A stretch of DNA of 64,000 nt, taken from assembly GCF_015244565.1 (NCBI RefSeq), contig NZ_JABCQG010000011.1:1-64000 (forward strand), read 5' to 3'. Position numbers and translations under genes: made by a program. Below, one piece after another: positions 1-64,000 of the stretch. The notes under the pieces were generated by a model. It was not told the DNA's origin, did not search any database, and saw only the letters and a program-made list of their open reading frames with translations. The stretch is from Gluconobacter vitians. Lineage in GTDB: Bacteria > Pseudomonadota > Alphaproteobacteria > Acetobacterales > Acetobacteraceae. The number at the start of each line of letters is the position of its first letter. Within the stretch, counting starts at the first letter, position 1.

Positions 1-210
1 GACATGGGAGCCCGACCGGCCATTCCCGCGAAACGACGCGATGCACCTGTTGCCTGCCCCAAATGGGCCTATCGGTGTCGGCACATGGTCGAGAACCTCT
101 GGGCGCGCCTCCAGGAGTGGCGTGCAGTCGCGACCAGATACGAAAAAACAGCAACGTCGTTCCTCGCGGTCATCCACATCGCTGCCGCAGCAGACTGGAT
201 CAAGCCCTAA
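1..210 (+). CDS. IS5-family transposase, C-terminal part (cut by window edge)
   Basis: The frame is open from base 1 and stops at TAA 208-210. The translation carries the C-terminal signature of IS5-family DDE transposases. The Y(2)R(3)E(6)K motif appears as YRCRHMVENLWARLQ, so the catalytic Glu is present but the usual Lys is Gln. It is followed by the family's VATRYEK and a hydrophobic FLAVIHIAAA tail. Only about 69 residues of a protein usually 250-330 residues long are visible. The Lys to Gln change may be subgroup variation or decay. The stop lies 6 nt before the stop codon of the oppositely oriented TPR gene, so the element sits exactly at that gene's 3' end. Confidence 0.72.
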   Translation, partial: DMGARPAIPAKRRDAPVACPKWAYRCRHMVENLWARLQEWRAVATRYEKTATSFLAVIHIAAAADWIKP

Positions 211-220
211 CAGGCCCTAG
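1..220 (+). mobile_element. Right end of an IS5-family insertion sequence
   Basis: The first 210 bases encode the C-terminus of an IS5-type transposase. A short non-coding tail follows and ends at CTAG (217-220), which fits the YTAR target duplication known for IS5-type elements. Read inwards from the outside, the candidate terminal inverted repeat would begin GGGCCTGTTAGGG (complement of 204-216). The left end lies outside the window, so neither the inverted repeat pair nor the duplication can be confirmed. Confidence 0.6.
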
Positions 221-1845
221 TATGCGGCAACGGCGTCTTCGAGGCGCCGTTTCACGCGCTTCACGACGTCCGACCAGTCCCCGAAACGGGTCTGGCGGAT
301 GATCGTCATCTGTGGATACCAGGGCGTATCATCGCGCCCGTGAAGCCAGCGCCAGCAGTTATTGACGCGATCCATCATAATAACAGGCTTGCCCAGTCCG
401 CCCGCCAGATGAACGGCTGATGTATCCACCGAGACGATGATGTCGAGGTTCACCATCAGCGCCGCCGTGTCGTCCATGGTGCGACATTCGGGCATGAAAT
501 TGATCAGCTCGCCCGGAAAATCAGGGATCTGCTCGGCCGGGCGATCTTTCTGCAGGGAATAGAAACTTGCACCTTCAATGTCGGCCAGAGGGGCGAGGGC
601 GGAAAGCGGCATGGAACGCTGGCGGTCCACCATGAGCGCCGCCGTATCTTCAGGCCGCGCTGCCCCGGCCCAGACCAGACCGACCCTGAATTTGTGATCA
701 TCCTGCAGGCGCTGACGCCATATCTCGGCTTTCCGACGGTCCGCACTGAGATAGGGGACGGGGGCGCCCATCGCGTCCGGCGTGCCGGAAAAAGCGCGGG
801 GCAGGCTGATGAACGGGCAGTGATAGTCGTATTCCGGCGTCTCGCCACCAAACTGAACTTCTGCAACCCCGGCGACACGTTCGCAGATCGCCGCCAGTGT
901 CTCGGTGCCCCAGATATGGACGATAGCGCCTGTCCGGGCGAGGGGCGGGATGTAGCGCAGATACATCAGCGTATCGCCCAGACCCTCCTCCTGCGTGACG
1001 AGGACGCGCTTGCCTTCTAGGTCCAGCGATGGGGAAATATTGGGCAGGAGCCGGTCCAGCGGCATGCTGGTATGGCCCGGCAGACCGAAACGCCATTCAT
1101 GTTCAGCCCAGCCTTGTGCCATACGGCCGCTCTTGAGCATGGTAATCGAATGGTTCAGTCGCAGACGGGGGTCTTTCGGGGCCATCGGGACCGCCTGCCG
1201 GTACAGATTGGCTGCTTCCTCCATCCGCCCCAGGCTGCTGAGGATACAGGCCATGTTGCAGATCGGTTCCCAGTCATCCGGGTCGCCTTCACACAGATCA
1301 TTCATGACGGAGAGAGCACTGTCGAAGCGCCCTGTTTCCGTCAGAAGAAGGGCAAGCAGGTTGAGCGTGGTGCGGTTGTCCGGACGGCACTGCAGGCTCT
1401 TGCGCAGGAGGAGTTCGGCCTGATCGAACCGGCCGATCTGGATCAGTACGGTCGCTTCGGCATCCAGCAGACGTACATCATCCGGTTTGCGTCTGCGGCA
1501 GATCTCCAGCAGCGGAAGCAGGTCGTCCCGCCGACGCATGGCCACGGCTTCGTCCAGCAGCAGGGAAACAGCATGCGGGCCGGCATTGATGCTGGCCTTC
1601 TCAAGCTGCTCCGCACAGTCCTCGTAACGGTGAAGATGAAACAGGGCGCGGGCGCGGACATAATGGAGCGCAGGAATGTCCAGACCTTCTTCCGGAGCAG
1701 GGCCGGCAAGAGCAAGGGCCTGCTCTGGGTCTTTGCGGGTCAGGGCGTCCTGCGCCTGGGCCAGACGGTCGGCCGGGCTGCTCTGTTCCGGTCCGGTCGC
1801 AGGTGCCGGATCATCGAGGGCTGGTCTGTCCAGACTGGCAGACAT
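217..1845 (-). CDS. TPR protein with a C-terminal glycosyltransferase-9-like domain
   Basis: A 542-residue protein. Residues ~25-250 are a run of helical TPR-type repeats with alternating small and aromatic residues (for example GRFDQAELLLRKSL and GRMEEAANLYRQAV). Residues ~275-530 resemble the Rossmann-like domain of the ADP-heptose/GT9 type (KRVLVTQEEGLGDTLMYLRYIPPLA near the start, SVDTSAVHLAGGLGKPV near the end), as in many TPR-GT fusions of unknown acceptor. No signal peptide is seen, so a cytoplasmic location is likely. The ATG at 1845 has an AGGAGATC ribosome site. It is the third gene of a leftward SDR-receiver-TPR operon (9 nt after the receiver stop). Its TAG stop is part of the CTAG at an IS boundary, so the natural C-terminus may have been altered. 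Confidence 0.75.
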   Translation of the reverse strand: MSASLDRPALDDPAPATGPEQSSPADRLAQAQDALTRKDPEQALALAGPAPEEGLDIPALHYVRARALFHLHRYEDCAEQLEKASINAGPHAVSLLLDEAVAMRRRDDLLPLLEICRRRKPDDVRLLDAEATVLIQIGRFDQAELLLRKSLQCRPDNRTTLNLLALLLTETGRFDSALSVMNDLCEGDPDDWEPICNMACILSSLGRMEEAANLYRQAVPMAPKDPRLRLNHSITMLKSGRMAQGWAEHEWRFGLPGHTSMPLDRLLPNISPSLDLEGKRVLVTQEEGLGDTLMYLRYIPPLARTGAIVHIWGTETLAAICERVAGVAEVQFGGETPEYDYHCPFISLPRAFSGTPDAMGAPVPYLSADRRKAEIWRQRLQDDHKFRVGLVWAGAARPEDTAALMVDRQRSMPLSALAPLADIEGASFYSLQKDRPAEQIPDFPGELINFMPECRTMDDTAALMVNLDIIVSVDTSAVHLAGGLGKPVIMMDRVNNCWRWLHGRDDTPWYPQMTIIRQTRFGDWSDVVKRVKRRLEDAVAAY

Positions 1846-1854
1846 ACGGATCTC

Positions 1855-2235
1855 CTAGTCCGAGGCCGCCGATGTCATGTCTTTCAGGGCCTCCAGGATG
1901 CTTGCTAGCGTATAAGGCTTCGAGATGAAACGGTCCCGTGCAGGATCGCCGGATGTCTCGTCACGTCGCAGGTCGCCATGGCCGCTGATATAGATGACCG
2001 GAAGATCGGGCCAGCGCTCGCGGGCCGGATGGACAAGGCTCATGCCGTCCCTGTCCGGCAGGGTCATGTCGGCCACAAGCGCATCCAGCCGGCACTCCGC
2101 GCCGATGATGGCACGGGCCTCGGCGCAATTGTCCGCTTCCCTTACTGTCAGGCCACTATCCAGCAGAAATTCCGCCAGACAGGTTCGAATAAGGAAGTCG
2201 TCTTCGATCAGCAGAACGATAAGGGAAGGGGCCAT
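1855..2235 (-). CDS. Stand-alone response regulator receiver protein
   Basis: A 126-residue CheY-like receiver with no output domain. The acidic pocket is visible near the N-terminus (IEDD, residues ~11-14). The phosphoacceptor Asp is in VADMTLP (~56), the Thr/Ser switch is in YISGHG (~85) and the conserved Lys is in SKPYT (~107). No histidine kinase is encoded nearby, so the partner is unknown. A hybrid kinase or a phosphorelay is typical for single-domain receivers in Alphaproteobacteria. The gene starts 5 nt after the SDR gene and ends 9 nt before the TPR gene, so it is most likely co-transcribed. No good Shine-Dalgarno precedes its ATG, which suggests translational coupling to the upstream gene. 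Confidence 0.85.
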   Translation of the reverse strand: MAPSLIVLLIEDDFLIRTCLAEFLLDSGLTVREADNCAEARAIIGAECRLDALVADMTLPDRDGMSLVHPARERWPDLPVIYISGHGDLRRDETSGDPARDRFISKPYTLASILEALKDMTSAASD

Positions 2236-2240
2236 ATGGG

Positions 2241-3041
2241 TTACGAAGACCAGTTCTTTTCAAAATCGCCATAAAGCGTCAGACCGCCATCCACATACAG
2301 GGTCTGGCCCGTGATGTAGGTGCTGTCTTCAGCGGCGAGGAACGTGACGGCATCCGCAATCTCGCGGCTCTCACCCGGACGCTTCATCGGGATATGGCCT
2401 GAGACAGCCTTGTACTGCTCGGGATCGTTGACCCAGGACATGTTGATCGGCGTCACGATGGCACCCGGGGCCACGGCATTCACGCGGATGCCACGGCTGG
2501 CATATTCGAGCGCCAGCGTACGCACGATGTTGCCGACGGCACCTTTGGAGGCGGAATAGCCCAGATAATGCGGCTTGGGGATGATCTGGTGAACGGAAGA
2601 GTTCACGATGATCGTGCCCTTGATGCCGTTCTCCAGCCAGTACCGGATGACTTCACGGCAGGGGAGCATCACGCCGGTCACATTGACGGCCATCACACCT
2701 TCGAAGTCTTCGAGCTCGATGTCCTCGGACGGTGAAGCAATCTGATAGCCTGCATTGCAGACGAGCACGTCCAGACCACCCATGGCCTTGATGCTCTCGG
2801 CAACCAGGCGCTTGACGTCCTCTTCCTTGGAAATGTCACCCGTGGCGATCGGGTGCTCTCCGCCAGAGACCTTGGGCAGCTTGTCGCGGACCGCGATCAG
2901 CTTGTCTTCCTTGCGGCCGTTGAGGGCGACCTGCGCGCCTTCTTGGGCAAAACGAAGCGCGGTCGCTTCTCCAATTCCCTGGGATGCCCCGGTGACGAGG
3001 ACTTTCTTGCCGGCGAAACGGTCTTTGTAAGGGGCAGGCAT
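2241..3041 (-). CDS. SDR-family glucose 1-dehydrogenase (NADP-type)
   Basis: A 266-residue classical short-chain dehydrogenase. It has the cofactor glycine motif TGASQGIG (~17-24), an Arg at NGR that favours NADP, the NAG motif (~95-97), the catalytic Ser in NSSVHQ, the YSASK active site (~160-164) and a C-terminal YVDGG loop. The sequence fits the cytosolic NADP-dependent glucose dehydrogenase of G. oxydans (GOX2015 from memory), which oxidises glucose to gluconolactone and supplies NADPH. Other polyol or sugar substrates cannot be excluded from motifs alone. The ATG is preceded by AAGGAGAGGTGAGG. It is the first gene of the SDR-receiver-TPR operon. Confidence 0.78.
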   Translation of the reverse strand: MPAPYKDRFAGKKVLVTGASQGIGEATALRFAQEGAQVALNGRKEDKLIAVRDKLPKVSGGEHPIATGDISKEEDVKRLVAESIKAMGGLDVLVCNAGYQIASPSEDIELEDFEGVMAVNVTGVMLPCREVIRYWLENGIKGTIIVNSSVHQIIPKPHYLGYSASKGAVGNIVRTLALEYASRGIRVNAVAPGAIVTPINMSWVNDPEQYKAVSGHIPMKRPGESREIADAVTFLAAEDSTYITGQTLYVDGGLTLYGDFEKNWSS

Positions 3042-3090
3042 GTGGCCTCACCTCTCCTTGTGAATGCAGGTTTGAAACCGTGACTGAAAA

Positions 3091-3114
3091 CGCATCGTGA
3101 AACGCATCGTGAAA
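3091..3114. repeat. Two tandem copies of a 12-bp repeat
   Basis: CGCATCGTGAAA occurs twice head to tail between the SDR start and the carD terminator. The function is unknown. It could be a recent slippage duplication in the SDR operon's upstream region. Confidence 0.6.
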
Positions 3115-3117
3115 AAG

Positions 3118-3144
3118 GTCTTCCGTGTCGCCAACGCGGAAGAC
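3118..3144 (-). terminator. Rho-independent terminator after carD
   Basis: Perfect 8-bp arms GTCTTCCG/CGGAAGAC with an 11-nt loop, followed on the minus strand by CTTTTTC. It lies about 80 nt after the CarD-family stop codon. Confidence 0.7.
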
Positions 3145-3226
3145 CCCATCCGGGATGCGAAGAAAACCACATCCTGATCCATATTGGAGAAGTGCAGGCT
3201 TTTCAAACCGTGCCCTTGGCCGCGCT

Positions 3227-3814
3227 TCAGGCGGCCTTCATGGTCTTGGTCAGGTTTTCGAGCACCTGCGCCGGATCGACGTTTTCGAGCACGGCGACTT
3301 CAGCGACGAAACGTTCCTGTGCCGCTTCGAACAGCTTGCGCTCGGAGAAGCTGCCATCGAGGCTGTCCACGTTGCGGCGCAGATCACGCAGAACCTCGGC
3401 AATCTGGATCAGATCACCGGAGTTGATCTTTTCCTGATAGGCCACGGCACGGCGGGCCCACATGCCCTTGCTGACATGCGGCTTGCCCTTGATGACGGTC
3501 ATTGCCTTGTCAACGATGTCGCGCGTGACGATCTTGCGCAGGCCGGCCTTGCGGGCCTTCGCCAGCGGGATGCGGAGCGTCATCTGGTTGCCGGGGAACG
3601 AGATCTGGATCATCTCGATCACGGTATCGGCGACATCGACCATGCCGATCTTGTCCACGCGCCCGACACCATGGGCAGCGTAAACAATGGAGTCACCTTC
3701 GCGGAACGGGTCCGTATCCTGGTCCGGGTCGGTCTGACGGGCAGTGTTGTTGGCTGCGACACGAGCCATTTCATCGGTCATGCCGCCCTTCTGGGGGCTT
3801 TTGAACGTGTTCAT
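3227..3814 (-). CDS. carD: CarD/CdnL-family RNA polymerase-binding regulator
   Basis: A 195-residue protein. After a polar N-terminal ~35 residues comes the CarD_N/TRCF RNA-polymerase-interaction domain (FREGDSIVYAAHGVGRV, ~37-53, then the IRIPLAKARKAGLR region). The C-terminal half is helical and corresponds to the CarD DNA-binding part that stabilises open promoter complexes. Family members bind the RNAP beta subunit and affect rRNA and stress promoters. A second ATG at 3781 has a better ribosome site (AGAAGGGCGGC) and would remove 11 residues, so the true start is uncertain. It is monocistronic with its own terminator. Confidence 0.88.
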   Translation of the reverse strand: MNTFKSPQKGGMTDEMARVAANNTARQTDPDQDTDPFREGDSIVYAAHGVGRVDKIGMVDVADTVIEMIQISFPGNQMTLRIPLAKARKAGLRKIVTRDIVDKAMTVIKGKPHVSKGMWARRAVAYQEKINSGDLIQIAEVLRDLRRNVDSLDGSFSERKLFEAAQERFVAEVAVLENVDPAQVLENLTKTMKAA

Positions 3815-3891
3815 AGCCGCAGGTTATAGCAGAAAAACCCTCTCCTGTCTTGCCCGTTCGCAAGACAGGCCGCCCTGGGGCCTTCGTGGCG

Positions 3892-4767
3892 TCAGGGCTG
3901 AACGCCGTGGATGGCCTGGATGGGCTCGGGCGGGGTATCGCCGATCGGCTGCAGCAGGTCACGTTCGATCGTCCGTGCCATCGTCAGCATGGGCAGGGCG
4001 TGGACGCTCTGCTTGAACGGTTCCTGAAGGTCACGGCCGCTGCGATCGAGCATCTGGAACAGCATGCCGATGATGCTGGAGCCCAGTGGCGTGATCCAGC
4101 CGAGCGTCTGCACGGCCGAAAGCGGCAGGATGATGCAGAACAGATGCGTCGCGATTTCCGGCAGCATGGAATACTGCGCGGGCAGGGGCGTGTTCTTGAT
4201 CCGCTCCAGTCCGCCCTGCGCATTGGCGATGTCGGACAGGATACGGTCCACCGTGCCATGGACGGCACCATCGATTCCCTTAAGTTCGACCTCGTCCCGG
4301 ACACCCAGACCGATCTGATAGAGCAGCATGTTCGCCGTGTTCGAGCAGGAAAAGACCTTCTCATACATCTCAGGCGTCAGTAGCCTTTTCGTGTCCTCAT
4401 TGGGCGGATCGCCCCTCAGCGCCGCGCGCAGGACATGCGGATAGGCTGCCATGGCGCGGGCCAGATCCGGACGTCCTCCCAGAAGGGTTGCGGCTTCACG
4501 ACCGAAGGAGCGGCAGTTATTGGTGATCGCACCCCACAGAGTCCGGCCTTCCCACCAGCGGTTATAGGCTGCGTTGTTGCGCATGCTGAGGAAGATTGCG
4601 AGCGCCGAACCCATCAGGGAAATCGGGAGCGACGGCTGTTCCATCCAGTCCTGATGGTAGATCTGGAACAGGACAACCACGACGAAGTCCCACAGCGTCA
4701 GGATGATCAGGGGCGGCAGGGATTCCCGGAACAGAATGGCCAGTCCATGCGGACGGTTGACGATCAA
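3892..4767 (-). CDS. Bestrophin/UPF0187-family membrane channel
   Basis: A 291-residue inner membrane protein of the bacterial bestrophin family (YneE-like anion or cation channels). It has an N-terminal hydrophobic pair around residues 15-35, the conserved RNNAAYNRWWEGR block (~62-74), a polar helical middle and two more hydrophobic helices near 195-235. The length fits the family. Translation appears to start at TTG 4767 behind a strong GAGGAG site. The gene is divergent from adhC with about 180 nt between them. There is no sign of an operon partner; the physiological ion is not predictable. Confidence 0.85.
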   Translation of the reverse strand: MIVNRPHGLAILFRESLPPLIILTLWDFVVVVLFQIYHQDWMEQPSLPISLMGSALAIFLSMRNNAAYNRWWEGRTLWGAITNNCRSFGREAATLLGGRPDLARAMAAYPHVLRAALRGDPPNEDTKRLLTPEMYEKVFSCSNTANMLLYQIGLGVRDEVELKGIDGAVHGTVDRILSDIANAQGGLERIKNTPLPAQYSMLPEIATHLFCIILPLSAVQTLGWITPLGSSIIGMLFQMLDRSGRDLQEPFKQSVHALPMLTMARTIERDLLQPIGDTPPEPIQAIHGVQP

Positions 4768-4947
4768 ACGGCTGTCTCCTCGGATGGATGGAAAAGTCCA
4801 TTCAAAGCCTAGCTGTGAAGTCTGCCGGGGGCCAACACCAAAGGGTGTCTGTCACTTTACTTTCTTTTGCAGCGATCAGAACCGCCTCTTGCCGCGCGCC
4901 TGTCCCATACGACACAGTGTCTGCACTTTTGAGAGGAGATTGATGTT

Positions 4948-6063
4948 ATGGACGTGACCGCAGCCATTGCGTTCGAGGCCGGCAGGCCGCTGGAAATCGA
5001 CACGGTTCAGCTCGAAGGCCCGCATGACGGGGAGGTACTGGTCGAGATCATGGCGACCGGACTGTGCCATACCGATAAGTACACGCTCTCCGGTCAGGAC
5101 CCCGAGGGCCTGTTTCCGGCCATTCTCGGGCATGAGGGTGCAGGCATCGTCCGGGAGGTCGGCGCCGGGGTGAAGCATCTCAAGCCCGGCGATCACGTCA
5201 TACCGCTCTATACGCCCGAGTGCCGGGAATGTCCGTCCTGCCTGTCACGCAAGACCAATCTGTGTACGGCAATCCGCAGCACGCAGGGCAAGGGCGTGAT
5301 GCCGGACGGCACGTCCCGCTTCTCTTATAAAGGGCAGCCGATTCATCACTATATGGGCTGCTCCACTTTCGCGAACTTCACGGTCCTGCCGGAAATCTCA
5401 CTGGCAAAAATCCGGCCCGACGCGCCGTTCGACAAGGTCTGCTATATCGGTTGCGGTGTGACGACCGGCATTGGCGCCGTGCTGTTCACGGCCAAGGTCG
5501 AGCCGGGATCGACCGTTGCGGTGTTCGGGCTGGGTGGCATCGGGCTCAATGTCATTCAGGGTGCCAAAATGGTCGGGGCGAACCGGATCATCGGCATCGA
5601 CATCAATCCGGGCCGCGAGGCCATGGCCCGCAAGTTCGGCATGACCGACTTCGTGAACCCGAAGGATCTCGGACCGGATGGCGACCTTGTCGGCCATCTG
5701 ATCGAGATGACGGGCGGTGGCGCGGACTACACATTTGAGTGTGTCGGCAACACGACGCTGATGCGTCAGGCGCTGGAGAGTGCGCATCGTGGCTGGGGTG
5801 TGTCCTGCGTTATTGGTGTAGCCGGGGCAGGACAGGAAATCAGCACGCGGCCGTTCCAGCTTGTTACGGGACGCCGCTGGATCGGCTCGGCGTTCGGGGG
5901 CGCGCGCGGACGAACCGATGTGCCGAAGATCGTGGAGTGGTACATGGAAGGCCGGATCGATATCGACGATCTCATCACCCACAAGCTCAAGCTCGCGGAT
6001 ATCAATCTGGGCTTCGATATGATGAGCCGCGGTGAGAGCATTCGCACCGTCGTGGAGTACTAA
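4948..6063 (+). CDS. adhC: S-(hydroxymethyl)glutathione dehydrogenase (class III alcohol dehydrogenase)
   Basis: A 371-residue zinc alcohol dehydrogenase that oxidises the formaldehyde-glutathione adduct to S-formylglutathione with NAD. Visible features are the catalytic zinc Cys in GLCHTDKYT (~39-47), GHEGAGIV (~66-73), the structural zinc cluster with four Cys ([15 protein letters not shown], ~92-106) and the Rossmann motif GLGGIGLNV (~194-202) with an acidic Asp at GIDIN. The length matches class III enzymes. The ATG has an upstream GAGAGGAG. The fghA gene starts 2 nt after its TAA, giving the complete two-step glutathione pathway of formaldehyde detoxification. Confidence 0.95.
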
Positions 6064-6065
6064 GC

Positions 6066-6914
6066 ATGTCCGACATCGAAGTTCTGGCGCATCACGCCTG
6101 TTTCGACGGCTCCCTGCGGTTTGTCCGGCACAATTCGCAGGCGCTCGGCGTTCCCGCGACGTTCGGCATCTTCCTCCCGAAAGAGGCTCTGGCGGGGCAG
6201 AAAGTCCCCGTCATTCATCTGCTGGCCGGACTGACGGCCACGCAGGAGACGTTCCTCATCAAGGCCAATGCCATCCGCTTTGCCGCCGAGCATGGCATCG
6301 CACTGGTGGCTCCCGATACGTCCCCGCGCCATACGGGGACAAAAGGTGAGGACGACAGTTATGATCTTGGATCGGGCGCGGGCTTCTATATTGATGCCAC
6401 GTCCGAACCCTGGAGCCATCACTACCGGATGGAGACCTATGTCGGCGAGGAACTGCCTGCGCTGACAGAACGGCTTTATCCGCTGGATGGTGCCCGGCGC
6501 GGCATCATGGGGCATTCCATGGGCGGGATGGGGGCGCTGCTTCAGGCGCTGAAATATCCCGATCGCTGGAGGACCGTCTCGGCTTTCGCGCCGATTTGCC
6601 ATCCGAGCATCGTACCCTGGGGGCAGAAAGCGTTCGACGCGTATTTCGGCGGCGATCCGGCGAAATGGCAGAGCTGCGACCCGACGCTCCTGTTGCGCTC
6701 GGGGCATACGCATCCGTCCACCATTCTCGTGGATCAGGGGCTGATGGACCAGTATCTGGCCGATCTGTGCCCGGATGCGCTGGAGGAAGCGGCCAGAGAA
6801 GGCAAACAGTCTCTCGAACTCCGTCGCCATGCCGCGTATGACCATTCCTACTGGTTCGTGCAGAGTTTCATCGCGGACCATCTGACCCACCATGCCAAAG
6901 GGCTTTCCGCGTGA
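6066..6914 (+). CDS. fghA: S-formylglutathione hydrolase
   Basis: A 282-residue esterase-D-type alpha/beta hydrolase that releases formate and glutathione from S-formylglutathione. The nucleophile is the Ser in GHSMGGMGAL (~145-154), the acid is most likely the Asp in ILVDQGLMD, and the His is in YDHSYWF near the C-terminus. Length and motif order fit FrmB/FghA proteins. It follows adhC by 2 nt, and its TGA overlaps the GTG of the RNase T2 gene (GTGA), so the three genes are probably one transcript. Confidence 0.95.
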   Translation: MSDIEVLAHHACFDGSLRFVRHNSQALGVPATFGIFLPKEALAGQKVPVIHLLAGLTATQETFLIKANAIRFAAEHGIALVAPDTSPRHTGTKGEDDSYDLGSGAGFYIDATSEPWSHHYRMETYVGEELPALTERLYPLDGARRGIMGHSMGGMGALLQALKYPDRWRTVSAFAPICHPSIVPWGQKAFDAYFGGDPAKWQSCDPTLLLRSGHTHPSTILVDQGLMDQYLADLCPDALEEAAREGKQSLELRRHAAYDHSYWFVQSFIADHLTHHAKGLSA

Positions 6915-7675
6915 AGCGTTCCGTTCTTGTCGCTCTTTTCCTGCTGGGGGGCTGTGTCTCGCAGGCTCCAACCGGGCCTTCGATCACGCCCACAGCCCAT
7001 ACCGATTTCCGGCATGACACGCTGGCCCTGACCTGGCAGCCGGGTTTCTGTGCCACGGGCGGCGGATGTGAATGGGACCAGACGCATCGCATCTCGATCG
7101 GTCTGCACGGACTTTGGGCGTCCGAGCCACATGCTCTGGAAGCACAGGGCGTGCCGGTGCAGGAATGGTGGTCCAAGGGCTGTGATCTCTATGATCACAA
7201 CGACACCCCGCCGCAGCTTCTGCCGACAACGGTCGAGGCGCTCCGGGGTGTTATGCCGCATCTGAAGAAGCCGCTTTACATGCATGAATACACCAAGCAT
7301 GCGCGCTGCTTCGGCTATGATGCGGACCGCTTCTTTATCACGTCCATGGAAATGCGGGACCGGTTTGCGGCCTCGGCTTTCGGGCTATGGCTGGCACAGC
7401 AGGCAGGATTTCAGGTCAATCGAGATGACATGCTGGCCACCTTCGCGCGTCTGATGAACGTCCGGGACAGCCGGGTTCTTCAGGTCCGCTGCGAACCGGC
7501 CCATAACGGCCAGATGGTGCTGACACAGCTCTGGTTCACGCTGGACCCGAAGAAGCTCTCGCGCTTCCCGTATGAAGGGGCTTACCTGTCCTCACCGGAC
7601 GATCAGAACGGCTGCCCGGCCACGTTCCTCGTGCCGGGCTGGACCGCGCCGTCTGCGGCTGATCAGCGGCCGTAA
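6911..7675 (+). CDS. Ribonuclease T2-family lipoprotein
   Basis: A 254-residue exported protein that starts with GTG. It has a short signal peptide and the lipobox LGGC (~14-17), so it is probably lipid-anchored. The RNase T2 active-site segments CAS I (GLHGLWAS, with the catalytic His) and CAS II (HEYTKHARC, with Glu/Lys/His) are intact, so it should be an active periplasmic ribonuclease. Several Cys residues could form disulfides. It overlaps fghA by 4 nt, an unusual pairing with formaldehyde detoxification. Its 3' end overlaps the convergent hisI by 13 nt. Confidence 0.9.
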   Translation: MKRSVLVALFLLGGCVSQAPTGPSITPTAHTDFRHDTLALTWQPGFCATGGGCEWDQTHRISIGLHGLWASEPHALEAQGVPVQEWWSKGCDLYDHNDTPPQLLPTTVEALRGVMPHLKKPLYMHEYTKHARCFGYDADRFFITSMEMRDRFAASAFGLWLAQQAGFQVNRDDMLATFARLMNVRDSRVLQVRCEPAHNGQMVLTQLWFTLDPKKLSRFPYEGAYLSSPDDQNGCPATFLVPGWTAPSAADQRP

Positions 7676-8073
7676 AGCTCTTCGGCGCTGATTTCGGGCT
7701 GCGAGGTGTCGCGCAGCCCGTCCGGCGTCACCCCGTGATAGAAACAGCTCCGCCGACCGGTATGGCAGGCCACGCCGGTCTGGTCGACGATCATGAGAAC
7801 GGCGTCCATGTCGCAGTCGAGCCGGGCTTCGATAAGCTTCTGCTGCTGACCCGAGGTCTCGCCTTTGCGCCACAGTTTCTGGCGGCTGCGGGACCAGTAG
7901 CACACGCGACCCGTCAGAAGTGTCTCGCGCAGGGCGTCCGCATTCATCCAGGCGAGCATCAGCACCACGCCGTCCGGCGCCTGCGCGAGCGCGGAAATCA
8001 GGCCGTTCGCGTCGAACTTCACCTGCGCGATGATGTCATCGACAACGGACGGGGCGGGGGGAACATAGGTCAC
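7663..8073 (-). CDS. hisI: Phosphoribosyl-AMP cyclohydrolase
   Basis: A 136-residue enzyme opening the purine ring of PR-AMP, the third step of histidine synthesis. It shows VLMLAWMN, the Mg-binding DCDMDA cluster and the Zn site (VACHTGRRSCFYH). I place the start at GTG 8073, which overlaps the ygfZ TGA (GTGA) and gives the usual family length. An upstream in-frame ATG at 8133 would add 20 residues from inside ygfZ. It is a stand-alone HisI without HisE fusion, away from other his genes. Confidence 0.93.
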   Translation of the reverse strand: MTYVPPAPSVVDDIIAQVKFDANGLISALAQAPDGVVLMLAWMNADALRETLLTGRVCYWSRSRQKLWRKGETSGQQQKLIEARLDCDMDAVLMIVDQTGVACHTGRRSCFYHGVTPDGLRDTSQPEISAEELYGR

Positions 8074-8882
8074 GAACGCATCTCCTCGGGAAACCAGACG
8101 GGCCACGCTACAGAAAGCGGCTGTCCATTGCACGTCAGGTCCGGCGAGGACCAGGCCTCCCGGCGCAGCATGGCGAGCGCCCGGTTTCCGCTGCGGGAGC
8201 GGATGTCGCCCACTTCACGCTCGCCGGAAACGATGACACCACCTTCGTCGGGGAACGTGCCCTCCGACAGGACAACCGGCAGCAGGCGGCGCTTGACGAG
8301 GCCGCGGTAATGGGTGCGGGCGGTCAGTTCCTGCCCCATATAGCAGCCCTTTTTCCAGGATACGCCGCGCAGGAGGTCCATGTCGGCTTCGAGCGCCAGC
8401 GTCTGCTCGCTCTCGAAATCCATGACGTCGGGCAGGCCGAGCAGGAGGCGGCGTTCCAGAAACGCGGATGGTGTCTCACCGCTCTGATCCGTTCCGGACA
8501 CGATGGCCCGCCAGCCTGCACCCTCACAGCGCGGATCGGGCGCGCTGCTGAGTGCATCCGGTGGCACGGAGTGGCTGTCCGCTCCGGTTATAACGCGCAG
8601 ATCCGTCCTCTCGATCTGCACATCCGCACGCAGGCGAAAGCGTGACAGGCGTTTGACGAGCATGTCGGCATGATCTGCCGCGCAGTCCATCAGGATCCGG
8701 TCCTGCGCTTCATACAAAAAGAACTCGCTCAGCCAGCGTCCCTGCGGCGTGAGCAGCGCACTCCAGACCGCCGTCGCGGGCGTCAGATCCTGGACGTCAT
8801 TCGTGATGAGGCCCTGAAGAAAGCTGGTCCGGTCCGACCCCGTAAAAGACAGGACGGCGCGGTGGGAGAGAGATCCATGCAT
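8070..8882 (-). CDS. ygfZ: Folate-binding protein YgfZ (Fe-S cluster/tRNA modification factor)
   Basis: About 270 residues, related to the GcvT aminomethyltransferase family. The YgfZ signature KGCYMGQELTAR, with its essential Cys, is present near residue 175. The N-terminal folate-binding part starts RAVLSFTGSDRTSFLQGLITND. YgfZ supports tetrahydrofolate-dependent Fe-S cluster biogenesis and MiaB activity. Starts at 8945, 8924 and 8882 are all in frame and none has a clear Shine-Dalgarno. I use 8882 because family homology begins just after it. It is translationally coupled to hisI and divergent from the cyclase-like gene. Confidence 0.9.
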   Translation of the reverse strand: MHGSLSHRAVLSFTGSDRTSFLQGLITNDVQDLTPATAVWSALLTPQGRWLSEFFLYEAQDRILMDCAADHADMLVKRLSRFRLRADVQIERTDLRVITGADSHSVPPDALSSAPDPRCEGAGWRAIVSGTDQSGETPSAFLERRLLLGLPDVMDFESEQTLALEADMDLLRGVSWKKGCYMGQELTARTHYRGLVKRRLLPVVLSEGTFPDEGGVIVSGEREVGDIRSRSGNRALAMLRREAWSSPDLTCNGQPLSVAWPVWFPEEMRS

Positions 8883-9158
8883 GTATGATACCGCAGTTTC
8901 GACGGTTTCCAGCAAAACCACCATGTTGGAAAACTGCCTGACCATAACGGCGAAATCTGCGGGCCGCCATATCCGTGTCGGACCAGTATGCTTAAAAGTC
9001 GGTTGGGCAGATCATGTAGAAATGATGGGTTTCTGATGTAAGCCTCTGTTTCGGACCATGGCTGCGGGTTGCAGTCTGGCAGTACTCGGGGGATATTGCC
9101 GTATCGCGGTAGTACGGCCCTGTTCCGCGACCCCGTGCCTGTCCGGAGAGAGAAGACG

Positions 9159-11480
9159 TTGTCAGCCGCAGAAATCGTGGACCCCACCCAGAGCCCTGCC
9201 AGCGACCGCCGCCGGATCTTTCAGATCCTGGGTCCGCTCGTGGGCGTGCTTCTGGTCATCGCCGCGATTACGGGCATCAGCCTTCACAACTACCAGACGA
9301 CCCGCACGGGCGTGATTTCGCTTTCCAACGACCTTCTGCGCAGCCAGCAGCGCTATGTGACACAGGAAGTCAGCGACTATCTCGCCCCGGCCTCCATCGG
9401 CGCCCTGATCGCACAGGACATGTTCCGCGATCCGCTGACGAATGCCACGCCTGACACGTTCATGCTCTATGGCCGCTCCATCCTGACGCACACGCCTCAG
9501 GTGGACAGCTTCTATATTGCGAATGATCAGGGCCAGTTCTGGATGATTACGCGCCACGGTCAGGACGGGTTCGAGCAGACCCATTTTCAGACCGATGACG
9601 GCAAGCAGGTCTATCATCACGTCTATACGGACAAGGACGGCAACGTTACGGGTGAAAGTTCGGACCCGGCGGAAGGCTACAATGTCGTCACCCGTCCGTG
9701 GTTCGCAAAAGCCGTCAAGCATCAGAACGACCCGGAGCGGCAGCTCCACTGGACCGATCCCTATGCCTATATTTCGACCCATCAGTTCATCATCACGGCC
9801 TCGCTCGCCTTCGATGGACATGACGGGCACAAATCGGTCTTTGCGATCAACATTTCGCTGAACCAGCTGACGTCCTTCCTCAACAAGCTTCAGGTCGGGC
9901 GGAGCGGGCAGGCCGTGATCGTGGACATGCACGGCCAGATCATTGCCGGGCACAATGTTGCGGAGGGGCAGGACCCGAAGACTTTCGATCCGGGGAATGT
10001 GTTCCTCGATCCCAAGACGCAGCCGGTCTTTATCCATGCGCTCAACCGCTTCCGCATCAAGGGACCGGGCACGGGCGTGGTGCAGGCGCGGGGCAGGAAT
10101 TACGTCACCATTGCCTCCGAACTGCCCTTCGTGCACCGGCACTGGGTGCTGCTGCTGAATGCCCCGGAGAGCGATTTTGCCGATTTCGCACAGACCGCGC
10201 GGCGGCAGAATATCGGATTTTCGCTGCTGGTGGTCGGACTGGCGTCCATTCTGGCGCTCGCACTTGTTGCGCAGGGGCGACATGTGGAGCGTCTGCGCAA
10301 GCGGCTCCAGCGCGGACGGGACCAGGTCAGGGCAGAGAATGCCTCGCTGCTTGAAATCGCCAGCACGCCGGACCTGTTCGATCCCGCGCATGAAGTGCCG
10401 ATCCTGACCGAAGCCCTGACGGCCCGGACCAGCGCGCGGCGTGCCAGTCTGTGGCGACTGCTGCCCGATGGCGACCGCCTGCTCTGCGAGGATGCCTTTG
10501 ATCCCGCGCGTGACGTGCACAGCACCGGCGTCGAAATCAGTCAGCGTGAAAATGGCAAGCTGTTCGAGGCTCTGGAAGAGGGCCATACCCTCTCGATCGC
10601 GGATGCGTCGCAGGACGAGCGGACACAGAACTTCCAGCGCGTCATCATGAGGGCCGTAGGCGCCAATACGCTGCTGTTCCAGCCGGTCCGCAACGCGCAT
10701 AAAACGGTCGGCGCGATCGTACTGGAAGATCCAGGCCAGCCGGAGACGATGGAACATATCATTGCCATCGTGGCGTCCATCGTGGCCCTGCGCTTTGCCA
10801 AACCGTTCGACGGGGCCGCGGAAGACAGCAAGACGGGTCTTACGGTTCCGGCGGAAAAGCACGATACGCGCTTTGACGAAGGCTTTCTGCTGGCCCCGTC
10901 GGATACAACGGCCGGAGAACCGGTGGCGGCGGGCGTGTATCCGCAGGTGCCGGTCATGGTCATCTCCTTCGTGGACCCCTATGCGCCGGACCGCGACAGC
11001 ATCGCGCGCGCCATGAACGTCATCCGCGCGCTCAGTCTGGAGATCCAGAAAATCGCGCGCGACAGCGGACTGTTCTCCGTTCAGGTGGTGAGCAACCGTC
11101 TTGTTCTCGTGGGTGGCTGCTCGCAGACGCCGGACCCGTCCGCTGCCGTCCGGCTGGCGGACGCAGCAGTCTCGATCCGCGAGGCCTGCCTGTCCTCGCT
11201 GGCCGCGGCGGATCTCGACCCCGTCTTCCGGATTGGCATGGATGTGGGATCGGTCATGGCCTCCGAACTCGGAGAGTCGCCTTCGGTCTTCAACATCTGG
11301 GGCGATGCGCTCAACGGCGCTGAACTCCTGACCGGCAGCGCGCCGGATGCGGGCACGATCCAGGTCTCCGAACAGGCCTATATGATCCTGCGTGAACATT
11401 TCCTCTTCCGTGCCCGGGGCATGTTCTACCTTCCCAATAGCGGGATCACCCGCAGCTTCATTCTGGCGGGCCGTCGATGA
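9159..11480 (+). CDS. Membrane sensor: dCache - TM - GAF - degenerate class III cyclase domain
   Basis: About 773 residues from TTG 9159, chosen for its GGAGAGAG site at 9145 (an ATG at 9069 would add 30 residues). The order is TM1 (~22-42), a periplasmic double Cache-type sensor (~55-330, including the RPWF motif), TM2 (~355-372), a GAF-like domain (~405-555) and a class III nucleotide cyclase fold (~610-770). In the last domain VISFVDPY may keep one metal Asp, but the second metal position reads SNRLVLVGG. IWGDALNGAELL keeps the Asn but has Glu where the transition-state Arg should be. I infer a pseudocyclase or a receptor of nucleotide signals. It overlaps the next gene (ATGA), heading a lipid transporter operon. 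Confidence 0.8.
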   Translation: MSAAEIVDPTQSPASDRRRIFQILGPLVGVLLVIAAITGISLHNYQTTRTGVISLSNDLLRSQQRYVTQEVSDYLAPASIGALIAQDMFRDPLTNATPDTFMLYGRSILTHTPQVDSFYIANDQGQFWMITRHGQDGFEQTHFQTDDGKQVYHHVYTDKDGNVTGESSDPAEGYNVVTRPWFAKAVKHQNDPERQLHWTDPYAYISTHQFIITASLAFDGHDGHKSVFAINISLNQLTSFLNKLQVGRSGQAVIVDMHGQIIAGHNVAEGQDPKTFDPGNVFLDPKTQPVFIHALNRFRIKGPGTGVVQARGRNYVTIASELPFVHRHWVLLLNAPESDFADFAQTARRQNIGFSLLVVGLASILALALVAQGRHVERLRKRLQRGRDQVRAENASLLEIASTPDLFDPAHEVPILTEALTARTSARRASLWRLLPDGDRLLCEDAFDPARDVHSTGVEISQRENGKLFEALEEGHTLSIADASQDERTQNFQRVIMRAVGANTLLFQPVRNAHKTVGAIVLEDPGQPETMEHIIAIVASIVALRFAKPFDGAAEDSKTGLTVPAEKHDTRFDEGFLLAPSDTTAGEPVAAGVYPQVPVMVISFVDPYAPDRDSIARAMNVIRALSLEIQKIARDSGLFSVQVVSNRLVLVGGCSQTPDPSAAVRLADAAVSIREACLSSLAAADLDPVFRIGMDVGSVMASELGESPSVFNIWGDALNGAELLTGSAPDAGTIQVSEQAYMILREHFLFRARGMFYLPNSGITRSFILAGRR

Positions 11481-12301
11481 AAATGCTGCGCAATTTCGAC
11501 CGGATTACGATGGTCCGGAGCATGCTGGTGCATCTGGGATATTTCTCCCGCACGCAGATGCGCTTCACGCTCATGATGATCGGTGCCGGCTGGGGCATCA
11601 TGCGTGAGGCTACCCGGCTGACGACCTGGCGGCGGACGGTCCGGATCGAGTTCTGGACCTCCCTGCATCAGGCTGTTGGCGGCGGGATCCTGAGCACGCT
11701 GGTGACGGCGGCGCTGACGGGGTTCGGTATCGTGGCGCAGACCGTTTACTGGCTCGGCTTTGCGGGCATGGCGCAGATGACGGGCTCCATTCTGTCCACG
11801 GTGCTGGTGCGTGAGATCGCGCCGGTTCTGGTGGGGGTGATCCTGCTGGGACGCTCCGGGATGCTGATGCTGACCGAACTCGGGACGCTGACGACGGGCG
11901 GGCAGATGCGGTCCATGACCGGGATGGGCATTGATCCGTTCATTTCCTTTCTGGTGCCACGCAGCCTGGCCATGACGATCAGCGGCTTTACGCTTGGCAT
12001 CATCTTCAGCGCGACCGCACTCCTTGTGGGGTATGCGGTCTGCCGCGTCGAGGATGCGATCACGATGCCGATCTGGGCATTTCTGGATCAGGTCGTCAGC
12101 AGCGTGAAGCCGATCGATTATATCGTGATCCCGGCCAAATTCATCTTCAGCGGTTACGCCGTGGGCGTCTGCTCGTGCCTGTCGGGCATGGACGTGACGA
12201 CAGAAGATGATCTGTCGAGCATGATGCCCCGCGGATTTGCGCGCGGAATGCTGTCCATTATGGCCATCAACGTCGTCTTCAGTGTGTGTTTCGATGGCTG
12301 A
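11477..12301 (+). CDS. mlaE: MlaE-family ABC transporter permease
   Basis: A 274-residue inner membrane permease. The family core is clear: a conserved EIAPVLVGVILLGRSG helix (~110-125), the MLTELGTL segment and the coupling region GGQMRSMTGMGIDPF (~142-156), followed by VPRSLAMTISGF and further TM helices to the C-terminus. MlaE proteins move phospholipid-like substrates between inner membrane and MCE proteins. It starts inside the sensor gene's stop (ATGA) and its end overlaps the ATPase-like gene by 8 nt. The conserved motif is more divergent than in typical MlaE, in line with an unusual partner ATPase. Confidence 0.88.
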   Translation: MKMLRNFDRITMVRSMLVHLGYFSRTQMRFTLMMIGAGWGIMREATRLTTWRRTVRIEFWTSLHQAVGGGILSTLVTAALTGFGIVAQTVYWLGFAGMAQMTGSILSTVLVREIAPVLVGVILLGRSGMLMLTELGTLTTGGQMRSMTGMGIDPFISFLVPRSLAMTISGFTLGIIFSATALLVGYAVCRVEDAITMPIWAFLDQVVSSVKPIDYIVIPAKFIFSGYAVGVCSCLSGMDVTTEDDLSSMMPRGFARGMLSIMAINVVFSVCFDG

Positions 12302-13013
12302 ACCTGACGACGTCTTTCCGAATTCGCTCGATGCCCGTCTGGAGCTTCTGGATGCGCGGCCGCGCTTTGATGAAAGCGGGCTGGTCTCCAGCCGCTATAA
12401 TCTGCGTCTCAATTCGGGGGAATGTGCCCTGATCGAGTGCCGGGACATGGGGCAGGCGGCCCTGTTTGCCGATATGTGCGTCGGGCTGATCCCGCTTGAT
12501 GACGGGCATATCCGCTGCATGGGGCTCGACTGGGCCGATCTGGACGAACGGCGTAGCAACGCGCTGCGGGGCCGGATCGGCCGTGTGGTCATGACGGGCG
12601 GCTGGGTGGACCTGTACGGGACGCATATGAACATCCTGTGGCCACAGTTGCACCATACCCGCACACCGATCGAGAAGCTTCAGGCCCAAGCGGTGCATCT
12701 GGCCGTGAGGCTTGGTCTTCCAGGCCTGCCAGTCGTTCCGCCAAACCGCCTGTCGTCCATGGATCGGCAGCGTGCGGCCTGTGTCCGGTCCATGCTGGGC
12801 GAACCTGCGCTCCTGCTGCTGGAGCACCCGATGGAGGGGGCGTCCGTCAGTCTGATGGAGGCGTTCCTGTCTCTCGTGACCAATCTGCGGGACCGCGGAT
12901 GTGCGGTGGTCTGGATGGCTCCGGATGAAAGCGGGTGGGGGGATTATGCGTCCGATGCCACCATCCGCCTGCGCCTTTATGATGACGGACTGTTTTCGAT
13001 GCGAGGTTCCTGA
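12294..13013 (+). CDS. ABC-ATPase-like subunit of the Mla system with all catalytic motifs lost
   Basis: A 239-residue protein that aligns by eye with MlaF-type ATPases but lacks their chemistry. The Walker A position reads CRDMGQAAL instead of GxSGxGKTT, with no Lys. The Q-loop Gln is replaced (VVMTGGWVD). The signature reads LSSMDRQRA instead of LSGGxxRR. Walker B is LLLLEHP instead of LLLDEP, and the switch His is Pro (MAPDES). The surrounding fold positions (GECALIE, ALRGRIG, GEPALLLL, GCAVVWM) are retained and the frame is intact, so it is a maintained pseudo-ATPase and not a decaying gene. Overlaps with mlaE (8 nt) and mlaD (TGATG) show tight coupling. Confidence 0.78.
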   Translation: MAEPDDVFPNSLDARLELLDARPRFDESGLVSSRYNLRLNSGECALIECRDMGQAALFADMCVGLIPLDDGHIRCMGLDWADLDERRSNALRGRIGRVVMTGGWVDLYGTHMNILWPQLHHTRTPIEKLQAQAVHLAVRLGLPGLPVVPPNRLSSMDRQRAACVRSMLGEPALLLLEHPMEGASVSLMEAFLSLVTNLRDRGCAVVWMAPDESGWGDYASDATIRLRLYDDGLFSMRGS

Positions 13014-13969
13014 TGTTTCGCGTACGCCAGACCGAGACCGCCCGTCCGCTCTTTCAGAACCGCTATGCGGATGAATGGGTCGGGCTGCTTGTCCTTGCCG
13101 CGATCGTCCTGTTCTCGGTGGCCGTCGTGGAAGCCGGTTTCCTGCGCCAGTGGCTGACGCCGGAAAAGAAACTGCATTTCGTGCTGCCTGAAAGCGGTGT
13201 GGCGGGACTGGCGATCGGAAATGACATCGAGGTCATGGGCGTCCATGCCGGTGAAATCCGTCGTCTCAAGCTCAATGAAACGGGCCGGATGTATGCGGAA
13301 GGCTATCTGGACCCGCAGTTCGTGCCCTTTATCCGGCAGGACAGCACGGCCATTATCCGTCACCGCCTGATCGTAGCAGGAGCAAGTTACATTGAACTGG
13401 GTCGCGGCAAGGGCAAGCCACTGGACTGGGACTATGCCGTTCTACAAGCCACGGTGGAGGCCAATCCGGCGGATGTGATCACCCAGACCGTCACGGATCT
13501 GCGCAACAAGCTCGTACCGGCCATGAACAACGTCCAGCTCATTACGGCGCAGGTCAACGACATGCTGACAGACATGCGAAAAGGACAGGGAACGATTGGC
13601 GGATTGCTGGTGAAGGATGACGTGCTCGACAAGGCCAATGCTGCGCTGGCGCATCTCGATACTGTTATTGCGGATCTCAGACCCATTGAAAAACAGGCCG
13701 GAGGAATCATGACCAAGGCTGATGGCACGATGGCCAATGCCAGGGCCGCGACGGCAAGTCTGCGTCAGAGCATGCCGCAGGTCCAGCAGACTATCGCTCA
13801 TACCAATACGGCCACCGCACAGCTTCCGGCCCTGCTGGCGCAGGCGGAGGCCAGTGCGAGCAGTCTGCGCAAGCTGACGGATCAGTTGCGGGGGCTCTGG
13901 CTGCTGGGTGGTGGCGGATCGAAACAGGAGCCCTCGCGTCGACTGCCGGCGCAGGCGGTGCGGCCATGA
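13013..13969 (+). CDS. mlaD: MlaD/MCE-family lipid transport protein
   Basis: A 318-residue periplasmic-facing protein with one N-terminal TM helix (~24-43), an MCE domain (~52-125, with GLAIGNDIEVMGVHAGEIRRLKL and a conserved GASYIELG end), then a long helical stretch (~145-300) likely to form coiled coils that bridge the periplasm, and a Pro/Gly-rich tail. MCE proteins hexamerise and give lipids a hydrophobic path. The start ATG overlaps the preceding TGA (TGATG) and its end overlaps the lipoprotein gene (ATGA). Confidence 0.9.
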   Translation: MFRVRQTETARPLFQNRYADEWVGLLVLAAIVLFSVAVVEAGFLRQWLTPEKKLHFVLPESGVAGLAIGNDIEVMGVHAGEIRRLKLNETGRMYAEGYLDPQFVPFIRQDSTAIIRHRLIVAGASYIELGRGKGKPLDWDYAVLQATVEANPADVITQTVTDLRNKLVPAMNNVQLITAQVNDMLTDMRKGQGTIGGLLVKDDVLDKANAALAHLDTVIADLRPIEKQAGGIMTKADGTMANARAATASLRQSMPQVQQTIAHTNTATAQLPALLAQAEASASSLRKLTDQLRGLWLLGGGGSKQEPSRRLPAQAVRP

Positions 13970-14868
13970 GGCAGGTTCTCCTGGGATGCTCCGCCCTGAT
14001 GGTCCTGACGCTTGCTGGCTGCTCGTCTTCGACTGCGACGAAGGCTCCGAAGCCGGACCAGCCTTACGAAGACGCCATGGATACGGGCAAAAGCGTGTAT
14101 GAAATCGGTCAGGCCTCGCAGGCCGAGGCTCAGTACCGGACGGCCATGGATCGTGCGCTGATGCGCGATGATGCTGCGGGTATCCATGAGGCCGGTTTCA
14201 ATCTGGCGACCGTCCTGCTGGCGCAGGATCAGCCCCGCAAGGCCCTGCAGAGCCTGAGCACGACCGAAGCCGCGCTTAGTCTGCACAGTTTCTCCGATAC
14301 GTCCGATCTGGCCGTGATCCGTGCGGCCGCGCTTTACCGGCTTCATGACACGGTATTCGCGTCGCAGGCCGTGGAGCGCGCTCTTCAGTCTCCAGATATG
14401 GGAATCCGCGAACGGGCGCTTTACCTGTCAGGGCTGATCGCAGCGGACCTGAAACAGGACACGGTTCTGGCCCGGCGTGTGAACGATCTGGCGGGATTTC
14501 ATACAAACAGCGCGACAGTCGATCAGCAGGAACTGACGGCCCGCCTGAACCTGCTTCGGAGGCAGCCGGAACTGGCCTATAGCGGAGCGCTGTCAGTGGT
14601 GAAGAGCCGTCGGGATGCGCTGGATTATCGTGGAATGCGCCGGGCGCTCACACTCGCGGCCGATGCTGCCGAGGCGGCAGGGCACCTTCCGCAGGCCACC
14701 GCACTCCGGCAGGAGGAACAGATCAGCAAGCAGGTGGCTGTGAAACAGGCTGGGGAAAATGGGGGTGCTGCAGGAGATGCTCCTGCGCCCGGATCAGTCC
14801 CGGCCAAGGTTACGGTGCAGGTGCGTGGCACGCCTGCCGATCAGTCAGGCCTCGGGGCCGGCGACTGA
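13966..14868 (+). CDS. TPR-like lipoprotein of the Mla-type operon
   Basis: A 300-residue protein with a signal peptide and lipobox LAGC (~16-19), so it is probably anchored in a membrane. Residues ~40-250 are Ala-rich helical repeats similar to TPRs (YEIGQASQAEAQYRTAMDRAL, ALYLSGLIAADLKQD). The C-terminus is Gly/Ala/Pro rich and low in complexity. It lacks an ABC_trans_aux (PqiC) signature, the usual lipoprotein partner of MCE operons. It may act as the outer-membrane-side adaptor of this system; this is inference from operon position (ATGA overlap with mlaD). Confidence 0.75.
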   Translation: MRQVLLGCSALMVLTLAGCSSSTATKAPKPDQPYEDAMDTGKSVYEIGQASQAEAQYRTAMDRALMRDDAAGIHEAGFNLATVLLAQDQPRKALQSLSTTEAALSLHSFSDTSDLAVIRAAALYRLHDTVFASQAVERALQSPDMGIRERALYLSGLIAADLKQDTVLARRVNDLAGFHTNSATVDQQELTARLNLLRRQPELAYSGALSVVKSRRDALDYRGMRRALTLAADAAEAAGHLPQATALRQEEQISKQVAVKQAGENGGAAGDAPAPGSVPAKVTVQVRGTPADQSGLGAGD

Positions 14869-14875
14869 AAAAGAA

Positions 14876-14913
14876 AAGGCGTCAAACCCGGATTGCACGG
14901 GTTCTGACGCCTT
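14876..14913 (-). terminator. Hairpin between convergent genes
   Basis: Arms AAGGCGTCAAACCCG/CGGGTTCTGACGCCTT pair over 15 bp with one bulged base. Read on the minus strand the stem is followed by TTTTCTTTTTC, so it is an intrinsic terminator for the small secreted protein gene. It also lies just after the lipoprotein stop of the Mla-type operon. Confidence 0.75.
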
Positions 14914-14928
14914 CTCCTCAAGTAAAAC

Positions 14929-15219
14929 TCAGAACTGGCCGCGGGTATTTCCTGTCCGCTTGGCTTCGTCTTCGCACATATAGGTTCCATGTGAAGTGGC
15001 GCCGTACCAGAAGCTGCCCTGTACATGGTAAACATGGGTTGCCGTGTTGACCCAGACCTGATTGCAGGCCTCGCTGTTCCGGGTGTCTGCGGCCTGCGTA
15101 ACCTGGGGCTTTCCTTCTGAGGGTGCGCTGACAACGGCGTTTTCGACTTTCGGATCCTGAGCGACGGCCGTTCCGCCGAGAAGTCCGAGGATGAAGAAAG
15201 AAGCGAGCACCGTTTTCAT
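14929..15219 (-). CDS. Small secreted protein with a VWVNT-VYH repeat-like module
   Basis: A 96-residue precursor. Residues 1-20 are a classical signal peptide with a likely cleavage at AVA-Q. Mature residues ~50-95 carry a module I recognise from many small exported proteins (VWVNTATHVYH, then FWYGATSHGTYMCEDEAKRTG), with two Cys likely to form a disulfide. The function of this module is unknown to me. The ATG has an AAGGAA site at good spacing. It is monocistronic with a strong terminator. Confidence 0.8.
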   Translation of the reverse strand: MKTVLASFFILGLLGGTAVAQDPKVENAVVSAPSEGKPQVTQAADTRNSEACNQVWVNTATHVYHVQGSFWYGATSHGTYMCEDEAKRTGNTRGQF

Positions 15220-15366
15220 GTGAGAATTCCTTATCAGGTATCAGTAGCTGCCTTCAGATTATGTAAAGGGGAAAGCATATCCAAATCACGAACCGGTAAT
15301 TCTACTGTCAAAGAATAACATTCATGTTAATTCACAAGTAACGGATCTGTTATCAGTGATCTTGTC

Positions 15367-16926
15367 TTACAGGTTTCCAAGAACCTTCAGGCCGACCAGT
15401 GTTGCATTCGGAATGACGGAGGTCTGGCCGGGGCGCATCATGTATTCGAACTCCGGCTGCAGCACGAGACCGGGACGGATGGGGACACCGTAATAGGCTT
15501 CCAGAATGGCCGAATGGGTCTGCGGGCCGTTGACGAAGGCCCCCATGGACATGCCCGCAAGCTGTCTCAGACGCTGACCGACCGTGATGGCCGGGCTCAT
15601 CTGATAATAGGAATACATCACACCGAAACGGTCGAACGGCCGGCGGGGAATGATGCCCAGCAGCGATGCTCCGACATAGACCTGATCCGAGAATGTCGAG
15701 ACGCTGGGCGTATTGTGCACATAGCCGGCGAGGATGTAGCCGCCCGCCATCTGGTGCTGTCCGCCCTTCCGATATACCATCTGGTCCACTTCGATATAGA
15801 ACGTGTCGCGCGGTTTGTTGGCGTCGTGGATCACGTCCTTCGCAAACATCGCCGGAATGGTGCCGAGGCGATCCGCATAAGGCGACGTGTCATGCGCAAA
15901 GCCGAGCTTGTAATGGCCCGGAAGGTTGTCTGGACCGATAAAGGGCTCCCAGGTCAGTTCGATTGGAAGCATGACACCGGTTGAGTGTTCACTGCCCCAG
16001 GCCCAGCCGCTGGGATTTTCCGTCAGCGCGCCGACCCGATAGACGCCTGTTCGCAGGGTCAGGTCACGTGTGGGTTTGATACGCAGCGTGCCGCCCCAGT
16101 TGGCTTTCGGATAAACGCTCCAGCCTTCGTCGGCCTTGATGGCAGGAGGCGCGGAGCATTGCACCATGAAGGTGCAGAGCAGCACGGAGGTCGCATAGGT
16201 ATGCGTCAGCGTGATGCGGCCGATATTGATGTTGATGCGGTTGTTAAAAAACGATTTCTCAAGATAGATGTCCGCCAGATGGGCCGCCGCATGTCCGGAA
16301 AGACTGTAGACTTCACTCAGCAGGATGTGGTGCTCGCCAACATGGTCGTAGGAGACTTCGCGACCGGCACGTTCCATCATCACCGCGTGCAGGATCCAGC
16401 CATCCAGCCCCAGCAGCCGACCCAGATCCCAGCGTGTGTTGAACGTCAGTTCATGGGCGTAGGACATGCCCTTGCTGATGCCGCCGCCAACATTGGCCAT
16501 GGCTTCTCCCTTGTAGGAGAACTCGAAGCTGAAACCGCGCTCTGCCAGCCAGTTCCGATAAGGCGAGAGCTGGGGTGCGATATGACCGAAGGCTTCTGCC
16601 GGTACGTAATAACCGGCTGTCAGGTCACTGCGGCGCAGGGCGTCGTCATTGCGGTTGAGGAGGGAGGAGATGCTTTCCGTATCAAAGATTGCCCCGAGAT
16701 GGTCCGCAGATGGTGCGGGGGGATGGGCGGCACGTGCATGCTGCGTCCGTGCGGCCGGGTGAGACATGCCGGGTGTCGTGGACGGAAGCTGCCGGACAGC
16801 CGTACCCGGAGCGGGCTGCTGGGTTGTCTGGGTCGTGTCCTGAGCATGAACTGTCAGGGGAGTAATGGCGATGGCCGAAAGAATATTGATCTGCAGGAAG
16901 ACTTTTAAAAAACATTTACGAGACAT
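15367..16926 (-). CDS. oprB: OprB-family carbohydrate-selective porin
   Basis: A 519-residue outer membrane protein. It has a signal peptide (~1-28, AHA-type end VHAQ), a Gln/Pro/His-rich spacer (~30-75) and then an OprB beta-barrel with alternating aromatic strands (WDLGRLLGLDGW, YLEKSFFNNRININIGRI, GVMYSYYQMSP). OprB porins let glucose and other sugars across the outer membrane, which suits a sugar-oxidising acetic acid bacterium. A possible AGGAAAG ribosome site lies upstream of the ATG. An AT-rich non-coding block of about 300 nt precedes it and probably holds the promoter. No partner genes. Confidence 0.9.
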   Translation of the reverse strand: MSRKCFLKVFLQINILSAIAITPLTVHAQDTTQTTQQPAPGTAVRQLPSTTPGMSHPAARTQHARAAHPPAPSADHLGAIFDTESISSLLNRNDDALRRSDLTAGYYVPAEAFGHIAPQLSPYRNWLAERGFSFEFSYKGEAMANVGGGISKGMSYAHELTFNTRWDLGRLLGLDGWILHAVMMERAGREVSYDHVGEHHILLSEVYSLSGHAAAHLADIYLEKSFFNNRININIGRITLTHTYATSVLLCTFMVQCSAPPAIKADEGWSVYPKANWGGTLRIKPTRDLTLRTGVYRVGALTENPSGWAWGSEHSTGVMLPIELTWEPFIGPDNLPGHYKLGFAHDTSPYADRLGTIPAMFAKDVIHDANKPRDTFYIEVDQMVYRKGGQHQMAGGYILAGYVHNTPSVSTFSDQVYVGASLLGIIPRRPFDRFGVMYSYYQMSPAITVGQRLRQLAGMSMGAFVNGPQTHSAILEAYYGVPIRPGLVLQPEFEYMMRPGQTSVIPNATLVGLKVLGNL

Positions 16927-17222
16927 TTCTGGTATTCTTTCCTGCGTTCATAATAATTATGGCGAATTACTCTAAATATAGTAGACGAAAACGAAGCGGC
17001 CAAAAGGCGTAGCCGCGCGTTTCTGGTCTTTCAAAGAAAGATAAAGTCCGGAATGAAGAAAATTCCCAATCACATAATCCGGAATTTTCTTCACTAAATA
17101 AAAAAGTATAATTTCGAATGCTGGATTTGCGCCGTTATTCCGGAGTTCCGGGGCAGGACATCATGGATTTGTCTCTCGACCTGCACGGTATGATGACCTG
17201 CAGGGAAAGGCCCACAAGGCTT
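16927..17222. other. AT-rich intergenic block with two inverted repeats
   Basis: This 296-nt gap separates oprB from the Hsp70-like gene. It is clearly richer in A+T than its surroundings. The oprB promoter probably lies at 16930-17000 on the minus strand, and the region also contains the 3' end of the Hsp70-like transcript. It holds a 13-bp inverted repeat at 17054-17093 and a weaker one at 17180-17204 (CCTGCA/TGCAGG). I see no open reading frame worth calling. Confidence 0.5.
17054..17093. repeat. Perfect 13-bp inverted repeat
   Basis: TGAAGAAAATTCC (17054-17066) and GGAATTTTCTTCA (17081-17093) pair perfectly around a 14-nt loop. It could terminate the Hsp70-like transcript, or be an operator or a small-RNA element upstream of oprB. 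No clear T-tract follows directly on either strand, so plain terminator function is uncertain. Confidence 0.65.
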
Positions 17223-18524
17223 TCAGGCCAGATGACGTTCGCGCTCGATCAGGGCCAGTCCTTCGGCAACGGACACAAACTCTGATCCGCCATCGACACG
17301 CTCGGCACCAAAACGGCGGTCGAACAGGTTGCGGACGGCGGGAACGAAAGATGTGCCCCCGGTCAGGAAGACCCGGTCGATATCGTCTGGCCCAAGCCCG
17401 GTCTGACGCATGGCGTCTTCGATGGCGTCATCCAGACGTTCCAGATCAGGCGCAATCCAGCTTTCGAAATCTGCGCGGGTGATGGTTTCTTCGATCTTCA
17501 GATCGCGGTGAATGAAGCGCAGGATGGTGCTGTCCTGACGCGACAGGTCACTTTTGGCCTGACCGACCGCGCGATAGAGGTTCTGGCCTTCCTGATCCTC
17601 GATCAGTCGCAGCAGGCTGCGCAGCTTTTCCGGCTCGGAGGATGTTTTGGCCACGTCGGCAATGTCGCGCAGGGTCTGCGGCGTGCGCATCAGCGACAGG
17701 CGATGCCAGCGGCCGAGGCTTGCGAACCATTCGGCAGGGACGGGCAGGGGCTGACCACCCATGACGCGATAGGTCGCATCGCGTCCCAGTGCCGGAGCAA
17801 CGGCATGGCTGATGATGCGGTAGTCGAACTGGTCGCCGGCGATGCCGACACCCGAATGGCCCAGCGTTGTGACACGCTGGCTTCCATGCGGATCAAAACG
17901 CATGATCGAGAAATCGCTGGTACCGCCGCCGAAATCGCCGACGAGAACGGTGGCAGGCTTATCGAGGCGCTGCATGAAGCGCCAGCCTGCGCCCTCGGGT
18001 TCGAGGACGATATTGGGCTCGAGAAAGCCTGCCTCCAGAAAGCTCTCGCGCAGACGGGCCACACCGAGCGAATCATCGGCCAGTTCGCCTGCAAAGCGCA
18101 CGGGACGGCCGATTGTGGCACTCACATCGCCCGGATTCAGCCCGGCCTTGTCCATGAGCGACGTCAGAAAGCGCGCAATCAGGGCTTCAAGCGTCATGAC
18201 GCTGCTGAAAACCCGCGTTTCACGAAAAGATCCCTGCGCGAGGTAGGTTTTCATGGACATGATGAGGCGGCTTTCGGCCGGATCGTCCAGATAGGCCTCG
18301 ATGGCGTCCAGCCCGATCGCATCCTTCATGACGCGGCGTCGTCCGTCCTGATCCATCCAAAGGCAGAGCAGCGTGCGGCAGGTTTCGCTGGTGGCGTGGT
18401 CCGTAAAGACGAAGCGGGCAGGGTGCGTGTTGCCGTTTTCATCGGCGATGACGACCACGCTGTTGGTGGTGCCGAAATCAATTCCGACGCGGATTTTGGT
18501 CTGGTTGTGTCCGGGCGCCGTCAT
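17223..18524 (-). CDS. Hsp70-like protein of the YegD type
   Basis: A 433-residue actin-fold ATPase with the Hsp70 nucleotide-binding domain only. It has the phosphate-1 motif GIDFGTTNSVV (~13-23), phosphate-2 VGDFGGGTSDFSIMRF (~195-210) and the adenosine motif VFLTGGTSFVPAVRNLF (~380-396). The substrate-binding domain of DnaK is missing, as in YegD-type chaperone-like proteins of unknown client. No signal peptide, so it is cytoplasmic. No DnaJ or GrpE genes are nearby. It is separated from bioB by that gene's terminator. Confidence 0.85.
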   Translation of the reverse strand: MTAPGHNQTKIRVGIDFGTTNSVVVIADENGNTHPARFVFTDHATSETCRTLLCLWMDQDGRRRVMKDAIGLDAIEAYLDDPAESRLIMSMKTYLAQGSFRETRVFSSVMTLEALIARFLTSLMDKAGLNPGDVSATIGRPVRFAGELADDSLGVARLRESFLEAGFLEPNIVLEPEGAGWRFMQRLDKPATVLVGDFGGGTSDFSIMRFDPHGSQRVTTLGHSGVGIAGDQFDYRIISHAVAPALGRDATYRVMGGQPLPVPAEWFASLGRWHRLSLMRTPQTLRDIADVAKTSSEPEKLRSLLRLIEDQEGQNLYRAVGQAKSDLSRQDSTILRFIHRDLKIEETITRADFESWIAPDLERLDDAIEDAMRQTGLGPDDIDRVFLTGGTSFVPAVRNLFDRRFGAERVDGGSEFVSVAEGLALIERERHLA

Positions 18525-18593
18525 TGGTTCTGCTTTCTTCCGGTTTGGGCAAAGGGCGTGGGTTTAGGGAAGAAGCGGGCAAAGGCCAAGGAT

Positions 18594-18630
18594 AAAAAAG
18601 GGGAAGCGCCCTTTCGAACGCTTCCCCTTT
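18594..18630 (-). terminator. Rho-independent terminator of bioB
   Basis: Perfect 12-bp arms AAAGGGGAAGCG/CGCTTCCCCTTT with a 10-nt loop. On the minus strand the stem runs into TTTTTTATCC. It lies 18 nt after the bioB stop codon. Confidence 0.9.
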
Positions 18631-18647
18631 CAGACGTGGGCCAAGGA

Positions 18648-19688
18648 TCAGGAGACGGCCATCTCGCAGACAGCGTCTTCCGTCACGGCCGGGCGCATCG
18701 TGCCCATCTCGGCTTCGGACTGCACCATGGGCGACATGCCAAGCGCGGACAGGAGCTGCCGGTCACGGTGTTCGGCCGGGTTCGGCGTGGTCAGGAGCTT
18801 TTCGCCGCAGAAGATCGAGTTCGCACCGGCCAGGAAGCACAGCGCATGGGCTTCGTCGGTCATGTTCTCGCGGCCTGCGGCGAGGCGGACATGGCTTTCC
18901 GGCATCATGATGCGGGCCGTGGCGATGATGCGAACGAAGGTGATCGGATCGACGGCTTCGGCCTCACCCAGTGGGGTGCCTTCGACGCGGACGAGCAGGT
19001 TGATCGGCACGCTCTCGGGATGCTTGGGCAGGTTGGCGAGCGTCATGAGCAGGCCGGCACGGTCGGACAGATCCTCGCCCATGCCCACGATTCCGCCGCA
19101 GCAGACATTGATGCCCGCGTCGCGCACGTTCGAGAGCGTGTCGAGACGTTCCTGATAGGTGCGGGTGGAAATGATGGAGCCGTAGAACTCTTCGGACGTG
19201 TCGAGGTTGTGGTTGTAGTAGTCCAGCCCCGCAGTCTTGAGACGCTCGGTCTGCTGCGCGTCGAGCATCCCGAGGGTCACGCAGGTTTCCAGTCCGAGGG
19301 ACTTCACGCCCTCAATCATCTCGCAGACAGTGTCGAGGTCATGATCCTTTGGCGTGCGCCAGGCGGCCCCCATGCAGAATCGGCCCGCACCAGCCTTCTT
19401 GGCAGCCCGTGCTTCCTTCATGACGGACTCCACGGCCATCAGGCGCTGGGCCTTGACGCTTTTTTCGTGCAGCGCGCTCTGCGGACAATAGGCGCAGTCT
19501 TCCGGGCAGCCGCCCGTCTTGATCGAAAGAAGCGTGGAAATCTGCACTTTCGTGGGGTCAAAGTACCGCCGGTGTAGGGTTTGCGCGCGGTACATCAGCT
19601 CCGGAAAAGGCAGGCTGATAAGGGCTTCGACTTCGTCGCGGGTCCAGTCGTGGCGGACGTCTGGCTTGGTCGTGGTGGTGGCCGTCAC
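18648..19688 (-). CDS. bioB: Biotin synthase
   Basis: A 346-residue radical SAM enzyme that inserts sulfur into dethiobiotin. The 4Fe-4S motif reads [11 protein letters not shown] (Cys at ~60, 64 and 67). Further family motifs ([31 protein letters not shown]) and the [2Fe-2S] ligands are in place, as is the late RLAAGREN segment. Translation starts at GTG 19688 behind GGAGATTGATCC. The rest of the bio operon is not in the window, so bioB stands alone. It is divergent from the di-iron protein gene; no BirA-type operator could be recognised in the ~100-nt gap. Confidence 0.96.
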
Positions 19689-19791
19689 GGATCAATCTCC
19701 AAGGGTTGCTGCATCACACCTACCCAAAATTGTCCCATCGTGTCATCTCATCGTCACTCTTGATGAGCCGGAAAACGGACGAGGTCGCAGA

Positions 19792-20613
19792 ATGAAACAC
19801 TGGCATATCGATCAGATGGACTGGAACTCCTTTGATCCTTCCCGCGTCGATCCCGAGATCATCCCCCTCGTGAAGGCCGCTTCCGTGGTGGAAAAGAACG
19901 GTCTCGACTACGCCCAGTATCTCCGTCGCGTCTTCGTGGGCGATCCGGATTTCAGCAAGGCGGCCGAGAACTGGGCCGTCGAGGAAGTGCAGCACGGGGA
20001 TGCGCTTGGTCGCTGGGCCATGCTGGCCGATCCGTCCTGGAATTATGAAAAGGCGTTCGACCGTTATCGCGCGTCTTACAAGATCGATGCCGATGTGGAT
20101 GCCTCGATCCGGGGCTCCCGCACAGGCGAGCTGATTGCGCGCTGTATGGTCGAGACTGGCACGTCGTCGTTTTATACGGCTCTGGCGGATGCGACGGACG
20201 AGCCGCTGCTCAAGGCCATCTGCAAGCAGATCGCGGCCGACGAATACCGGCATTTCAAGCTGTTCTACGATCACATGCGCCGTTACCTGAAGCGTGAGAA
20301 GCTCGGTGTCTGGGCCCGGACGCGGATTGCGCTGGGCCGCGTGACCGAGAGCGAGGACGACGAACTGGCCTCGGCCTATCACACGACCAACGAGCCGCCG
20401 GGCATGGCTTACGATCACCAGCGCTGCATTGCTGCCTACATGTCCAAGGCCATGGGGTTCTACAAGCCCAAGCATATCGACCGGGTGACGGCGATGATCT
20501 TCAAGACCATCGGTTTCACGCCGCATTCGCGCTGGCAGAAGCTGGCCGCGAATGTTGTCTATCGTCTGATGCAGTGGCGCCGGAAGGTCTTCCAGAAGGC
20601 CGTGGAGGCCTGA
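19792..20613 (+). CDS. Ferritin-like di-iron protein
   Basis: A 273-residue helical protein with a complete carboxylate-bridged di-iron ligand set: E34, E65xxH68 (AVEEVQHG), E121 (MVETGTSS) and E151xxH154 (ADEYRHF). The spacing and four-helix layout fit the ferritin-like/acyl-ACP desaturase superfamily. The exact substrate is unknown; an oxygenase or desaturase role is possible, an oxidative-stress role equally so. The ATG at 19792 is chosen because the longer frame from 19519 runs into bioB on the other strand and adds non-conserved sequence. No signal peptide or TM helix. Confidence 0.75.
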   Translation: MKHWHIDQMDWNSFDPSRVDPEIIPLVKAASVVEKNGLDYAQYLRRVFVGDPDFSKAAENWAVEEVQHGDALGRWAMLADPSWNYEKAFDRYRASYKIDADVDASIRGSRTGELIARCMVETGTSSFYTALADATDEPLLKAICKQIAADEYRHFKLFYDHMRRYLKREKLGVWARTRIALGRVTESEDDELASAYHTTNEPPGMAYDHQRCIAAYMSKAMGFYKPKHIDRVTAMIFKTIGFTPHSRWQKLAANVVYRLMQWRRKVFQKAVEA

Positions 20614-20713
20614 GTCCGCAAACGAAACATTGGGATACTGAAAAAAGGAGACGGAACAGGGCGGTTGTGCCATGAAAGGCAACAGTTTTCCTACCCTGCG
20701 TCCGGAGATCGAG

Positions 20714-21349
20714 ATGACCGTTTCCGCCCTTTTCTCCCGTCGTGCCGTCTATGGGGCTACCCTGGCGGTCTGTGCCGTCGGGCTGTATCAGTTTCCGGCC
20801 GCAAAAGCGGATCCCTATTCGCTTCCAATCGCCTCATCCGGGCCGGTCAAGACCGATACGGTCAGCCCGGCCACCCTGTCCGCCCAGCAGCTTGCCAAGC
20901 AGGTCGGCTACGCACAGTTCACGGCGCCTGACTGGGATGTCGGGCCGGTCCGGCACATGGTGATGTTCCGCTACACCAAGGACTCAACGACCGCCCAGCG
21001 TGCCGAAGTCTCCGGCCGTTTCCTGCATCTGGTGCAGGACAGCCGCCGTATGGATGGAAAGCAGGTCGTCGCCAGCATTGAAACCGGGTTCCAGAGCAGC
21101 GGGGAAGGGGCCGATGCCGGTCTGCAGCAGGCGTTCCTCGTGACGTTCCGTTCGGAAGGCGACCGCAACTACTATGTCGGCAAGCCGGTCGTTACGGATT
21201 CTGCATTCTTTGATCCGGCCCATGAAGCTTTCAAGGAATTTGCGGCTCCGTATCTCGAGAAGGTTGTCGTGTTTGACTACACAGTTGCGGCTGAGGTCAC
21301 GCCTGACGGAGCGGGCACAAAGGCCAGAAAAGCAAGGCACGACCGCTGA
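20714..21349 (+). CDS. Exported Dabb-domain (stress-responsive A/B barrel) protein
   Basis: About 211 residues from ATG 20714, which has GGAG 6 nt upstream (an in-frame ATG at 20672 lacks a close site). The N-terminus has a basic hydrophobic segment with an AKA-D end that looks like a signal or Tat-like peptide. Residues ~75-190 have the dimeric alpha/beta barrel (Dabb) pattern: VRHMVMFRYTKD, a helix, then FRSEGDRNYYVGKP and DPAHEAFKEFAAPYLEKVVVFDY. Dabb proteins range from hypothetical stress proteins to olivetolic acid cyclase; the ligand here is unknown. Confidence 0.75.
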   Translation: MTVSALFSRRAVYGATLAVCAVGLYQFPAAKADPYSLPIASSGPVKTDTVSPATLSAQQLAKQVGYAQFTAPDWDVGPVRHMVMFRYTKDSTTAQRAEVSGRFLHLVQDSRRMDGKQVVASIETGFQSSGEGADAGLQQAFLVTFRSEGDRNYYVGKPVVTDSAFFDPAHEAFKEFAAPYLEKVVVFDYTVAAEVTPDGAGTKARKARHDR

Positions 21350-21420
21350 TTGCACTGTTTGCATTCCGTCCTTTTGACGAAATGATATTTTATACCTCAT
21401 TCTAGGGGCACCATTCTGGA

Positions 21421-23517
21421 ATGAGGTTTAATGTGAAACGATTTCTTACGTCACGACATGCTCTGAAACACGGAGCCAGCCTGTTTGCCCTGGCAGCAGG
21501 GCTGATGGTCTCCGGTGCGCAGGCTGCAGGATACAATGCGGGCTGGGGCTTTGACGAAGCCGGCATGAACCGTGCCGTCCAGCCGGGCGACAATTTCTTC
21601 GAGTATGCCAACGGCACCTATCTCAAGAATCTCAAGATCCCCGGCGACATGAGCAGCTACGGCCCGTTCCGTATCCTCTACGAGCTGTCCCTGTCGCGTC
21701 AGAAGACCATTCTTGACGAAGCCGCAAAAAAGTCCGTTGACCAGCCGACGGACGACATGGGCAAGATCGGCACCTATTACGCCAGCTTCCTGGACCAGAA
21801 GGCCGTGGATCGTCTGGGCGCCAAGCCGCTCGCTGCCGATCTGGAAAAGATTCGCAACGTCAATGACGGCAAGGGTCTGGCCGCGGCATTCGGTTCCTCG
21901 CTCAAATCCATGGCTTTCACGACATTCCAGATCGGCGTGGAGCAGGACCAGAAGGACCCCGAGCACTACATGCTGATGCTCGATCAGGGCATGAGCATCG
22001 GTGTTGGCGGCGGTCTCGGTTTGCCGGACACGAGCTATTACACAAACCCCAAGCTGGCAGACAAGAAGAAGGCCTATCAGGCCTATATCGCCAAGATGCT
22101 GACGCTTGAGGGCTGGCCGGACGCCGAGAAGAACGCACAGGCCGTCGTCGATCTCGAAACGGCGCTGGCAAAGGTCGAAGTCCCCCGTGACCAGACCCGT
22201 GATCCGCTCAAGACCTACAACCCAATGCCCGTTTCCGAGCTTCAGAAGCTTGCGCCGGACTTTGACTGGTCTGCATTCCTGATCAGTGCCGGCCTGCCGG
22301 CCGAAGGGCTGGAAAACCGCAAAATCGACGTGCGTGAGCCGGCCGGGATCAAGGCGATGGCGACGGTCCTGAAGAATGCGGATATCGGAACGTTGCGGGC
22401 CTGGCTCGCCTTCCATCTCGGCGACAATGCGGCGGCCTATCTGTCCAGCACGTTCTATGATGCGTCTTTCGACTTCAACAGCCATACGCTGTCGGGTGTG
22501 GCGCAGCAGTCCCCGCGCTGGAAGCGCGCCGTGCGCGTGACGAATGGCGCTCTGGGCTGGGCTCTGGGCCGCGAATATGTCGCACGTTATTTCCCGCCTT
22601 CTGCACAGGCGCAGATCACGTCGCTGGTGCAGGAAGTGAAGGCGTCGTTCCACGAGCGCCTCGAGCACAACACCTGGATGGACGAGCCGACCCGCAAGGC
22701 GGCTTTGAACAAGCTGGACCATTTCGCCCTTCAGGTCGGCTATCCGAAGAAGTGGTGGGATTACAGCAAGCTCGATATCCGCAAGGGCGACGTCTACGGC
22801 AATGCCGTGCGTGGCGTGGCGTTCAACTGGCAGCACGATCTGGACAAGCTCGACAAGCCTGTTGATCGTGACGAGTGGGGCATGACGCCACAGACGGTGA
22901 ACGCCTATAACGATCCGACGATGAACGAGATCGTGTTCCCGGCTGCAATTCTACAGCCGCCGTTCTTCGACCCCAAGGGCGATGTCGCCGTCAATTACGG
23001 TGCCATTGGTGGCGTGATTGGTCACGAAATGAGCCATGGCTTCGACGATCAGGGCCGTCATTACGACGAGCATGGCCGTCTGAATGACTGGTGGACCAAG
23101 GCTTCGACGGATGCCTTCCAGAAGCTGGCCGACCGTCTTGGCGCGCAGTATGACGCACAGGAAGTCCTGCCGGGCGCGCATGTGAACGGCAAGATGACCA
23201 TGGGCGAGAACATAGCGGATTCCGGCGGGCTGAACCTCGGTCTGCAGGCCTATCATGACTCGCTGCACGGCAAGCCCGCGCCGGTCGTGCATGGTCTGAC
23301 CGGTGACCAGCGCGTGTTCCTCGGCTGGGCCCAGGTCTGGCGTGAAAAGGATCGTCCGGATGCGCTGCGTCAGCAGATGCTGTCGAACGAGCACGCCCCG
23401 GCCATCACCCGCGTCAACATTCCGGCTCACAACATCGATGCCTGGTATGATGCGTTTGGTGTGAAGCCTGGCCAGAAGCTCTATCTGGCACCGGATCAGC
23501 GCGTAAAGATCTGGTAA
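21421..23517 (+). CDS. pepO: M13-family zinc metallopeptidase (PepO/neprilysin type)
   Basis: A 698-residue secreted endopeptidase. A signal peptide covers ~1-35. The catalytic zinc site HEMSHGFDDQG (~535-545) has the HExxH motif, and the third ligand Glu is in GENIADSGGL (~598-607). N-terminal features of the family (NFFEYANGTYLKNLKIPGDMSSYG) and the C-terminal NIDAWYDAFGVKPGQKLYL are intact, so it should be active in the periplasm. GTG 21433, preceded by GAGG, is an alternative start that shortens the signal peptide by four residues. It is monocistronic. Confidence 0.93.
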   Translation: MRFNVKRFLTSRHALKHGASLFALAAGLMVSGAQAAGYNAGWGFDEAGMNRAVQPGDNFFEYANGTYLKNLKIPGDMSSYGPFRILYELSLSRQKTILDEAAKKSVDQPTDDMGKIGTYYASFLDQKAVDRLGAKPLAADLEKIRNVNDGKGLAAAFGSSLKSMAFTTFQIGVEQDQKDPEHYMLMLDQGMSIGVGGGLGLPDTSYYTNPKLADKKKAYQAYIAKMLTLEGWPDAEKNAQAVVDLETALAKVEVPRDQTRDPLKTYNPMPVSELQKLAPDFDWSAFLISAGLPAEGLENRKIDVREPAGIKAMATVLKNADIGTLRAWLAFHLGDNAAAYLSSTFYDASFDFNSHTLSGVAQQSPRWKRAVRVTNGALGWALGREYVARYFPPSAQAQITSLVQEVKASFHERLEHNTWMDEPTRKAALNKLDHFALQVGYPKKWWDYSKLDIRKGDVYGNAVRGVAFNWQHDLDKLDKPVDRDEWGMTPQTVNAYNDPTMNEIVFPAAILQPPFFDPKGDVAVNYGAIGGVIGHEMSHGFDDQGRHYDEHGRLNDWWTKASTDAFQKLADRLGAQYDAQEVLPGAHVNGKMTMGENIADSGGLNLGLQAYHDSLHGKPAPVVHGLTGDQRVFLGWAQVWREKDRPDALRQQMLSNEHAPAITRVNIPAHNIDAWYDAFGVKPGQKLYLAPDQRVKIW

Positions 23518-23591
23518 GGTCGTGACAAATCGGAACGTGGGGCCTAATCACGGTCTCACGTTTCACTTTTCTACCTGACGGACCCATTCTC

Positions 23592-24317
23592 ATGACGCAA
23601 ATGACGATCGGCCATCTGTACACCTCGTTGCATGCGGGCTGTGCCAGCGCAGTCGCGCGCGTCCTTGAGGCTTACGAGGTCGAGGTCGAATATGTCGATC
23701 TGGACCCCGATGATATCGAGGACGCTCTCGAACAGGCGGAAGTCGATCTTCTCGTCTCCGCATGGTTTCCGCGGGACGAGAGGTTTGCCGGTCCCGGTCG
23801 TCGCGTGCTGGGCGATCTCTATCAGCCTGTCGTCAGCTTTGCGGCTCTGTCGCCGCTGGGTGCTGTCGGGACGCTGACATCAGCGGATGTGGACCGGATC
23901 ATTGTCAGCGATGACAGCCGTCACGCTCTGGAAGAAGCCCTCAAGCAGCTTCCGGCCCTTTCGGTTCTGCCGATCGAAAGCATCGGGGAAGGGGCGCTGA
24001 TCGAGCGTCTGGAAAAGGCGCGTGACACTGGCGAGAAGCCGCTGGTCGTGGCGACGCAGCCGCATGCAGTCTTCCATACGGATCTGCTGACCGTGATCGA
24101 GGATCCGGCGCGTCTGCTGGGTGGCGAGATGTCGGCCCGGATGGTGATGCGCGAGGATGTGGCGCGTCAGGCGGACAGCGATCTGCTCGACGAGCTTTCG
24201 GAAATGATGCTGGGCAATAAGGTCATGAGTGCCCTGGATTATGTCATTTCCATCGAAGGTCAGGACCCCGAAGGGGCTGCCGAGGCCTGGCAGCGCGGAC
24301 GCCTGATCGGCCGCTGA
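23592..24317 (+). CDS. Cytosolic OpuAC-like substrate-binding-fold protein
   Basis: A 241-residue protein with no signal peptide. Its layout matches the glycine betaine/choline-binding OpuAC fold: an N-terminal strand-helix segment (YTSLHAGCASAVARVLEAY), a DLLVSAWFPRDERFAG motif like the ligand-cage segment of these proteins, a second lobe (LVVATQPHAVFHTDLLTVIEDPARLLGG) and a terminal ALDYVISIEGQDPEGAAEAW helix. No ABC permease or ATPase is adjacent. It may be a soluble sensor or carrier for an osmolyte-like ligand; that is inference. A good terminator follows. Confidence 0.6.
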   Translation: MTQMTIGHLYTSLHAGCASAVARVLEAYEVEVEYVDLDPDDIEDALEQAEVDLLVSAWFPRDERFAGPGRRVLGDLYQPVVSFAALSPLGAVGTLTSADVDRIIVSDDSRHALEEALKQLPALSVLPIESIGEGALIERLEKARDTGEKPLVVATQPHAVFHTDLLTVIEDPARLLGGEMSARMVMREDVARQADSDLLDELSEMMLGNKVMSALDYVISIEGQDPEGAAEAWQRGRLIGR

Positions 24318-24323
24318 AAAAAC

Positions 24324-24357
24324 AAAAAGGGAGCGCGGGAAACCGGCCCCCTTTTTT
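24324..24357. terminator. Bidirectional terminator
   Basis: AAAAAGGG...CCCCTTTTTT with a GC-rich imperfect inner stem closed by GAAA. It separates the converging OpuAC-like and SDR genes and has T-tracts on both strands. Confidence 0.8.
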
Positions 24358-24363
24358 CTGGTC

Positions 24364-25143
24364 TCAGCGGAAAACGAGACCACCGTCGATCAGGACGGAC
24401 TGACCCGTCATGTAATCGGCATCGCTGCTGGCAAGATAGGCGACGAAACCGGCGACATCATCCGCCGTCTCCACGCGACCGAGCGCGATTCCCTCAACAT
24501 ATTTCTTGTAGGTTGCGCCGACTTCCGTGCCGGTGATCTCGGCCATGCGCTTGTCGATCGTGACCCACATATCCGTGCCCACGATGCCCGGGCAATAGGA
24601 ATTGACCGTAATGCCCGAGGATGCCAGTTCCTTGGCCGCGGACTGTGTCAGGGCGCGAACGGCAAACTTGGTTGCGGAATAGGCGCCCAGAAGGGGATAG
24701 CCTTCGTGTCCGGCGATCGAGCAGGCATTGATGATCTTGCCCTTGGTGCCCTTCTCCTTGAAAATCCCGGCAGCCGCCTGCATGCCCCACAGCACACCCT
24801 GCACGTTGATGCTGAAGATCTTTTCGATTTCTGCAGGCTCGATGTCCAGAACCGGTTTGACCTGACAGATCCCGGCATTATTGACCATGATGTCCAGGCC
24901 ACCGAGCTGCTTTGCAGCATCGGTCAGCGTGCTGCGGAACTGGTCGCGGTTGCTGATATCGGCCGTCAGGGCCACAGCGCGCCGTCCGAGGGCTTCAACT
25001 TCCTTTGCGGTTTCGGCGAGCGTGTCCTGCTTGACGTCCAGCAGGATGAGATCCGCGCCGTCCTTGGCCAGACGAAGCGCAATGGCCTTGCCGATACCTT
25101 GGGCTGCACCCGTAACTGCGGCGATTTTTCCAGAAAGGGACAT
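24364..25143 (-). CDS. budC: Acetoin/diacetyl reductase-type SDR (2,3-butanediol dehydrogenase)
   Basis: A 259-residue short-chain dehydrogenase with TGAAQGIG (~10-17), Asp at ILLDVK (prefers NAD), NNAGI (~87-91), the catalytic Ser in NACSIAGHEG and YSATK (~153-157). The segments QVKPVLDI and ITVNSYCPGIVGTDMW are typical of BudC-type meso-2,3-butanediol dehydrogenases/acetoin reductases. I start at ATG 25143 (AAGGATC upstream), since the 46 extra N-terminal residues of the longer frame are not SDR-like. Closely related sorbitol or xylitol dehydrogenases are an alternative, relevant for a polyol-oxidising host. Confidence 0.8.
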   Translation of the reverse strand: MSLSGKIAAVTGAAQGIGKAIALRLAKDGADLILLDVKQDTLAETAKEVEALGRRAVALTADISNRDQFRSTLTDAAKQLGGLDIMVNNAGICQVKPVLDIEPAEIEKIFSINVQGVLWGMQAAAGIFKEKGTKGKIINACSIAGHEGYPLLGAYSATKFAVRALTQSAAKELASSGITVNSYCPGIVGTDMWVTIDKRMAEITGTEVGATYKKYVEGIALGRVETADDVAGFVAYLASSDADYMTGQSVLIDGGLVFR

Positions 25144-25401
25144 TGAAAAAAGATCCTTCGATTGTCCGTCATCGGCATGTGACTGCCATGACGGCGGGAA
25201 CCATCGTCCCATTACTTTCCGCTTGCCACAAAAAATCACCCGTTTTCCAAAAGTGACACGGGATTGTGTGAAAGGGGACAAGGCATGTCCGGAGAGGCGC
25301 CCAAAAGTTCGCGGTTTTCGGAAATGGACCGCTCGTCATGTGTTCCCGTGCCTGCAAGGATGCGTTAAATAAACGTTACGACAAGGCTTTGGCAGGACCT
25401 G

Positions 25402-26280
25402 ATGAACCAACCGGACAGCATTAGCGCCGTTTTTGACGCATTCGGTGGCATCAGTGATGAAGAGTGGCTTCAGGTTCTGGTGTCGTCCGTGCACATTCCT
25501 GAAATTCAGGGCGTGACGATGCCGGCTTTTCCGCCGGATGACCTTCAGAGGGAAATTCACGGGCATCATGGGGAAATCTCCATCCATGAAGCGCATGTTT
25601 TCTTCCGGGAAATCAAGGCCTACTGCGCCTATGCCGGGCGGCCGGTGCGGGCCGAGACGATGCTGCTGGATTTTGGCTGTGGATGGGGACGTATCGCACG
25701 GCTGTTCATGAAAGATATCCGGCCATCCAATCTGTATGGGACGGAAATTACGGACCGGTTCCTCATGGCGGCGCGACGGGCCAATCCAGCCCTCAATTTC
25801 CTGAGCAGTGATCTGGTGCCGCCGCTTTTCCTGACATCGGAAAGCTTCGATCTGATCACGTCCTGGTCAGTGTTTTCCCATCTGGATGAATTTCTGGCCG
25901 GGCATTGGGTGCGGGAGTTCCATCGTCTGCTCAAGCCGGGCGGGATGCTGGTCATGACGACGCAGAGCCGCAGGTTCATTGCCTTCTGTGCCGAGCAGAG
26001 GCTCAAGCGCGCCTCCGGCATCCGGCTTGAACATCCCTGGCACGAAGTCTGCGCGGACAGTTTTATTGATGAAGCCCGGGCCAATGCCGAGTTTGAAGCC
26101 GGACGCTTCCTTCATGCGGCCTCCTCGAAACCGCCGCAGCCTCAGTCGCATTATGGTGAGGCCATCATTCCGCGGAATTATATCATCAAGGCCTGGGGTG
26201 GTCTGTTCCGCCTGATCGAATATCTGGACAACCCCGTGCGGTTGCCTCAGGTGCTGATCGTGATGCAGAAGATCGGATAG
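25402..26280 (+). CDS. Class I SAM-dependent methyltransferase
   Basis: A 292-residue protein. The SAM-binding motif I is LLDFGCGWGRIAR (~88-100), the post-I acidic position is in YGTEI, motif II/III corresponds to FDLITSWSVFSHLDE (~152-166), and the following LLKPGGMLVMTTQS (~180-193) is typical. The N-terminal 85 residues (with HHGEISIHEAHVFFREIK) are a family-specific helical region. The substrate cannot be told; it resembles methyltransferases near sugar or lipid pathways. It is followed after 42 nt by an exported protein of unknown function. Confidence 0.82.
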   Translation: MNQPDSISAVFDAFGGISDEEWLQVLVSSVHIPEIQGVTMPAFPPDDLQREIHGHHGEISIHEAHVFFREIKAYCAYAGRPVRAETMLLDFGCGWGRIARLFMKDIRPSNLYGTEITDRFLMAARRANPALNFLSSDLVPPLFLTSESFDLITSWSVFSHLDEFLAGHWVREFHRLLKPGGMLVMTTQSRRFIAFCAEQRLKRASGIRLEHPWHEVCADSFIDEARANAEFEAGRFLHAASSKPPQPQSHYGEAIIPRNYIIKAWGGLFRLIEYLDNPVRLPQVLIVMQKIG

Positions 26281-26322
26281 TCACCATTTGTCATGAAGTG
26301 ACGGGGGTATGAGGAGAATGGT

Positions 26323-27069
26323 GTGAGGAAAGCCAGTATCAGAGCGCTTCTGGTTGCCGGTTTCGTGCTCATGCCTTTCTGCGGTGCTATGGCTCAGACT
26401 GCGGAAACGGTAACCGTGACCGGCCAGCGTGCCATGCGTGTTGGAAGCTACAAGGGCATCCACTGGGTCTATGACCGGTTCGACCGCCTGCCGGAACGCG
26501 CGCGGAAGAATCTGTCGCTGCATTTTCTGGGCGATATCCTGCCCGATCATGCCGTGCCATCCGAAGCGCATGTCGTGCTCCATGCCAAAAGCGGTGATAT
26601 TCCGCTTTTTGTAGGCAATGACCGGGACATGCATTTCCCCCGTTCCGACGCGCTACTGGCTGAAAATCCGCCTGTCCTGCTAACCCTGTCGCCCGGCCGG
26701 AAGGTCCAGCTTGAACTGGCGATCGAAGTGGCGCCTTTACCAACGCCCTCTTTTACAAAAGAGCAGGCGCAGGTCTGGCTTGGCGAGATCAACGCCTCCA
26801 TCCGGGACTTCTTTGGTGTGATCCTCGCCTTTCTGGCCCCGGATGCCCATCGGTTGAAGGTCGATGTCGCTCCCGGCGCGCGGTTCGAGGCTGTAGAAAA
26901 CGGAACAGCGCGGCTTCTGGTCGATAATCAGGGGGCCACGCCCTACACCTACATCCTTCGCCCACAGGATTATCAGGGTGGGACAGTGTTCCGGTCCGAC
27001 AGGCCGTTTTCCATGATCCGCGTGAAGGTGCCGACGAACGAGTTCTTCACGCTCAAACGGAAAAAATGA
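26323..27069 (+). CDS. Exported protein of unknown function
   Basis: A 248-residue protein starting at GTG 26323, with a signal peptide (~1-24, ending AMAQ). The mature part begins TVTVTGQR, then has mixed beta/alpha composition (VYDRFDRLPERARKNLSLHF, PVLLTLSPGRKVQLELAIEV, ARLLVDNQGATPYTYILRP) and a basic tail KRKK. The last third has an immunoglobulin-like strand pattern reminiscent of periplasmic chaperones, but I recognise no family. It lies between a methyltransferase and fabD and is 72 nt from fabD. Confidence 0.65.
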   Translation: MRKASIRALLVAGFVLMPFCGAMAQTAETVTVTGQRAMRVGSYKGIHWVYDRFDRLPERARKNLSLHFLGDILPDHAVPSEAHVVLHAKSGDIPLFVGNDRDMHFPRSDALLAENPPVLLTLSPGRKVQLELAIEVAPLPTPSFTKEQAQVWLGEINASIRDFFGVILAFLAPDAHRLKVDVAPGARFEAVENGTARLLVDNQGATPYTYILRPQDYQGGTVFRSDRPFSMIRVKVPTNEFFTLKRKK

Positions 27070-27141
27070 CGCGGGATTTGACAGATGGCCCGTAAGGACG
27101 CATCACCCGAAACCTTAATTTCACTGCCAGCAGGGGGATCC

Positions 27142-28086
27142 ATGTCGGTTCACGCGTTTGTCTTTCCGGGACAGGGGAGCCAGTCCGTCGGGATGGGGCA
27201 GGCCCTGAATGAGGCTTTTGCATCCTCCCGCGCCGTTTTTCAGGAAGTGGACGAGGCGCTCGGCGATCATCTGTCGCGCCTCATGTTCTCCGGCGATGCG
27301 GATGAACTGACGCGGACCGAAAACGCCCAGCCGGCGCTGTTCGCAGTTTCGCTCGCTGCTGTGCGCGCGCTGGAAAGCGAAGGTGGCTTCAAGCTCGCGG
27401 ACAAGGCGGCTCTGGTGGCCGGTCATTCGCTGGGTGAGTATTCCGCCCTGGCTGCTGCTGGAACGCTTGGTATCGCAGAAGGTGCACGTCTGCTGCGTCT
27501 GCGCGGACAGGCCATGCAGCGCGCGGTTCCGGCCGGTGAGGGCGGTATGGCGGCTCTTCTGGGCGTTGATGCTGCACAGGCCCGTTCGATCTGCGATGAG
27601 GCCTCACAGGGTGAGACGCTTGAGATCGCCAACGACAATGGTGGTGGCCAGATCGTGGTCTCCGGTGTGATGAGCGCCATTGACCGTGCCATCGTCGTCG
27701 CCAAGGAGCATGGCATCAAGCGCGCCGTGAAGCTTCCGGTCTCCGCACCGTTTCATTCGTCGCTGATGGCTCCGGCGGCGCGGGAGATGGAAGAGGCGCT
27801 GGCGACCGCGACACTCAATCCTCCGTCGGTTTCTGTTATCGCCAACGTCACGGCCGCCAAGGTCACTGACCCTGCCGTGATCCGCGAGCTGCTGGTCAAG
27901 CAGGTGACGGGCACGGTACGCTGGCGCGAGAGCGTGCAGACGATGGTGGCCATGGGTGTGACGAACATGCACGAGCTTGGCGCAGGCAAGGTCCTGTGCG
28001 GTCTGGCGCGTCGTATCGCTCCGGAACTGGCGACCAGCAATGCCGGGACGCCCGCTGAAATCGAAGCCCTGCTCAAGACCCTGTAA
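27142..28086 (+). CDS. fabD: Malonyl-CoA:ACP transacylase
   Basis: A 314-residue enzyme that loads malonate onto acyl carrier protein for fatty acid synthesis. It shows GQGSQ (~8-12), the nucleophile motif GHSLGEYSA (~94-102), an Arg in LRLRGQAMQ and the catalytic His in VSAPFHSSLM (~205). The ATG at 27142 follows AGGGGGATCC. The usual FabD length is ~310. It leads the block fabD-fabG-acpP-fabF-mltG; fabG begins 12 nt after its stop. Confidence 0.97.
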   Translation: MSVHAFVFPGQGSQSVGMGQALNEAFASSRAVFQEVDEALGDHLSRLMFSGDADELTRTENAQPALFAVSLAAVRALESEGGFKLADKAALVAGHSLGEYSALAAAGTLGIAEGARLLRLRGQAMQRAVPAGEGGMAALLGVDAAQARSICDEASQGETLEIANDNGGGQIVVSGVMSAIDRAIVVAKEHGIKRAVKLPVSAPFHSSLMAPAAREMEEALATATLNPPSVSVIANVTAAKVTDPAVIRELLVKQVTGTVRWRESVQTMVAMGVTNMHELGAGKVLCGLARRIAPELATSNAGTPAEIEALLKTL

Positions 28087-28098
28087 GGACAACCGATC

Positions 28099-28839
28099 AT
28101 GTTCTCTCTTTCCGGCAAGACTGCTCTCGTCACGGGTGCATCCGGCGGCATTGGCGCTGCGATTGCCCGTCAGCTTCATGCACAGGGTGCGACGGTCGTG
28201 CTCAGCGGCACGCGCGAAGCCGCTCTTCAGGAACTGGCTGACAGCTTGGGCGAGCGCGCCCATATCGCCGTCGCCAACCTGTCCGACCCGGCCAAGGCTG
28301 ATGGCCTCGTCGCCAAGGCCGAAGCCGTTGCGGGCGCGCCGCTGGACATTCTGGTCAATAATGCCGGTCTGACGCGCGACACGCTCGCCATCCGTATGAA
28401 GGACAGCGACTGGTCGCAGGTCATGACCGTGGATCTGGAAAGCCCGTTCCGTCTGGCCCGCGCTGCGCTCAAGGGCATGTTGCGTCGCCGTGCGGGGCGG
28501 ATTATCTCCATCGCATCCGTGGTGGGCACGACGGGCAATGCCGGTCAGGCCAACTATGCCGCCGCCAAGGCCGGCATCGTGGGCATGAGCAAGTCGCTGG
28601 CACAGGAAGCCGGTCCGCGAGGTGTGACGGTCAATGTCGTGGCGCCCGGTTTCATCGAAACGCCGATGACGGATGTGCTGCCGGAAACCGTGCGCGAGAA
28701 GCTGGTTGGCTCCATTCCGCTCGGCCGGATGGGGAATACTGGTGACGTGGCGTCCGCAGTGGTATATCTGGCTTCCGATGAGGCGGCATGGGTCACGGGA
28801 ACGACCCTGCACGTCAATGGTGGCATGGCGATGGTGTGA
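28099..28839 (+). CDS. fabG: 3-oxoacyl-ACP reductase
   Basis: A 246-residue SDR that reduces beta-ketoacyl-ACP with NADPH. It has TGASGGIG (~12-19), NNAGLTRD (~88-95), the catalytic Ser in SIASVVG, YAAAKAG (~153-159) and the C-terminal LHVNGGMAM. Position between fabD and acpP removes ambiguity with other SDRs. Ribosome site AAGGACAACCG lies before the ATG. About 220 nt separate it from acpP, which probably has its own promoter there. Confidence 0.96.
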   Translation: MFSLSGKTALVTGASGGIGAAIARQLHAQGATVVLSGTREAALQELADSLGERAHIAVANLSDPAKADGLVAKAEAVAGAPLDILVNNAGLTRDTLAIRMKDSDWSQVMTVDLESPFRLARAALKGMLRRRAGRIISIASVVGTTGNAGQANYAAAKAGIVGMSKSLAQEAGPRGVTVNVVAPGFIETPMTDVLPETVREKLVGSIPLGRMGNTGDVASAVVYLASDEAAWVTGTTLHVNGGMAMV

Positions 28840-29059
28840 ATGCTTGGCCTTTTTGGTTAAAGCGTGCTAATCGCGCGCTGCTTTGCCCGGCCTGCTGAAG
28901 GCTGATGTCCGGTTCTTCCGGCGGCAACGTCTCTCCTGCAAAGGGGACGGCTCTGCTCTGGAGGGACCTGCGGGCCTCCGGACTGGCAGGCGGCAGTACG
29001 AGTTTTGATGTAACGCACCGGACGGGCAGAGATCCCGGATGGGCATAAGGAACGAACAG

Positions 29060-29299
29060 ATGAGCGATATTGCTGACAAGGTAAAGAAGATCGTTGTCGA
29101 GCACCTCGGTGTGGACGAAAGCAAGGTAACGCCGGACGCGTCGTTCATCGACGATCTGGGCGCTGACAGTCTCGACACGGTTGAGCTGGTCATGGCTTTC
29201 GAAGAAGCCTTCTCCGTCGAGATCCCGGAAGATGCAGCCGAGAAGATCGCAACCGTCAAGGACGCCATCGACTACATCGAGAAGCAGAAGGCAGCCTGA
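29060..29299 (+). CDS. acpP: Acyl carrier protein of fatty acid synthesis
   Basis: A 79-residue acidic protein with the phosphopantetheine attachment Ser in [16 protein letters not shown] (~36-51), close to textbook AcpP. The ATG at 29060 has AAGGAACGAAC upstream; the in-frame ATG at 29039 is less likely. It carries the growing acyl chain in type II fatty acid synthesis. Three successive hairpins follow before fabF, which may raise acpP transcript stability relative to fabF. A second, divergent ACP for sphingolipid synthesis occurs at 44.2 kb. Confidence 0.97.
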
Positions 29300-29305
29300 G
29301 GCTGA

Positions 29306-29385
29306 CCGGGGCCGGTTTTCCGGCCCCGGATTCCCGCCTCGTCCCGAGGCGGAAGACCAGTCCGGCCCTGTCATGAGGCCGGACT
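29306..29385 (+). other. Three consecutive hairpins between acpP and fabF
   Basis: Hairpin 1 (29306-29329) has perfect 10-bp arms CCGGGGCCGG/CCGGCCCCGG and a TTTT loop. Hairpin 2 (29334-29352) pairs CCGCCTCG with CGAGGCGG. Hairpin 3 (29359-29385) has perfect 9-bp arms AGTCCGGCC/GGCCGGACT. None is followed by a U-tract, so mRNA processing, stabilisation or partial attenuation is more likely than termination. Confidence 0.8.
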
Positions 29386-29421
29386 GCAAGACCCGGACAT
29401 AACGTGAGACAAGAGGCATCG

Positions 29422-30708
29422 ATGAGCGGGACTGCAACTAACGGGCGGCGTGTCGTCGTAACCGGTATCGGTGTTGTCAGCCCACTGGCTGTGGGCGCGG
29501 AACTGACATGGAAGCGGCTGATCGAAGGACAGTCCGGCATTGGCCGGATCACGCATTTCGATCCCTCCGAACTTCCTGCCCAGGTTGCCGGACAGGTTCC
29601 GGACGGCCCGACGGCGGAAGGTGGTCTCACGTTGTCCGACTGGGTGCCGGCCAAGGACCAGAAGAAGATGGATCGCTTCATCCATCTGGGCCTTGCCGCA
29701 GCCATCCAGGCTGTCGAGGATTCAGGCTGGATGCCTGAGGACGAGGATGGTCGCTGCGCCACGGGCGTAATGATCGGCTCGGGCATCGGCGGTCTGCAGA
29801 CGATTTATGACGCCTCCCTGACGGTTTCGAGCGGCAAGGCCCGCCGTCTGTCGCCGTTCTTCATTCCCTCGGCCCTGATCAACCTGATTTCCGGTCACCT
29901 TTCGATCCGCTACGGGTTCAAGGGACCGAACCATGCTGTCGTGACAGCCTGTGCGACCGGCGTCCACGCCATCGGTGATGCCTCGCGCCTCATCCAGTAT
30001 GGTGACGCGGACGTGATGGTGGCAGGCGGTGCGGAAGCTGCGATCTGCTCGCTCGGTATCGCCGGGTTCTGCTCGGCGCGTGCGCTGTCTACCGGCTCCA
30101 ACGACGATCCGACCAAGGCCTCGCGCCCCTGGGACAAGGATCGCGACGGCTTCATCATGGGTGAGGGCGCCGGTGTGGTCGTGCTTGAGGAGCTTGAGCA
30201 CGCGAAACGCCGTGGCGCGAAGATTTATGGTGAGATCGGCGGTTACGGCCTGTCCGGTGATGCGTATCACATCACGGCTCCTGCCGAAGGCCATAATGGC
30301 GCATTCCGTGCCATGAAGGCCGCGCTGCGTAACAGCGGTGGCCTGACCACCGCTGATATCGACTACGTCAATGCTCACGGTACCTCCACCATGGCGGATG
30401 ACCTCGAGCTTGATGCAGTCGAGCGCTTCTTTGGTGATGACGCCAAGCGTCTGGCCATGTCTTCCACGAAGTCGGCCATCGGTCATCTTCTGGGTGCGGC
30501 CGGTGCGGTTGAGGCGATCTTCTGCCTTCAGGCGATCCGTGACGGCATCGTGCCGCCCACGCTGAACCTGGACAATCCGGCGCGTGAAAGCGTGATCGAC
30601 CGCGTGGCGCATGTCGCCCAGCAGCGCAAGATCGACGTCGCCCTGTCCAACAGTTTCGGCTTTGGCGGGACGAATGCGAGCATCATCCTCAAGCGCTTCA
30701 AGGACTGA
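29422..30708 (+). CDS. fabF: 3-oxoacyl-ACP synthase II
   Basis: A 428-residue condensing enzyme. The nucleophile Cys is in VTACATGVHA (~173), the two His are in NAHGTSTMADD (~316) and SAIGHLLGAAGAVEA (~353), and the gating segment SNSFGFGGTNAS lies near the C-terminus. Length and motifs fit FabF, which elongates long acyl chains and controls unsaturated fatty acid content. The start at ATG 29422 has AGAGG upstream; the GTG at 29404 is in frame but poorer. mltG begins 17 nt after its stop. Confidence 0.97.
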   Translation: MSGTATNGRRVVVTGIGVVSPLAVGAELTWKRLIEGQSGIGRITHFDPSELPAQVAGQVPDGPTAEGGLTLSDWVPAKDQKKMDRFIHLGLAAAIQAVEDSGWMPEDEDGRCATGVMIGSGIGGLQTIYDASLTVSSGKARRLSPFFIPSALINLISGHLSIRYGFKGPNHAVVTACATGVHAIGDASRLIQYGDADVMVAGGAEAAICSLGIAGFCSARALSTGSNDDPTKASRPWDKDRDGFIMGEGAGVVVLEELEHAKRRGAKIYGEIGGYGLSGDAYHITAPAEGHNGAFRAMKAALRNSGGLTTADIDYVNAHGTSTMADDLELDAVERFFGDDAKRLAMSSTKSAIGHLLGAAGAVEAIFCLQAIRDGIVPPTLNLDNPARESVIDRVAHVAQQRKIDVALSNSFGFGGTNASIILKRFKD

Positions 30709-30725
30709 GGAAGGGCTCGTTTTTC

Positions 30726-31775
30726 ATGTCTGAAGGCCCGTCTGACAGCGAAGAACCGCGGAAGCTCGTTCTTCCTCCACAGGCTGGCCGGAAGCTGGCG
30801 CTCTTCGGAGCGCCCCTGCTTCTCGTTGCGGGACTGGTGGCAGGATATGGCCATTATACCGATCCCGGACCGCTTCAGGACGAGAAGACTTTTGTTATTC
30901 CGCACGGCAACAACGCCCGTGTGACGAAGGCACTCCAGGACGACGGGATCCTTTCCCCGACTTGGGCATCCGGCACATTTTTCCGGATCGCCGCTTTCCT
31001 GACGCATCGTGACGGGCAGATCCATGCGGCGGAACTCCGCTTCCCAGCGCGAGTCTCTGTCGCCCATGTGCTCGAAATCCTGCGTCATGGAAAACCCGTG
31101 TCCCATCAGGTCACGGTGCCCGAAGGGCTGACGGCTCTTAGAATTACGGCCATTCTGAACAAGGCTCCGGCACTCACCGGCGAACTGCCGACGCTTGCCG
31201 AGGGCAGCGTTTTTCCGCAGACAGTCTCTTACGTCTGGGGCACACCGCGTCAGGCTTTATCCGAAAAACTCCAGAAAATGATGGTGACGAAGCTTGCGGC
31301 AGCCTGGAACGGCCGGGATGTCGAGGCGCTGGACGGGTTGGTCCAGTCTCCGCAGGAGCTTCTGGTGCTGGCTTCCCTGATCGAGCGGGAGACGGCTGTG
31401 CCGTCCGAGCGGCCGATGGTGGCCCGTGTGTTTCTCAACCGCCTGAAACTGGGAATGCGGCTTCAGACGGATCCGAGCGTGATCTACGGGCTTAGCAATG
31501 GGGAAGGAACGCTGGATGCGCCGCTGACCCATGAGGATCTGCAGACGCCCGGACCATACAACACCTATCTGCAGGCGGGACTACCGCCCGGCCCTATCTG
31601 CTCGCCGGGGCAAACGTCTCTGGACGCTGCGGCACATCCGGCCGAGGGAAAGATGCTGTATTTCGTAGCGACGGGAAATGGCGGTCACAGCTTTGCCGAG
31701 ACCCTGGCCGATCAGGATAAAAACATCCGCGCCTATCATGCGCGCCTGTCAGCGACGCCCCAGAACCAGAACTGA
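30726..31775 (+). CDS. mltG: Endolytic murein transglycosylase
   Basis: A 349-residue bitopic membrane protein. It has a short cytoplasmic N-terminus, one TM helix (~22-42), a LysM-like subdomain (FVIPHGNNARVTKALQDDGI) and the YceG catalytic domain with the essential Glu in LASLIERETAVP (~215-226) and LQTDPSVIYGL (~245). It cuts nascent glycan strands and sets their length. fabF-mltG pairing next to the acpP block is common in Proteobacteria. A hairpin follows immediately. Confidence 0.95.
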   Translation: MSEGPSDSEEPRKLVLPPQAGRKLALFGAPLLLVAGLVAGYGHYTDPGPLQDEKTFVIPHGNNARVTKALQDDGILSPTWASGTFFRIAAFLTHRDGQIHAAELRFPARVSVAHVLEILRHGKPVSHQVTVPEGLTALRITAILNKAPALTGELPTLAEGSVFPQTVSYVWGTPRQALSEKLQKMMVTKLAAAWNGRDVEALDGLVQSPQELLVLASLIERETAVPSERPMVARVFLNRLKLGMRLQTDPSVIYGLSNGEGTLDAPLTHEDLQTPGPYNTYLQAGLPPGPICSPGQTSLDAAAHPAEGKMLYFVATGNGGHSFAETLADQDKNIRAYHARLSATPQNQN

Positions 31776-31777
31776 AA

Positions 31778-31801
31778 ACCCCGCCCTCTAACGAGGACGG
31801 G
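31778..31801. terminator. Terminator between mltG and the SYLF lipoprotein gene
   Basis: CCCCGCCCTC/GAGGACGGGG forms a stem with a central mismatch and a short TAAC loop. On the minus strand it is followed by TTTTCAG; it probably serves both converging genes. Confidence 0.65.
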
Positions 31802-31811
31802 GCACCGTGTT

Positions 31812-32690
31812 TCAGTGCTTCAGGGGAGCGAGGCTCTGGCTCTGTACGCCGGCCGCCTGTGACGAATACGGGCGGGAAGAATCATATGTCGTCGGGTAAG
31901 GATTGTTGCCGACTGCGTCCTGTGTGGCCGTGGTTCGTACTGTGGTGGCCGCCTTTGTCACGCCGGAGGTCGCCGTTGCGGCCACCGGAACCTGCGCAAC
32001 CGTCATCAGGACGCGACGCAGCGGATCTGCGGCCGGGTTGTTGACACGCATTGTCACGACAATGTCCTCGGGGCCGACCGTCTGGTTGTAATAGGCCCGG
32101 TTGGCACCACTATCGACCGTCAGCTTCGAGCCACCCAGCGCTGCACCGGCATACAGGCCTTCGTTCTTCTGGGCTGCGTAGATGTCGGTGTTGTGCGCGC
32201 CAGCCGTGCTGTCTTCCAGACCGGTTCCGATGCTGGCGAAGGAAGCGGACGCAGAGGCGTCGAACTTGAACTGGCTGTCCAGAATGGCCTGGATGCCGCG
32301 CTGGGACATGATGAACAGGATGGTTTCCGTGCTCTGGACGCCAAGCTGGAGCCCCATGGAAGCCGTGCTCAGACGGTAGAACGCCGGATCGGACCATGAG
32401 CCGCGCGCATCACGGCTGAGCAGGACGCAGCGGCCGCCGGAGCCGCCAATGCCAAACGACATGTTCAGCACGGACGGGCAGACCATGACGGCCTTGGCCT
32501 GCGCCAGAAGCTTCTGGGAGCGGGACTGCGCCGTGGTTCCGGTGAAGAGATCCTGAACGGCCAGCGTGGCGCGATCAATGATGATCTGCTGCTGGCTGGC
32601 TGTGGTCTGGGGCGCATCGGAACAGGCTGACAGGGCGGCGCAGCCCGAAGCGACGAGCATCGTCGTACGCAGGAGACCGGACAGGGTCAT
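31812..32690 (-). CDS. SYLF/Ysc84-domain lipoprotein
   Basis: A 292-residue protein with a signal peptide and lipobox LSAC (~19-23). Residues ~35-235 match the SYLF (Ysc84) lipid-binding domain, with AKAVMVCPSVLNMSFGIGGSGG (a version of the family AKGVAVIP...GFGGS segment), SMGLQLGVQSTETILFIM and KNEGLYAGAALGGSKL. The C-terminal ~50 residues are Ser/Thr/Gln-rich and disordered. SYLF proteins bind membranes or phosphoinositides in eukaryotes; bacterial roles are unclear. It is monocistronic, 87 nt after the IMPase gene. Confidence 0.87.
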   Translation of the reverse strand: MTLSGLLRTTMLVASGCAALSACSDAPQTTASQQQIIIDRATLAVQDLFTGTTAQSRSQKLLAQAKAVMVCPSVLNMSFGIGGSGGRCVLLSRDARGSWSDPAFYRLSTASMGLQLGVQSTETILFIMSQRGIQAILDSQFKFDASASASFASIGTGLEDSTAGAHNTDIYAAQKNEGLYAGAALGGSKLTVDSGANRAYYNQTVGPEDIVVTMRVNNPAADPLRRVLMTVAQVPVAATATSGVTKAATTVRTTATQDAVGNNPYPTTYDSSRPYSSQAAGVQSQSLAPLKH

Positions 32691-32777
32691 GGAGGATACC
32701 TTCTGCAGTCATCGTGGGAATGTTTCCCGCACTATGCGCCAAATGCGGCCAAATCACGAGTGCGGGAGAGGGGAATG

Positions 32778-33566
32778 TCAGATTTCCACGTCAACGGCAG
32801 CTGACAGCGCTTTCGCGATACCTGGAGCCGCCGCGAGAATGGTGGCACCACCCGTCAGGCCACCGGTTTTCAGGAAGGGTGAGACCGCTGCACCTGCTTC
32901 GGAAAGAATGATCAGAGCCGCCGCCACATCCCAGAGCTGGATGACGATTTCCAGATAGCCGTCGGAACGTCCGCAGGCCACGTCAGCCAGGGCCAGCGCG
33001 CCGGAACCGCCAGAGCGGGGCATCGCGCCAAGAGCCATGATGGCGGCGATCTTTTCGTTGAAGGTTTCGGTCGGAACACGCGCTGACCAGCCCATTTCGA
33101 TCATGGCTTCCTGCGTGTTCGTGATGGGGGAGGCCTTGATCGGCTTACCGTTCAGGAACGCGCCCTTGCCCTTCTGCGCCGTGAAGACTTCGCCGAGGGC
33201 CGGAGCGTCGATGATGCCGGCAACAGGTTCGTCTCCGTCCAGCAGGCCGAGCGAGACGCACCAGCGGTCCCGTCCACGGGCATAGTTGGATGTCCCGTCG
33301 ATCGGGTCCACCACCCAGCGGAAGCCACCCTGACGTGTCGCTCCATTTTCCTCACCCTGAAAACCGTCCTCGGGGAAAAGCTCCTGGATGCGGCGGCTGA
33401 CGAAAGCTTCGACGGCACCATCCGTCTCGGTCAGGTAGTCCTGCCGTCCCTTGAGGGTGCCGGTCGGGCCACCGGGAGCGGGGCGCAGGGAGAGGGCCAG
33501 TTGGGCCGCATCGCGCACAACGGAACGGGCGGCTTCGAGGCGGACGGCAATCGGATCGAAAGTCAT
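32778..33566 (-). CDS. Inositol monophosphatase-family phosphatase
   Basis: A 262-residue Mg-dependent sugar-phosphate phosphatase. Metal-binding motifs are GEENG (~65), WVVDPIDGTSNYARG (~82-96) and, near the C-terminus, QLWDVAAALIILSEAGA (~205-220). It may act on inositol 1-phosphate, histidinol phosphate, NADP or 3'-phosphoadenosine phosphate; motifs do not separate these. The ATG at 33566 lies 10 nt after the mmcB stop, so the pair is an operon. Its closeness to the sphingolipid region makes an inositol role conceivable but unproven. Confidence 0.87.
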   Translation of the reverse strand: MTFDPIAVRLEAARSVVRDAAQLALSLRPAPGGPTGTLKGRQDYLTETDGAVEAFVSRRIQELFPEDGFQGEENGATRQGGFRWVVDPIDGTSNYARGRDRWCVSLGLLDGDEPVAGIIDAPALGEVFTAQKGKGAFLNGKPIKASPITNTQEAMIEMGWSARVPTETFNEKIAAIMALGAMPRSGGSGALALADVACGRSDGYLEIVIQLWDVAAALIILSEAGAAVSPFLKTGGLTGGATILAAAPGIAKALSAAVDVEI

Positions 33567-33576
33567 GGAAACAGTC

Positions 33577-34140
33577 CTAGTCTGTGCGCCGTGCAGCGCG
33601 GAGGGATGCCGTGATGGCGGGGTCTTCAAGGGTCATGAGACGACTGGCAGCCGTGGTTGCAAAAAGATGCAGGAGCGTGCGTCGTCTGGCAGGAGCGAGT
33701 TTGTGGAGCGCAGGCTCCCGGAGGATCGTGCATTCCGCCAGAATACTGTCGCGAAAGGCCGACGGGACGGCGCTGACGCTGACGACGATCAGCCCCACAT
33801 CCGGCGGAATCAGATCCAGTGGGAACCCGTCATCCACCGCGAAAAACAGACGATCAGACCAGCCACGGTATTCCGGCCATTTCTGATCGGTCTGGAAGTC
33901 GCGCAGGCCGGATTTGATCTCGATGCAGGTCAGGGAGTGATCCGGCAGAAGGGCCATGATGTCCGCCCGCCGTCCTGCAGCGGGCAGGGCGAATTCATTG
34001 ATAGCAGCCCAGTTCATGGTCCGGCACAGTCCGAGGACGGCGCGCCGGATGGCCAGCTGCGTTTCCGGAAGGCCGCAGGGGCTCTGCACGGAATTCTTAT
34101 CGGGACTCTGGCAGGGAATGTCGGAAAGATCCGTACTCAT
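33577..34140 (-). CDS. mmcB: MmcB-family DNA repair protein
   Basis: A 187-residue protein with the PD-(D/E)XK nuclease-like pattern of MmcB: the Asp in GRRADIMAL (~63) and ExK in CIEIKSGLRDFQTDQKW (~75-90). In Caulobacter, MmcB is an SOS-linked factor needed for mutagenic repair with ImuABC. I start at ATG 34140 (AGGATGAAACC upstream); the longer frame would overlap the divergent gene's promoter. No LexA box could be recognised in the 94-nt divergent gap. Cotranscribed with the IMPase gene. Confidence 0.82.
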   Translation of the reverse strand: MSTDLSDIPCQSPDKNSVQSPCGLPETQLAIRRAVLGLCRTMNWAAINEFALPAAGRRADIMALLPDHSLTCIEIKSGLRDFQTDQKWPEYRGWSDRLFFAVDDGFPLDLIPPDVGLIVVSVSAVPSAFRDSILAECTILREPALHKLAPARRRTLLHLFATTAASRLMTLEDPAITASLRAARRTD

Positions 34141-34234
34141 GGTTTCATCCTGCCCCGATCTGCGCTCTATGTCTGCCCCGGGATCGACCCTGACCGGCCG
34201 TTTTGCGGTCACGCTTTTTGTGGGAGAGGGCTTC

Positions 34235-35125
34235 ATGCCATTTTTGCGGACGGATCACTGGCGCTGCGCCATCGTTCACGCGCCTCTGACGGAGGTGATC
34301 GAAGCCGCCAGCCTGAACGGCTTTCCCATCACGACGCTGCCCGATATCGGGGATCATCGTTTTCTGGCTGATCCGTTCGGGTTCTGGCGGGACGGAAAGC
34401 TGCATGTTTTTGCCGAAGCGTTCGATTATCGCAGTCCGAAAGGAACGATCGAGGTTCTGATCTATGACGGGACAGGCCAGATGGTCCGCCGTGAGACCGT
34501 TCTGGAAGAACCTTGGCACCTGTCCTATCCGTTCGTGTTCGAGCATGAAGGCGAAGTTTACATGCTGCCGGAGGCGAACGGGTCAGGGCGGCTTTCGCTG
34601 TATCGTGCGAAGTCTTTCCCGCTGGACTGGGAACGGGTCGAGGCCTTCGACTTCCCTGAAGCCGCGATTGACGCCACGCCATTCCAGTATGCAGACCGAT
34701 GGTGGATGTTCTGGACGCCTGCGGGTGACAAGGACGAACGGCAGAGCCTGCTGAACATTTCCGTGGCCGACACCCTGATGGGGCCGTGGAAAAATCTCGG
34801 GCTGTTCCTGAACGACCGCGCCGGAGCCCGTCCCGGTGGCACGCCGACCATCGTGGAGGGAAAGATTTTTCTGCCGACGCAGGACTGTCGTGGGACCTAT
34901 GGCCACGGGATCCGGCTGCTGGAAATTGAAGGTCTGGAGCGGGGCTTGCCGAAGGTCACGCCGGGATTGTCGATTTCCATCCCGGTGTCTTTGCGAAAGC
35001 GGTATCCGGACGGCATGCACACCCTGTCTGCGGCAGGACAGGTAACGCTGATCGACGTCAAGAAAATCGGATTTGGCCCTAAACGAGACCTGCTTAATCT
35101 GAAGCATCGGATTTTCGGCGCCTGA
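34235..35125 (+). CDS. Five-bladed propeller protein like the N-terminal domain of plant GINT1
   Basis: A 296-residue protein whose repeats (DPFGFWRDGKLHVFAE, YPFVFEHEGEVYMLPEA, TPFQYADRWWMFWT, TPTIVEGKIFLPTQDC) have the spacing of a beta-propeller related to glycosyl hydrolase 43/62 folds. This domain occurs at the N-terminus of the plant glucosamine inositolphosphorylceramide transferase and alone or fused in bacteria. The catalytic role is not established. The ATG at 34235 has GGGAGAGGG upstream. It ends 20 nt from the converging GT4 gene at the edge of the sphingolipid island, which supports a sphingolipid-glycan function by association only. Confidence 0.65.
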   Translation: MPFLRTDHWRCAIVHAPLTEVIEAASLNGFPITTLPDIGDHRFLADPFGFWRDGKLHVFAEAFDYRSPKGTIEVLIYDGTGQMVRRETVLEEPWHLSYPFVFEHEGEVYMLPEANGSGRLSLYRAKSFPLDWERVEAFDFPEAAIDATPFQYADRWWMFWTPAGDKDERQSLLNISVADTLMGPWKNLGLFLNDRAGARPGGTPTIVEGKIFLPTQDCRGTYGHGIRLLEIEGLERGLPKVTPGLSISIPVSLRKRYPDGMHTLSAAGQVTLIDVKKIGFGPKRDLLNLKHRIFGA

Positions 35126-35145
35126 AGGGTACGTATCCTAGGCGC

Positions 35146-36216
35146 TCAGAAGCCCGGGATACGATCCAGCACCGCATTGCCATGCCTGACGAACGCTTCA
35201 GGACCGAAGCGTTCCAGCACCCGTTTGCGGGAGCGTGCTCCCATCGCGGCAAGCTCTGCGGGTCTGCCGATCAGGTCTGCCAGAGCGGCGGCAAGAGCGG
35301 GGGCATTGTCGAACGGCACGATGCGTCCCGTCTCACCGTCGAGAATGCTCGATGCCAGTTCGCCTGCAGGGGTGGAGACAACCGGCAGACCGCAGGACAT
35401 GGCTTCATGCCCTGCCACACACATGCCTTCCCAGTGCGATGACTGGACGTAAAGATGCAATGTCTTCAGGAAATCAAAGGGCTTTGATTCATAGCCCAGC
35501 AGGTCGATCGGCAGATTTCCAGCCGTGATGCGGGCCTGAAGCGCCGCATGTTCGGGACCATCGCCTGCAATCTGAAGGCGGAATGGCGGCAGGTCCGGAT
35601 GATCTTTAAGAAGAGCCACGGCCTCGCATAGCATGTCATACGCCTTGACCGGGTTCAGGCGTCCCAGTGTTCCGACGCGCACGACTTCGCCTTCTTTCCA
35701 CGATGCGGCGACAGGAGCATCCGGATCGGCCCGGAAAATGGGCCAGGCGACGAAATTGTCGCTGATGCCGAGTTCCTTGTCTGCAAAGGTGATGACGGAC
35801 TGGGAGTCGGCAACCCAGAGCGTGGTGTAAGGCCGGCACAGGCGCAGCAGGAAGGCATTGACCTTCTTCAGACGTCCGCAGTGCTGCCAATGAACCGTTG
35901 GAGTCTTGTGACGCAGCGCGATCAGTTGCCCCAGAAGCGTGGCGCGGCTGAGAGACGTCCAGATCAGGTCCGGCTGGAACGCCTCCATCTCGTCCCGCAG
36001 CCAGCGATAGGCCGCGATGTGATCCCGCGTCGTGCCTTCCCGGACGCGCACGGGGATACCGGCGGCTTCGATCAGCGGAATGGCGAGGCCGTCCTTGCGG
36101 GCGAGTGCGAAGATCGTCACATCGCCGCCACGCGCCCGAAGAACCGACACGATGTCCGGAATGGGAAGCTGTGCACCGCCGCATTCAAGGGAATTGATGA
36201 TGTAGGCGATTTTCAT
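35146..36216 (-). CDS. GT4-family glycosyltransferase
   Basis: A 356-residue GT-B enzyme. The N-terminal domain begins MKIAYIINSLECGGAQ, typical of GT4. The C-terminal nucleotide-binding domain has VGTLGRLNPVKAYD (~185-198), LQIAGDGPEHAAL and the EX7E motif in EGMCVAGHEAMSCGLPVVSTPAGE (~268-291). It is the last gene of a six-gene leftward operon with the lipid permeases and hydroxylase (ATGA overlap with the nucleotidyltransferase gene). The probable acceptor is a membrane lipid such as a ceramide headgroup; sugar and linkage are unknown. Confidence 0.85.
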   Translation of the reverse strand: MKIAYIINSLECGGAQLPIPDIVSVLRARGGDVTIFALARKDGLAIPLIEAAGIPVRVREGTTRDHIAAYRWLRDEMEAFQPDLIWTSLSRATLLGQLIALRHKTPTVHWQHCGRLKKVNAFLLRLCRPYTTLWVADSQSVITFADKELGISDNFVAWPIFRADPDAPVAASWKEGEVVRVGTLGRLNPVKAYDMLCEAVALLKDHPDLPPFRLQIAGDGPEHAALQARITAGNLPIDLLGYESKPFDFLKTLHLYVQSSHWEGMCVAGHEAMSCGLPVVSTPAGELASSILDGETGRIVPFDNAPALAAALADLIGRPAELAAMGARSRKRVLERFGPEAFVRHGNAVLDRIPGF

Positions 36217-36968
36217 GGGGTCGTCTGCGCCAGGATTTTTTCGGCCAGTTTCAGGTCGGAAGGTTTGTCCACGTCCACTGCCGCACGTCCGTCCGACAGG
36301 GGCACCAGACGCACGCTGGCACCGGTCAGCTTATGGATGCGGCGACAGAGCGCTGTCGAATCCAGTGTATGGGTCACGGCGCGCAGAAGGGTTCCGAGGC
36401 CCAGCGTCATGGCCATCCGGAGCGGGCGCTTGCGGTTCTGCTGAAGCCGCTTCCACAACTCAATGACGTTCCGCCCCTTTGGGGTGCTGATGAGAAACAG
36501 GTTGCAGCCGGAAAAGCTCATATCCGACAGCCGGATATAGGTCCGCTTCGTACCGGGCACGTCGCGTTCGACCGTGGAGCGCAGTGCGACACCGGCGGCC
36601 AGATCGCAGCCCTGGGCCTTGGCCAGAAACTCCTGAATCCATTCCGGACGCAGAAGCGCGTGATCGGCTGTCGTCACCAGACAAGGCATTCCAATCCGGG
36701 CAATGGCTTCGGCCACGCTCTCGCTGGGAGAGGGGGCGGAGCGCAGGATCGTGGCGTCACCTGCCAGATCCCTGATGCAGTCCGGATTTTCGATGCTGAT
36801 CGTCACAGGCCCAAGGCCGGGCGTGTGGGCAATTGTGTCGAGGACGCGGGCCAGCATGGGCTGACTGGCGACGGGAAGAAGCGCCTTGTGGGAAACCTGC
36901 CCCAGCTTCGCAAGCACATCATTCTCGCCGTCGCGGGAGCCGGCGAGAACCAGAACGGGGAGGCTCAT
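36213..36968 (-). CDS. MobA-like nucleotidyltransferase
   Basis: A 251-residue NTP-transferase-fold protein. The signature loop is LVLAGSRDGENDVLAK with KALLPVASQPML (~8-38), and the metal Asp is in LVTTADHALL (~98). Such enzymes activate sugar or polyol phosphates with CTP, GTP or UTP, or assemble molybdenum cofactor. No mo-co genes are present. Within this operon (ATGA overlaps on both sides) it more likely makes an activated headgroup precursor, or transfers a nucleotide to a lipid-linked phosphate. The C-terminal ~100 residues (SDMSFSGCNLFLI...) are family-specific. Confidence 0.75.
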   Translation of the reverse strand: MSLPVLVLAGSRDGENDVLAKLGQVSHKALLPVASQPMLARVLDTIAHTPGLGPVTISIENPDCIRDLAGDATILRSAPSPSESVAEAIARIGMPCLVTTADHALLRPEWIQEFLAKAQGCDLAAGVALRSTVERDVPGTKRTYIRLSDMSFSGCNLFLISTPKGRNVIELWKRLQQNRKRPLRMAMTLGLGTLLRAVTHTLDSTALCRRIHKLTGASVRLVPLSDGRAAVDVDKPSDLKLAEKILAQTTP

Positions 36969-37780
36969 GCCGCGCGGTTATGCCCGGAAGCCGTGCGGGC
37001 TGCAGCCGGACGTGCGCCGTCGGGACGGTCCTTCGGAGGCGACCCCGTCAGATCCATGACCCACGGATAGCGATGCGCTTCCTCGATGTCATAGCCGAGA
37101 TTGAAGACATGCTTGCTGCGGGGCCGGTCACGGGCCTCGCGGTAGAAACTGCTGAACAGACGGTCCGGGACGTAATTCGTGATGCCGTAATTGCCGTCTT
37201 CATCGTGGAAATGGTGCAGGACGTGAAGCTGCTTGATGTCCGCCACCCATTTCCAGCGCGGCTTGTAGGCCAGATGCTGGATGCAGTGGAAGAACTCGTA
37301 GATGCAGGTCATGACTAGCGCGGTGGAAAGCGCACAGAACGCACCGCTCCATCCTGCAATCAGGCCACCGATCGGCATTGTGATGATCGCCATGGTCGGC
37401 ACCGTGTTCAGCGGGGAGCCGAACAGCACGTCCAGCAGATGCGGGTCCTGATGATGGTCGAAATGGATGCGCTTCCACAGGGAAGCGGTCCAGTGGTTGC
37501 GGTACAGCCAGCGCCCGTGAAGGATAAAGCGGTGGATCGCATACCAGGCCAGCGGATAGACCACGATCACGACGGGAACGGGAATGAGCGTCGCCCAGAG
37601 CGCGGTCGAGAAATGCAGGGCGGCCCAGGCGGACACTGCGATCAGCGCGAAATAGAGCAGGATCGTCGGATAGGTCAGATAGGCGAACCACAGCTGCGGG
37701 AGGTTCATCTTTCCCAGATCGAAGCTGCGGCCTGTCCGGATGGCGGACATGTTGCGCCATGGTGCCTTGAAGTTGCTCAT
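36965..37780 (-). CDS. Fatty acid hydroxylase-superfamily protein (candidate ceramide 2-hydroxylase)
   Basis: A 271-residue membrane enzyme of the sterol desaturase/fatty acid hydroxylase family. The His clusters that bind two irons are present: HRFILHG (~83-89), HFDHHQD (~106-112), HCIQH (~162-166) and HVLHHFHDEDGNYG (~183-196). Four hydrophobic segments surround them. FA2H-type enzymes put an OH on carbon 2 of the ceramide acyl chain. Acetic acid bacteria are known to contain 2-hydroxypalmitoyl-sphinganine, so this fits well, although the substrate is inferred from context. It overlaps the LptG-like gene and the nucleotidyltransferase gene by ATGA. Confidence 0.82.
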   Translation of the reverse strand: MSNFKAPWRNMSAIRTGRSFDLGKMNLPQLWFAYLTYPTILLYFALIAVSAWAALHFSTALWATLIPVPVVIVVYPLAWYAIHRFILHGRWLYRNHWTASLWKRIHFDHHQDPHLLDVLFGSPLNTVPTMAIITMPIGGLIAGWSGAFCALSTALVMTCIYEFFHCIQHLAYKPRWKWVADIKQLHVLHHFHDEDGNYGITNYVPDRLFSSFYREARDRPRSKHVFNLGYDIEEAHRYPWVMDLTGSPPKDRPDGARPAAARTASGHNRAA

Positions 37781-38886
37781 CGTTCCTCCATCCGCAGAAG
37801 CCAGGTCAGCCCCATAAGGGCGCCCAGCAGCGGGCCTACACTGACAGCCAGGGGCGCCGGAAGCGTCCCGGCATTTCCAAGTGCGGAAATCATTCCCTGC
37901 AGGATGACAAAGCCCATTCCGGCTGCAAGAACATAGACCGGGAGCGGGTTTCGAAGTCCTGCACGAGGTGGGATATAGATCACCGGCAGCGTCAATAGAA
38001 GCATTACTGCAATCTGAACGGGCAAAATCATGCCCGTGAACAGCGCCATACGGTATGTGGCCCTCGGCAGACTTGCCGGTGCGCCTTTGTGAAGAATGGC
38101 GCTGATCTGGGCGGGTGTTACGAATGCTCCGTTCTGCGACAGCGTCATGATGATCGACGGTGTGGCGGGAATAACGAAAGTGTTGTCACCCTTTGTCACA
38201 TTGACGAACGACTTGTCGTCGGAAAGGGAAAGATCCTGCGCGCCATCAGGATGCCACTGACCGTTCTGGTACGTCAGGATATTCGTATGCTCGGTCCCGG
38301 TCAGCAGGCCCGTGGCGTCACGGTGATAGATCGTCACGTCCCGCAGGAAATAGCCGCCCTGGGCGATCTGCCCGATCCGGACCAGCGTGGGACCCGCGCG
38401 AAACCACAGGATGTCGTCTTCGGGCTGCCCTTCCTTTCCGGCCAGCGGGTCGGTCCGGTTCCACCAGGTGGTGAGGGCATTTTCGCAGGGTGGGACCAGC
38501 CAGTACTGGGCACAGGCGCCCCCGATCCCCGCAATCAAAACGGCGGGTATGAGCAGGCGGTACAGCGCCGGCGTTGACAGTCCGGCCGCCCGCAGCGCCG
38601 AGATTTCGCTCGACAGCGTCATCTGGGTGAGGAGGAACAGTGCCCCGACCATGAAGGCGAGTGGCAGGATGTCGATGCTCAGGGCCGGCAGATGCAGGAA
38701 CGCGAATGTCAGGATACCGCGCACGCCAAGATGCCGGTTCAGGATCGGAGTCGTCTTTTCGAGAAGCGCCAGGATCTCCAGCAGGGAGACGAGGACGGCG
38801 CCGCAGAGCATGAACCGTCCCAGAAGGGCACGGTTGAGCGCCTTGATCAGCACAAACCGGGGCATACGATGCGTGGACTCGGTCAT
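37777..38886 (-). CDS. lptG: LptG-like permease (LptF/LptG family)
   Basis: A 369-residue membrane protein of the LptF/LptG permease family. It has TM helices around 15-38, 55-80 and 95-120, a periplasmic beta-jellyroll-like middle (~135-265) and three more TM helices at the C-terminus (~275-365). It is smaller than or equal to normal LptG and sits with the LptF-like gene between lipid-modifying enzymes instead of near lptD. It could be the regular LPS exporter half or a dedicated sphingolipid exporter; family membership is sure, assignment to F or G less so. The ATG overlaps the LptF-like stop (ATGA). Confidence 0.8.
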   Translation of the reverse strand: MTESTHRMPRFVLIKALNRALLGRFMLCGAVLVSLLEILALLEKTTPILNRHLGVRGILTFAFLHLPALSIDILPLAFMVGALFLLTQMTLSSEISALRAAGLSTPALYRLLIPAVLIAGIGGACAQYWLVPPCENALTTWWNRTDPLAGKEGQPEDDILWFRAGPTLVRIGQIAQGGYFLRDVTIYHRDATGLLTGTEHTNILTYQNGQWHPDGAQDLSLSDDKSFVNVTKGDNTFVIPATPSIIMTLSQNGAFVTPAQISAILHKGAPASLPRATYRMALFTGMILPVQIAVMLLLTLPVIYIPPRAGLRNPLPVYVLAAGMGFVILQGMISALGNAGTLPAPLAVSVGPLLGALMGLTWLLRMEER

Positions 38887-40037
38887 GCCGGTGCCCGTGT
38901 CAGCTTGCGGCGGCGCCAGGAGCCGCGGGAGCGACGGAGCAGGGCCGCCAGACAGCCGATGCAGAATATGAGTTCCGGCACCCAGATCGCCAGCCAGATC
39001 GGAAGGCGGCCGGTCGAGGCAAGGCTGTGACCGAACATCAGGGTCTGGTCGAAGCCGATCAGGATGACGGCAACCGCAATCAGGCCCCAGACGGATTTTT
39101 TACGCCGGGAGCCGATGGCCAGAGCAACGGCAAGAGGCGGAATGAAGGGGATGGCCAGTGCGCGGGCCATGCGGAAATCCATCTCTGCCCGGAGCGTGCG
39201 GTATTCGATGCCAGGCAGGCCATAGCGCAGATCATGCGCCAGTTCGAACTGCGTCAACTCACGCTCGTCGGCGCCGCGTGAGCGGAAAGTCGTTTCCCTG
39301 GTCGGCCGGTCGATGACGCGGACGACATGTTCGAAATGAGTCACGGTCGGCTTGTGGGGTTTGGTCGCCTGGAACGGATCATCCACGATTTCCCCGTTCC
39401 ACAGGTCGAGGCGGGTGCTGCGGGTCTTTTCGGAGATGGTCAGCGCCCCGGTGCGGGCCGTAATGATATGGGCGACACCATTCGCATTGACTTCACGGAT
39501 GAACACACGCCTGAGCCGGGTGCCGGCGTGGCTGACACTGTCCGCTGTCATGACGGCCTTGCTGGAAGTGGATGCGAACATCCCGGCCTGAAGATGCGGC
39601 GCCCAGCCCGTATGCTCGGCAAAATAGAAGCCCGCGCGATAGTCATAGCGCGCGACCGGCTGGATATAGCCGTAGAGGAACATGCTGGCCGCGCTGAGGA
39701 GCAGCCCGACGATCATGAACGGTCGGCTGATCCGCATCAGGGAGACGCGACCGGCCTGAAGGGCATCAATCTCATTATTGTCGCTCATGCCGCGAATGGT
39801 CAGGAAAACCGAAATGCAGAGTGCGGCAGGCAGCGCGATACCGAAATAATGGGGCAGCAGATCCGTCAGAAGCGCGATGCAGGTTCCAAGTGAACTGCCT
39901 GCCGAAGCCAGATAGTCAAAGAGGGACAGCAGGCGTTCCAGCAGCAGGGCGACCAGCATGGCCAGAAGCGCGATCGCGAAGGGGGGCACCATCTGTGTCA
40001 GCAGATACCGGTCCAGAATATGGGCCCGCTGTTTCAC
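38883..40037 (-). CDS. lptF: LptF-like permease (LptF/LptG family)
   Basis: A 384-residue membrane protein. It begins ILDRYLLTQMVPPFAIALLAML (TM1), has two further TM helices with the family's MSDNNEIDALQAGRVS segment after them (~88-103), a periplasmic domain (~135-270) and C-terminal TM helices. I use GTG 40037, which overlaps the phosphoesterase stop (GTGA) and has AGGACAGAGG upstream; the longer frame would reach 27 nt further into that gene. With the LptG-like gene it forms a heterodimer-type pair, but the LptBC ATPase/bridge components are not in the window. Confidence 0.82.
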   Translation of the reverse strand: MKQRAHILDRYLLTQMVPPFAIALLAMLVALLLERLLSLFDYLASAGSSLGTCIALLTDLLPHYFGIALPAALCISVFLTIRGMSDNNEIDALQAGRVSLMRISRPFMIVGLLLSAASMFLYGYIQPVARYDYRAGFYFAEHTGWAPHLQAGMFASTSSKAVMTADSVSHAGTRLRRVFIREVNANGVAHIITARTGALTISEKTRSTRLDLWNGEIVDDPFQATKPHKPTVTHFEHVVRVIDRPTRETTFRSRGADERELTQFELAHDLRYGLPGIEYRTLRAEMDFRMARALAIPFIPPLAVALAIGSRRKKSVWGLIAVAVILIGFDQTLMFGHSLASTGRLPIWLAIWVPELIFCIGCLAALLRRSRGSWRRRKLTRAPA

Positions 40038-40957
40038 GCCTCTGTCCTTCCTGCCCGCTTCCACGACGCCCGTTCGCTGACGGAACCATCGAGCCGGTGA
40101 CGTGCCAGATTGATCGTCCAGCCCTTTTCATATGGGTGGATGGACAGATGATTCCAGCAGGCCTGCCGATGCGGGCGTTCATCGGTCAGCGATGCGGACG
40201 CCACGCCGAGCAGTGGAATGTCTGTTCCGGCGATATGGGTCAGGGTCGCATCATGGGAGTGTCCATGCAGGACGATCTCCGCTCCCGCCCGCTGGAACAC
40301 CCCGGCGACTTCCCGGTGATCGAGCAGGGACTTGCGCCACGGGACGAGGCCGCGCTTTGGCGGATGATGGATCATCACGACCCGGCACAGTCCTTCTTTC
40401 CCGAGACGCTCGAGCAGGGCTTCCAGCCGGTCACGCTGCCGGCGTCCGACACGCCCGCAGGCCATGAAGGGTGCGGTCGGAATACCGGAATTGACGCCTA
40501 TGATCGCAACGCCGTTCTGGATGCGGACGTAAGGGTACTGCCGGGCAGACCAGCGTTCCCACTGGTGCAGGCCGGCCGATGCCGGCTGCCGGACCATGCA
40601 GTCATGATTGCCGGGAATAACAAGGGCAGGCGCGGGCAGGGCATCCAGCCAGCGGGCTGCTTCCGCGAATTCGTCCGGCGTTCCGAAATTGGTCAAGTCC
40701 CCGCTGACGAGGATGGTATCGACATTCGAGCGTCCGATATCCTTCACCAGCGCTGCGCAGGTCTGCGCAAGATGGACGTACTGGCGATGCTTCTTCCAGG
40801 ACAGGAGACTCAGGGCGCGCTTGTTGAGCGCCTCGCGCCAGTAAACCGGGGGCGGGGGCAGATGCGGGTCCGAAATATGGGCCAGTGTGACAGCGGGCGT
40901 GGGGACAGGGGACGTGTGCCGCGACGAGATGGGATCTGCGGGCAGGTCAGGGGTCAT
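40034..40957 (-). CDS. Calcineurin-like metallophosphoesterase
   Basis: A 307-residue dinuclear-metal phosphoesterase. All motifs are intact: HISDPHL (~27-33), VSGDLTN (~85-91), PGNHD (~115-119), IHHPPKRG (~198-205) and LHGHSHD (~233-239). It has no signal peptide. Substrate possibilities are cyclic nucleotides, CDP-type anhydrides (UDP-DAGDG pyrophosphatase-like) or lipid phosphates. As first gene of the six-gene operon with LptF/LptG-like, hydroxylase and glycosyltransferase genes, a pyrophosphatase or lipid-phosphate step is attractive. It is divergent from the lipid kinase gene with a 130-nt gap. Confidence 0.85.
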   Translation of the reverse strand: MTPDLPADPISSRHTSPVPTPAVTLAHISDPHLPPPPVYWREALNKRALSLLSWKKHRQYVHLAQTCAALVKDIGRSNVDTILVSGDLTNFGTPDEFAEAARWLDALPAPALVIPGNHDCMVRQPASAGLHQWERWSARQYPYVRIQNGVAIIGVNSGIPTAPFMACGRVGRRQRDRLEALLERLGKEGLCRVVMIHHPPKRGLVPWRKSLLDHREVAGVFQRAGAEIVLHGHSHDATLTHIAGTDIPLLGVASASLTDERPHRQACWNHLSIHPYEKGWTINLARHRLDGSVSERASWKRAGRTEA

Positions 40958-41087
40958 GATCAGAAAAGGGCCTTGTCAGTATCCACGCCAGGAATAGGTG
41001 TCCGGACGAGGATCCGGGCCGCCCTGTTCTGGCAGTTCCATCATAGCCGTGCTAGACCCGCCCGCATAGCCGAACGCCAGATGAAGA

Positions 41088-42047
41088 TTGCCTCACCCAG
41101 TGCGCATTGCCTTGATCCATAATGCCCGTAGCCGGAAAAATCGCCGGGACGGTTCCAGTTTTGCTGTCGAGGCCCAGGCCCTTCTGGGAAAGGATTTCGT
41201 TCCTTCGGATAGTCGTGAAGGCACGACGGAGCATGTCCGGCAGCTTTACGAGCGCGGGATCGACACCATTCTCATCGATGGCGGGGACGGGACGGTCAGC
41301 ACCGCACTGACCGCCATCGCGCGTGCCTATCCGGCCGACAGGTTTCCGGACATCGTGGTCCTGGCGTCTGGCAATACCAACCTGATCGCGGGTGACGTTG
41401 GTTTTGGCCTGCGTGGCATGGAAGCGATCCAGCGTCTGCGTCAGGGCGGGCTCCGCTCCAGTATGCGCACACCGATCCGTCTGTCCTGGCCGGGAACGGA
41501 CCGTATGCCGGTGCTTGGCCTGTTCGGCGGCTGTGCGGGATATGCAAGAGCCGTGCGGATCGCACATTCTCCCACCGTCCTGCGGTTTGCCCCCCATGAT
41601 CTGGCTGTCGGCATCACGTTGCTGTCCACATTCGTCAGCCTCATGTTCCGCAAAAGCCGTGAAGACTGGCTCAGGGGCGATCCGCTGCGGATCGAGACCG
41701 GCGGCCATGTCTATGACGGCCAGAGCTTCATGTTCCTGACGACCGGACTGTCGCGCCTGTCGCGTGGCATCTGGCCGTTCTGGGATGCCGAGCCCAATGT
41801 CGAGGGACTGCGTTATCTTGATGTCAGTGCCTGGCCGGACAGTCTGCTGCGGGCGACGGCGGCCCTTCTATGCGGTCGCGCACCCCGCTGGCTGCGCCGT
41901 CATCCCGATTACGTCAGTGGTCGTACGGATGACATGACGCTGGTCACGGAAAGCGATTTCGTACTCGACGGCGAGGTCTTTACGGCAGCACCTGGTGGAG
42001 TCCTGCGTCTGGAACGTGCTCCCGGCTTCAGGTTTCTCCATGCCTGA
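41088..42047 (+). CDS. Diacylglycerol kinase-family lipid kinase (candidate ceramide kinase)
   Basis: About 319 residues. The DAGK catalytic domain begins IALIHNARSRKNR and contains the ATP/phosphate loop DGGDGTVSTAL (~64-74) and ASGNTNLIAGDVG (~92-104). The C-terminal lobe has MFLTTGLSRLSRG and ends with a VLDGEVF motif typical of YegS/DgkB-type lipid kinases. Caulobacter uses a kinase of this family (CpgB) to phosphorylate ceramide; from context I propose the same here. The start is uncertain: TTG 41088 or GTG 41100, since the ATG at 41081 is out of frame. The downstream gene overlaps by 8 nt. Confidence 0.8.
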   Translation: MPHPVRIALIHNARSRKNRRDGSSFAVEAQALLGKDFVPSDSREGTTEHVRQLYERGIDTILIDGGDGTVSTALTAIARAYPADRFPDIVVLASGNTNLIAGDVGFGLRGMEAIQRLRQGGLRSSMRTPIRLSWPGTDRMPVLGLFGGCAGYARAVRIAHSPTVLRFAPHDLAVGITLLSTFVSLMFRKSREDWLRGDPLRIETGGHVYDGQSFMFLTTGLSRLSRGIWPFWDAEPNVEGLRYLDVSAWPDSLLRATAALLCGRAPRWLRRHPDYVSGRTDDMTLVTESDFVLDGEVFTAAPGGVLRLERAPGFRFLHA

Positions 42048-42978
42048 TGCGCTCGAACAGCGTCTGATCGGTGAATTGACAACGCCGGTCGACTCTGGTG
42101 TCGCCGCCTTTGCCGAAGCGCTGGCCCGCGCCTGTCCTGTTCTGCCGCTGGGCATCCTGTTTTATGGTTCGATGCTGCGGAAAGCCGATCCGGACGGCAT
42201 TCTCGACTTCTATATCGTCACTGAAAACGCCGAAGGTTTTTCAGGCGGGCTGGTGGCCCGGACCGGCAATCTCGTTCTGCCCCCCAATGTCCGCTACGCC
42301 GAATTCCGCCACGGTCACCGTACTCTGAGAGCCAAGATTGCGGTATTGTCACGTGCGCAGTTTGCCGCCCGAACCGGGCTCGGGGCCTTGGATACGACAA
42401 TCTGGGCGCGATTCTGCCAGCCGGCGCGGCTGGTCTGGGTGCGCGATCCGGAAAGTGCGGATGCTGTCCTGTCACTGATCGCAGCCTGCGTCACAACGGC
42501 ATCATGCTGGGCGGCGCTGCTGGGTCAGCCATCCATGACGGCGGACGATTTCTGGAAAATCCTCTTTGCGCACACCTATGCCTCTGAACTCCGCGTGGAG
42601 AAAAAGGGGCGGGGAAGCAGTATTCTGGAAGGGCAGGAAGCGCGTTACGCAGCCATGCTGCCTCTGGGCTGGGCACGGGCACATCTGCAGTTTGCGGCAC
42701 GTGGCGATATGCTGGAACCTGTTATCAGTGCAGCGCTCCGCAAAAAGGCAATCCGCCGCTGGGCTCTGATCCAGAAATCAGGTCGCCCTCGCAATGTAGC
42801 CAGACTTATGAAAGGGGCCTTCACTTTTGAAAATGGCGCATCCTATCTGGCCTGGAAGATAAAGCGCCATACGGGCTTTGATATGCAGCTATCGCCCTTT
42901 GAAAGCAGGCATCCGCTTGTGATGCTGCCCCGGCTTCTGTGGCGGGCACGCCATCTTCTGAAACGTCAGAAAAACTGA
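42040..42978 (+). CDS. TAM41-like phosphatidate cytidylyltransferase-family protein
   Basis: A 312-residue protein resembling mitochondrial TAM41-type CDP-diacylglycerol synthase. A nucleotidyltransferase-like segment reads LFYGSMLRKADPDGILDFYIVTE (~34-56; Gly-Ser then acidic residue), then AKIAVLSRAQFAAR...LDTTIWARFCQPARLVWVRD, corresponding to the KYGV...DLxxWxxLYxAGRLxKPV region of TAM41. The C-terminal half is helical. With the upstream lipid kinase it suggests phosphorylation followed by CDP activation of a lipid. This is inference from remote similarity. It ends at a strong bidirectional terminator. Confidence 0.65.
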   Translation: MPDALEQRLIGELTTPVDSGVAAFAEALARACPVLPLGILFYGSMLRKADPDGILDFYIVTENAEGFSGGLVARTGNLVLPPNVRYAEFRHGHRTLRAKIAVLSRAQFAARTGLGALDTTIWARFCQPARLVWVRDPESADAVLSLIAACVTTASCWAALLGQPSMTADDFWKILFAHTYASELRVEKKGRGSSILEGQEARYAAMLPLGWARAHLQFAARGDMLEPVISAALRKKAIRRWALIQKSGRPRNVARLMKGAFTFENGASYLAWKIKRHTGFDMQLSPFESRHPLVMLPRLLWRARHLLKRQKN

Positions 42979-42982
42979 AAAC

Positions 42983-43014
42983 AAAAAAGAGGATCCATCG
43001 GATCCCCTTTTTTT
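42983..43014. terminator. Bidirectional terminator
   Basis: AAAAAAG-A-GGATCC-ATC-GGATCC-C-CTTTTTTT. It separates the rightward TAM41-like gene from the leftward spt gene and has T-tracts on both strands. Confidence 0.85.
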
Positions 43015-43018
43015 GGTC

Positions 43019-44212
43019 TTACAGTCCGAAATGTCTGGCGACTTCGCCAAAGACCGCAACAGCACGGTCGATTTCTTCAGGAGAATGCGCAGCCATAACC
43101 GAGCAGCGCAGAAGCGGACGGTTATCCGGCGTTGCTGGCGGCAGCGAGAGGTTTACGTAAACCCCGTTTTCCAGAAGGGCGTTCCAGAACCCGACAGCCT
43201 GGTCCACGGTCTCCAGCGTTACGGCGACGACCGGGGAGACATGCTCGCCTGTCTTAAGGCCAACTTTCTGAAGTCCGGCATGCAGACGGGCCGCATTGTC
43301 CTGAAGCTTGATCCGCAGTTCAGGACGCTCCTGCATGTCCTCGAGGGCTGCCATGGTGGCGGCAATGATCTCGGGGGGAAGGGAGGCCGTGAACATGTAA
43401 GGCCGCGAGCACAGACGCATCAGGTCCACGCCGTCATGATCCGTGACGCAGTAGCCGCCAACGGTTCCAAGCGACTTGGAGAACGTGCCGACCACGAAGT
43501 CGATCCCGTCCTCACAACCCTGCATTTCCGCAACGCCGCGACCATGATCCCCCAGAACACCAAATGAATGGGCCTCGTCAGCCATCAGATACGCACCGTG
43601 GCGCGTCTTGATGTCCACGAACTTGTCCAGCGGGGCAACATTGCCTGTCATGGAATAGATGCCTTCGGCCACGATCAATTTGGCGCCCGGATGGTCCTTC
43701 AGGCGTGCCAGACGCTTTTCCAGATCGACCGGATCATTGTGGCGGAAGCGGATGACCTGCGCGCCGGACAGCTTGGCGCCATCATAGATGCTGGCATGGC
43801 TGTCAGCATCGAGCAGCAGGACGTCGTCCTTGTTCACCAGTGCCGAGATCGTGCCCAGATTGGCCTGATAGCCGGTGGAGAACACCATGCAGTGCTTGCG
43901 GCGGAAGAACTCGGCAAGCTTTGCTTCCAGCTTGCGATGGAGACCGAAGGTACCGTTCGCAATGCGGGAGCCTGTCGTGCCAACGCCCATCGTCTCCGCC
44001 GTTTCCACGGCTGCTTCGATGGCTTTCTTCGACTGGCTGAGACCAAGATAATTGTTGGTCCCGAACAGAAGCGTCTCGCGGCCTTCGATGATCCCGACAC
44101 TGGCGGAGATCGGGCGTTCGATCACGACTTCAAACGGATTGCGCGGCGACGCGGCCGTCAGGCCTTCATAGGCTTCGCGCAGGCCTGCGTGCTTGGCAAA
44201 AATATCTGTCAC
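43019..44212 (-). CDS. spt: Serine palmitoyltransferase
   Basis: A 397-residue PLP enzyme of the alpha-oxoamine synthase family that condenses serine with palmitoyl thioester to 3-ketosphinganine, the first step of sphingolipid synthesis. PLP contacts are visible: TGYQAN (~113), DADSHAS, EGIYSMTGN, DEAHSFGVLG (~203-212) and the Schiff-base Lys in GTFSKSLGTVGGY (~234-246). KBL and BioF are relatives, but the adjacent dedicated ACP and acyl-ACP synthetase, as in Caulobacter, favour Spt. GTG 44212 overlaps the ACP stop (GTGA) and is preferred over ATG 44242. Confidence 0.9.
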   Translation of the reverse strand: MTDIFAKHAGLREAYEGLTAASPRNPFEVVIERPISASVGIIEGRETLLFGTNNYLGLSQSKKAIEAAVETAETMGVGTTGSRIANGTFGLHRKLEAKLAEFFRRKHCMVFSTGYQANLGTISALVNKDDVLLLDADSHASIYDGAKLSGAQVIRFRHNDPVDLEKRLARLKDHPGAKLIVAEGIYSMTGNVAPLDKFVDIKTRHGAYLMADEAHSFGVLGDHGRGVAEMQGCEDGIDFVVGTFSKSLGTVGGYCVTDHDGVDLMRLCSRPYMFTASLPPEIIAATMAALEDMQERPELRIKLQDNAARLHAGLQKVGLKTGEHVSPVVAVTLETVDQAVGFWNALLENGVYVNLSLPPATPDNRPLLRCSVMAAHSPEEIDRAVAVFGEVARHFGL

Positions 44213-44463
44213 GCGTGGGCAACCTTGAGCGTGTGCAGGCATGCGGCAAGGTCATTGATGGTCCGGATGTCCGCAAGCTTGTCGAGCGGCACGGAAACGT
44301 CGAGTTCGTCCTCGATTTCCATGACGAAGTTCATGACGGCCAGGCTGTCAAAGGCCAGGTCTTCGACAATCTTGCTGTTGCCGTCGATGTCCCGGGGAAC
44401 CTTCGGGTTGGCAAGCAGTTTTTCAATGATCATTCCGGAAATGCCGGCGACGCTGTCAGTCAT
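44209..44463 (-). CDS. acpR: Acyl carrier protein for sphingolipid synthesis
   Basis: An 84-residue acyl carrier protein with the phosphopantetheine Ser in EDLAFDSLAVMNFVMEIEDEL (Ser at ~38). It differs clearly from the housekeeping AcpP at 29 kb (FDSL instead of ADSL and a different helix II). Position directly before spt, with a GTGA overlap, and after the acyl-ACP synthetase gene matches Caulobacter AcpR, which donates acyl chains to serine palmitoyltransferase. The ATG at 44463 begins MTDSVAGI. Confidence 0.9.
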   Translation of the reverse strand: MTDSVAGISGMIIEKLLANPKVPRDIDGNSKIVEDLAFDSLAVMNFVMEIEDELDVSVPLDKLADIRTINDLAACLHTLKVAHA

Positions 44464-44576
44464 GGACTTCAACTCTCGGTGTCTGTGCAATCTTGGGCAA
44501 GCCTTATGCTCCAAACCGGCCCCGTTCGCCACCCCTCTGCCTGTTCTGGCAGCCGGATGGCGCGGCCGGAAAGAGA

Positions 44577-46388
44577 TCAGGCGACCGAAGGCGTGGTTTC
44601 GGGCTGCTGTTCGAACTGACCGGAGAGCAGCATGCTTTTGGCCTTCGCACGGGTCAGCTTGCCAGAGGACGTCTGGGGGAGCGTGCGGGGCGGAACGAGA
44701 ATGACGTCAACATCCACACCATGTTGGCGGCGGAACAGACTCGTGACTTCGTCGCGGAGTTGGTCACGGCTCGCATCTTCCGTTGCACGGCACTGCACGA
44801 GCGCGACGATTTTCTCGCCTTCATCGCTATCCACGGAGAAGACGGCAACGTCACGCGATCGCAGGGACGGGATCTCGCTTTCGGCGGACCATTCCAGATC
44901 CTGCGGCCAGATGTTGCGACCGTTGATGATGATGAGGTCCTTGGCGCGGCCGGTGACAACAATCTGGCCGTTGAGGTGATAGCCAAGATCGCCCGTGTTC
45001 AGCCAGCCATCCGCATCGAGGACGGCCTCGGTCTCGTCAGGGCGACGGAAATAGCCGCACATGAGACTCGGTCCGCGGACATAAACAGTTCCGACCTGTC
45101 GGTCTGCCAGATCGCGGCCCGTTGCATCGCGGACTTCGATCTGGTGATCGGGGAGGGCCTCACCACACAGGACGAAAGTCCGCAGCGGATGGGACGGATC
45201 GTTGGACGGCTCTGCAATGCCGTCCTTCTCAAGACGGCGCAGGTCGATCGTATCGGTCTGGATGCCGGTATCGAGCGGAGCAAAGCTGATCGCGAGGGTG
45301 GCTTCCGCCATGCCATAACTGGCGACGAAAGCGCTGGCCCGGAAGCCGTTTGATGCGAAACGCTCGGCAAAGCCTTCAAGGATATGGTGGCGGATCATGT
45401 CGCCGCCGATGCCGGCAATACGCCAGCACGACAGGTCAAGATCGGCCTGACCGCTGCGGCGGGCGCAGAGTTCGTAGCCGAAGGACGGGCTGTAGGCGAT
45501 CGTGCCGCGGTTGCGGGAAATCAGGTCCAGCCAGACATGCGGACGCCGCGCAAACTCGCGGGTCGGCAGCAGGTCCACGGAGAGCTGGCAGGTCAGCGGT
45601 GTGAGGAAGAAGCCGACGAGGCCCATGTCATGATAGAGCGGCAGCCAGGAGACGCAGCGGTCATCGCGCGGATCTTCCGCCGGGTGAACATGCAGGCCGT
45701 CTCGGGCGATGGCGCGGGCATTGGCCATGCCGGCCGCCTGCGTGACCGAGACACCCATTGGAAAGCGCGTGCTTCCTGAGGAGAACTGAAGGTAGGACAG
45801 GGCCGTCGGAGAAATTTCCGGCAGTTCAACGCGGGCTTCGGCGTGACGGTACAGGTCGGCCGGCGATCCGCCGAACACCAGATCAAGTCCGTCAATGATC
45901 TCGCCGGTCCAGCTTCCGATCACGTCCGGAACCACGACAGCACGCGCTGTAGCGCTCTGGATCATCCCGCGCAGGGTTGCCACGTAGCCTTCACGTCCAC
46001 CGAACGCGACGGGCAGAGGCAGAGGAGCGGGGACGAGGCCAGCGTACTGGCAGCCGAAGAAAATCCGGGCGAAATCGCCATCGCTTTCCGCAACGATCGC
46101 AACACGGTCACCAGGGACAAGGCCAAGACCCAGCAGGCGGCAGGCCATGGAGCGGGCCTGCTCGCGCAGCAGACGGTAAGGCAGCGCTTCAAGAAGCTGT
46201 CCCCGTCCGGAATAGATGTTGAATCCGCTCTCACCCTGCGCCGCGTAATCGAGTGCGGCAGCAAAGCTGGGGAAATCACCGTAACGTCTTTCCAGGCCGG
46301 AACGGCTGGGCGTCGGGACGGGATTGGCGGTTGGGTTCTGGTTGGCCTCGGTCAAACCTGGACTAGCTCCGTTTGGATTACCTGACAT
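44577..46388 (-). CDS. aasR: Fatty acyl-AMP ligase/acyl-ACP synthetase
   Basis: A 603-residue ANL-superfamily enzyme of the FAAL type. Adenylation motifs are LSYLQFSSGSTRFPMG (P-loop, ~191-206), VASYGMAEATLAIS (~368-381), the Asp in GWLNTGDLGY (~478) and, in the small domain, the Lys in SSGKLTRAKAK (~582-592). It should activate a fatty acid as acyl-AMP and load the neighbouring ACP, as AasR does in Caulobacter ceramide synthesis. Its start overlaps the upstream gene's stop (TGATG). The 113 nt to acpR hold no clear terminator. Confidence 0.88.
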   Translation of the reverse strand: MSGNPNGASPGLTEANQNPTANPVPTPSRSGLERRYGDFPSFAAALDYAAQGESGFNIYSGRGQLLEALPYRLLREQARSMACRLLGLGLVPGDRVAIVAESDGDFARIFFGCQYAGLVPAPLPLPVAFGGREGYVATLRGMIQSATARAVVVPDVIGSWTGEIIDGLDLVFGGSPADLYRHAEARVELPEISPTALSYLQFSSGSTRFPMGVSVTQAAGMANARAIARDGLHVHPAEDPRDDRCVSWLPLYHDMGLVGFFLTPLTCQLSVDLLPTREFARRPHVWLDLISRNRGTIAYSPSFGYELCARRSGQADLDLSCWRIAGIGGDMIRHHILEGFAERFASNGFRASAFVASYGMAEATLAISFAPLDTGIQTDTIDLRRLEKDGIAEPSNDPSHPLRTFVLCGEALPDHQIEVRDATGRDLADRQVGTVYVRGPSLMCGYFRRPDETEAVLDADGWLNTGDLGYHLNGQIVVTGRAKDLIIINGRNIWPQDLEWSAESEIPSLRSRDVAVFSVDSDEGEKIVALVQCRATEDASRDQLRDEVTSLFRRQHGVDVDVILVPPRTLPQTSSGKLTRAKAKSMLLSGQFEQQPETTPSVA

Positions 46389-47521
46389 CAGGCAGCCCTT
46401 TTCAGAAAATCGACGATTGCGTCCGCCGCAGCGGGAGCAGTGGGCTCATCACCCAGTGTTTCGAATGTCTCTAATACATATTGGCGCTGCGCCTCAAGAA
46501 AACGAGGATGCGTTTCGAAGGCATTCTCGATCTTAGCGCCCAGATCCGACACGTTTTCCGTCACCGGTCCCAGTGTCCAGAACTGATAATCCGGATTTCC
46601 ATGCCATTTGACATGGTGGGCGTTGAGGAAGAGACAAGGCCGCGGGCGGATCATGAATTCGGCCACCTGACTGCTGACATCACCCAGATAGAGGTCTGCC
46701 CCCATCGTATAGGTCATGTCGATGCTGCGATGGCTTCCCGGATCAATCAGCATGTGCGGCAGATGCCCATACTGGCGCTTCAGGGCTTCCCCCTCTTCAC
46801 GGTGATTGTCGAAGAGACGGAAATGTGGCGCGAAAACAAGGTTGTAGCGGTCCTGCCTGGCAAAGAAATCCAGGATCTGATGTCCCATTTCCGGCCAGGA
46901 TGACAGGCGTCGCAGGAAATGCGGGTTATACAGGATCGTCGGCCGGTTGTTGTTAAACAGTTTCGGCCGTTTCGCATCCATGCGCCGTACGAGATCGAAC
47001 TTGGCGTAGGTGCCACGGTGATAGGCGCCCGGACGGATGATGCCCTTTTCCAGCATGCGCTGCTCCACTTTGCGGCCTGGAACCAGCAGGAAATCGAATT
47101 TCCCGAGATGCCGGGCAAATCCGATTGCCCGGTCACCGGCGCCATGTCCGGTCCAGATCATTTTCGGACGGCGCACACCCATGCGGCGAAGCTGCAGGGA
47201 CGTTGCTTCCGGGACGATGATCGAATTGAAGTTCCGAAAATAGCGACGGGATGCAAAAAGCCCGATCAGGCGGTCCACGACCCGCAGACCATGCTGCTCG
47301 ATGCGGCGACGCAGCTTCGCGGAAATCGGGAGCAGATCGAACTGCACCCGTGCTTCCGGATAGAGCGTGGCCAGCGAACGCGCCAGTTCAAGATGGCTTA
47401 CGGTCAGGCAGGAGACGTGAACTGCAACATCCGGATGGCGCGCGGAGACTTCCAGCGCGATCGGCAGCGCGTGCAGGGTCTGGTGACGCTGGCCGATGAG
47501 TGGGAACGCAACTTTCATCAT
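46388..47521 (-). CDS. CDP-glycerol glycerophosphotransferase-like protein
   Basis: A 377-residue GT-B-like protein. The C-terminal half shows TILYNPHF, FAPHFRLFDNHREE, MLIDPGSHRSIDMTYTMGADLYLGDVSSQVAEF (~275-305) and RPCLFLNAH, which resemble the CDP-glycerol/ribitol phosphotransferases of teichoic acid synthesis (PHP and DxSS segments). The N-terminal half is Rossmann-like (MMKVAFPLIGQRHQTLHALPI). In this operon it could add a glycerophosphate-like or phosphosugar group to a ceramide. The acceptor is unproven. ATGA and TGATG overlaps join it to the flippase and FAAL genes. Confidence 0.7.
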   Translation of the reverse strand: MMKVAFPLIGQRHQTLHALPIALEVSARHPDVAVHVSCLTVSHLELARSLATLYPEARVQFDLLPISAKLRRRIEQHGLRVVDRLIGLFASRRYFRNFNSIIVPEATSLQLRRMGVRRPKMIWTGHGAGDRAIGFARHLGKFDFLLVPGRKVEQRMLEKGIIRPGAYHRGTYAKFDLVRRMDAKRPKLFNNNRPTILYNPHFLRRLSSWPEMGHQILDFFARQDRYNLVFAPHFRLFDNHREEGEALKRQYGHLPHMLIDPGSHRSIDMTYTMGADLYLGDVSSQVAEFMIRPRPCLFLNAHHVKWHGNPDYQFWTLGPVTENVSDLGAKIENAFETHPRFLEAQRQYVLETFETLGDEPTAPAAADAIVDFLKRAA

Positions 47522-48885
47522 GCCACGGCCCCTTCAGGAGCGCGGATCGTCCGAACCACGAGCACAAGCTGGATCGTGATGAGAAGCGTCACGCCACATA
47601 ATGTGGCAGGCCCAACGCCACTCAGCCCGTAGTGACGCACCATCAGCACGAGGGCCGGCAGGAAGAACAGGCATTCGAGGATGCGTGCACCGATTGCAGC
47701 GCCCGACCGGTTGGTCGTGAACAGCAGTGGCTCGAGCGGCAGGCCCCAGACCGTGACCACTTCGGCCGCCAGCAGCCATAATGTGACCGGCAGAGCCTCC
47801 GTTGCGCCCTTGTGGCCGATATAGAGCTGAAGAAGCGGCTGTCCGGCAAACAGGGTCAGCAGGAGAAGCCCGGTTCCGATGCCGCCGGCCATCAGGGCAA
47901 TCTGGCCCGTAAGACGATAAAGCCGGTTCATGGCCCGGTCGCGCCACAGGCGGGCCATTTCGGGATAGACGGTCGTCTGGATCAGGGTTGCAGGCTTTGC
48001 AATTCCTGCCGCGATCTGGCTGGCAATGCGATAATATCCGGCACTGGTCGGACCGACGAATGCACCCACAACAAGCGTTCCGATATGGCCAAAGGCCAGT
48101 GCGAGCGTTGAATTGAGATTCGTGTTCAGCGCAAAGCGCCAGATCCCGGGGTAGGTGCGGAAGAACTGTCCGTTCAGGATATCAGGGACGATGCCGCGCA
48201 TTTCCTGAAAAAGGCCGCGGATCAGGTCACGGCGATACATCTCGCGGGTCGCCATGAAGAAGAGCGTGCCCCAGGCCGCGATTTCTGCGGCGATCCATAC
48301 GCTGGCCAGCGCGGCAACCGAAGCCCAGCCCAGAGCCATTGAGGCCGTGCCAACCACACGGACGATCGTGGCAACCGTTCCCTGCACGGCAAGGAGGTCG
48401 TAACGGTCAAAAACCCGCAGGAGCCCGGTCGCGGTGGCGGACGCCATGAACAGGATGGAAACGCAGTAAATGACACCGATGACATGGATCTGCGGCGGCC
48501 AGCCCAGCAGATTCATGGCCAGAAGACTGATGACGACACCACCGCCAAAACCCAGCAGACCGCCGAAGCTGTCCAGCAGAAGACTGAAAGATACGATTTT
48601 TTGGAAACTGCGGCGATCACCCTGCGTTAAGGGGCGCAGTCCAAAATGCAGGACCGTCTGCCATGACTGGAAATCGACAATATCGCCCATCGTCCGCGCG
48701 AAAGCGTACATCATCGCAACGAGTCCGAAGCTGTAACTTCCCAGCAGATGGGTCGCCATCCAGATATGGACGAGACTCAGCGGCGCATTGACTGCACGTC
48801 CTCCGAGAAGGACGCCCAGATTGCTCATGACACGCTGAACCCCGCCCGTTCGGGCGGTCTGGGAAGACGATGAATCGTCTGACAT
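47518..48885 (-). CDS. Wzx-type lipid-linked oligosaccharide flippase
   Basis: A 455-residue inner membrane protein with about 12-14 hydrophobic helices and the MATE/MOP-like pattern of polysaccharide exporters (AVNAPLSLVHIWMATHLLGSYSFGLVAMMYA early, a central pair with NLNSTLALAFGHIGTLVVGAFVGPTSAGYYRIA). It should flip a lipid-linked sugar or modified lipid across the inner membrane. First gene of the leftward operon that ends with spt, so the cargo may be a glycosylated sphingolipid. The start is ATG 48885 (a TTG at 48888 precedes it directly). Confidence 0.83.
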   Translation of the reverse strand: MSDDSSSSQTARTGGVQRVMSNLGVLLGGRAVNAPLSLVHIWMATHLLGSYSFGLVAMMYAFARTMGDIVDFQSWQTVLHFGLRPLTQGDRRSFQKIVSFSLLLDSFGGLLGFGGGVVISLLAMNLLGWPPQIHVIGVIYCVSILFMASATATGLLRVFDRYDLLAVQGTVATIVRVVGTASMALGWASVAALASVWIAAEIAAWGTLFFMATREMYRRDLIRGLFQEMRGIVPDILNGQFFRTYPGIWRFALNTNLNSTLALAFGHIGTLVVGAFVGPTSAGYYRIASQIAAGIAKPATLIQTTVYPEMARLWRDRAMNRLYRLTGQIALMAGGIGTGLLLLTLFAGQPLLQLYIGHKGATEALPVTLWLLAAEVVTVWGLPLEPLLFTTNRSGAAIGARILECLFFLPALVLMVRHYGLSGVGPATLCGVTLLITIQLVLVVRTIRAPEGAVA

Positions 48886-49110
48886 CAATTTATGGAAACT
48901 TTCGTGACAGTCTTGCCGTTAACTCTGTTCGGCACCAGAAATAGGCATTTCCCCGGAAATCTGAACTCACTTTTTGTGACTGAAGATTGCGCTTGCCTGC
49001 AACACATCATCCAGTATTGCGCAAAACCGCCGTTCTGAAAAGAAAGCATGACCGTTGCGTGATATCACAGGGATGCCATAAGGAAGCATCGCAGTCTTAC
49101 GGACAGCCCT

Positions 49111-50214
49111 ATGCATATCTTTTTTCAGGACGCCGCATCAGCTCGGGCCGGAGCCTGGATGACCGTCAGCCTCCGGGCCATTGCAGAAAATTATGATCTT
49201 GTCGCCGGACTGGCTCCGGAAGCGGAATGCGCGGCCGTCGTCAAGGCTGACGCCTACGGACTGGGAGCGGAGCAGGTGGCTCCCGTGCTCGCTGCGAGGG
49301 GCGCGAAAACATTCTTCGTGGCACATCTAGATGAAGGCATCGCTTTGAGAGCCGTGCTGCCGGATGTCCGCATTTTCGTCCTGCATGGTTTCATGCCCGG
49401 CTGCGAAGGCAGCATGCAGGCGCGTGGCCTCATCCCCGTTCTCAACGATCCTGATCAGGTCCGGAGCTGGAAACGGTTCTGCACGAAGAACGAACAGGCA
49501 TTTCCGGCAGCGCTTCAGTTCGATACGGGAATGTCCCGTTTCGGGCTGAGCTCGGCTGATTTGCAGGATCGCGCGGTCTTTGAGGGCCTGAACCTGCAAC
49601 TGGTAATGAGCCATCTGGCCTGTGCTGATGAGCCTGACAATCCGGCCAATGACGTGCAGCGGCAACGCTTTGTGGATATGGCAGCCCAGTTCCCGGGCAT
49701 TCCCCGTTCCCTTTCTGCCTCATCCGGCATTTTTCTGGGGCCGGAGTATCATTTCGAGCTCATCCGGCCGGGGGCGGCGCTTTACGGAATTGCACCCTCA
49801 GAAGGCAACCGGATGCTCCGCCCGGTCGTCTGCCTTGATGCGCGGATCGTTCAGATCCGGACCGTGGAGGCCGGGGACCGCGTTGGATATGGCCTGAGCT
49901 GGGCCGCCACGAAGCCGACACGGGTCGCCACGCTTGGTCTTGGTTATGCCGACGGATTCTTCCGGGCGCAGGAGGGGCGGGGAGCGGTCTGGCATGACCG
50001 GACACGGCTTCCGGTTATCGGGCGTGTCTCGATGGACAGCATTTCTGTCGATCTGACCGAGGCTCCTGCCGATCTTGAGGCCGGGGACGTGCTGTCGGTG
50101 CTGGGAAGCGCGCAGGATGTTGATGCACTGGCGCGGTCAGCGGGGACGATCGGCTATGAGGTGCTGACGTCTCTGGGGAGCCGTTTCCATCGTGTTTATG
50201 TCCCGGCAGCCTGA
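49111..50214 (+). CDS. alr: Alanine racemase
   Basis: A 367-residue PLP fold-III racemase that makes D-alanine for peptidoglycan. The Schiff-base Lys is in VVKADAYGLG (~44-53), FDTGMSRFGL (~139-148) binds near PLP, the catalytic Tyr lies in DRVGYGLSW (~258) and MDSISVDLT (~311) is conserved. Length fits. ATG 49111 is used; ATG 49159 (MTVSL) is possible and removes 16 non-conserved residues. It has its own promoter region, 220 nt from the divergent flippase gene. Its stop lies 6 nt from the converging receptor gene. Confidence 0.95.
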   Translation: MHIFFQDAASARAGAWMTVSLRAIAENYDLVAGLAPEAECAAVVKADAYGLGAEQVAPVLAARGAKTFFVAHLDEGIALRAVLPDVRIFVLHGFMPGCEGSMQARGLIPVLNDPDQVRSWKRFCTKNEQAFPAALQFDTGMSRFGLSSADLQDRAVFEGLNLQLVMSHLACADEPDNPANDVQRQRFVDMAAQFPGIPRSLSASSGIFLGPEYHFELIRPGAALYGIAPSEGNRMLRPVVCLDARIVQIRTVEAGDRVGYGLSWAATKPTRVATLGLGYADGFFRAQEGRGAVWHDRTRLPVIGRVSMDSISVDLTEAPADLEAGDVLSVLGSAQDVDALARSAGTIGYEVLTSLGSRFHRVYVPAA

Positions 50215-50220
50215 CGCGTC

Positions 50221-52881
50221 TCAGACCGATTTGCGGATCGAAAGCGAGATGGTCCGCCCGAGCGGGTCCAGAAAGGCTGGTTCGTAGCCGGCCGGAGTAA
50301 TACCAGAGCCATTGCGGGCGCGGATACGGCTGTTAAAGAGATTACTGACCGAGACCATGACGCGAAAGTTCTTCGCCCAGGGGCGGTTCCGCCAGCGTGG
50401 AATTTCCCCCAGATCGGCAAAGCCCGTCATATCCACGGTCGCAAGATCACTGAAAAACAGGCTGTTGGCGTGCGTACTGGCCAGGGTGGACGTTCCGGAC
50501 TGCCATTTGGTGACCAGGCGGAAGCCGAACCCGTTCTTGAAGACGCCGCCCTGAAGCTCGACTTCGTGCCGCGGTTGGCCGCCCGTTCCACCAATAGTGC
50601 CGCCGTTCAGCAGATCAATTGGCGGCAGACCAGCACGCAGTTGCACGGTGTCTTTCAGGCGCCAGACCTGCGTCAGGACAATATAGTACCGTCCACCAGT
50701 GCCATGTTTTCCGCCCCTGCCGGAAGGCTTTTTTCCCAGTGGGCGCGAAAAAGAGAACGTCGCGTTCCACTCATTACGCTTTTCCATGAGCGCATTGACC
50801 GGCCGGATATCAACAACATCCAGAATCCCGTCCGAATTGCGCTGATAGCGGTCGGGGAAGGCTTCCTCAATCGCGGCAGTCGCGGTTGGCAAGCTTATGA
50901 CCGGATTGTGGTTGCGGTCCCGCACATAATTGACATGCAGCCGTGCACCTTCGAGAAAATCCGGGGAAATGATCGTCCCGATGCTGATTTCGTGCCGGTC
51001 CGCTGCCCGAATGTTCCTGTTGCCGCCCGAGATGGTCGTCACCTGCACCGAGCGTCCGGTGACGTAATCATAGGTCGTGACATTGGGCGTCTCGATCTGC
51101 GGGGCGATCAGATCCGTGGCTGCGGGTGCCTCGGTGCGGTCGGTGACGGAGAACGGGAACTGGACCCATGACACGGGCTCCCATGTCACGCCGCCGCCAA
51201 TTGTTCCCAGCGTTCCGAAATGCGACACCTGACTGACGGCGCCGTTGATGTTTGCATCGAGCTTGCCCAGAAACGACAGGACGTGTTTGCGCGCATTGGC
51301 AATGGGAATATCGCCGTTGATCTGCAGCGTACCGACATCGCGGCTGATATGGCTCCGCTGCAGTTTGCCCTGGCTGAGCGACGTCGCATTCTGCTCGGTA
51401 ATGGTGCCGGTCGGGGCGATGCTGGTCGAGACATCACCGGCAGGCAGGGAAAAAACCGAACCCGATAGCAGCCCCGTGATCTTGCCGGTCGTGCCGGCGG
51501 TGTGTCCGTGATTGACCAGACGGTTGTTCAGCCAGCTCCGGTCTACGGCCGAGAACGGATCGAAGGTCGTCATGCCCTTGGTCAGCGCCGTCTGGGCATC
51601 TGTCAGGTCAAGTCCGGTCTGGCTGTTGGTTGTTGTGGTGGAGCGGTCGAAACTTCCGGTGCTGTTCCATTTCCAGTTTCCGACATCGCCGTTGAAATTT
51701 ACCCCGGCATGAACCGCATCTGTATGGGATGTCTGCTGGAGTGCGGAGACATTCGTATAATCCCGGTACAGCAATGTGTCCTGCGAGAAGGGCGAATACA
51801 GGCTGGTGGAAGGAAGTGTAAGGATGCCCCGTGCCGGGCCCTGAAGGCTTTCGGAATTGCTGTGGGTGTAGCTGGCGTTGAAGGAGGCCGCGACCGTTTT
51901 GAAGATCTGGTCCGCATAGACGCCGTTCAGACGCAGTTCATGCGTTCTGGGTTGAAGGCTGTAATCTGACGCATTCGAACTGACATGCGGCGCATTGGCG
52001 TAGGCTGTGAAATCCTGAAGGGTCGGGATCTGTCCTGCTGCGAGTACGGGAACGCCGGCCGAAGTCACGCTTTGCCCCACAAGTGTATCCAACGCCGGAT
52101 CAAGACTTCCTCCGTCGGCGGATGCGATGTTGCCCGCATTGGAATAGAGACTGCTGGCGGAAGGCGGGGTCACGCCGCGGTCACTGTCGAGCAGACGGGC
52201 CTGTGCTTCATAGCGGGCACTCAGATTGATCCGACGATCCCCGGAGAGCTTTGTGAAACTGGCGCCAAGAACACCGTCATCGCCGCCACCATCCGTGGAT
52301 GTGCTGCCATAGGCCCGCATCCGGACGGCGCGGAAGTGCTTGACGGTAATGATGTTCACCACGCGCTCATCAGCAGGATAGCCGTAACGCAGGGCTTCTT
52401 CCTCGGTAAAGATCTCGACGCGGGCGACGGCCTCGAACGGCAGATCGTTGACTTCCTGCATCCCCGAGATGCGCTTGCCGTTCAGAAGCACGACCGGCGT
52501 ATTTCCCGTCGCGCCGCGTCCCGAGCGTGTTTCCGGGGCAATGGCCGTCAGGAGATCGGCGGCGGTATCGACGCCGTAAGAGCGGATTTCGTCAGCCTGG
52601 ATCTGCATGATCGGCTTGGCGTCACCCAGCACGGCTCCGGCCGGCTTGTGGGCTTTGACGACGATCTTTTCGCCGCCGTTTACTGATGTCGTGGACGTGG
52701 TGACAGTTGTCGCATTGTGCTGCGTGGCGGCTGGTGCGGTGGTAGCACCGGGTGTGGTCTGTGCAAGTGCGGACGCAGCAGGAAACAGGCTGCCAAGACT
52801 CCAGAGGAGGCTGAGAGCCGGATGCAGCATGGGACGTGTCAGAGTGGGGACGACTTGAATTTTCAGGTCATGATCTGACAT
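50221..52881 (-). CDS. TonB-dependent receptor-like outer membrane protein
   Basis: About 886 residues. An N-terminal stretch (~1-17) precedes a hydrophobic signal segment (PALSLLWSLGSLFPAASALAQ). A Thr/Ala-rich linker follows, then a plug domain (~85-200) with ADEIRSYGVDTAADLLTAIAPETR, PVVLLNGKRISG and DLPFEAVARVEIFTEEEALRYG. The rest is a beta-barrel with alternating aromatic and Thr/Ser strands. The very end (GRTISLSIRKSV) does not finish in Phe, unlike most. Ligand unknown; no siderophore or sugar uptake genes adjoin. Starts at 52971, 52881 and 52830 are possible; 52881 is a compromise. Confidence 0.82.
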   Translation of the reverse strand: MSDHDLKIQVVPTLTRPMLHPALSLLWSLGSLFPAASALAQTTPGATTAPAATQHNATTVTTSTTSVNGGEKIVVKAHKPAGAVLGDAKPIMQIQADEIRSYGVDTAADLLTAIAPETRSGRGATGNTPVVLLNGKRISGMQEVNDLPFEAVARVEIFTEEEALRYGYPADERVVNIITVKHFRAVRMRAYGSTSTDGGGDDGVLGASFTKLSGDRRINLSARYEAQARLLDSDRGVTPPSASSLYSNAGNIASADGGSLDPALDTLVGQSVTSAGVPVLAAGQIPTLQDFTAYANAPHVSSNASDYSLQPRTHELRLNGVYADQIFKTVAASFNASYTHSNSESLQGPARGILTLPSTSLYSPFSQDTLLYRDYTNVSALQQTSHTDAVHAGVNFNGDVGNWKWNSTGSFDRSTTTTNSQTGLDLTDAQTALTKGMTTFDPFSAVDRSWLNNRLVNHGHTAGTTGKITGLLSGSVFSLPAGDVSTSIAPTGTITEQNATSLSQGKLQRSHISRDVGTLQINGDIPIANARKHVLSFLGKLDANINGAVSQVSHFGTLGTIGGGVTWEPVSWVQFPFSVTDRTEAPAATDLIAPQIETPNVTTYDYVTGRSVQVTTISGGNRNIRAADRHEISIGTIISPDFLEGARLHVNYVRDRNHNPVISLPTATAAIEEAFPDRYQRNSDGILDVVDIRPVNALMEKRNEWNATFSFSRPLGKKPSGRGGKHGTGGRYYIVLTQVWRLKDTVQLRAGLPPIDLLNGGTIGGTGGQPRHEVELQGGVFKNGFGFRLVTKWQSGTSTLASTHANSLFFSDLATVDMTGFADLGEIPRWRNRPWAKNFRVMVSVSNLFNSRIRARNGSGITPAGYEPAFLDPLGRTISLSIRKSV

Positions 52882-53034
52882 GCGCTCTTTTGCGTCTTCC
52901 TGCATTGCGTGCGGGCCCGGTCGTCCGCAGCAAGTGCAGAATGTCACGAACCTGTAAGGATATCGTGGCAAGGAAAGGCCATTTACAGCTGTTTCTGGCG
53001 GATTTTCTTCCGTCTGTCGAGACTAAAGGCGCCT

Positions 53035-53622
53035 CTAGCTGGTCACTATGTTCCGGCTGCGCATCATATTTCGGCGGGTTTCCTCGTCCAGAATTTCGCG
53101 GATGCGACGGGTCAGTTCCGTGGCGTCTGTATATTTGCGGCCATAGGTCAGATTGAACGTATGGTCGAAATCATCCGGGTTGAGGCCGGCATTATGCTGG
53201 CTGATCGTCTCGATCTTGTCGAAAGCCTTGGCGAGACGGGCTTCGGGAGACGCCGCATTCTCGTATTCGTCCCACATCGCCAGGAATTCCGCCTGCAGAT
53301 CATCGGGCAGGGGAGCCATGATCGTCAGCAAGTCTTCGCGTTCCTGCGCCGCCTTATTGGCCGAAGCCTGAAGCGAAATGGCGGGGACGTCGCCATGGAT
53401 GGCTTCGCCCAGATCGTGGAGGATGCAGATTTTCAGCAGTTTCAGAAGGTCGATGCCTTCAAGCTGGTCGGCGAAAGTCATGACCAGTAGGCAGAGCGCC
53501 CAGGTATGCTCGGCCGTACTCTCGGTCTGGCCACCATGGGTATAGGTCCGTCTGAGAATATCCTTGAGGCGGGAGGCTTCCCGGAGAAAATCGAGGCGCT
53601 TTTCAAGATCGCCTTTTGTCAT
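53035..53622 (-). CDS. HD-domain 5'-nucleotidase (YfbR/HDDC2 type)
   Basis: A 195-residue metal-dependent phosphohydrolase. Metal ligands are visible as H in STAEHTWALC (~37), HD in ILHDLGEAIHGDVP (~69-70) and the late Asp in AFDKIETISQH (~130). Length and the early ESTAEH motif match YfbR/HDDC2 nucleoside 5'-monophosphatases, which act on deoxynucleotides. The ATG at 53622 begins MTKGDLEKRL; the longer frame is an artefact. Possibly cotranscribed with the 41-residue membrane peptide upstream. Confidence 0.85.
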   Translation of the reverse strand: MTKGDLEKRLDFLREASRLKDILRRTYTHGGQTESTAEHTWALCLLVMTFADQLEGIDLLKLLKICILHDLGEAIHGDVPAISLQASANKAAQEREDLLTIMAPLPDDLQAEFLAMWDEYENAASPEARLAKAFDKIETISQHNAGLNPDDFDHTFNLTYGRKYTDATELTRRIREILDEETRRNMMRSRNIVTS

Positions 53623-53671
53623 GCAGTGGGTCCTGTCTGTGACGGTGCGCGTTACGGCCGTTGCGGGAGAT

Positions 53672-53797
53672 TTATCCGACAAGCGCATACAGGACTTCAT
53701 ATCCCACAAAGACGGCAACGGCCAGAAGCACGAGCAGAACAAGAAATCCGGGCCCGTTCTGAAGGGATTTCAGCATTTTGACTATCAACGCGGGCAT
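53672..53797 (-). CDS. 41-residue single-pass membrane protein
   Basis: A short frame found by reading the gap upstream of the HD gene. It has a basic N-terminus (PALIVKMLKSLQ), one strong TM helix (GFLVLLVLLAVAVFVGYEVLYALV) and a stop TAA. GGAA lies 8 nt before the ATG at 53797. It is in the same direction as the HD gene, 49 nt upstream. Small proteins of this shape are common and poorly annotated; I recognise no family. An internal Met at residue 8 could be the start. Confidence 0.5.
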   Translation of the reverse strand: MPALIVKMLKSLQNGPGFLVLLVLLAVAVFVGYEVLYALVG

Positions 53798-54004
53798 GAG
53801 ACATGTTCCGTAAAAAGAAGTTTGATCCACAAGCGCCAGTCAACGGGATCCCTGTTCATTCATAATCCTAGCATTTCCATCAGCCTTTCTGTTGGAATTT
53901 CTTTGCAAAATTCTGTGCTGTCATCCTCTGTTACGTTCTCTCCTTGAGAACACCATATTTGGCCCTGCATCTTAGAGCCTGAAATATTTTCGGTGGAGCT
54001 GTTC

Positions 54005-54223
54005 ATGAAGAAGATTGTTGCCCTGGTTCTCGGAGCCGGCCTTTCCCTGTCGCTTGCAGCCTGTGACGGCCCTTATGATGGACGCCGTGACGGCGGACAC
54101 CATCATCATCGCCACGACGACCGGGGTTATGGCGGTCAGAATATGGGTGGTCCTGGCATGAACGGTGGAGGCATGAACGGGCAGGGCATGAATGGCGGTC
54201 CGGGACGTCAGGGCGGCTGGTAA
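54005..54223 (+). CDS. Small His/Gly/Met-rich lipoprotein
   Basis: A 72-residue precursor. The signal peptide ends in a lipobox LAAC (~17-20). The mature 52 residues contain HHHHRHD (~32-38) and repeats of GMNG (GPGMNGGGMNGQGMNGGPG), with many Gly and Asn. His and Met repeats suggest periplasmic copper, nickel or zinc binding, which is inference from composition only. The start at 54005 (MKKIVALVL) is preferred to 53993. A 10-bp hairpin follows. No metal transporter adjoins, but cysG lies downstream. Confidence 0.72.
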   Translation: MKKIVALVLGAGLSLSLAACDGPYDGRRDGGHHHHRHDDRGYGGQNMGGPGMNGGGMNGQGMNGGPGRQGGW

Positions 54224-54235
54224 CAGCCCCTGCCG

Positions 54236-54262
54236 GGACGCGCCCGTTCAAAGGGCGCGTCC
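54236..54262 (+). terminator. Hairpin after the His-rich lipoprotein gene
   Basis: Perfect 10-bp arms GGACGCGCCC/GGGCGCGTCC with a 7-nt loop. No U-tract follows, so it is either a weak terminator or an mRNA-stabilising end. Confidence 0.55.
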
Positions 54263-54370
54263 TGACTCTGATGGGAGTGGGGCGGTCCGGATTTGACGTT
54301 CAGGCCTGACTGCCGCTGAATGCAGTTCTGCACTCTGCCAGGCCCCTCTCATCCGGACATCCACACCTCG

Positions 54371-55792
54371 ATGACTGCACCGCGCTCGCCTTCCAGCCCG
54401 GACTCTTCTCCGGAGACAGGCTGGTTTCCCATTTCCATCCGGCTTTCCGGTGCTCGCGTCCTGCTGGTGGGTGGAGGAGAAATTGCGCTCAACAAAGGGC
54501 GTCTTCTGCTTGATCACGGTGCGCGGATCGATGTTCTGGCCGAGCAACTGCATCCGGTCGTTCAGGGATGGGTTGAGGCAGGTCTGGTTCACCATATTGG
54601 CGGCCGGGCGGATGAGCACACCCTGCGGACCTGTCTGCCGGGTTGCCGACTGGTTTACGCTGCGACGGATAGCCGGGACACCAACCGGCAGGTGGCAGCC
54701 ATTGCCGATGAACTGAACATTCCCGTCTGCGCAGTGGATGATCCCCAGCCTTCAAGCTTTATCACACCCGCGCAGGTGCGCCGGGGCGGGGTGAGGGTGG
54801 CTGTTTCTACAGGCGGGGCCGCCCCGGTCCTTGCCCGTCATATGCGCGAACAGATCGAAACACTTCTGCCGGAAGGCACGGGTCGTCTGGCTGCTTATAT
54901 GCAATCGCGGCGCGCGCTGGTGTCAGGACGCTATCCCGAGGTTCAGGACCGCAAGCGCATCTGGGAAGATTTTCTCGATGGCCCCGGCGCGGAAGTCGCG
55001 CGATCCGGTGACGAGAGCCGGGCCGATGCGTATCTGCAGGCGCTTCTGGACGCGCCCCGCAAAACGGGAGAAGTCTGGCTTGTCGGGGCGGGGCCCGGTG
55101 ATCCGGACCTTCTGACGCTCAAGGCGCTGCGTCTGATGCAGAATGCTGATTCCGTTCTCTACGACAACCTGCTCTCGCCAGCCCTGCTGGATATGGTCCG
55201 CCGTGATGCTGAACTCGTCTTTGTCGGCAAGCAGCGGGACCGTCATGCCCTGCCGCAGGATGAGATCAACCGTGAAATGATCCGTCGCGCGCAGGCTGGC
55301 GAGCGTGTTCTGCGGCTCAAGGGGGGCGATCCGTTCATCTTCGGTCGTGGCGGTGAGGAAATCGAGGCGCTGGTTGAGGCCGGTGTTGCCTTTCGTCTGG
55401 TGCCGGGCATTTCAGCAGCCAATGGATGCGCTGCGTGCTCCGGTATTCCCCTGACGCATCGTGACTGCGCGCAGGCCTGCCTGTTCGTGACCGGCCATGC
55501 GAAGGCGGATGGCGTGCTGGACCTGCCATGGGACGATATGGCTGACCGCCGTCAGACCGTCGTAATCTATATGGGTATCTCGACCCTGCCGCAGCTTGCC
55601 GCCGGGCTGATGGGCAAAGGACTGCCCGCAGACTGGCCGGTGGCAATCGTCGAGCGTGGAACACAGCCGGGTCAGCGTGTCTTCACCGGAACGCTGGAGA
55701 CGATTGCCGGACAGGCCGCCGAGGCGCAGGTGAAGTCACCCGCACTGGTGATCGTCGGGAAGGTGGTCCGGCACCGTGTGATCTCACCGTGA
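54371..55792 (+). CDS. cysG: Siroheme synthase (trifunctional CysG)
   Basis: A 473-residue fusion. The N-terminal NAD-dependent precorrin-2 dehydrogenase/ferrochelatase has the motif VLLVGGGEIALNKGRLLL (~33-50), the YAATDSRDTNRQ segment and the catalytic-type Asp in CAVDDPQPSSF (~122-132). The C-terminal uroporphyrinogen III methyltransferase has VGAGPGDPDLLTLKAL (~240-255), FVGKQ and LKGGDPFIFGRGGEE (~318-332). It makes siroheme for sulfite/nitrite reductase. Start ATG 54371 gives the family length. Monocistronic as far as visible. Confidence 0.95.
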   Translation: MTAPRSPSSPDSSPETGWFPISIRLSGARVLLVGGGEIALNKGRLLLDHGARIDVLAEQLHPVVQGWVEAGLVHHIGGRADEHTLRTCLPGCRLVYAATDSRDTNRQVAAIADELNIPVCAVDDPQPSSFITPAQVRRGGVRVAVSTGGAAPVLARHMREQIETLLPEGTGRLAAYMQSRRALVSGRYPEVQDRKRIWEDFLDGPGAEVARSGDESRADAYLQALLDAPRKTGEVWLVGAGPGDPDLLTLKALRLMQNADSVLYDNLLSPALLDMVRRDAELVFVGKQRDRHALPQDEINREMIRRAQAGERVLRLKGGDPFIFGRGGEEIEALVEAGVAFRLVPGISAANGCAACSGIPLTHRDCAQACLFVTGHAKADGVLDLPWDDMADRRQTVVIYMGISTLPQLAAGLMGKGLPADWPVAIVERGTQPGQRVFTGTLETIAGQAAEAQVKSPALVIVGKVVRHRVISP

Positions 55793-55944
55793 CCTGACGT
55801 GTTCTGCATGGCAGGAAGACCGGCTCTCTCAGCCATGCTTTCAGTGCATATCCCTCTTTACGTTCCCGCGGGTTGCCCGCATGCGTCCGGGCCTGTGAAA
55901 CTCCTGCTCTTTCAGTCACATCGCGATCCAATCACCGAGGTCCC

Positions 55945-56901
55945 ATGACCACACTTGCGTCCATTATCGTCTCGATTGCAGAGGAAATGCGCACGGCCTC
56001 CGAACGTGGGGCCGTCGCCAATTACATTCCTCCGCTTGCCCGGGTGGATCTGGACCGGTTTGGCATGGCAGTTGTCGGCATGGACGGGGCGACCCATACA
56101 GTCGGGGATGCGGAAGTCCCATTCTCGGTCCAGAGCGTCTCCAAGGTGTTCAGCCTGAGTATGGCGCTCAATACGATGGGTGAAGAACTATGGGGCCGGG
56201 TGCGTCAGGAGCCTTCGGGCAGCGCCTTCAATTCCATCGTCCAGCTCGAAAACGAGCATGGCATTCCGCGCAATCCGTTCATCAATGCGGGCGCCATCGT
56301 TATCGCTGATATTCTGGTCTCACGTTATGGCCGCGAGAACGCCCAGACGCGCCTGCTGGAGTTCCTACGTCCGCTTGTGAGTGATCCTGCTTCAATCGAC
56401 ATCGACACGGACGTCGCCCGTCAGGAGCGCGCAACCGGTTTTCGCAACATGGCGCTTGCAAACTACATGCGGACCTTCGGCAATATCCGCAACGTGGTCG
56501 AGGACACGCTGGATTTCTATTTCTATCAATGCGCGCTGACCATGAGCTGCCACCAGCTGGCGCAGGTCGGGACCTATCTGATGACGGGCGGCCGTAATCC
56601 GCTTACGGGCGAACGCGTCATGTCCGAGCGCAATGCCCAGACGATCCTCGCGCTGATGATGATGTGCGGCCATTATGATGGCTCAGGCGCTTTCGCCATC
56701 CGCGTGGGCCTGCCTGGAAAATCCGGCGTGGGCGGAGGTATTCTGGCGGTCGCGCCGGGTGTTGCGTCCATTGCTGTGTGGTCGCCGGGGCTGAATGCGA
56801 AGGGTAACTCCCTGCTGGGGACACGCGCGCTGGAACGGCTTGTGCAGCATACGGGTTGGTCGGTTTTCCGGGCCAACCCGTGGGTCGCCAACCCGACCTG
56901 A
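55945..56901 (+). CDS. glsA: Glutaminase A
   Basis: A 318-residue serine-dependent beta-lactamase-fold glutaminase that converts glutamine to glutamate and ammonia. The active-site Ser-x-x-Lys is in [13 protein letters not shown] (~61-73). [10 protein letters not shown] (~109-118), [19 protein letters not shown] (~190-208) and [12 protein letters not shown] (~257-268) are family motifs. The ATG at 55945 has CGAGG upstream; the longer frame adds non-conserved residues. It converges with mntH, with stop codons 3 nt apart. Confidence 0.95.
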
Positions 56902-56904
56902 CGC

Positions 56905-58257
56905 TCAGCCTGCCAGCGTGTCGTAAAGCAGCTTGAAGTTCAGCAGCAGGATCAGTCCCGCCACGAACCATGACAGGACACGGACGGGTGCGGAAATCAC
57001 AAACTCGCCCATCGTTCTGCGATCCGAGACGAACATGACCAGCGGGATGACGGCAAATGGCAGTTGCAGCGACAGGATAACCTGGCTGGCCATCAGCAGA
57101 TCGCCCACGCCCCGGTTGCCATAGATCAGCGTGACGATTGCGACGGGCACGATGGCCAGTCCGCGGGTCAGAAGCCGTCTGGCCCAGTGCGGGATGCGGA
57201 GGTGCAGGAAGCCCTCCATGATGATCTGCCCGGCCAGCGTGCCGGTGATCGTCGAGTTCGTGCCTGCCGCCAGAAGGGCCAGCGCGAAGAGCGTGGAGGC
57301 CATGCCCAGCCCGAGGATCGGGGAGAGCAGCCTGTAGGCATCCTGGATTTCCGCGACGTCCTGATGGCCGGAAGTGTGGAATGCCGCTGCCGCCACGATC
57401 AGGATGGCCGCATTGATAAATAGTGCCAGCGTCAGGGCAATCGTGCTGTCCCAGGTCGTCCAGCGGATCGCATCACGGCGGCCAGCCGGCGTGCGTTCAT
57501 AGGCGCGGGTCTGTACGATCGAGGAATGCAGATACAGGTTATGCGGCATGACGGTCGCGCCGATGATGCCGATGGCGACATAGAGCATTCCCGGCGTCGT
57601 CACGATCTTCGGATCAGGGAGGAGCCCGGCCAGAACGCTGTGCACGGGGGGGGCTGCAGCGACGAGCTGGATGCCGAAACACAGCGCGATAATGCCTAAA
57701 AGCGCGATCACGAAGGCTTCCAGATACCGGAAGCCCCGGTTCATCAGCAGCAGGACGATCAGCGCATCCAGAATGGAGAGCAGCGCGCCGCCCAGAAGAG
57801 GCAGTCCGAACAGAAGCTGAAGCGCGACCGCCGTGCCGATCACTTCCGCCAGATCACAGGCGATGATGGCCAGTTCACAGGCCAGCCACAGTACGATGTT
57901 CACTCGCGGCGAAAAATGATCCCGGCACGCCTGTGCCAGATCACGTCCCGTCGCAATCCCGAGGCGGGCGGAAAGCGCTTGAAGCAGGATCGCCATCAGG
58001 TTCGACAGCATGATGACGCAGAGCAGCGTATAGCCGTAGCGCGAGCCGCCCTGCAGGTCCGTGGCCCAGTTGCCCGGGTCCATATACCCGACCGACACCA
58101 TGAAGCCCGGCCCGACAAAGGCCAGAAAGCGTCTGATCCAGGACGCATCAGCCCCCGGCACATGAATGCTGGAGAAGGCATCGGGCAGACTTTGCCGCAT
58201 ATCCGGGGACGTCCGGGACTCCACGGGTGGAGTGCTGGGAGTGGTGGAATCTGACAT
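56905..58257 (-). CDS. mntH: Nramp-family Mn(II)/Fe(II) transporter
   Basis: A 450-residue inner membrane proton-coupled metal importer. The metal-binding TM1 motif [12 protein letters not shown] (~59-70) and the TM6 [10 protein letters not shown] motif (~214-223) are intact, and there are eleven hydrophobic helices. The Met at 58257 starts after a TTG-initiated extension. It is divergent from mntR over a 168-nt region with a palindrome that is probably the MntR operator. Manganese import links to oxidative-stress defence in an aerobic acetic acid bacterium. Confidence 0.95.
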
Positions 58258-58291
58258 CAGGAAAACATCCAATCCCATCCATGGTGAATAT

Positions 58292-58308
58292 TCAATATGC
58301 TATATTGA
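58292..58308. promoter_or_regulatory. Palindromic operator candidate between mntH and mntR
   Basis: TCAATAT-GCT-ATATTGA is a perfect 7-bp inverted repeat with a 3-nt centre. It lies 35 nt upstream of mntH and 118 nt upstream of mntR. AT-rich palindromes of this size are typical of MntR/DtxR sites. The assignment rests on position and symmetry, not on a matched consensus. Confidence 0.6.
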
Positions 58309-58425
58309 TGAGCATGTTGAAAAAGACGCGATCTGGAAAAACGTGATCATTCGGACTGGCGGAAAATGCAGGAATGTTTTATTCCGCCGCGAATATTGTT
58401 TTCCCTATGGAGGCACAGGACGGGA

Positions 58426-58917
58426 ATGGACCGGAAAAGACGTCTGAAAAATGCGGCGCCCAAAGAGACGCTGCCTGATGTCGAAACCCATTCCGAAGGC
58501 TTCCGTGCCAATCGGGCGGCGCGACGCAATGTGCTGGTCGAAGACTATGTGGAGCTGATTTCGGACCTGCTGTCAGAAGGGCAGGAGGCCCGGCAGGTGG
58601 ATATTGCCGGGCGTCTGGGCGTCTCACAGCCGACAGTAGCGAAGATGCTGGCTCGTCTTGCGACAGAAGGGTATGTCACGCAGAAGCCTTATCGGGGCGT
58701 TTTCCTGACACCGGCCGGTCAGGATATGGCCGACAGGGCGCGACACCGGCACCGGATCGTGGAGGCATTTCTGCTCGCGCTGGGCGTGAGCGAGGAAAAT
58801 GCCCGCGTTGATGCCGAAGGTGTGGAGCACTATGTCGGGAGCGAAACCCTGAACCTGTTCGAAAAAGCGATCGAGGGCGGACTGAAACAGTTCATGCAGG
58901 CGTTACACAACGCCTGA
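58426..58917 (+). CDS. mntR: Manganese-responsive DtxR-family regulator
   Basis: A 163-residue repressor. The N-terminal winged helix has a helix-turn-helix in RQVDIAGRLGVSQPTVAKMLARLATEGYV (~52-80) with the wing after it. The dimerisation domain starts HRHRIVEAFLLALGV and includes DAEGVEHYVGSET, which supplies Mn-binding His/Glu residues as in E. coli MntR. The ATG at 58426 is preceded by GGAGGCACAGGA. Divergent from mntH, so the most likely target is mntH itself. It converges with the DeoR-family regulator 9 nt away. Confidence 0.92.
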   Translation: MDRKRRLKNAAPKETLPDVETHSEGFRANRAARRNVLVEDYVELISDLLSEGQEARQVDIAGRLGVSQPTVAKMLARLATEGYVTQKPYRGVFLTPAGQDMADRARHRHRIVEAFLLALGVSEENARVDAEGVEHYVGSETLNLFEKAIEGGLKQFMQALHNA

Positions 58918-58926
58918 CCCCGGGAT

Positions 58927-59745
58927 TCAGGTGCAGATTTCGAGCTTCACGTCGTCCTGTATCAGCGCCTTGGCGATGGATGGTTTGAGTTGCGAGTCTG
59001 TCAGGACGCGGTCGAATTCCGTCAGTGATGCCAGACGGTGCAGACCGCCCTTGCGGAACTTCGTGCTGTCCACCAGCAGAACGCACTGATCCGCGATATC
59101 CATCATGGCCCGCTTGACCTTCACAACGTCCTGATCGTTCTGGAACGCGGTGGCGTTGTGGATGATGGATGTCGAGAGGAACATCATGTTCGCCCGCAGC
59201 GACTGCGCCGCCTGTTCGCAGACCAGACCGAAGAAGGCATTGCGCGGCGGGTTGTAGTCGCCGCCAAGGCAGATCAGCTTCAGGTTGGGATAGGGCGAGA
59301 GCGCCTGAATTACCCCAACGGCATTCGTGATGATCGTCAGCGGTGCGAGGGTAGGCAACAGGGGCAGCATTGCCGCGACGGTGGTGGAGTCATCCAGAAC
59401 CAGAACCTGTTCGGGCTGGATCAGCGAGATGGCCCGCTGGATGATGGCGTCCTTGAGATCCGTGGCGCGCGAGCGGCGGAAATTGACGGTTTTCTGCGTC
59501 GTAACCTTGTTGCGCAGAACGATGCTGCCATGCAGCTTGTCGATCAGGCCCTGCTGGACCAGCGCATGCGCATCGCGATGGATCGTCATGCGGCTGACAT
59601 CGAAACGCTCGGCCAGACCTTCGATCGTCGCACTGCCAGTTTCGAGAAGAACGTCGAGGATCTGTTTCTGGCGGGCCGTATTATCCCGCCGCTTTGAACC
59701 CTGCGGTGCGGCGGTAGCGACTACGGAGCCCGAACCATCAGTCAT
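58927..59745 (-). CDS. DeoR/GlpR-family transcriptional regulator
   Basis: A 272-residue regulator. The N-terminal winged helix (~24-75) has IEGLAERFDVSRMTIHRDAHALVQQGLI, where the family usually has RRD; the second Arg position here is His. The C-terminal sugar-phosphate-sensing domain contains VLVLDDSTTVAAMLPLL (~115-131), TNAVGV, CLGGDYNPPRNAFFG and LVDSTKFRKGG. GlpR-type proteins respond to glycerol or sugar phosphates. No glp genes are in the window, and mqo lies 121 nt downstream on the minus strand side, so the regulon is unknown. An N-terminal ~20-residue extension is present. Confidence 0.85.
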   Translation of the reverse strand: MTDGSGSVVATAAPQGSKRRDNTARQKQILDVLLETGSATIEGLAERFDVSRMTIHRDAHALVQQGLIDKLHGSIVLRNKVTTQKTVNFRRSRATDLKDAIIQRAISLIQPEQVLVLDDSTTVAAMLPLLPTLAPLTIITNAVGVIQALSPYPNLKLICLGGDYNPPRNAFFGLVCEQAAQSLRANMMFLSTSIIHNATAFQNDQDVVKVKRAMMDIADQCVLLVDSTKFRKGGLHRLASLTEFDRVLTDSQLKPSIAKALIQDDVKLEICT

Positions 59746-59866
59746 GTCTCAAATCGATTCCTGAGCCTGAATACAAACAGATAAATGTAAAATCGCATCC
59801 ATCATAACAGGCCAGGGGCCGTCTGTAACGCCCGCTGGAGAGCATTCAGCCCCAAAAAGGTGATTA

Positions 59867-61366
59867 TCAGGTCGGTGTGGCAATCTTCAGGACCTGAGCC
59901 GTATCACGACGGAGCGTCGTGCAGGCCTGGGCGTCCTGCGTCAGATCGACGCCATAAGCAGGGAAAACCTGCCGCAGACGGGGCAGCCAGTCGCTCTCCA
60001 CAAGGCGCTCCGGAAAACAGCCCTGCACGACCTGAAGCGCTACGGACGCCGCAATGGACGCGCCGGGAGAAGCGCCCAGCACCGCGACGAGGGAACGATC
60101 GGCGTTTTTGACGAGTTCGGTACCGAAGCGGAGTTTTCCGTGCAGACCGCTGTCCGGCCGGATGATCTGCACCCGCTGCCCGGCCACGACCTTGCTCCAG
60201 TCCTCGGGGCGCGCGTTTGGATAAAAGTCCAGAAGGGCCCGGAAACGCGCCTCGTTGGTCTGGATGACCTGTTTTACGAGATAGTCCAGCAGGCCGAGAT
60301 TGTCTTTTCCGGCCATCAGGGCAGGGATGATGTTTTTCGGCGTGAGGGAGCGGAAATAATCCGTCCATGACCCGCTCTTGAGAAATTTCGTGGAGAACCC
60401 GGCATAGGGTCCGAACAGCAGACAGGATTTCCCGTCGATCACGCGGGTATCGAGATGCGGGACGGACATGGGCGGGGAGCCGACGGGCGCCTTGCCGTAA
60501 ACCTTGGCGTGATGCTGGCGGGTGATGGCTAGATCGGTGCAGCGCAGCCAGAGCCCGCTGACCGGGAAGCCAGCATAATACGCTGCTTCTGGGATGCCGG
60601 ATGCCTGAAGAAGCGGCAGGGCATTACCGCCCGCACCGATGAACACGAAGCGCGTCAGGACCGTTGTGGCGTGACCGCTTTCGGTGTCCGTTGCCGTAAC
60701 GCGCCAGCGGCCGTCCTTGGTGCGCGTCAGATCCGTGACGCGATGGTTATAGTGGATGGAGACGTTGCCGTCGGTCCTGAGCGATGCGGTCAGGGCGTGG
60801 GTCAGGGCCCCGAAATTGACGTCCGTGCCTTCCCTGATGCGCGTGGCCGCGACGGGCTGCGTCGTGTCACGGCCCGCCATGGCTAGGGGGGCCCATTGCG
60901 CGATGACCGCCTGATCATCGGTATATTCCATGTCGGCAAAGCAGTGATGGGCGACCATGGCCTCATAGCGGGCCTTGAGGAACGCCACATTCTCCGCACC
61001 CCAGACCAGACTGATATGCGGGCAGGGCTGAACGAACGCGGCCGGATCGGCAATGCGGCCTTCACGCACCCAGTGGGCCCAGAGCTGCCGGGAGAGATCG
61101 AATTCCGTATTGACGGCCAGCGCTTTGGAAATATCGACGCTGCCATCCGCGCGCTGGGGGGTGTAGTTCAGTTCGCAGTTGCCGGCATGCCCGGTCCCGG
61201 CATTGTTCCAGGCATAGGAGCTTTCCTGCCCGCAGTCGGAGAGGGTTTCGAACATCACCATCGAGAGCGACGGATCCAGCTCGCGCAGCAGGGCGGCAAG
61301 CGTGGAACTCATGATCCCGGCGCCGATCAGGACGATATCGGGGCAGAGGCTGGAGAGTGACGGCAT
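59867..61366 (-). CDS. mqo: Malate:quinone oxidoreductase
   Basis: A 499-residue FAD enzyme that oxidises malate and passes electrons to the quinone pool at the inner membrane. FAD binding is shown by VLIGAGIMSSTLAALLRELDP (~11-31) and the GTGHAGNCELNYTP segment (~57-70) is characteristic of Mqo. FIGAGGNALPLLQASGI (~237-253) and the C-terminal ASPGASIAASVALQVV are also conserved. It replaces NAD malate dehydrogenase in acetic acid bacteria. It lies 57 nt downstream of the D-lactate dehydrogenase-like gene and may be cotranscribed with it. Confidence 0.95.
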   Translation of the reverse strand: MPSLSSLCPDIVLIGAGIMSSTLAALLRELDPSLSMVMFETLSDCGQESSYAWNNAGTGHAGNCELNYTPQRADGSVDISKALAVNTEFDLSRQLWAHWVREGRIADPAAFVQPCPHISLVWGAENVAFLKARYEAMVAHHCFADMEYTDDQAVIAQWAPLAMAGRDTTQPVAATRIREGTDVNFGALTHALTASLRTDGNVSIHYNHRVTDLTRTKDGRWRVTATDTESGHATTVLTRFVFIGAGGNALPLLQASGIPEAAYYAGFPVSGLWLRCTDLAITRQHHAKVYGKAPVGSPPMSVPHLDTRVIDGKSCLLFGPYAGFSTKFLKSGSWTDYFRSLTPKNIIPALMAGKDNLGLLDYLVKQVIQTNEARFRALLDFYPNARPEDWSKVVAGQRVQIIRPDSGLHGKLRFGTELVKNADRSLVAVLGASPGASIAASVALQVVQGCFPERLVESDWLPRLRQVFPAYGVDLTQDAQACTTLRRDTAQVLKIATPT

Positions 61367-61423
61367 GATGCTGAAATCCGGCAGGGGCTGGAAAGAAAGG
61401 GGCGGGGAAAGATCCCCGAAAGC

Positions 61424-62842
61424 TCAACCCGTGTAAACAGGGCCGGGCGGCAGGAGCTTGCCGGGGTTGAGGATATGGTGCGGATCCATCGTGTTCTTCA
61501 GAGCGCGCATCACGCTGAGGCTTCCAGCCCCATGCTCGGTTTCCAGAAACTCCAGCTTGCCCATGCCGACACCATGTTCCCCGCTGCACGACCCGTTCAG
61601 AGACAGGGCGCGGGCCACGATCTTGCGGTCCAGATCCAGGGCCTGCTGATGGCCTTCGGGAGTGTCGTCCGTGATGATGAGCGTATGGAAATTGCCGTCG
61701 CCCACATGACCCAGAAGGGGTGCGCGCAGGCCAGATGCCTCGATATCGCGGTGCACGCCCTCGATCAGTTCGCCCAGACGGGAAATCGGGACGATGCAGT
61801 CCGTGGAAATGACGCGCGCACCCGGAACGATGGCCTTGGCCGCCCAGTAGGCGTCATGCCGCGCTTTCCACAGGCGGGTGCGGTCTTCGGGACTTTCGGC
61901 CCAGGCGAAACCAAGCCCGTTATTGCCGGATGCAATGGCTTCTGTCGTCTCGACCTGTTCCCGCACGGCTGCGGGTGAGCCCGTGAACTCGAAAAACAGC
62001 GTGGTCAGCGGCTGATATTCGTTCAGGCCGGAATACTGAATGGAAGCGGCCATCTGCACGCTATCCATCAGTTCCACGCGGGTGATGGGGATGCCGCACT
62101 GGATGATTTCCATGGCGGTCTGGATGGCGTCATGCAGGTTCTCGAACTGGCAGATCGCGGCTGAAACACTGTCCGGGCGCCCGTGCAGACGGAGCTGGAC
62201 TTCGGTGATGATCCCGAGCGTGCCTTCCGAGCCAACGAACAGGGATGTCAGATCGTAGCCAGTGGACGATTTGCGGACGCGGCCGCCAGTGCGGATGACT
62301 TCGCCGGTTGCGAGAACGACCGTCAGGCCGAGCACATTTTCCTTCATCGTGCCGTAGCGCACCGCGGCCGTGCCCGAAGCGCGTGTGGCGCACATGCCGC
62401 CGATCGTGGCTTCCCCGCCCGGATCGACCGGGAAGAACAGACCCGTATCGCGGATTTCAACATTCAGGGTCTGGCGCGTGATGCCGGCCTGGACCCGGCA
62501 GTCCAGATCCTCGGCGTTCAGTTCAACAATGGCGGTCATGCGGGACAGATCGAGGCTGATGGCCTGTTCGGGCGGTACGACATGGCCTTCGACCGACGTG
62601 CCAGCGCCGAACGCCACGACCGGAACGCGCCATTCATGGCAGTGTCGCAGGACGCTTGCGACATCCTGCGTACTTGCCGCAAACACCACCGCCTCGGGCA
62701 GGTTGGAGGCATTCATGGCCTCGCCGTGGCTGTGCTCTTCGCGAACGGACGGTGCCATGCTGATCCGCTCACCCATGACAGGCTGGAGGGCTTTGAGCAC
62801 GGCCTGAAGGCGGTCCGGAGCGGAGGCGGAAGAGGCGGTCAT
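61424..62842 (-). CDS. FAD-binding oxidoreductase of the D-lactate/glycolate dehydrogenase (GlcD) type
   Basis: About 472 residues from ATG 62842 (GGAACC upstream; ATG 62857 is also possible). The PCMH FAD domain has VVAFGAGTSVEGHVVP (~76-91), VDPGGEATIGGMCATRASGTAAVRYGTMKENVLGL (~140-175, in short motifs) and FVGSEGTLGIITEV (~204-217). The C-terminal GSCSGEHGVGMGK (~425-437) and DPHHILNPGK complete the family. It oxidises D-lactate or a related 2-hydroxyacid; G. oxydans has such an enzyme beside mqo (from memory). Likely respiratory, membrane-associated. Confidence 0.9.
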   Translation of the reverse strand: MTASSASAPDRLQAVLKALQPVMGERISMAPSVREEHSHGEAMNASNLPEAVVFAASTQDVASVLRHCHEWRVPVVAFGAGTSVEGHVVPPEQAISLDLSRMTAIVELNAEDLDCRVQAGITRQTLNVEIRDTGLFFPVDPGGEATIGGMCATRASGTAAVRYGTMKENVLGLTVVLATGEVIRTGGRVRKSSTGYDLTSLFVGSEGTLGIITEVQLRLHGRPDSVSAAICQFENLHDAIQTAMEIIQCGIPITRVELMDSVQMAASIQYSGLNEYQPLTTLFFEFTGSPAAVREQVETTEAIASGNNGLGFAWAESPEDRTRLWKARHDAYWAAKAIVPGARVISTDCIVPISRLGELIEGVHRDIEASGLRAPLLGHVGDGNFHTLIITDDTPEGHQQALDLDRKIVARALSLNGSCSGEHGVGMGKLEFLETEHGAGSLSVMRALKNTMDPHHILNPGKLLPPGPVYTG

Positions 62843-62985
62843 GACTGGTTCCGGCATGAAGAAAGGATGCTCTTCATAGGCCGGATCGAAGGTCCGGGAA
62901 ATATCTTCAGTTCGATATAGGGGTATAAAATGGAATAATCTGTCGGCAAATGAATGCACGATGCAAGATCAGATATTATCCGTGA

Positions 62986-63432
62986 CTATCTCAGGAAAAT
63001 ATTGCTCGCCCGGCTGACGAAGATATAGGTCCGGTAATCGTCCTTGTTGTTCACGACAATCCCCTGTTCGAGATCAGCGCCAACCTTCATGGCCGATCCG
63101 ATCACCAGGATCTTGCGGTTCAGGACCATCTTGCGGAAATCGCCGCCGAAACGGATATCGGCATTATAGGCCACGGCGGACGTGATCTGCACGGCGACAT
63201 TGGCCCGGTCCAGATAGGTATCTTCCGAATTGAGGAAGACCATCTTGTTGAAGACGTTCACGCTTTTCACAGTCATGACGAATGTGCCGGGTACGACGGT
63301 CCGGTTCGTGGTCTCACGCAGGGTATCCGCAGGCGTCAACCGCTTCTCAAGAACCACGTCACCGGAACAGGCTGCCTGTGTGATGAGAGTGGTGAACAGG
63401 GCAAGTGAAAAAAGGGCTTTACGGACGGTCAT
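62986..63432 (-). CDS. Small lipoprotein of unknown function
   Basis: A 148-residue precursor from ATG 63432 (MTVRKALFSLALF), with a signal peptide and lipobox QAAC (~20-23). The mature part is mostly beta-strands (TFVMTVKSVNVFNKMVFLN, VAVQITSAVAYNADIRFGG, RKILVIGSAMKVGADL, YRTYIFVSRASNIFLR), suggesting a small OB or barrel fold. A start at 63459 would add nine residues. I recognise no family. It is 101 nt from purU and 143 nt upstream of the D-lactate dehydrogenase-like gene; no operon is obvious. Confidence 0.65.
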   Translation of the reverse strand: MTVRKALFSLALFTTLITQAACSGDVVLEKRLTPADTLRETTNRTVVPGTFVMTVKSVNVFNKMVFLNSEDTYLDRANVAVQITSAVAYNADIRFGGDFRKMVLNRKILVIGSAMKVGADLEQGIVVNNKDDYRTYIFVSRASNIFLR

Positions 63433-63533
63433 CTGAATATTGCTGCCGGCTGTGAACATGCCGGGTCGAGCCTAGGAAAGAATATTCCGGATGTCGTGCG
63501 AAATATTCATGTCGTGTCGGCGAAAAGCAGGTC

Positions 63534-64000
63534 TCAGGGCGTGAAGACGACTGTCCTGTTGCCGTTGATGATGGTCCGGCGTTCGATGTGATACCGGACA
63601 GCACGCGCCAGAACCCGACGTTCGATATCGCGCCCTTTGCGGATCAGGTCATCGGGCGTGTCGGCATGGGAAATGCGCTCCACATCCTGTTCGATGATCG
63701 GACCTTCATCCAGATCGCGCGTGACGTAATGCGCGGTCGCGCCGATCAGCTTCACGCCGCGCGCAAAGGCCTGATGATAGGGGCGCGCCCCCTTGAAGCC
63801 CGGCAGGAAGGAGTGATGGATGTTGATGCAATGCCCCGACAGGCTGGCGGCCATCTCATTGGACAAGACCTGCATGTAGCGCGCGAGAATGACCAGTTCG
63901 GCCCCGGTCGCGGCAAACAGGTCCAGAATACGCGCTTCCTGCGCGGGATTCGTGTCTTTCGTGACGGGAAGGTGGTGGAACGGAATGCCGTAGAAATCCA
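63534..64000 (-). CDS. purU: Formyltetrahydrofolate deformylase, C-terminal part (cut by window edge)
   Basis: The reading frame is open to the window end; the 5' part lies beyond it. The visible ~155 residues are the formyltransferase-fold catalytic domain: [13 protein letters not shown], the [21 protein letters not shown] segment in short motifs ([15 protein letters not shown]), [23 protein letters not shown] with the catalytic Asp, and a final TVVF tail. The enzyme hydrolyses 10-formyl-THF to formate and THF, supplying formate for purine synthesis and balancing one-carbon units. The ACT domain expected at the N-terminus cannot be seen. Confidence 0.93.

Follow-up and report, generated by a model that had tools for sequence, protein, structure and literature searches.

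A Gluconobacter vitians gene island that most likely makes and exports an unusual ceramide-type outer-membrane lipid

Which lipid is made by a bacterial locus that joins the first genes of ceramide synthesis to a lipid kinase, transferase-like proteins, a flippase and an LptF/LptG-like pair? The question is raised by a DNA stretch of 64,000 nucleotides from Gluconobacter vitians (the window), in which 14 open genes occupy positions 34235-48828 and mostly overlap their neighbours by 1-8 bases. The original prediction described three overlapping transcription units. Profile searches and an ORF check found all the genes that it named to be present and open, and the three units were recovered; a fourth, single gene (34235-35125, + strand) encoding a GINT1_N protein had been missed. 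The features of the island are as follows.

34235..35125, + strand: GINT1_N-domain protein of 296 aa, putative headgroup glycosylation factor (PF24793, E 8.4e-36)
35146..36216, - strand: GT4 glycosyltransferase (PF13692, E 1.5e-26), overlapping the MobA-like gene by 4 bases
36213..36968, - strand: MobA-like nucleotidyltransferase (PF12804, E 4.3e-11)
36965..37750 (37780 with a longer start), - strand: fatty acid hydroxylase (FAH) family protein (PF04116)
37777..38886, - strand: LptG2 permease paralogue (PF03739, E 3.5e-62; LptG2 clade)
38883..40037, - strand: LptF2 permease paralogue (PF03739, E 8e-51; LptF2 clade)
40034..40957, - strand: calcineurin-like metallophosphoesterase (MPE), CC_1158-like by family (PF00149, E 9.7e-17)
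41100..42047, + strand: lipid kinase, predicted ceramide kinase, CpgB-like (PF00781, E 2e-10; GGDG motif kept in the alignment)
42040..42978, + strand: Tam41-like cytidylyltransferase, CpgC-like (no Pfam family; labelled from its predicted fold)
42983-43013: terminator-like hairpin between convergent units 2 and 3 (14-pair stem ending in a T tail on one strand; a shorter form on the opposite strand)
43019..44212, - strand: Spt, serine palmitoyltransferase (NF047599, 617.7 bits, cut-off 500)
44209..44463, - strand: AcpR, acyl carrier protein (acyl carrier protein families, under equivalog cut-offs), overlapping spt by 4 bases
44577..46388, - strand: AasR, fatty acyl-AMP ligase / acyl-ACP synthetase (PF00501; NF006624, 914 bits, cut-off 600)
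46388..47521, - strand: CDP-glycerol glycerophosphotransferase-like protein of the TagF superfamily (weak PF04464 match of the window copy, E 0.016)
47518..48828, - strand: MOP-type flippase (PF01943, E 2.3e-9; NF007773, 35 bits, under its cut-off)

Unit 1 (- strand) runs from MPE through LptF2, LptG2, FAH and MobA to GT4, every overlap being of 4 bases when FAH is given its longer start, and is convergent with the GINT1_N gene. In unit 2 (+ strand) the kinase gene overlaps the TAM41-like gene by 8 bases. Unit 3 (- strand) starts with the flippase gene, followed by the TagF-like gene (4-base overlap) and aasR (1-base overlap) and, after a gap of 113 bases, by acpR and spt. Terminator-like sites were not in excess across the region (11 versus 10.4 in shuffled sequences), an Rfam search of the region found nothing and a promoter scan of it stayed at chance level. 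An inositol-monophosphatase-family gene adjoins the island.

Ceramide formation in Caulobacter requires CerR and CerS in addition to Spt, AcpR and AasR, and neither gene lies within the island. A protein search with the CerS of other spt loci revealed a homologue on another contig of the genome (38% identity, E 8.7e-69). No CerR was found in the 13 kb surrounding this distant gene; a single 30% match is located on contig 1. A PF04339 (FemAB_like) protein of contig 8, considered as CerS on family grounds, was rejected: it has no similarity to the CerS of other spt loci, whereas the search with that CerS matched another locus. The FAH gene adjoins CerS in several other loci, as does the MobA-like gene in several other alphaproteobacterial ones.

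The original prediction could not match its combination of kinase, CDP-activation, glycerol transferase-like and flippase genes to a described pathway. This was only partly right, because the Caulobacter cluster CC_1152-1168, whose genetics has been published, already joins most of them, in a corresponding order: Spt/AcpR/AasR with a ceramide kinase, a CDP-DAG-synthase-like protein, nucleotidyltransferases, a phosphoesterase, a flippase and a second LptF/LptG (PMC11324152, PMC12275187, PMC10331486). Its members also include CerR, CerS, CpgA-D and LptC2/F2/G2 (PMC11324152). By gene family and order, the island looks like the Acetobacteraceae counterpart of this cluster: Spt-AcpR-AasR, lipid kinase, Tam41-like protein, phosphoesterase, nucleotidyltransferase, LptF2/LptG2 and flippase are common to both (PMC11324152), spt is accompanied by acpR and aasR, and the CpgB-like kinase gene adjoins the CpgC-like one. 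Unlike the Caulobacter cluster, the island has no CerR, CerS or CpgA-like CDP-alcohol phosphotransferase, and LptC2 was not found, whereas FAH, GT4, GINT1_N and TagF-like genes are present.

The assignment of the TAM41-like protein depends on an AF2 model (pLDDT 85.4). The top Foldseek matches of this model were the Tam41 structures 7ecd (E 2.8e-8), 6ig4 and 6ig2, with a TM score against 7ecd of 0.55 by query and 0.61 by target, so that the modelled protein has the fold of the mitochondrial and bacterial Tam41 CDP-DAG synthases. It differs from them by its low identity (12%), by the lack of a Pfam match and by a genomic context of ceramide rather than phosphatidate. The MobA-like protein gave a poor model (pLDDT 60.6), and its closest solved relative by sequence is 2dpw (TTHA0179, E 6.6e-35). 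The structure 4jd0, the relative named for the CTP:phosphoglycerate cytidylyltransferase CpgD (PMC12275187), was absent among the 51 structure matches of the MobA-like profile, a comparison with CpgD made via 4jd0; by position, the gene is perhaps the counterpart of CC_1153. The MPE profile matches phosphohydrolase structures, among them Rv0805. A PF01066 search of the genome highlighted only two proteins, both encoded outside the window, one pgsA-like (over the cut-off) and one pssA-like (just below), and thus no CpgA beyond this pair.

The fate of the island genes in relatives was followed by tblastn within the family, because a simple gene caller did not work for a number of low-GC loci (L045, L066-L068, L070 and L131); the labels of the class-wide loci come from that caller. 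The TAM41-like gene was detected in 41/48 Spt-positive versus 1/102 Spt-negative family genomes (Fisher p 2e-28, genomes being counted and phylogeny addressed only by a genus table, with 28/34 Spt-positive versus 1/68 Spt-negative genera). These results are in agreement with the predicted co-occurrence of the core non-spt genes with spt, and the earlier interpretation as an island for sphingolipid synthesis, headgroup formation and export is supported, apart from the claim of an undescribed pathway. The only TAM41-positive genome outside the Spt-positive set, G056, carries a cluster enzyme whose best NCBIfam match, below cut-off, is BioF, ahead of the Spt models; its designation as a divergent Spt was withdrawn. 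The core order LptG2-LptF2-MPE-kinase-TAM41-Spt is kept in 33/47 family neighbourhoods and the complete run from MobA to AasR in 25/47, which is far beyond chance, and two congeners keep core and outer genes in two and three separate blocks. When 30 short loci surrounding the TAM41-like gene were compared across the class, the window's own among them, the kinase gene was detected in 26 and spt in 22. A scan of named genomes gave 67 loci, mostly from Dongia, Reyranella and Enhydrobacter and none from Caulobacter.

The two permeases belong over their full length to the same family (PF03739, at 174 and 211 bits) as the LptF/LptG permeases of LPS export, but remain under the LptF and LptG equivalog cut-offs and fall into clades of their own. 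In a quick tree of 73 chosen rows, three poor or long rows having been replaced, the LptF2 and LptG2 clades had SH-aLRT supports of 99 and 95; LptG2 was supported at 84 in a larger tree, which skipped three ORFs, both trees being of this quick kind and made without bootstrap. The island pair is a second one that differs from the canonical LptF/LptG. Four or more LptF/LptG genes were counted in 42/42 TAM41-positive genomes, in 47/48 Spt-positive genomes and in G056, and the 15 tested genomes without TAM41-like gene and without Spt had two (14 genomes) or three (one genome). The extra pair tracks Spt and not the kinase module alone, because 6/7 Spt-positive genomes without this module also have four copies. 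A third lineage, LptF3/G3, occurs in 6/7 relatives without the kinase module, and LptF3 forms a clade separate from LptF2; in G116 the kinase module is present, yet the single placed pair groups with LptF3/G3 on a long branch. In Caulobacter, LptF2/G2 as a sphingolipid route to the outer membrane has been proposed and not tested (PMC11324152). Given the copy-number split and the separate LptF2 and LptF3 clades, this role becomes open to test, one deletion at a time, in relatives that can be cultivated.

Could the island simply encode the Caulobacter pathway, with CPG or CPG2 as product and gene order as the sole difference? Kinase, CpgC-like protein, phosphoesterase, nucleotidyltransferase, LptF2/G2 and flippase are common by family and neighbourhood, CC_1160 and CC_1161 are the only genes needed for CPG in Caulobacter (PMC11324152), and just 8/20 class-wide loci were labelled with a CpgA-like gene, so a locus without it is common. 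We nevertheless consider this somewhat unlikely: the outer-layer genes are co-inherited, and CPG2 depends on CpgA (PMC11324152), for which the genome search gave no candidate besides the PgsA-like and PssA-like proteins. A one-to-one CPG2 pathway was rejected, since that search revealed no third CDP-alcohol phosphotransferase, and a product other than CPG2 is predicted.

That the GT4, GINT1_N, TagF-like and flippase genes make up a separate surface-glycan cluster beside a core that alone acts on ceramide is less probable still, although these four, the outer layer of the island, are its variable genes (each present in 12 to 20 of the 47 neighbourhoods), their families are generic and 11 genomes without Spt have distant GINT1_N proteins. 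The TagF-like gene and aasR overlap, the flippase/TagF-like pair adjoins aasR in another family too (loci L117 and L118), and close GINT1_N homologues were found in 34/150 family genomes, every one of which has the TAM41-like gene, 20 of these homologues lying outside the fetched spt neighbourhood. PF04464 matches 11/15 aligned members of the TagF-like group (best 1.4e-7), and no second PF24793 match was found in the genome; against solved structures, the GINT1_N and TagF-like profiles gave weak or irrelevant matches only. The name of the GINT1_N domain, the neighbouring inositol-monophosphatase-family gene and an inositol-phosphate module beside spt in some relatives without the kinase module would suit an inositol-based headgroup, as in a bacterial glycosyl-inositol-phosphoceramide. 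This is very improbable, since the inositol and kinase modules never occur together in the 47 family loci and the genome has no third CDP-alcohol phosphotransferase. Plant GINT1 (glucosamine inositolphosphorylceramide transferase) has a C-terminal glycosyltransferase domain besides GINT1_N; the island protein lacks it and shares with the plant enzyme only GINT1_N, its sole domain over the Pfam cut-off.

The island most likely makes an unusual ceramide-type outer-membrane lipid and has its own copy of export genes that usually transport LPS, and it probably converts ceramide precursors into a phosphate-linked complex sphingolipid delivered through its own LptF2/LptG2. From the family identities, the co-inheritance, the modelled Tam41-like fold, the separate LptF2/G2 clades and the missing third phosphotransferase, we infer the reactions, headgroup and transport as follows. 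Spt, AcpR and AasR would start the chain, the distant CerS-like enzyme would complete the ceramide and the hydroxylase would add a hydroxyl group. The kinase would give ceramide-1-phosphate, converted to CDP-ceramide most likely by the Tam41-fold enzyme. A charged headgroup could then be built by the MobA-like nucleotidyltransferase together with the phosphoesterase, joined in this lineage by the TagF-like transferase, and be decorated by GT4 and the GINT1_N protein; these head-finishing steps seem to differ from Caulobacter. The flippase would turn over the finished lipid, and LptF2G2 would export it, sharing the single LptC detected in the genome.

A broader reading is conceivable but doubtful, its two parts being taken together: LptF1/G1 would serve LPS, LptF2/G2 would accompany the ceramide-kinase/CDP-ceramide module and LptF3/G3 would belong to the spt genomes having the inositol-phosphate module or neither module, while in this lineage the headgroup would be formed from CDP-ceramide by the TagF-like transferase without a CDP-alcohol phosphotransferase and be glycosylated by means of the GINT1_N protein. 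If so, the Lpt permeases would have diversified with the headgroups, and the permease pair would be a readable tag for the lipid sent to the outer leaflet.

All the genes named in the original prediction of a sphingolipid synthesis, tailoring and export island were found in the window with open reading frames, most of them overlapping. The left end of the island is occupied by a gene whose domain was absent from that list:

34235-35125, plus strand: GINT1_N protein (PF24793, E 8.4e-36)

This gene is followed by a minus-strand run (GT4 glycosyltransferase, MobA-like nucleotidyltransferase, fatty acid hydroxylase, LptG2, LptF2 and metallophosphoesterase), a mid-island plus-strand pair coding for a DAGK_cat kinase and then the Tam41-like protein, and a right-hand minus-strand run coding for Spt, AcpR, AasR, a TagF-like transferase and a flippase. 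Between the Tam41-like gene and spt, which converge, lies a terminator-like hairpin.

2-Hydroxyacyl dihydroceramide occurs in acetic acid bacteria, to which the window probably belongs, judging by its relatives. Of the 150 Acetobacteraceae genomes surveyed, 48 were counted as Spt-positive (match at E 1e-100 or better). The Tam41-like gene was detected in 42/150 genomes and its predicted co-occurrence with spt was confirmed, with 41/48 Spt-positive versus 1/102 Spt-negative genomes (Fisher p 2e-28) and, in the genus-level table by which alone shared ancestry is allowed for, 28/34 versus 1/68. The sole Spt-negative carrier, G056, has kept the remaining cluster, CerS included. Its cluster enzyme (locus L213) is 34% identical to Spt and is not callable as Spt because the NCBIfam BioF model (340 bits, cut-off 426) outscores the Spt models (296 and 276 bits), all being below cut-off.

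The spt neighbourhoods of every Spt-positive genome except the window's own (n = 47, some truncated by contig ends) contained the kinase (35), Tam41-like (35), hydroxylase (34), LptF2 (33), LptG2 (33), phosphoesterase (33) and MobA-like (32) genes, those of the outer layer being rarer (TagF-like 20, GT4 18, GINT1_N 13, flippase 12). The order LptG2-LptF2-metallophosphoesterase-kinase-Tam41-like-Spt was kept in 33/47 and the complete run from MobA to AasR in 25/47. In two congeners the island is split at the spt/Tam41-like boundary without gene loss, spt-acpR-aasR-TagF-like-flippase lying at one site and the other genes elsewhere; in one of them, G131, the GINT1_N gene is on a third stretch. 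Beside the island, an inositol-monophosphatase-family gene (32778-33566) was also seen near the cluster in 18/47 neighbourhoods. The large protein of 50221-52905 matched the TonB-receptor plug family weakly (E 1.9e-4, under the cut-off) and had homologues in 0/47.

Class-wide, the Tam41-like gene was detected in 34/289 genomes. The 30 short loci returned around it (window included) carried the kinase in 26 cases and Spt in 22, and the gene labels of 20 longer loci were LptF2 (17), LptG2 (15), CerS (15), Spt (15), CerR (14), hydroxylase (14), phosphoesterase (11), MobA-like (8), CpgA-like (8), TagF-like (2) and GINT1_N (0). In the named loci (n = 67; L147-L202 mostly from Reyranella and Enhydrobacter) the metallophosphoesterase was present in 59, against 9 for the Tam41-like gene and 8 for the kinase; this enzyme may therefore act in ceramide synthesis itself instead of on the headgroup.

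The Tam41-like protein gave no match in a Pfam search, and the Pfam Tam41 family was matched by 0/25 of its aligned members. An AlphaFold2 model was built from the window sequence and nine relatives (mean pLDDT 85.4) and its top four Foldseek matches were all Tam41 structures (best 7ecd, E 2.8e-8), which makes it likely, on the modelled fold, that the protein is a CTP-using enzyme activating a lipid. As the kinase gene adjoins, ceramide-1-phosphate would be its substrate. Its Caulobacter counterpart, CC_1161, is described in like terms in PMC11324152, and a nucleotide-activated ceramide is proposed there.

In contrast to the Caulobacter cluster, CerS lies outside the island here (homologue at 38% identity, E 8.7e-69) and no CpgA-like gene was found by a whole-genome PF01066 search. 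The only two PF01066 proteins, both encoded outside the window, are one above the pgsA cut-off and one whose best model is pssA, slightly under cut-off. Since Caulobacter CpgA (CC_1159) is described as required for CPG2 and dispensable for ceramide phosphoglycerate (CPG) (PMC11324152), CPG2 is probably not the end product here, unless CpgA is replaced by another enzyme. This CDP-alcohol phosphotransferase is often absent from the locus, being labelled in just 8 of the 20 class-wide loci, most of them with an adjoining kinase; the genome-wide result is the more telling one. The clearest candidate for such a replacement is the TagF-like gene, but L117 and L118 carry both genes, so it is no general rule. 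In these two loci, from another family, the cluster gains methyltransferase, HIT protein and MlaA lipoprotein genes beside the flippase.

At a threshold of E 1e-90, close homologues of the GINT1_N protein were present in 34/150 family genomes, all 34 with the Tam41-like gene, and 20 of these 34 genes lay outside the fetched spt neighbourhood. Eight Tam41-like-positive genomes were without one, and 11 genomes, all without Spt, had only distant GINT1_N proteins. The GINT1_N, TagF-like and flippase genes are grouped away from spt in G001 (L215) and also grouped in the G056 cluster. These observations favour a shared role on the lipid headgroup. GINT1_N is a domain name and by itself no proof of glucosamine transfer.

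Two LptF/LptG pairs, on contig 3 and in the island, and a single LptC were detected in the window genome. Copies were counted in 64/150 genomes: four in 38 and five to eight in 4 of the 42 Tam41-like-positive genomes; four in 6 of the 7 Spt-positive genomes without Tam41-like gene (G021, two); and two in 14 of 15 genomes hand-picked among the 101 without both genes (G017, three). The extra pair thus follows the presence of Spt rather than that of the kinase module alone, as those six genomes also have four copies. In quick trees built without bootstrap, LptF2 and LptG2 formed clades separate from the canonical LptF1/LptG1 (larger tree, 35 and 37 rows, support 99 and 84; smaller tree, 19 rows each, support 99 and 95). 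LptF3 and LptG3, with 6 and 7 rows and a support of 100 each, form a third lineage, which was present in six of the seven Spt-positive genomes without kinase module, the exception being G021, and adjoins acpR-spt in G068 and G140. For G086 the LptG member alone was placed. G116 has the kinase module with no LptF2/LptG2 beside it, and the one of its pairs that was placed fell inside LptF3/LptG3, with long branches and unusual composition. The third-lineage loci are L222, L224, L226, L229, L231, L233 and L239, including one G116 pair.

The island core is already known in kind from what is described in PMC11324152, PMC12275187, PMC10331486 and PMC13228409. The organisms listed by PMC11324152 include Hyphomonas, Sphingomonas, Zymomonas, Nitrosomonas, Azotobacter and Pseudomonas luteola, with no mention of 'Acetobacter' in its main text; ceramide is listed for Acetobacter malorum in the review PMC10626005. 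Among the literature matches listed, a scope outside which most subscription journals lie, the cluster in acetic acid bacteria, LptF3/LptG3 and alphaproteobacterial inositol-phosphoceramide synthesis were undescribed.

An inositol-phosphate synthase was encoded near spt in 5/47 loci, the kinase module in none of these five. L083 has only the synthase of this module, and L069, L071, L073 and L074 add homologues of a nucleotidyltransferase, a CDP-alcohol phosphotransferase and a PIG-L-type deacetylase. The L071 synthase matched PF01658 (E 2.9e-36), its deacetylase PIG-L (E 6e-9) and its nucleotidyltransferase best, below cut-off, the NCBIfam inositol-phosphate cytidylyltransferase model; in L074 the synthase value was 9.8e-36 and that of the deacetylase, below cut-off, 1.7e-5. 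With these families adjoining spt, the predicted product in such relatives is a glucosamine-bearing inositol-phosphoceramide, and the four loci could possibly encode a bacterial glucosaminyl-inositol-phosphoceramide pathway.
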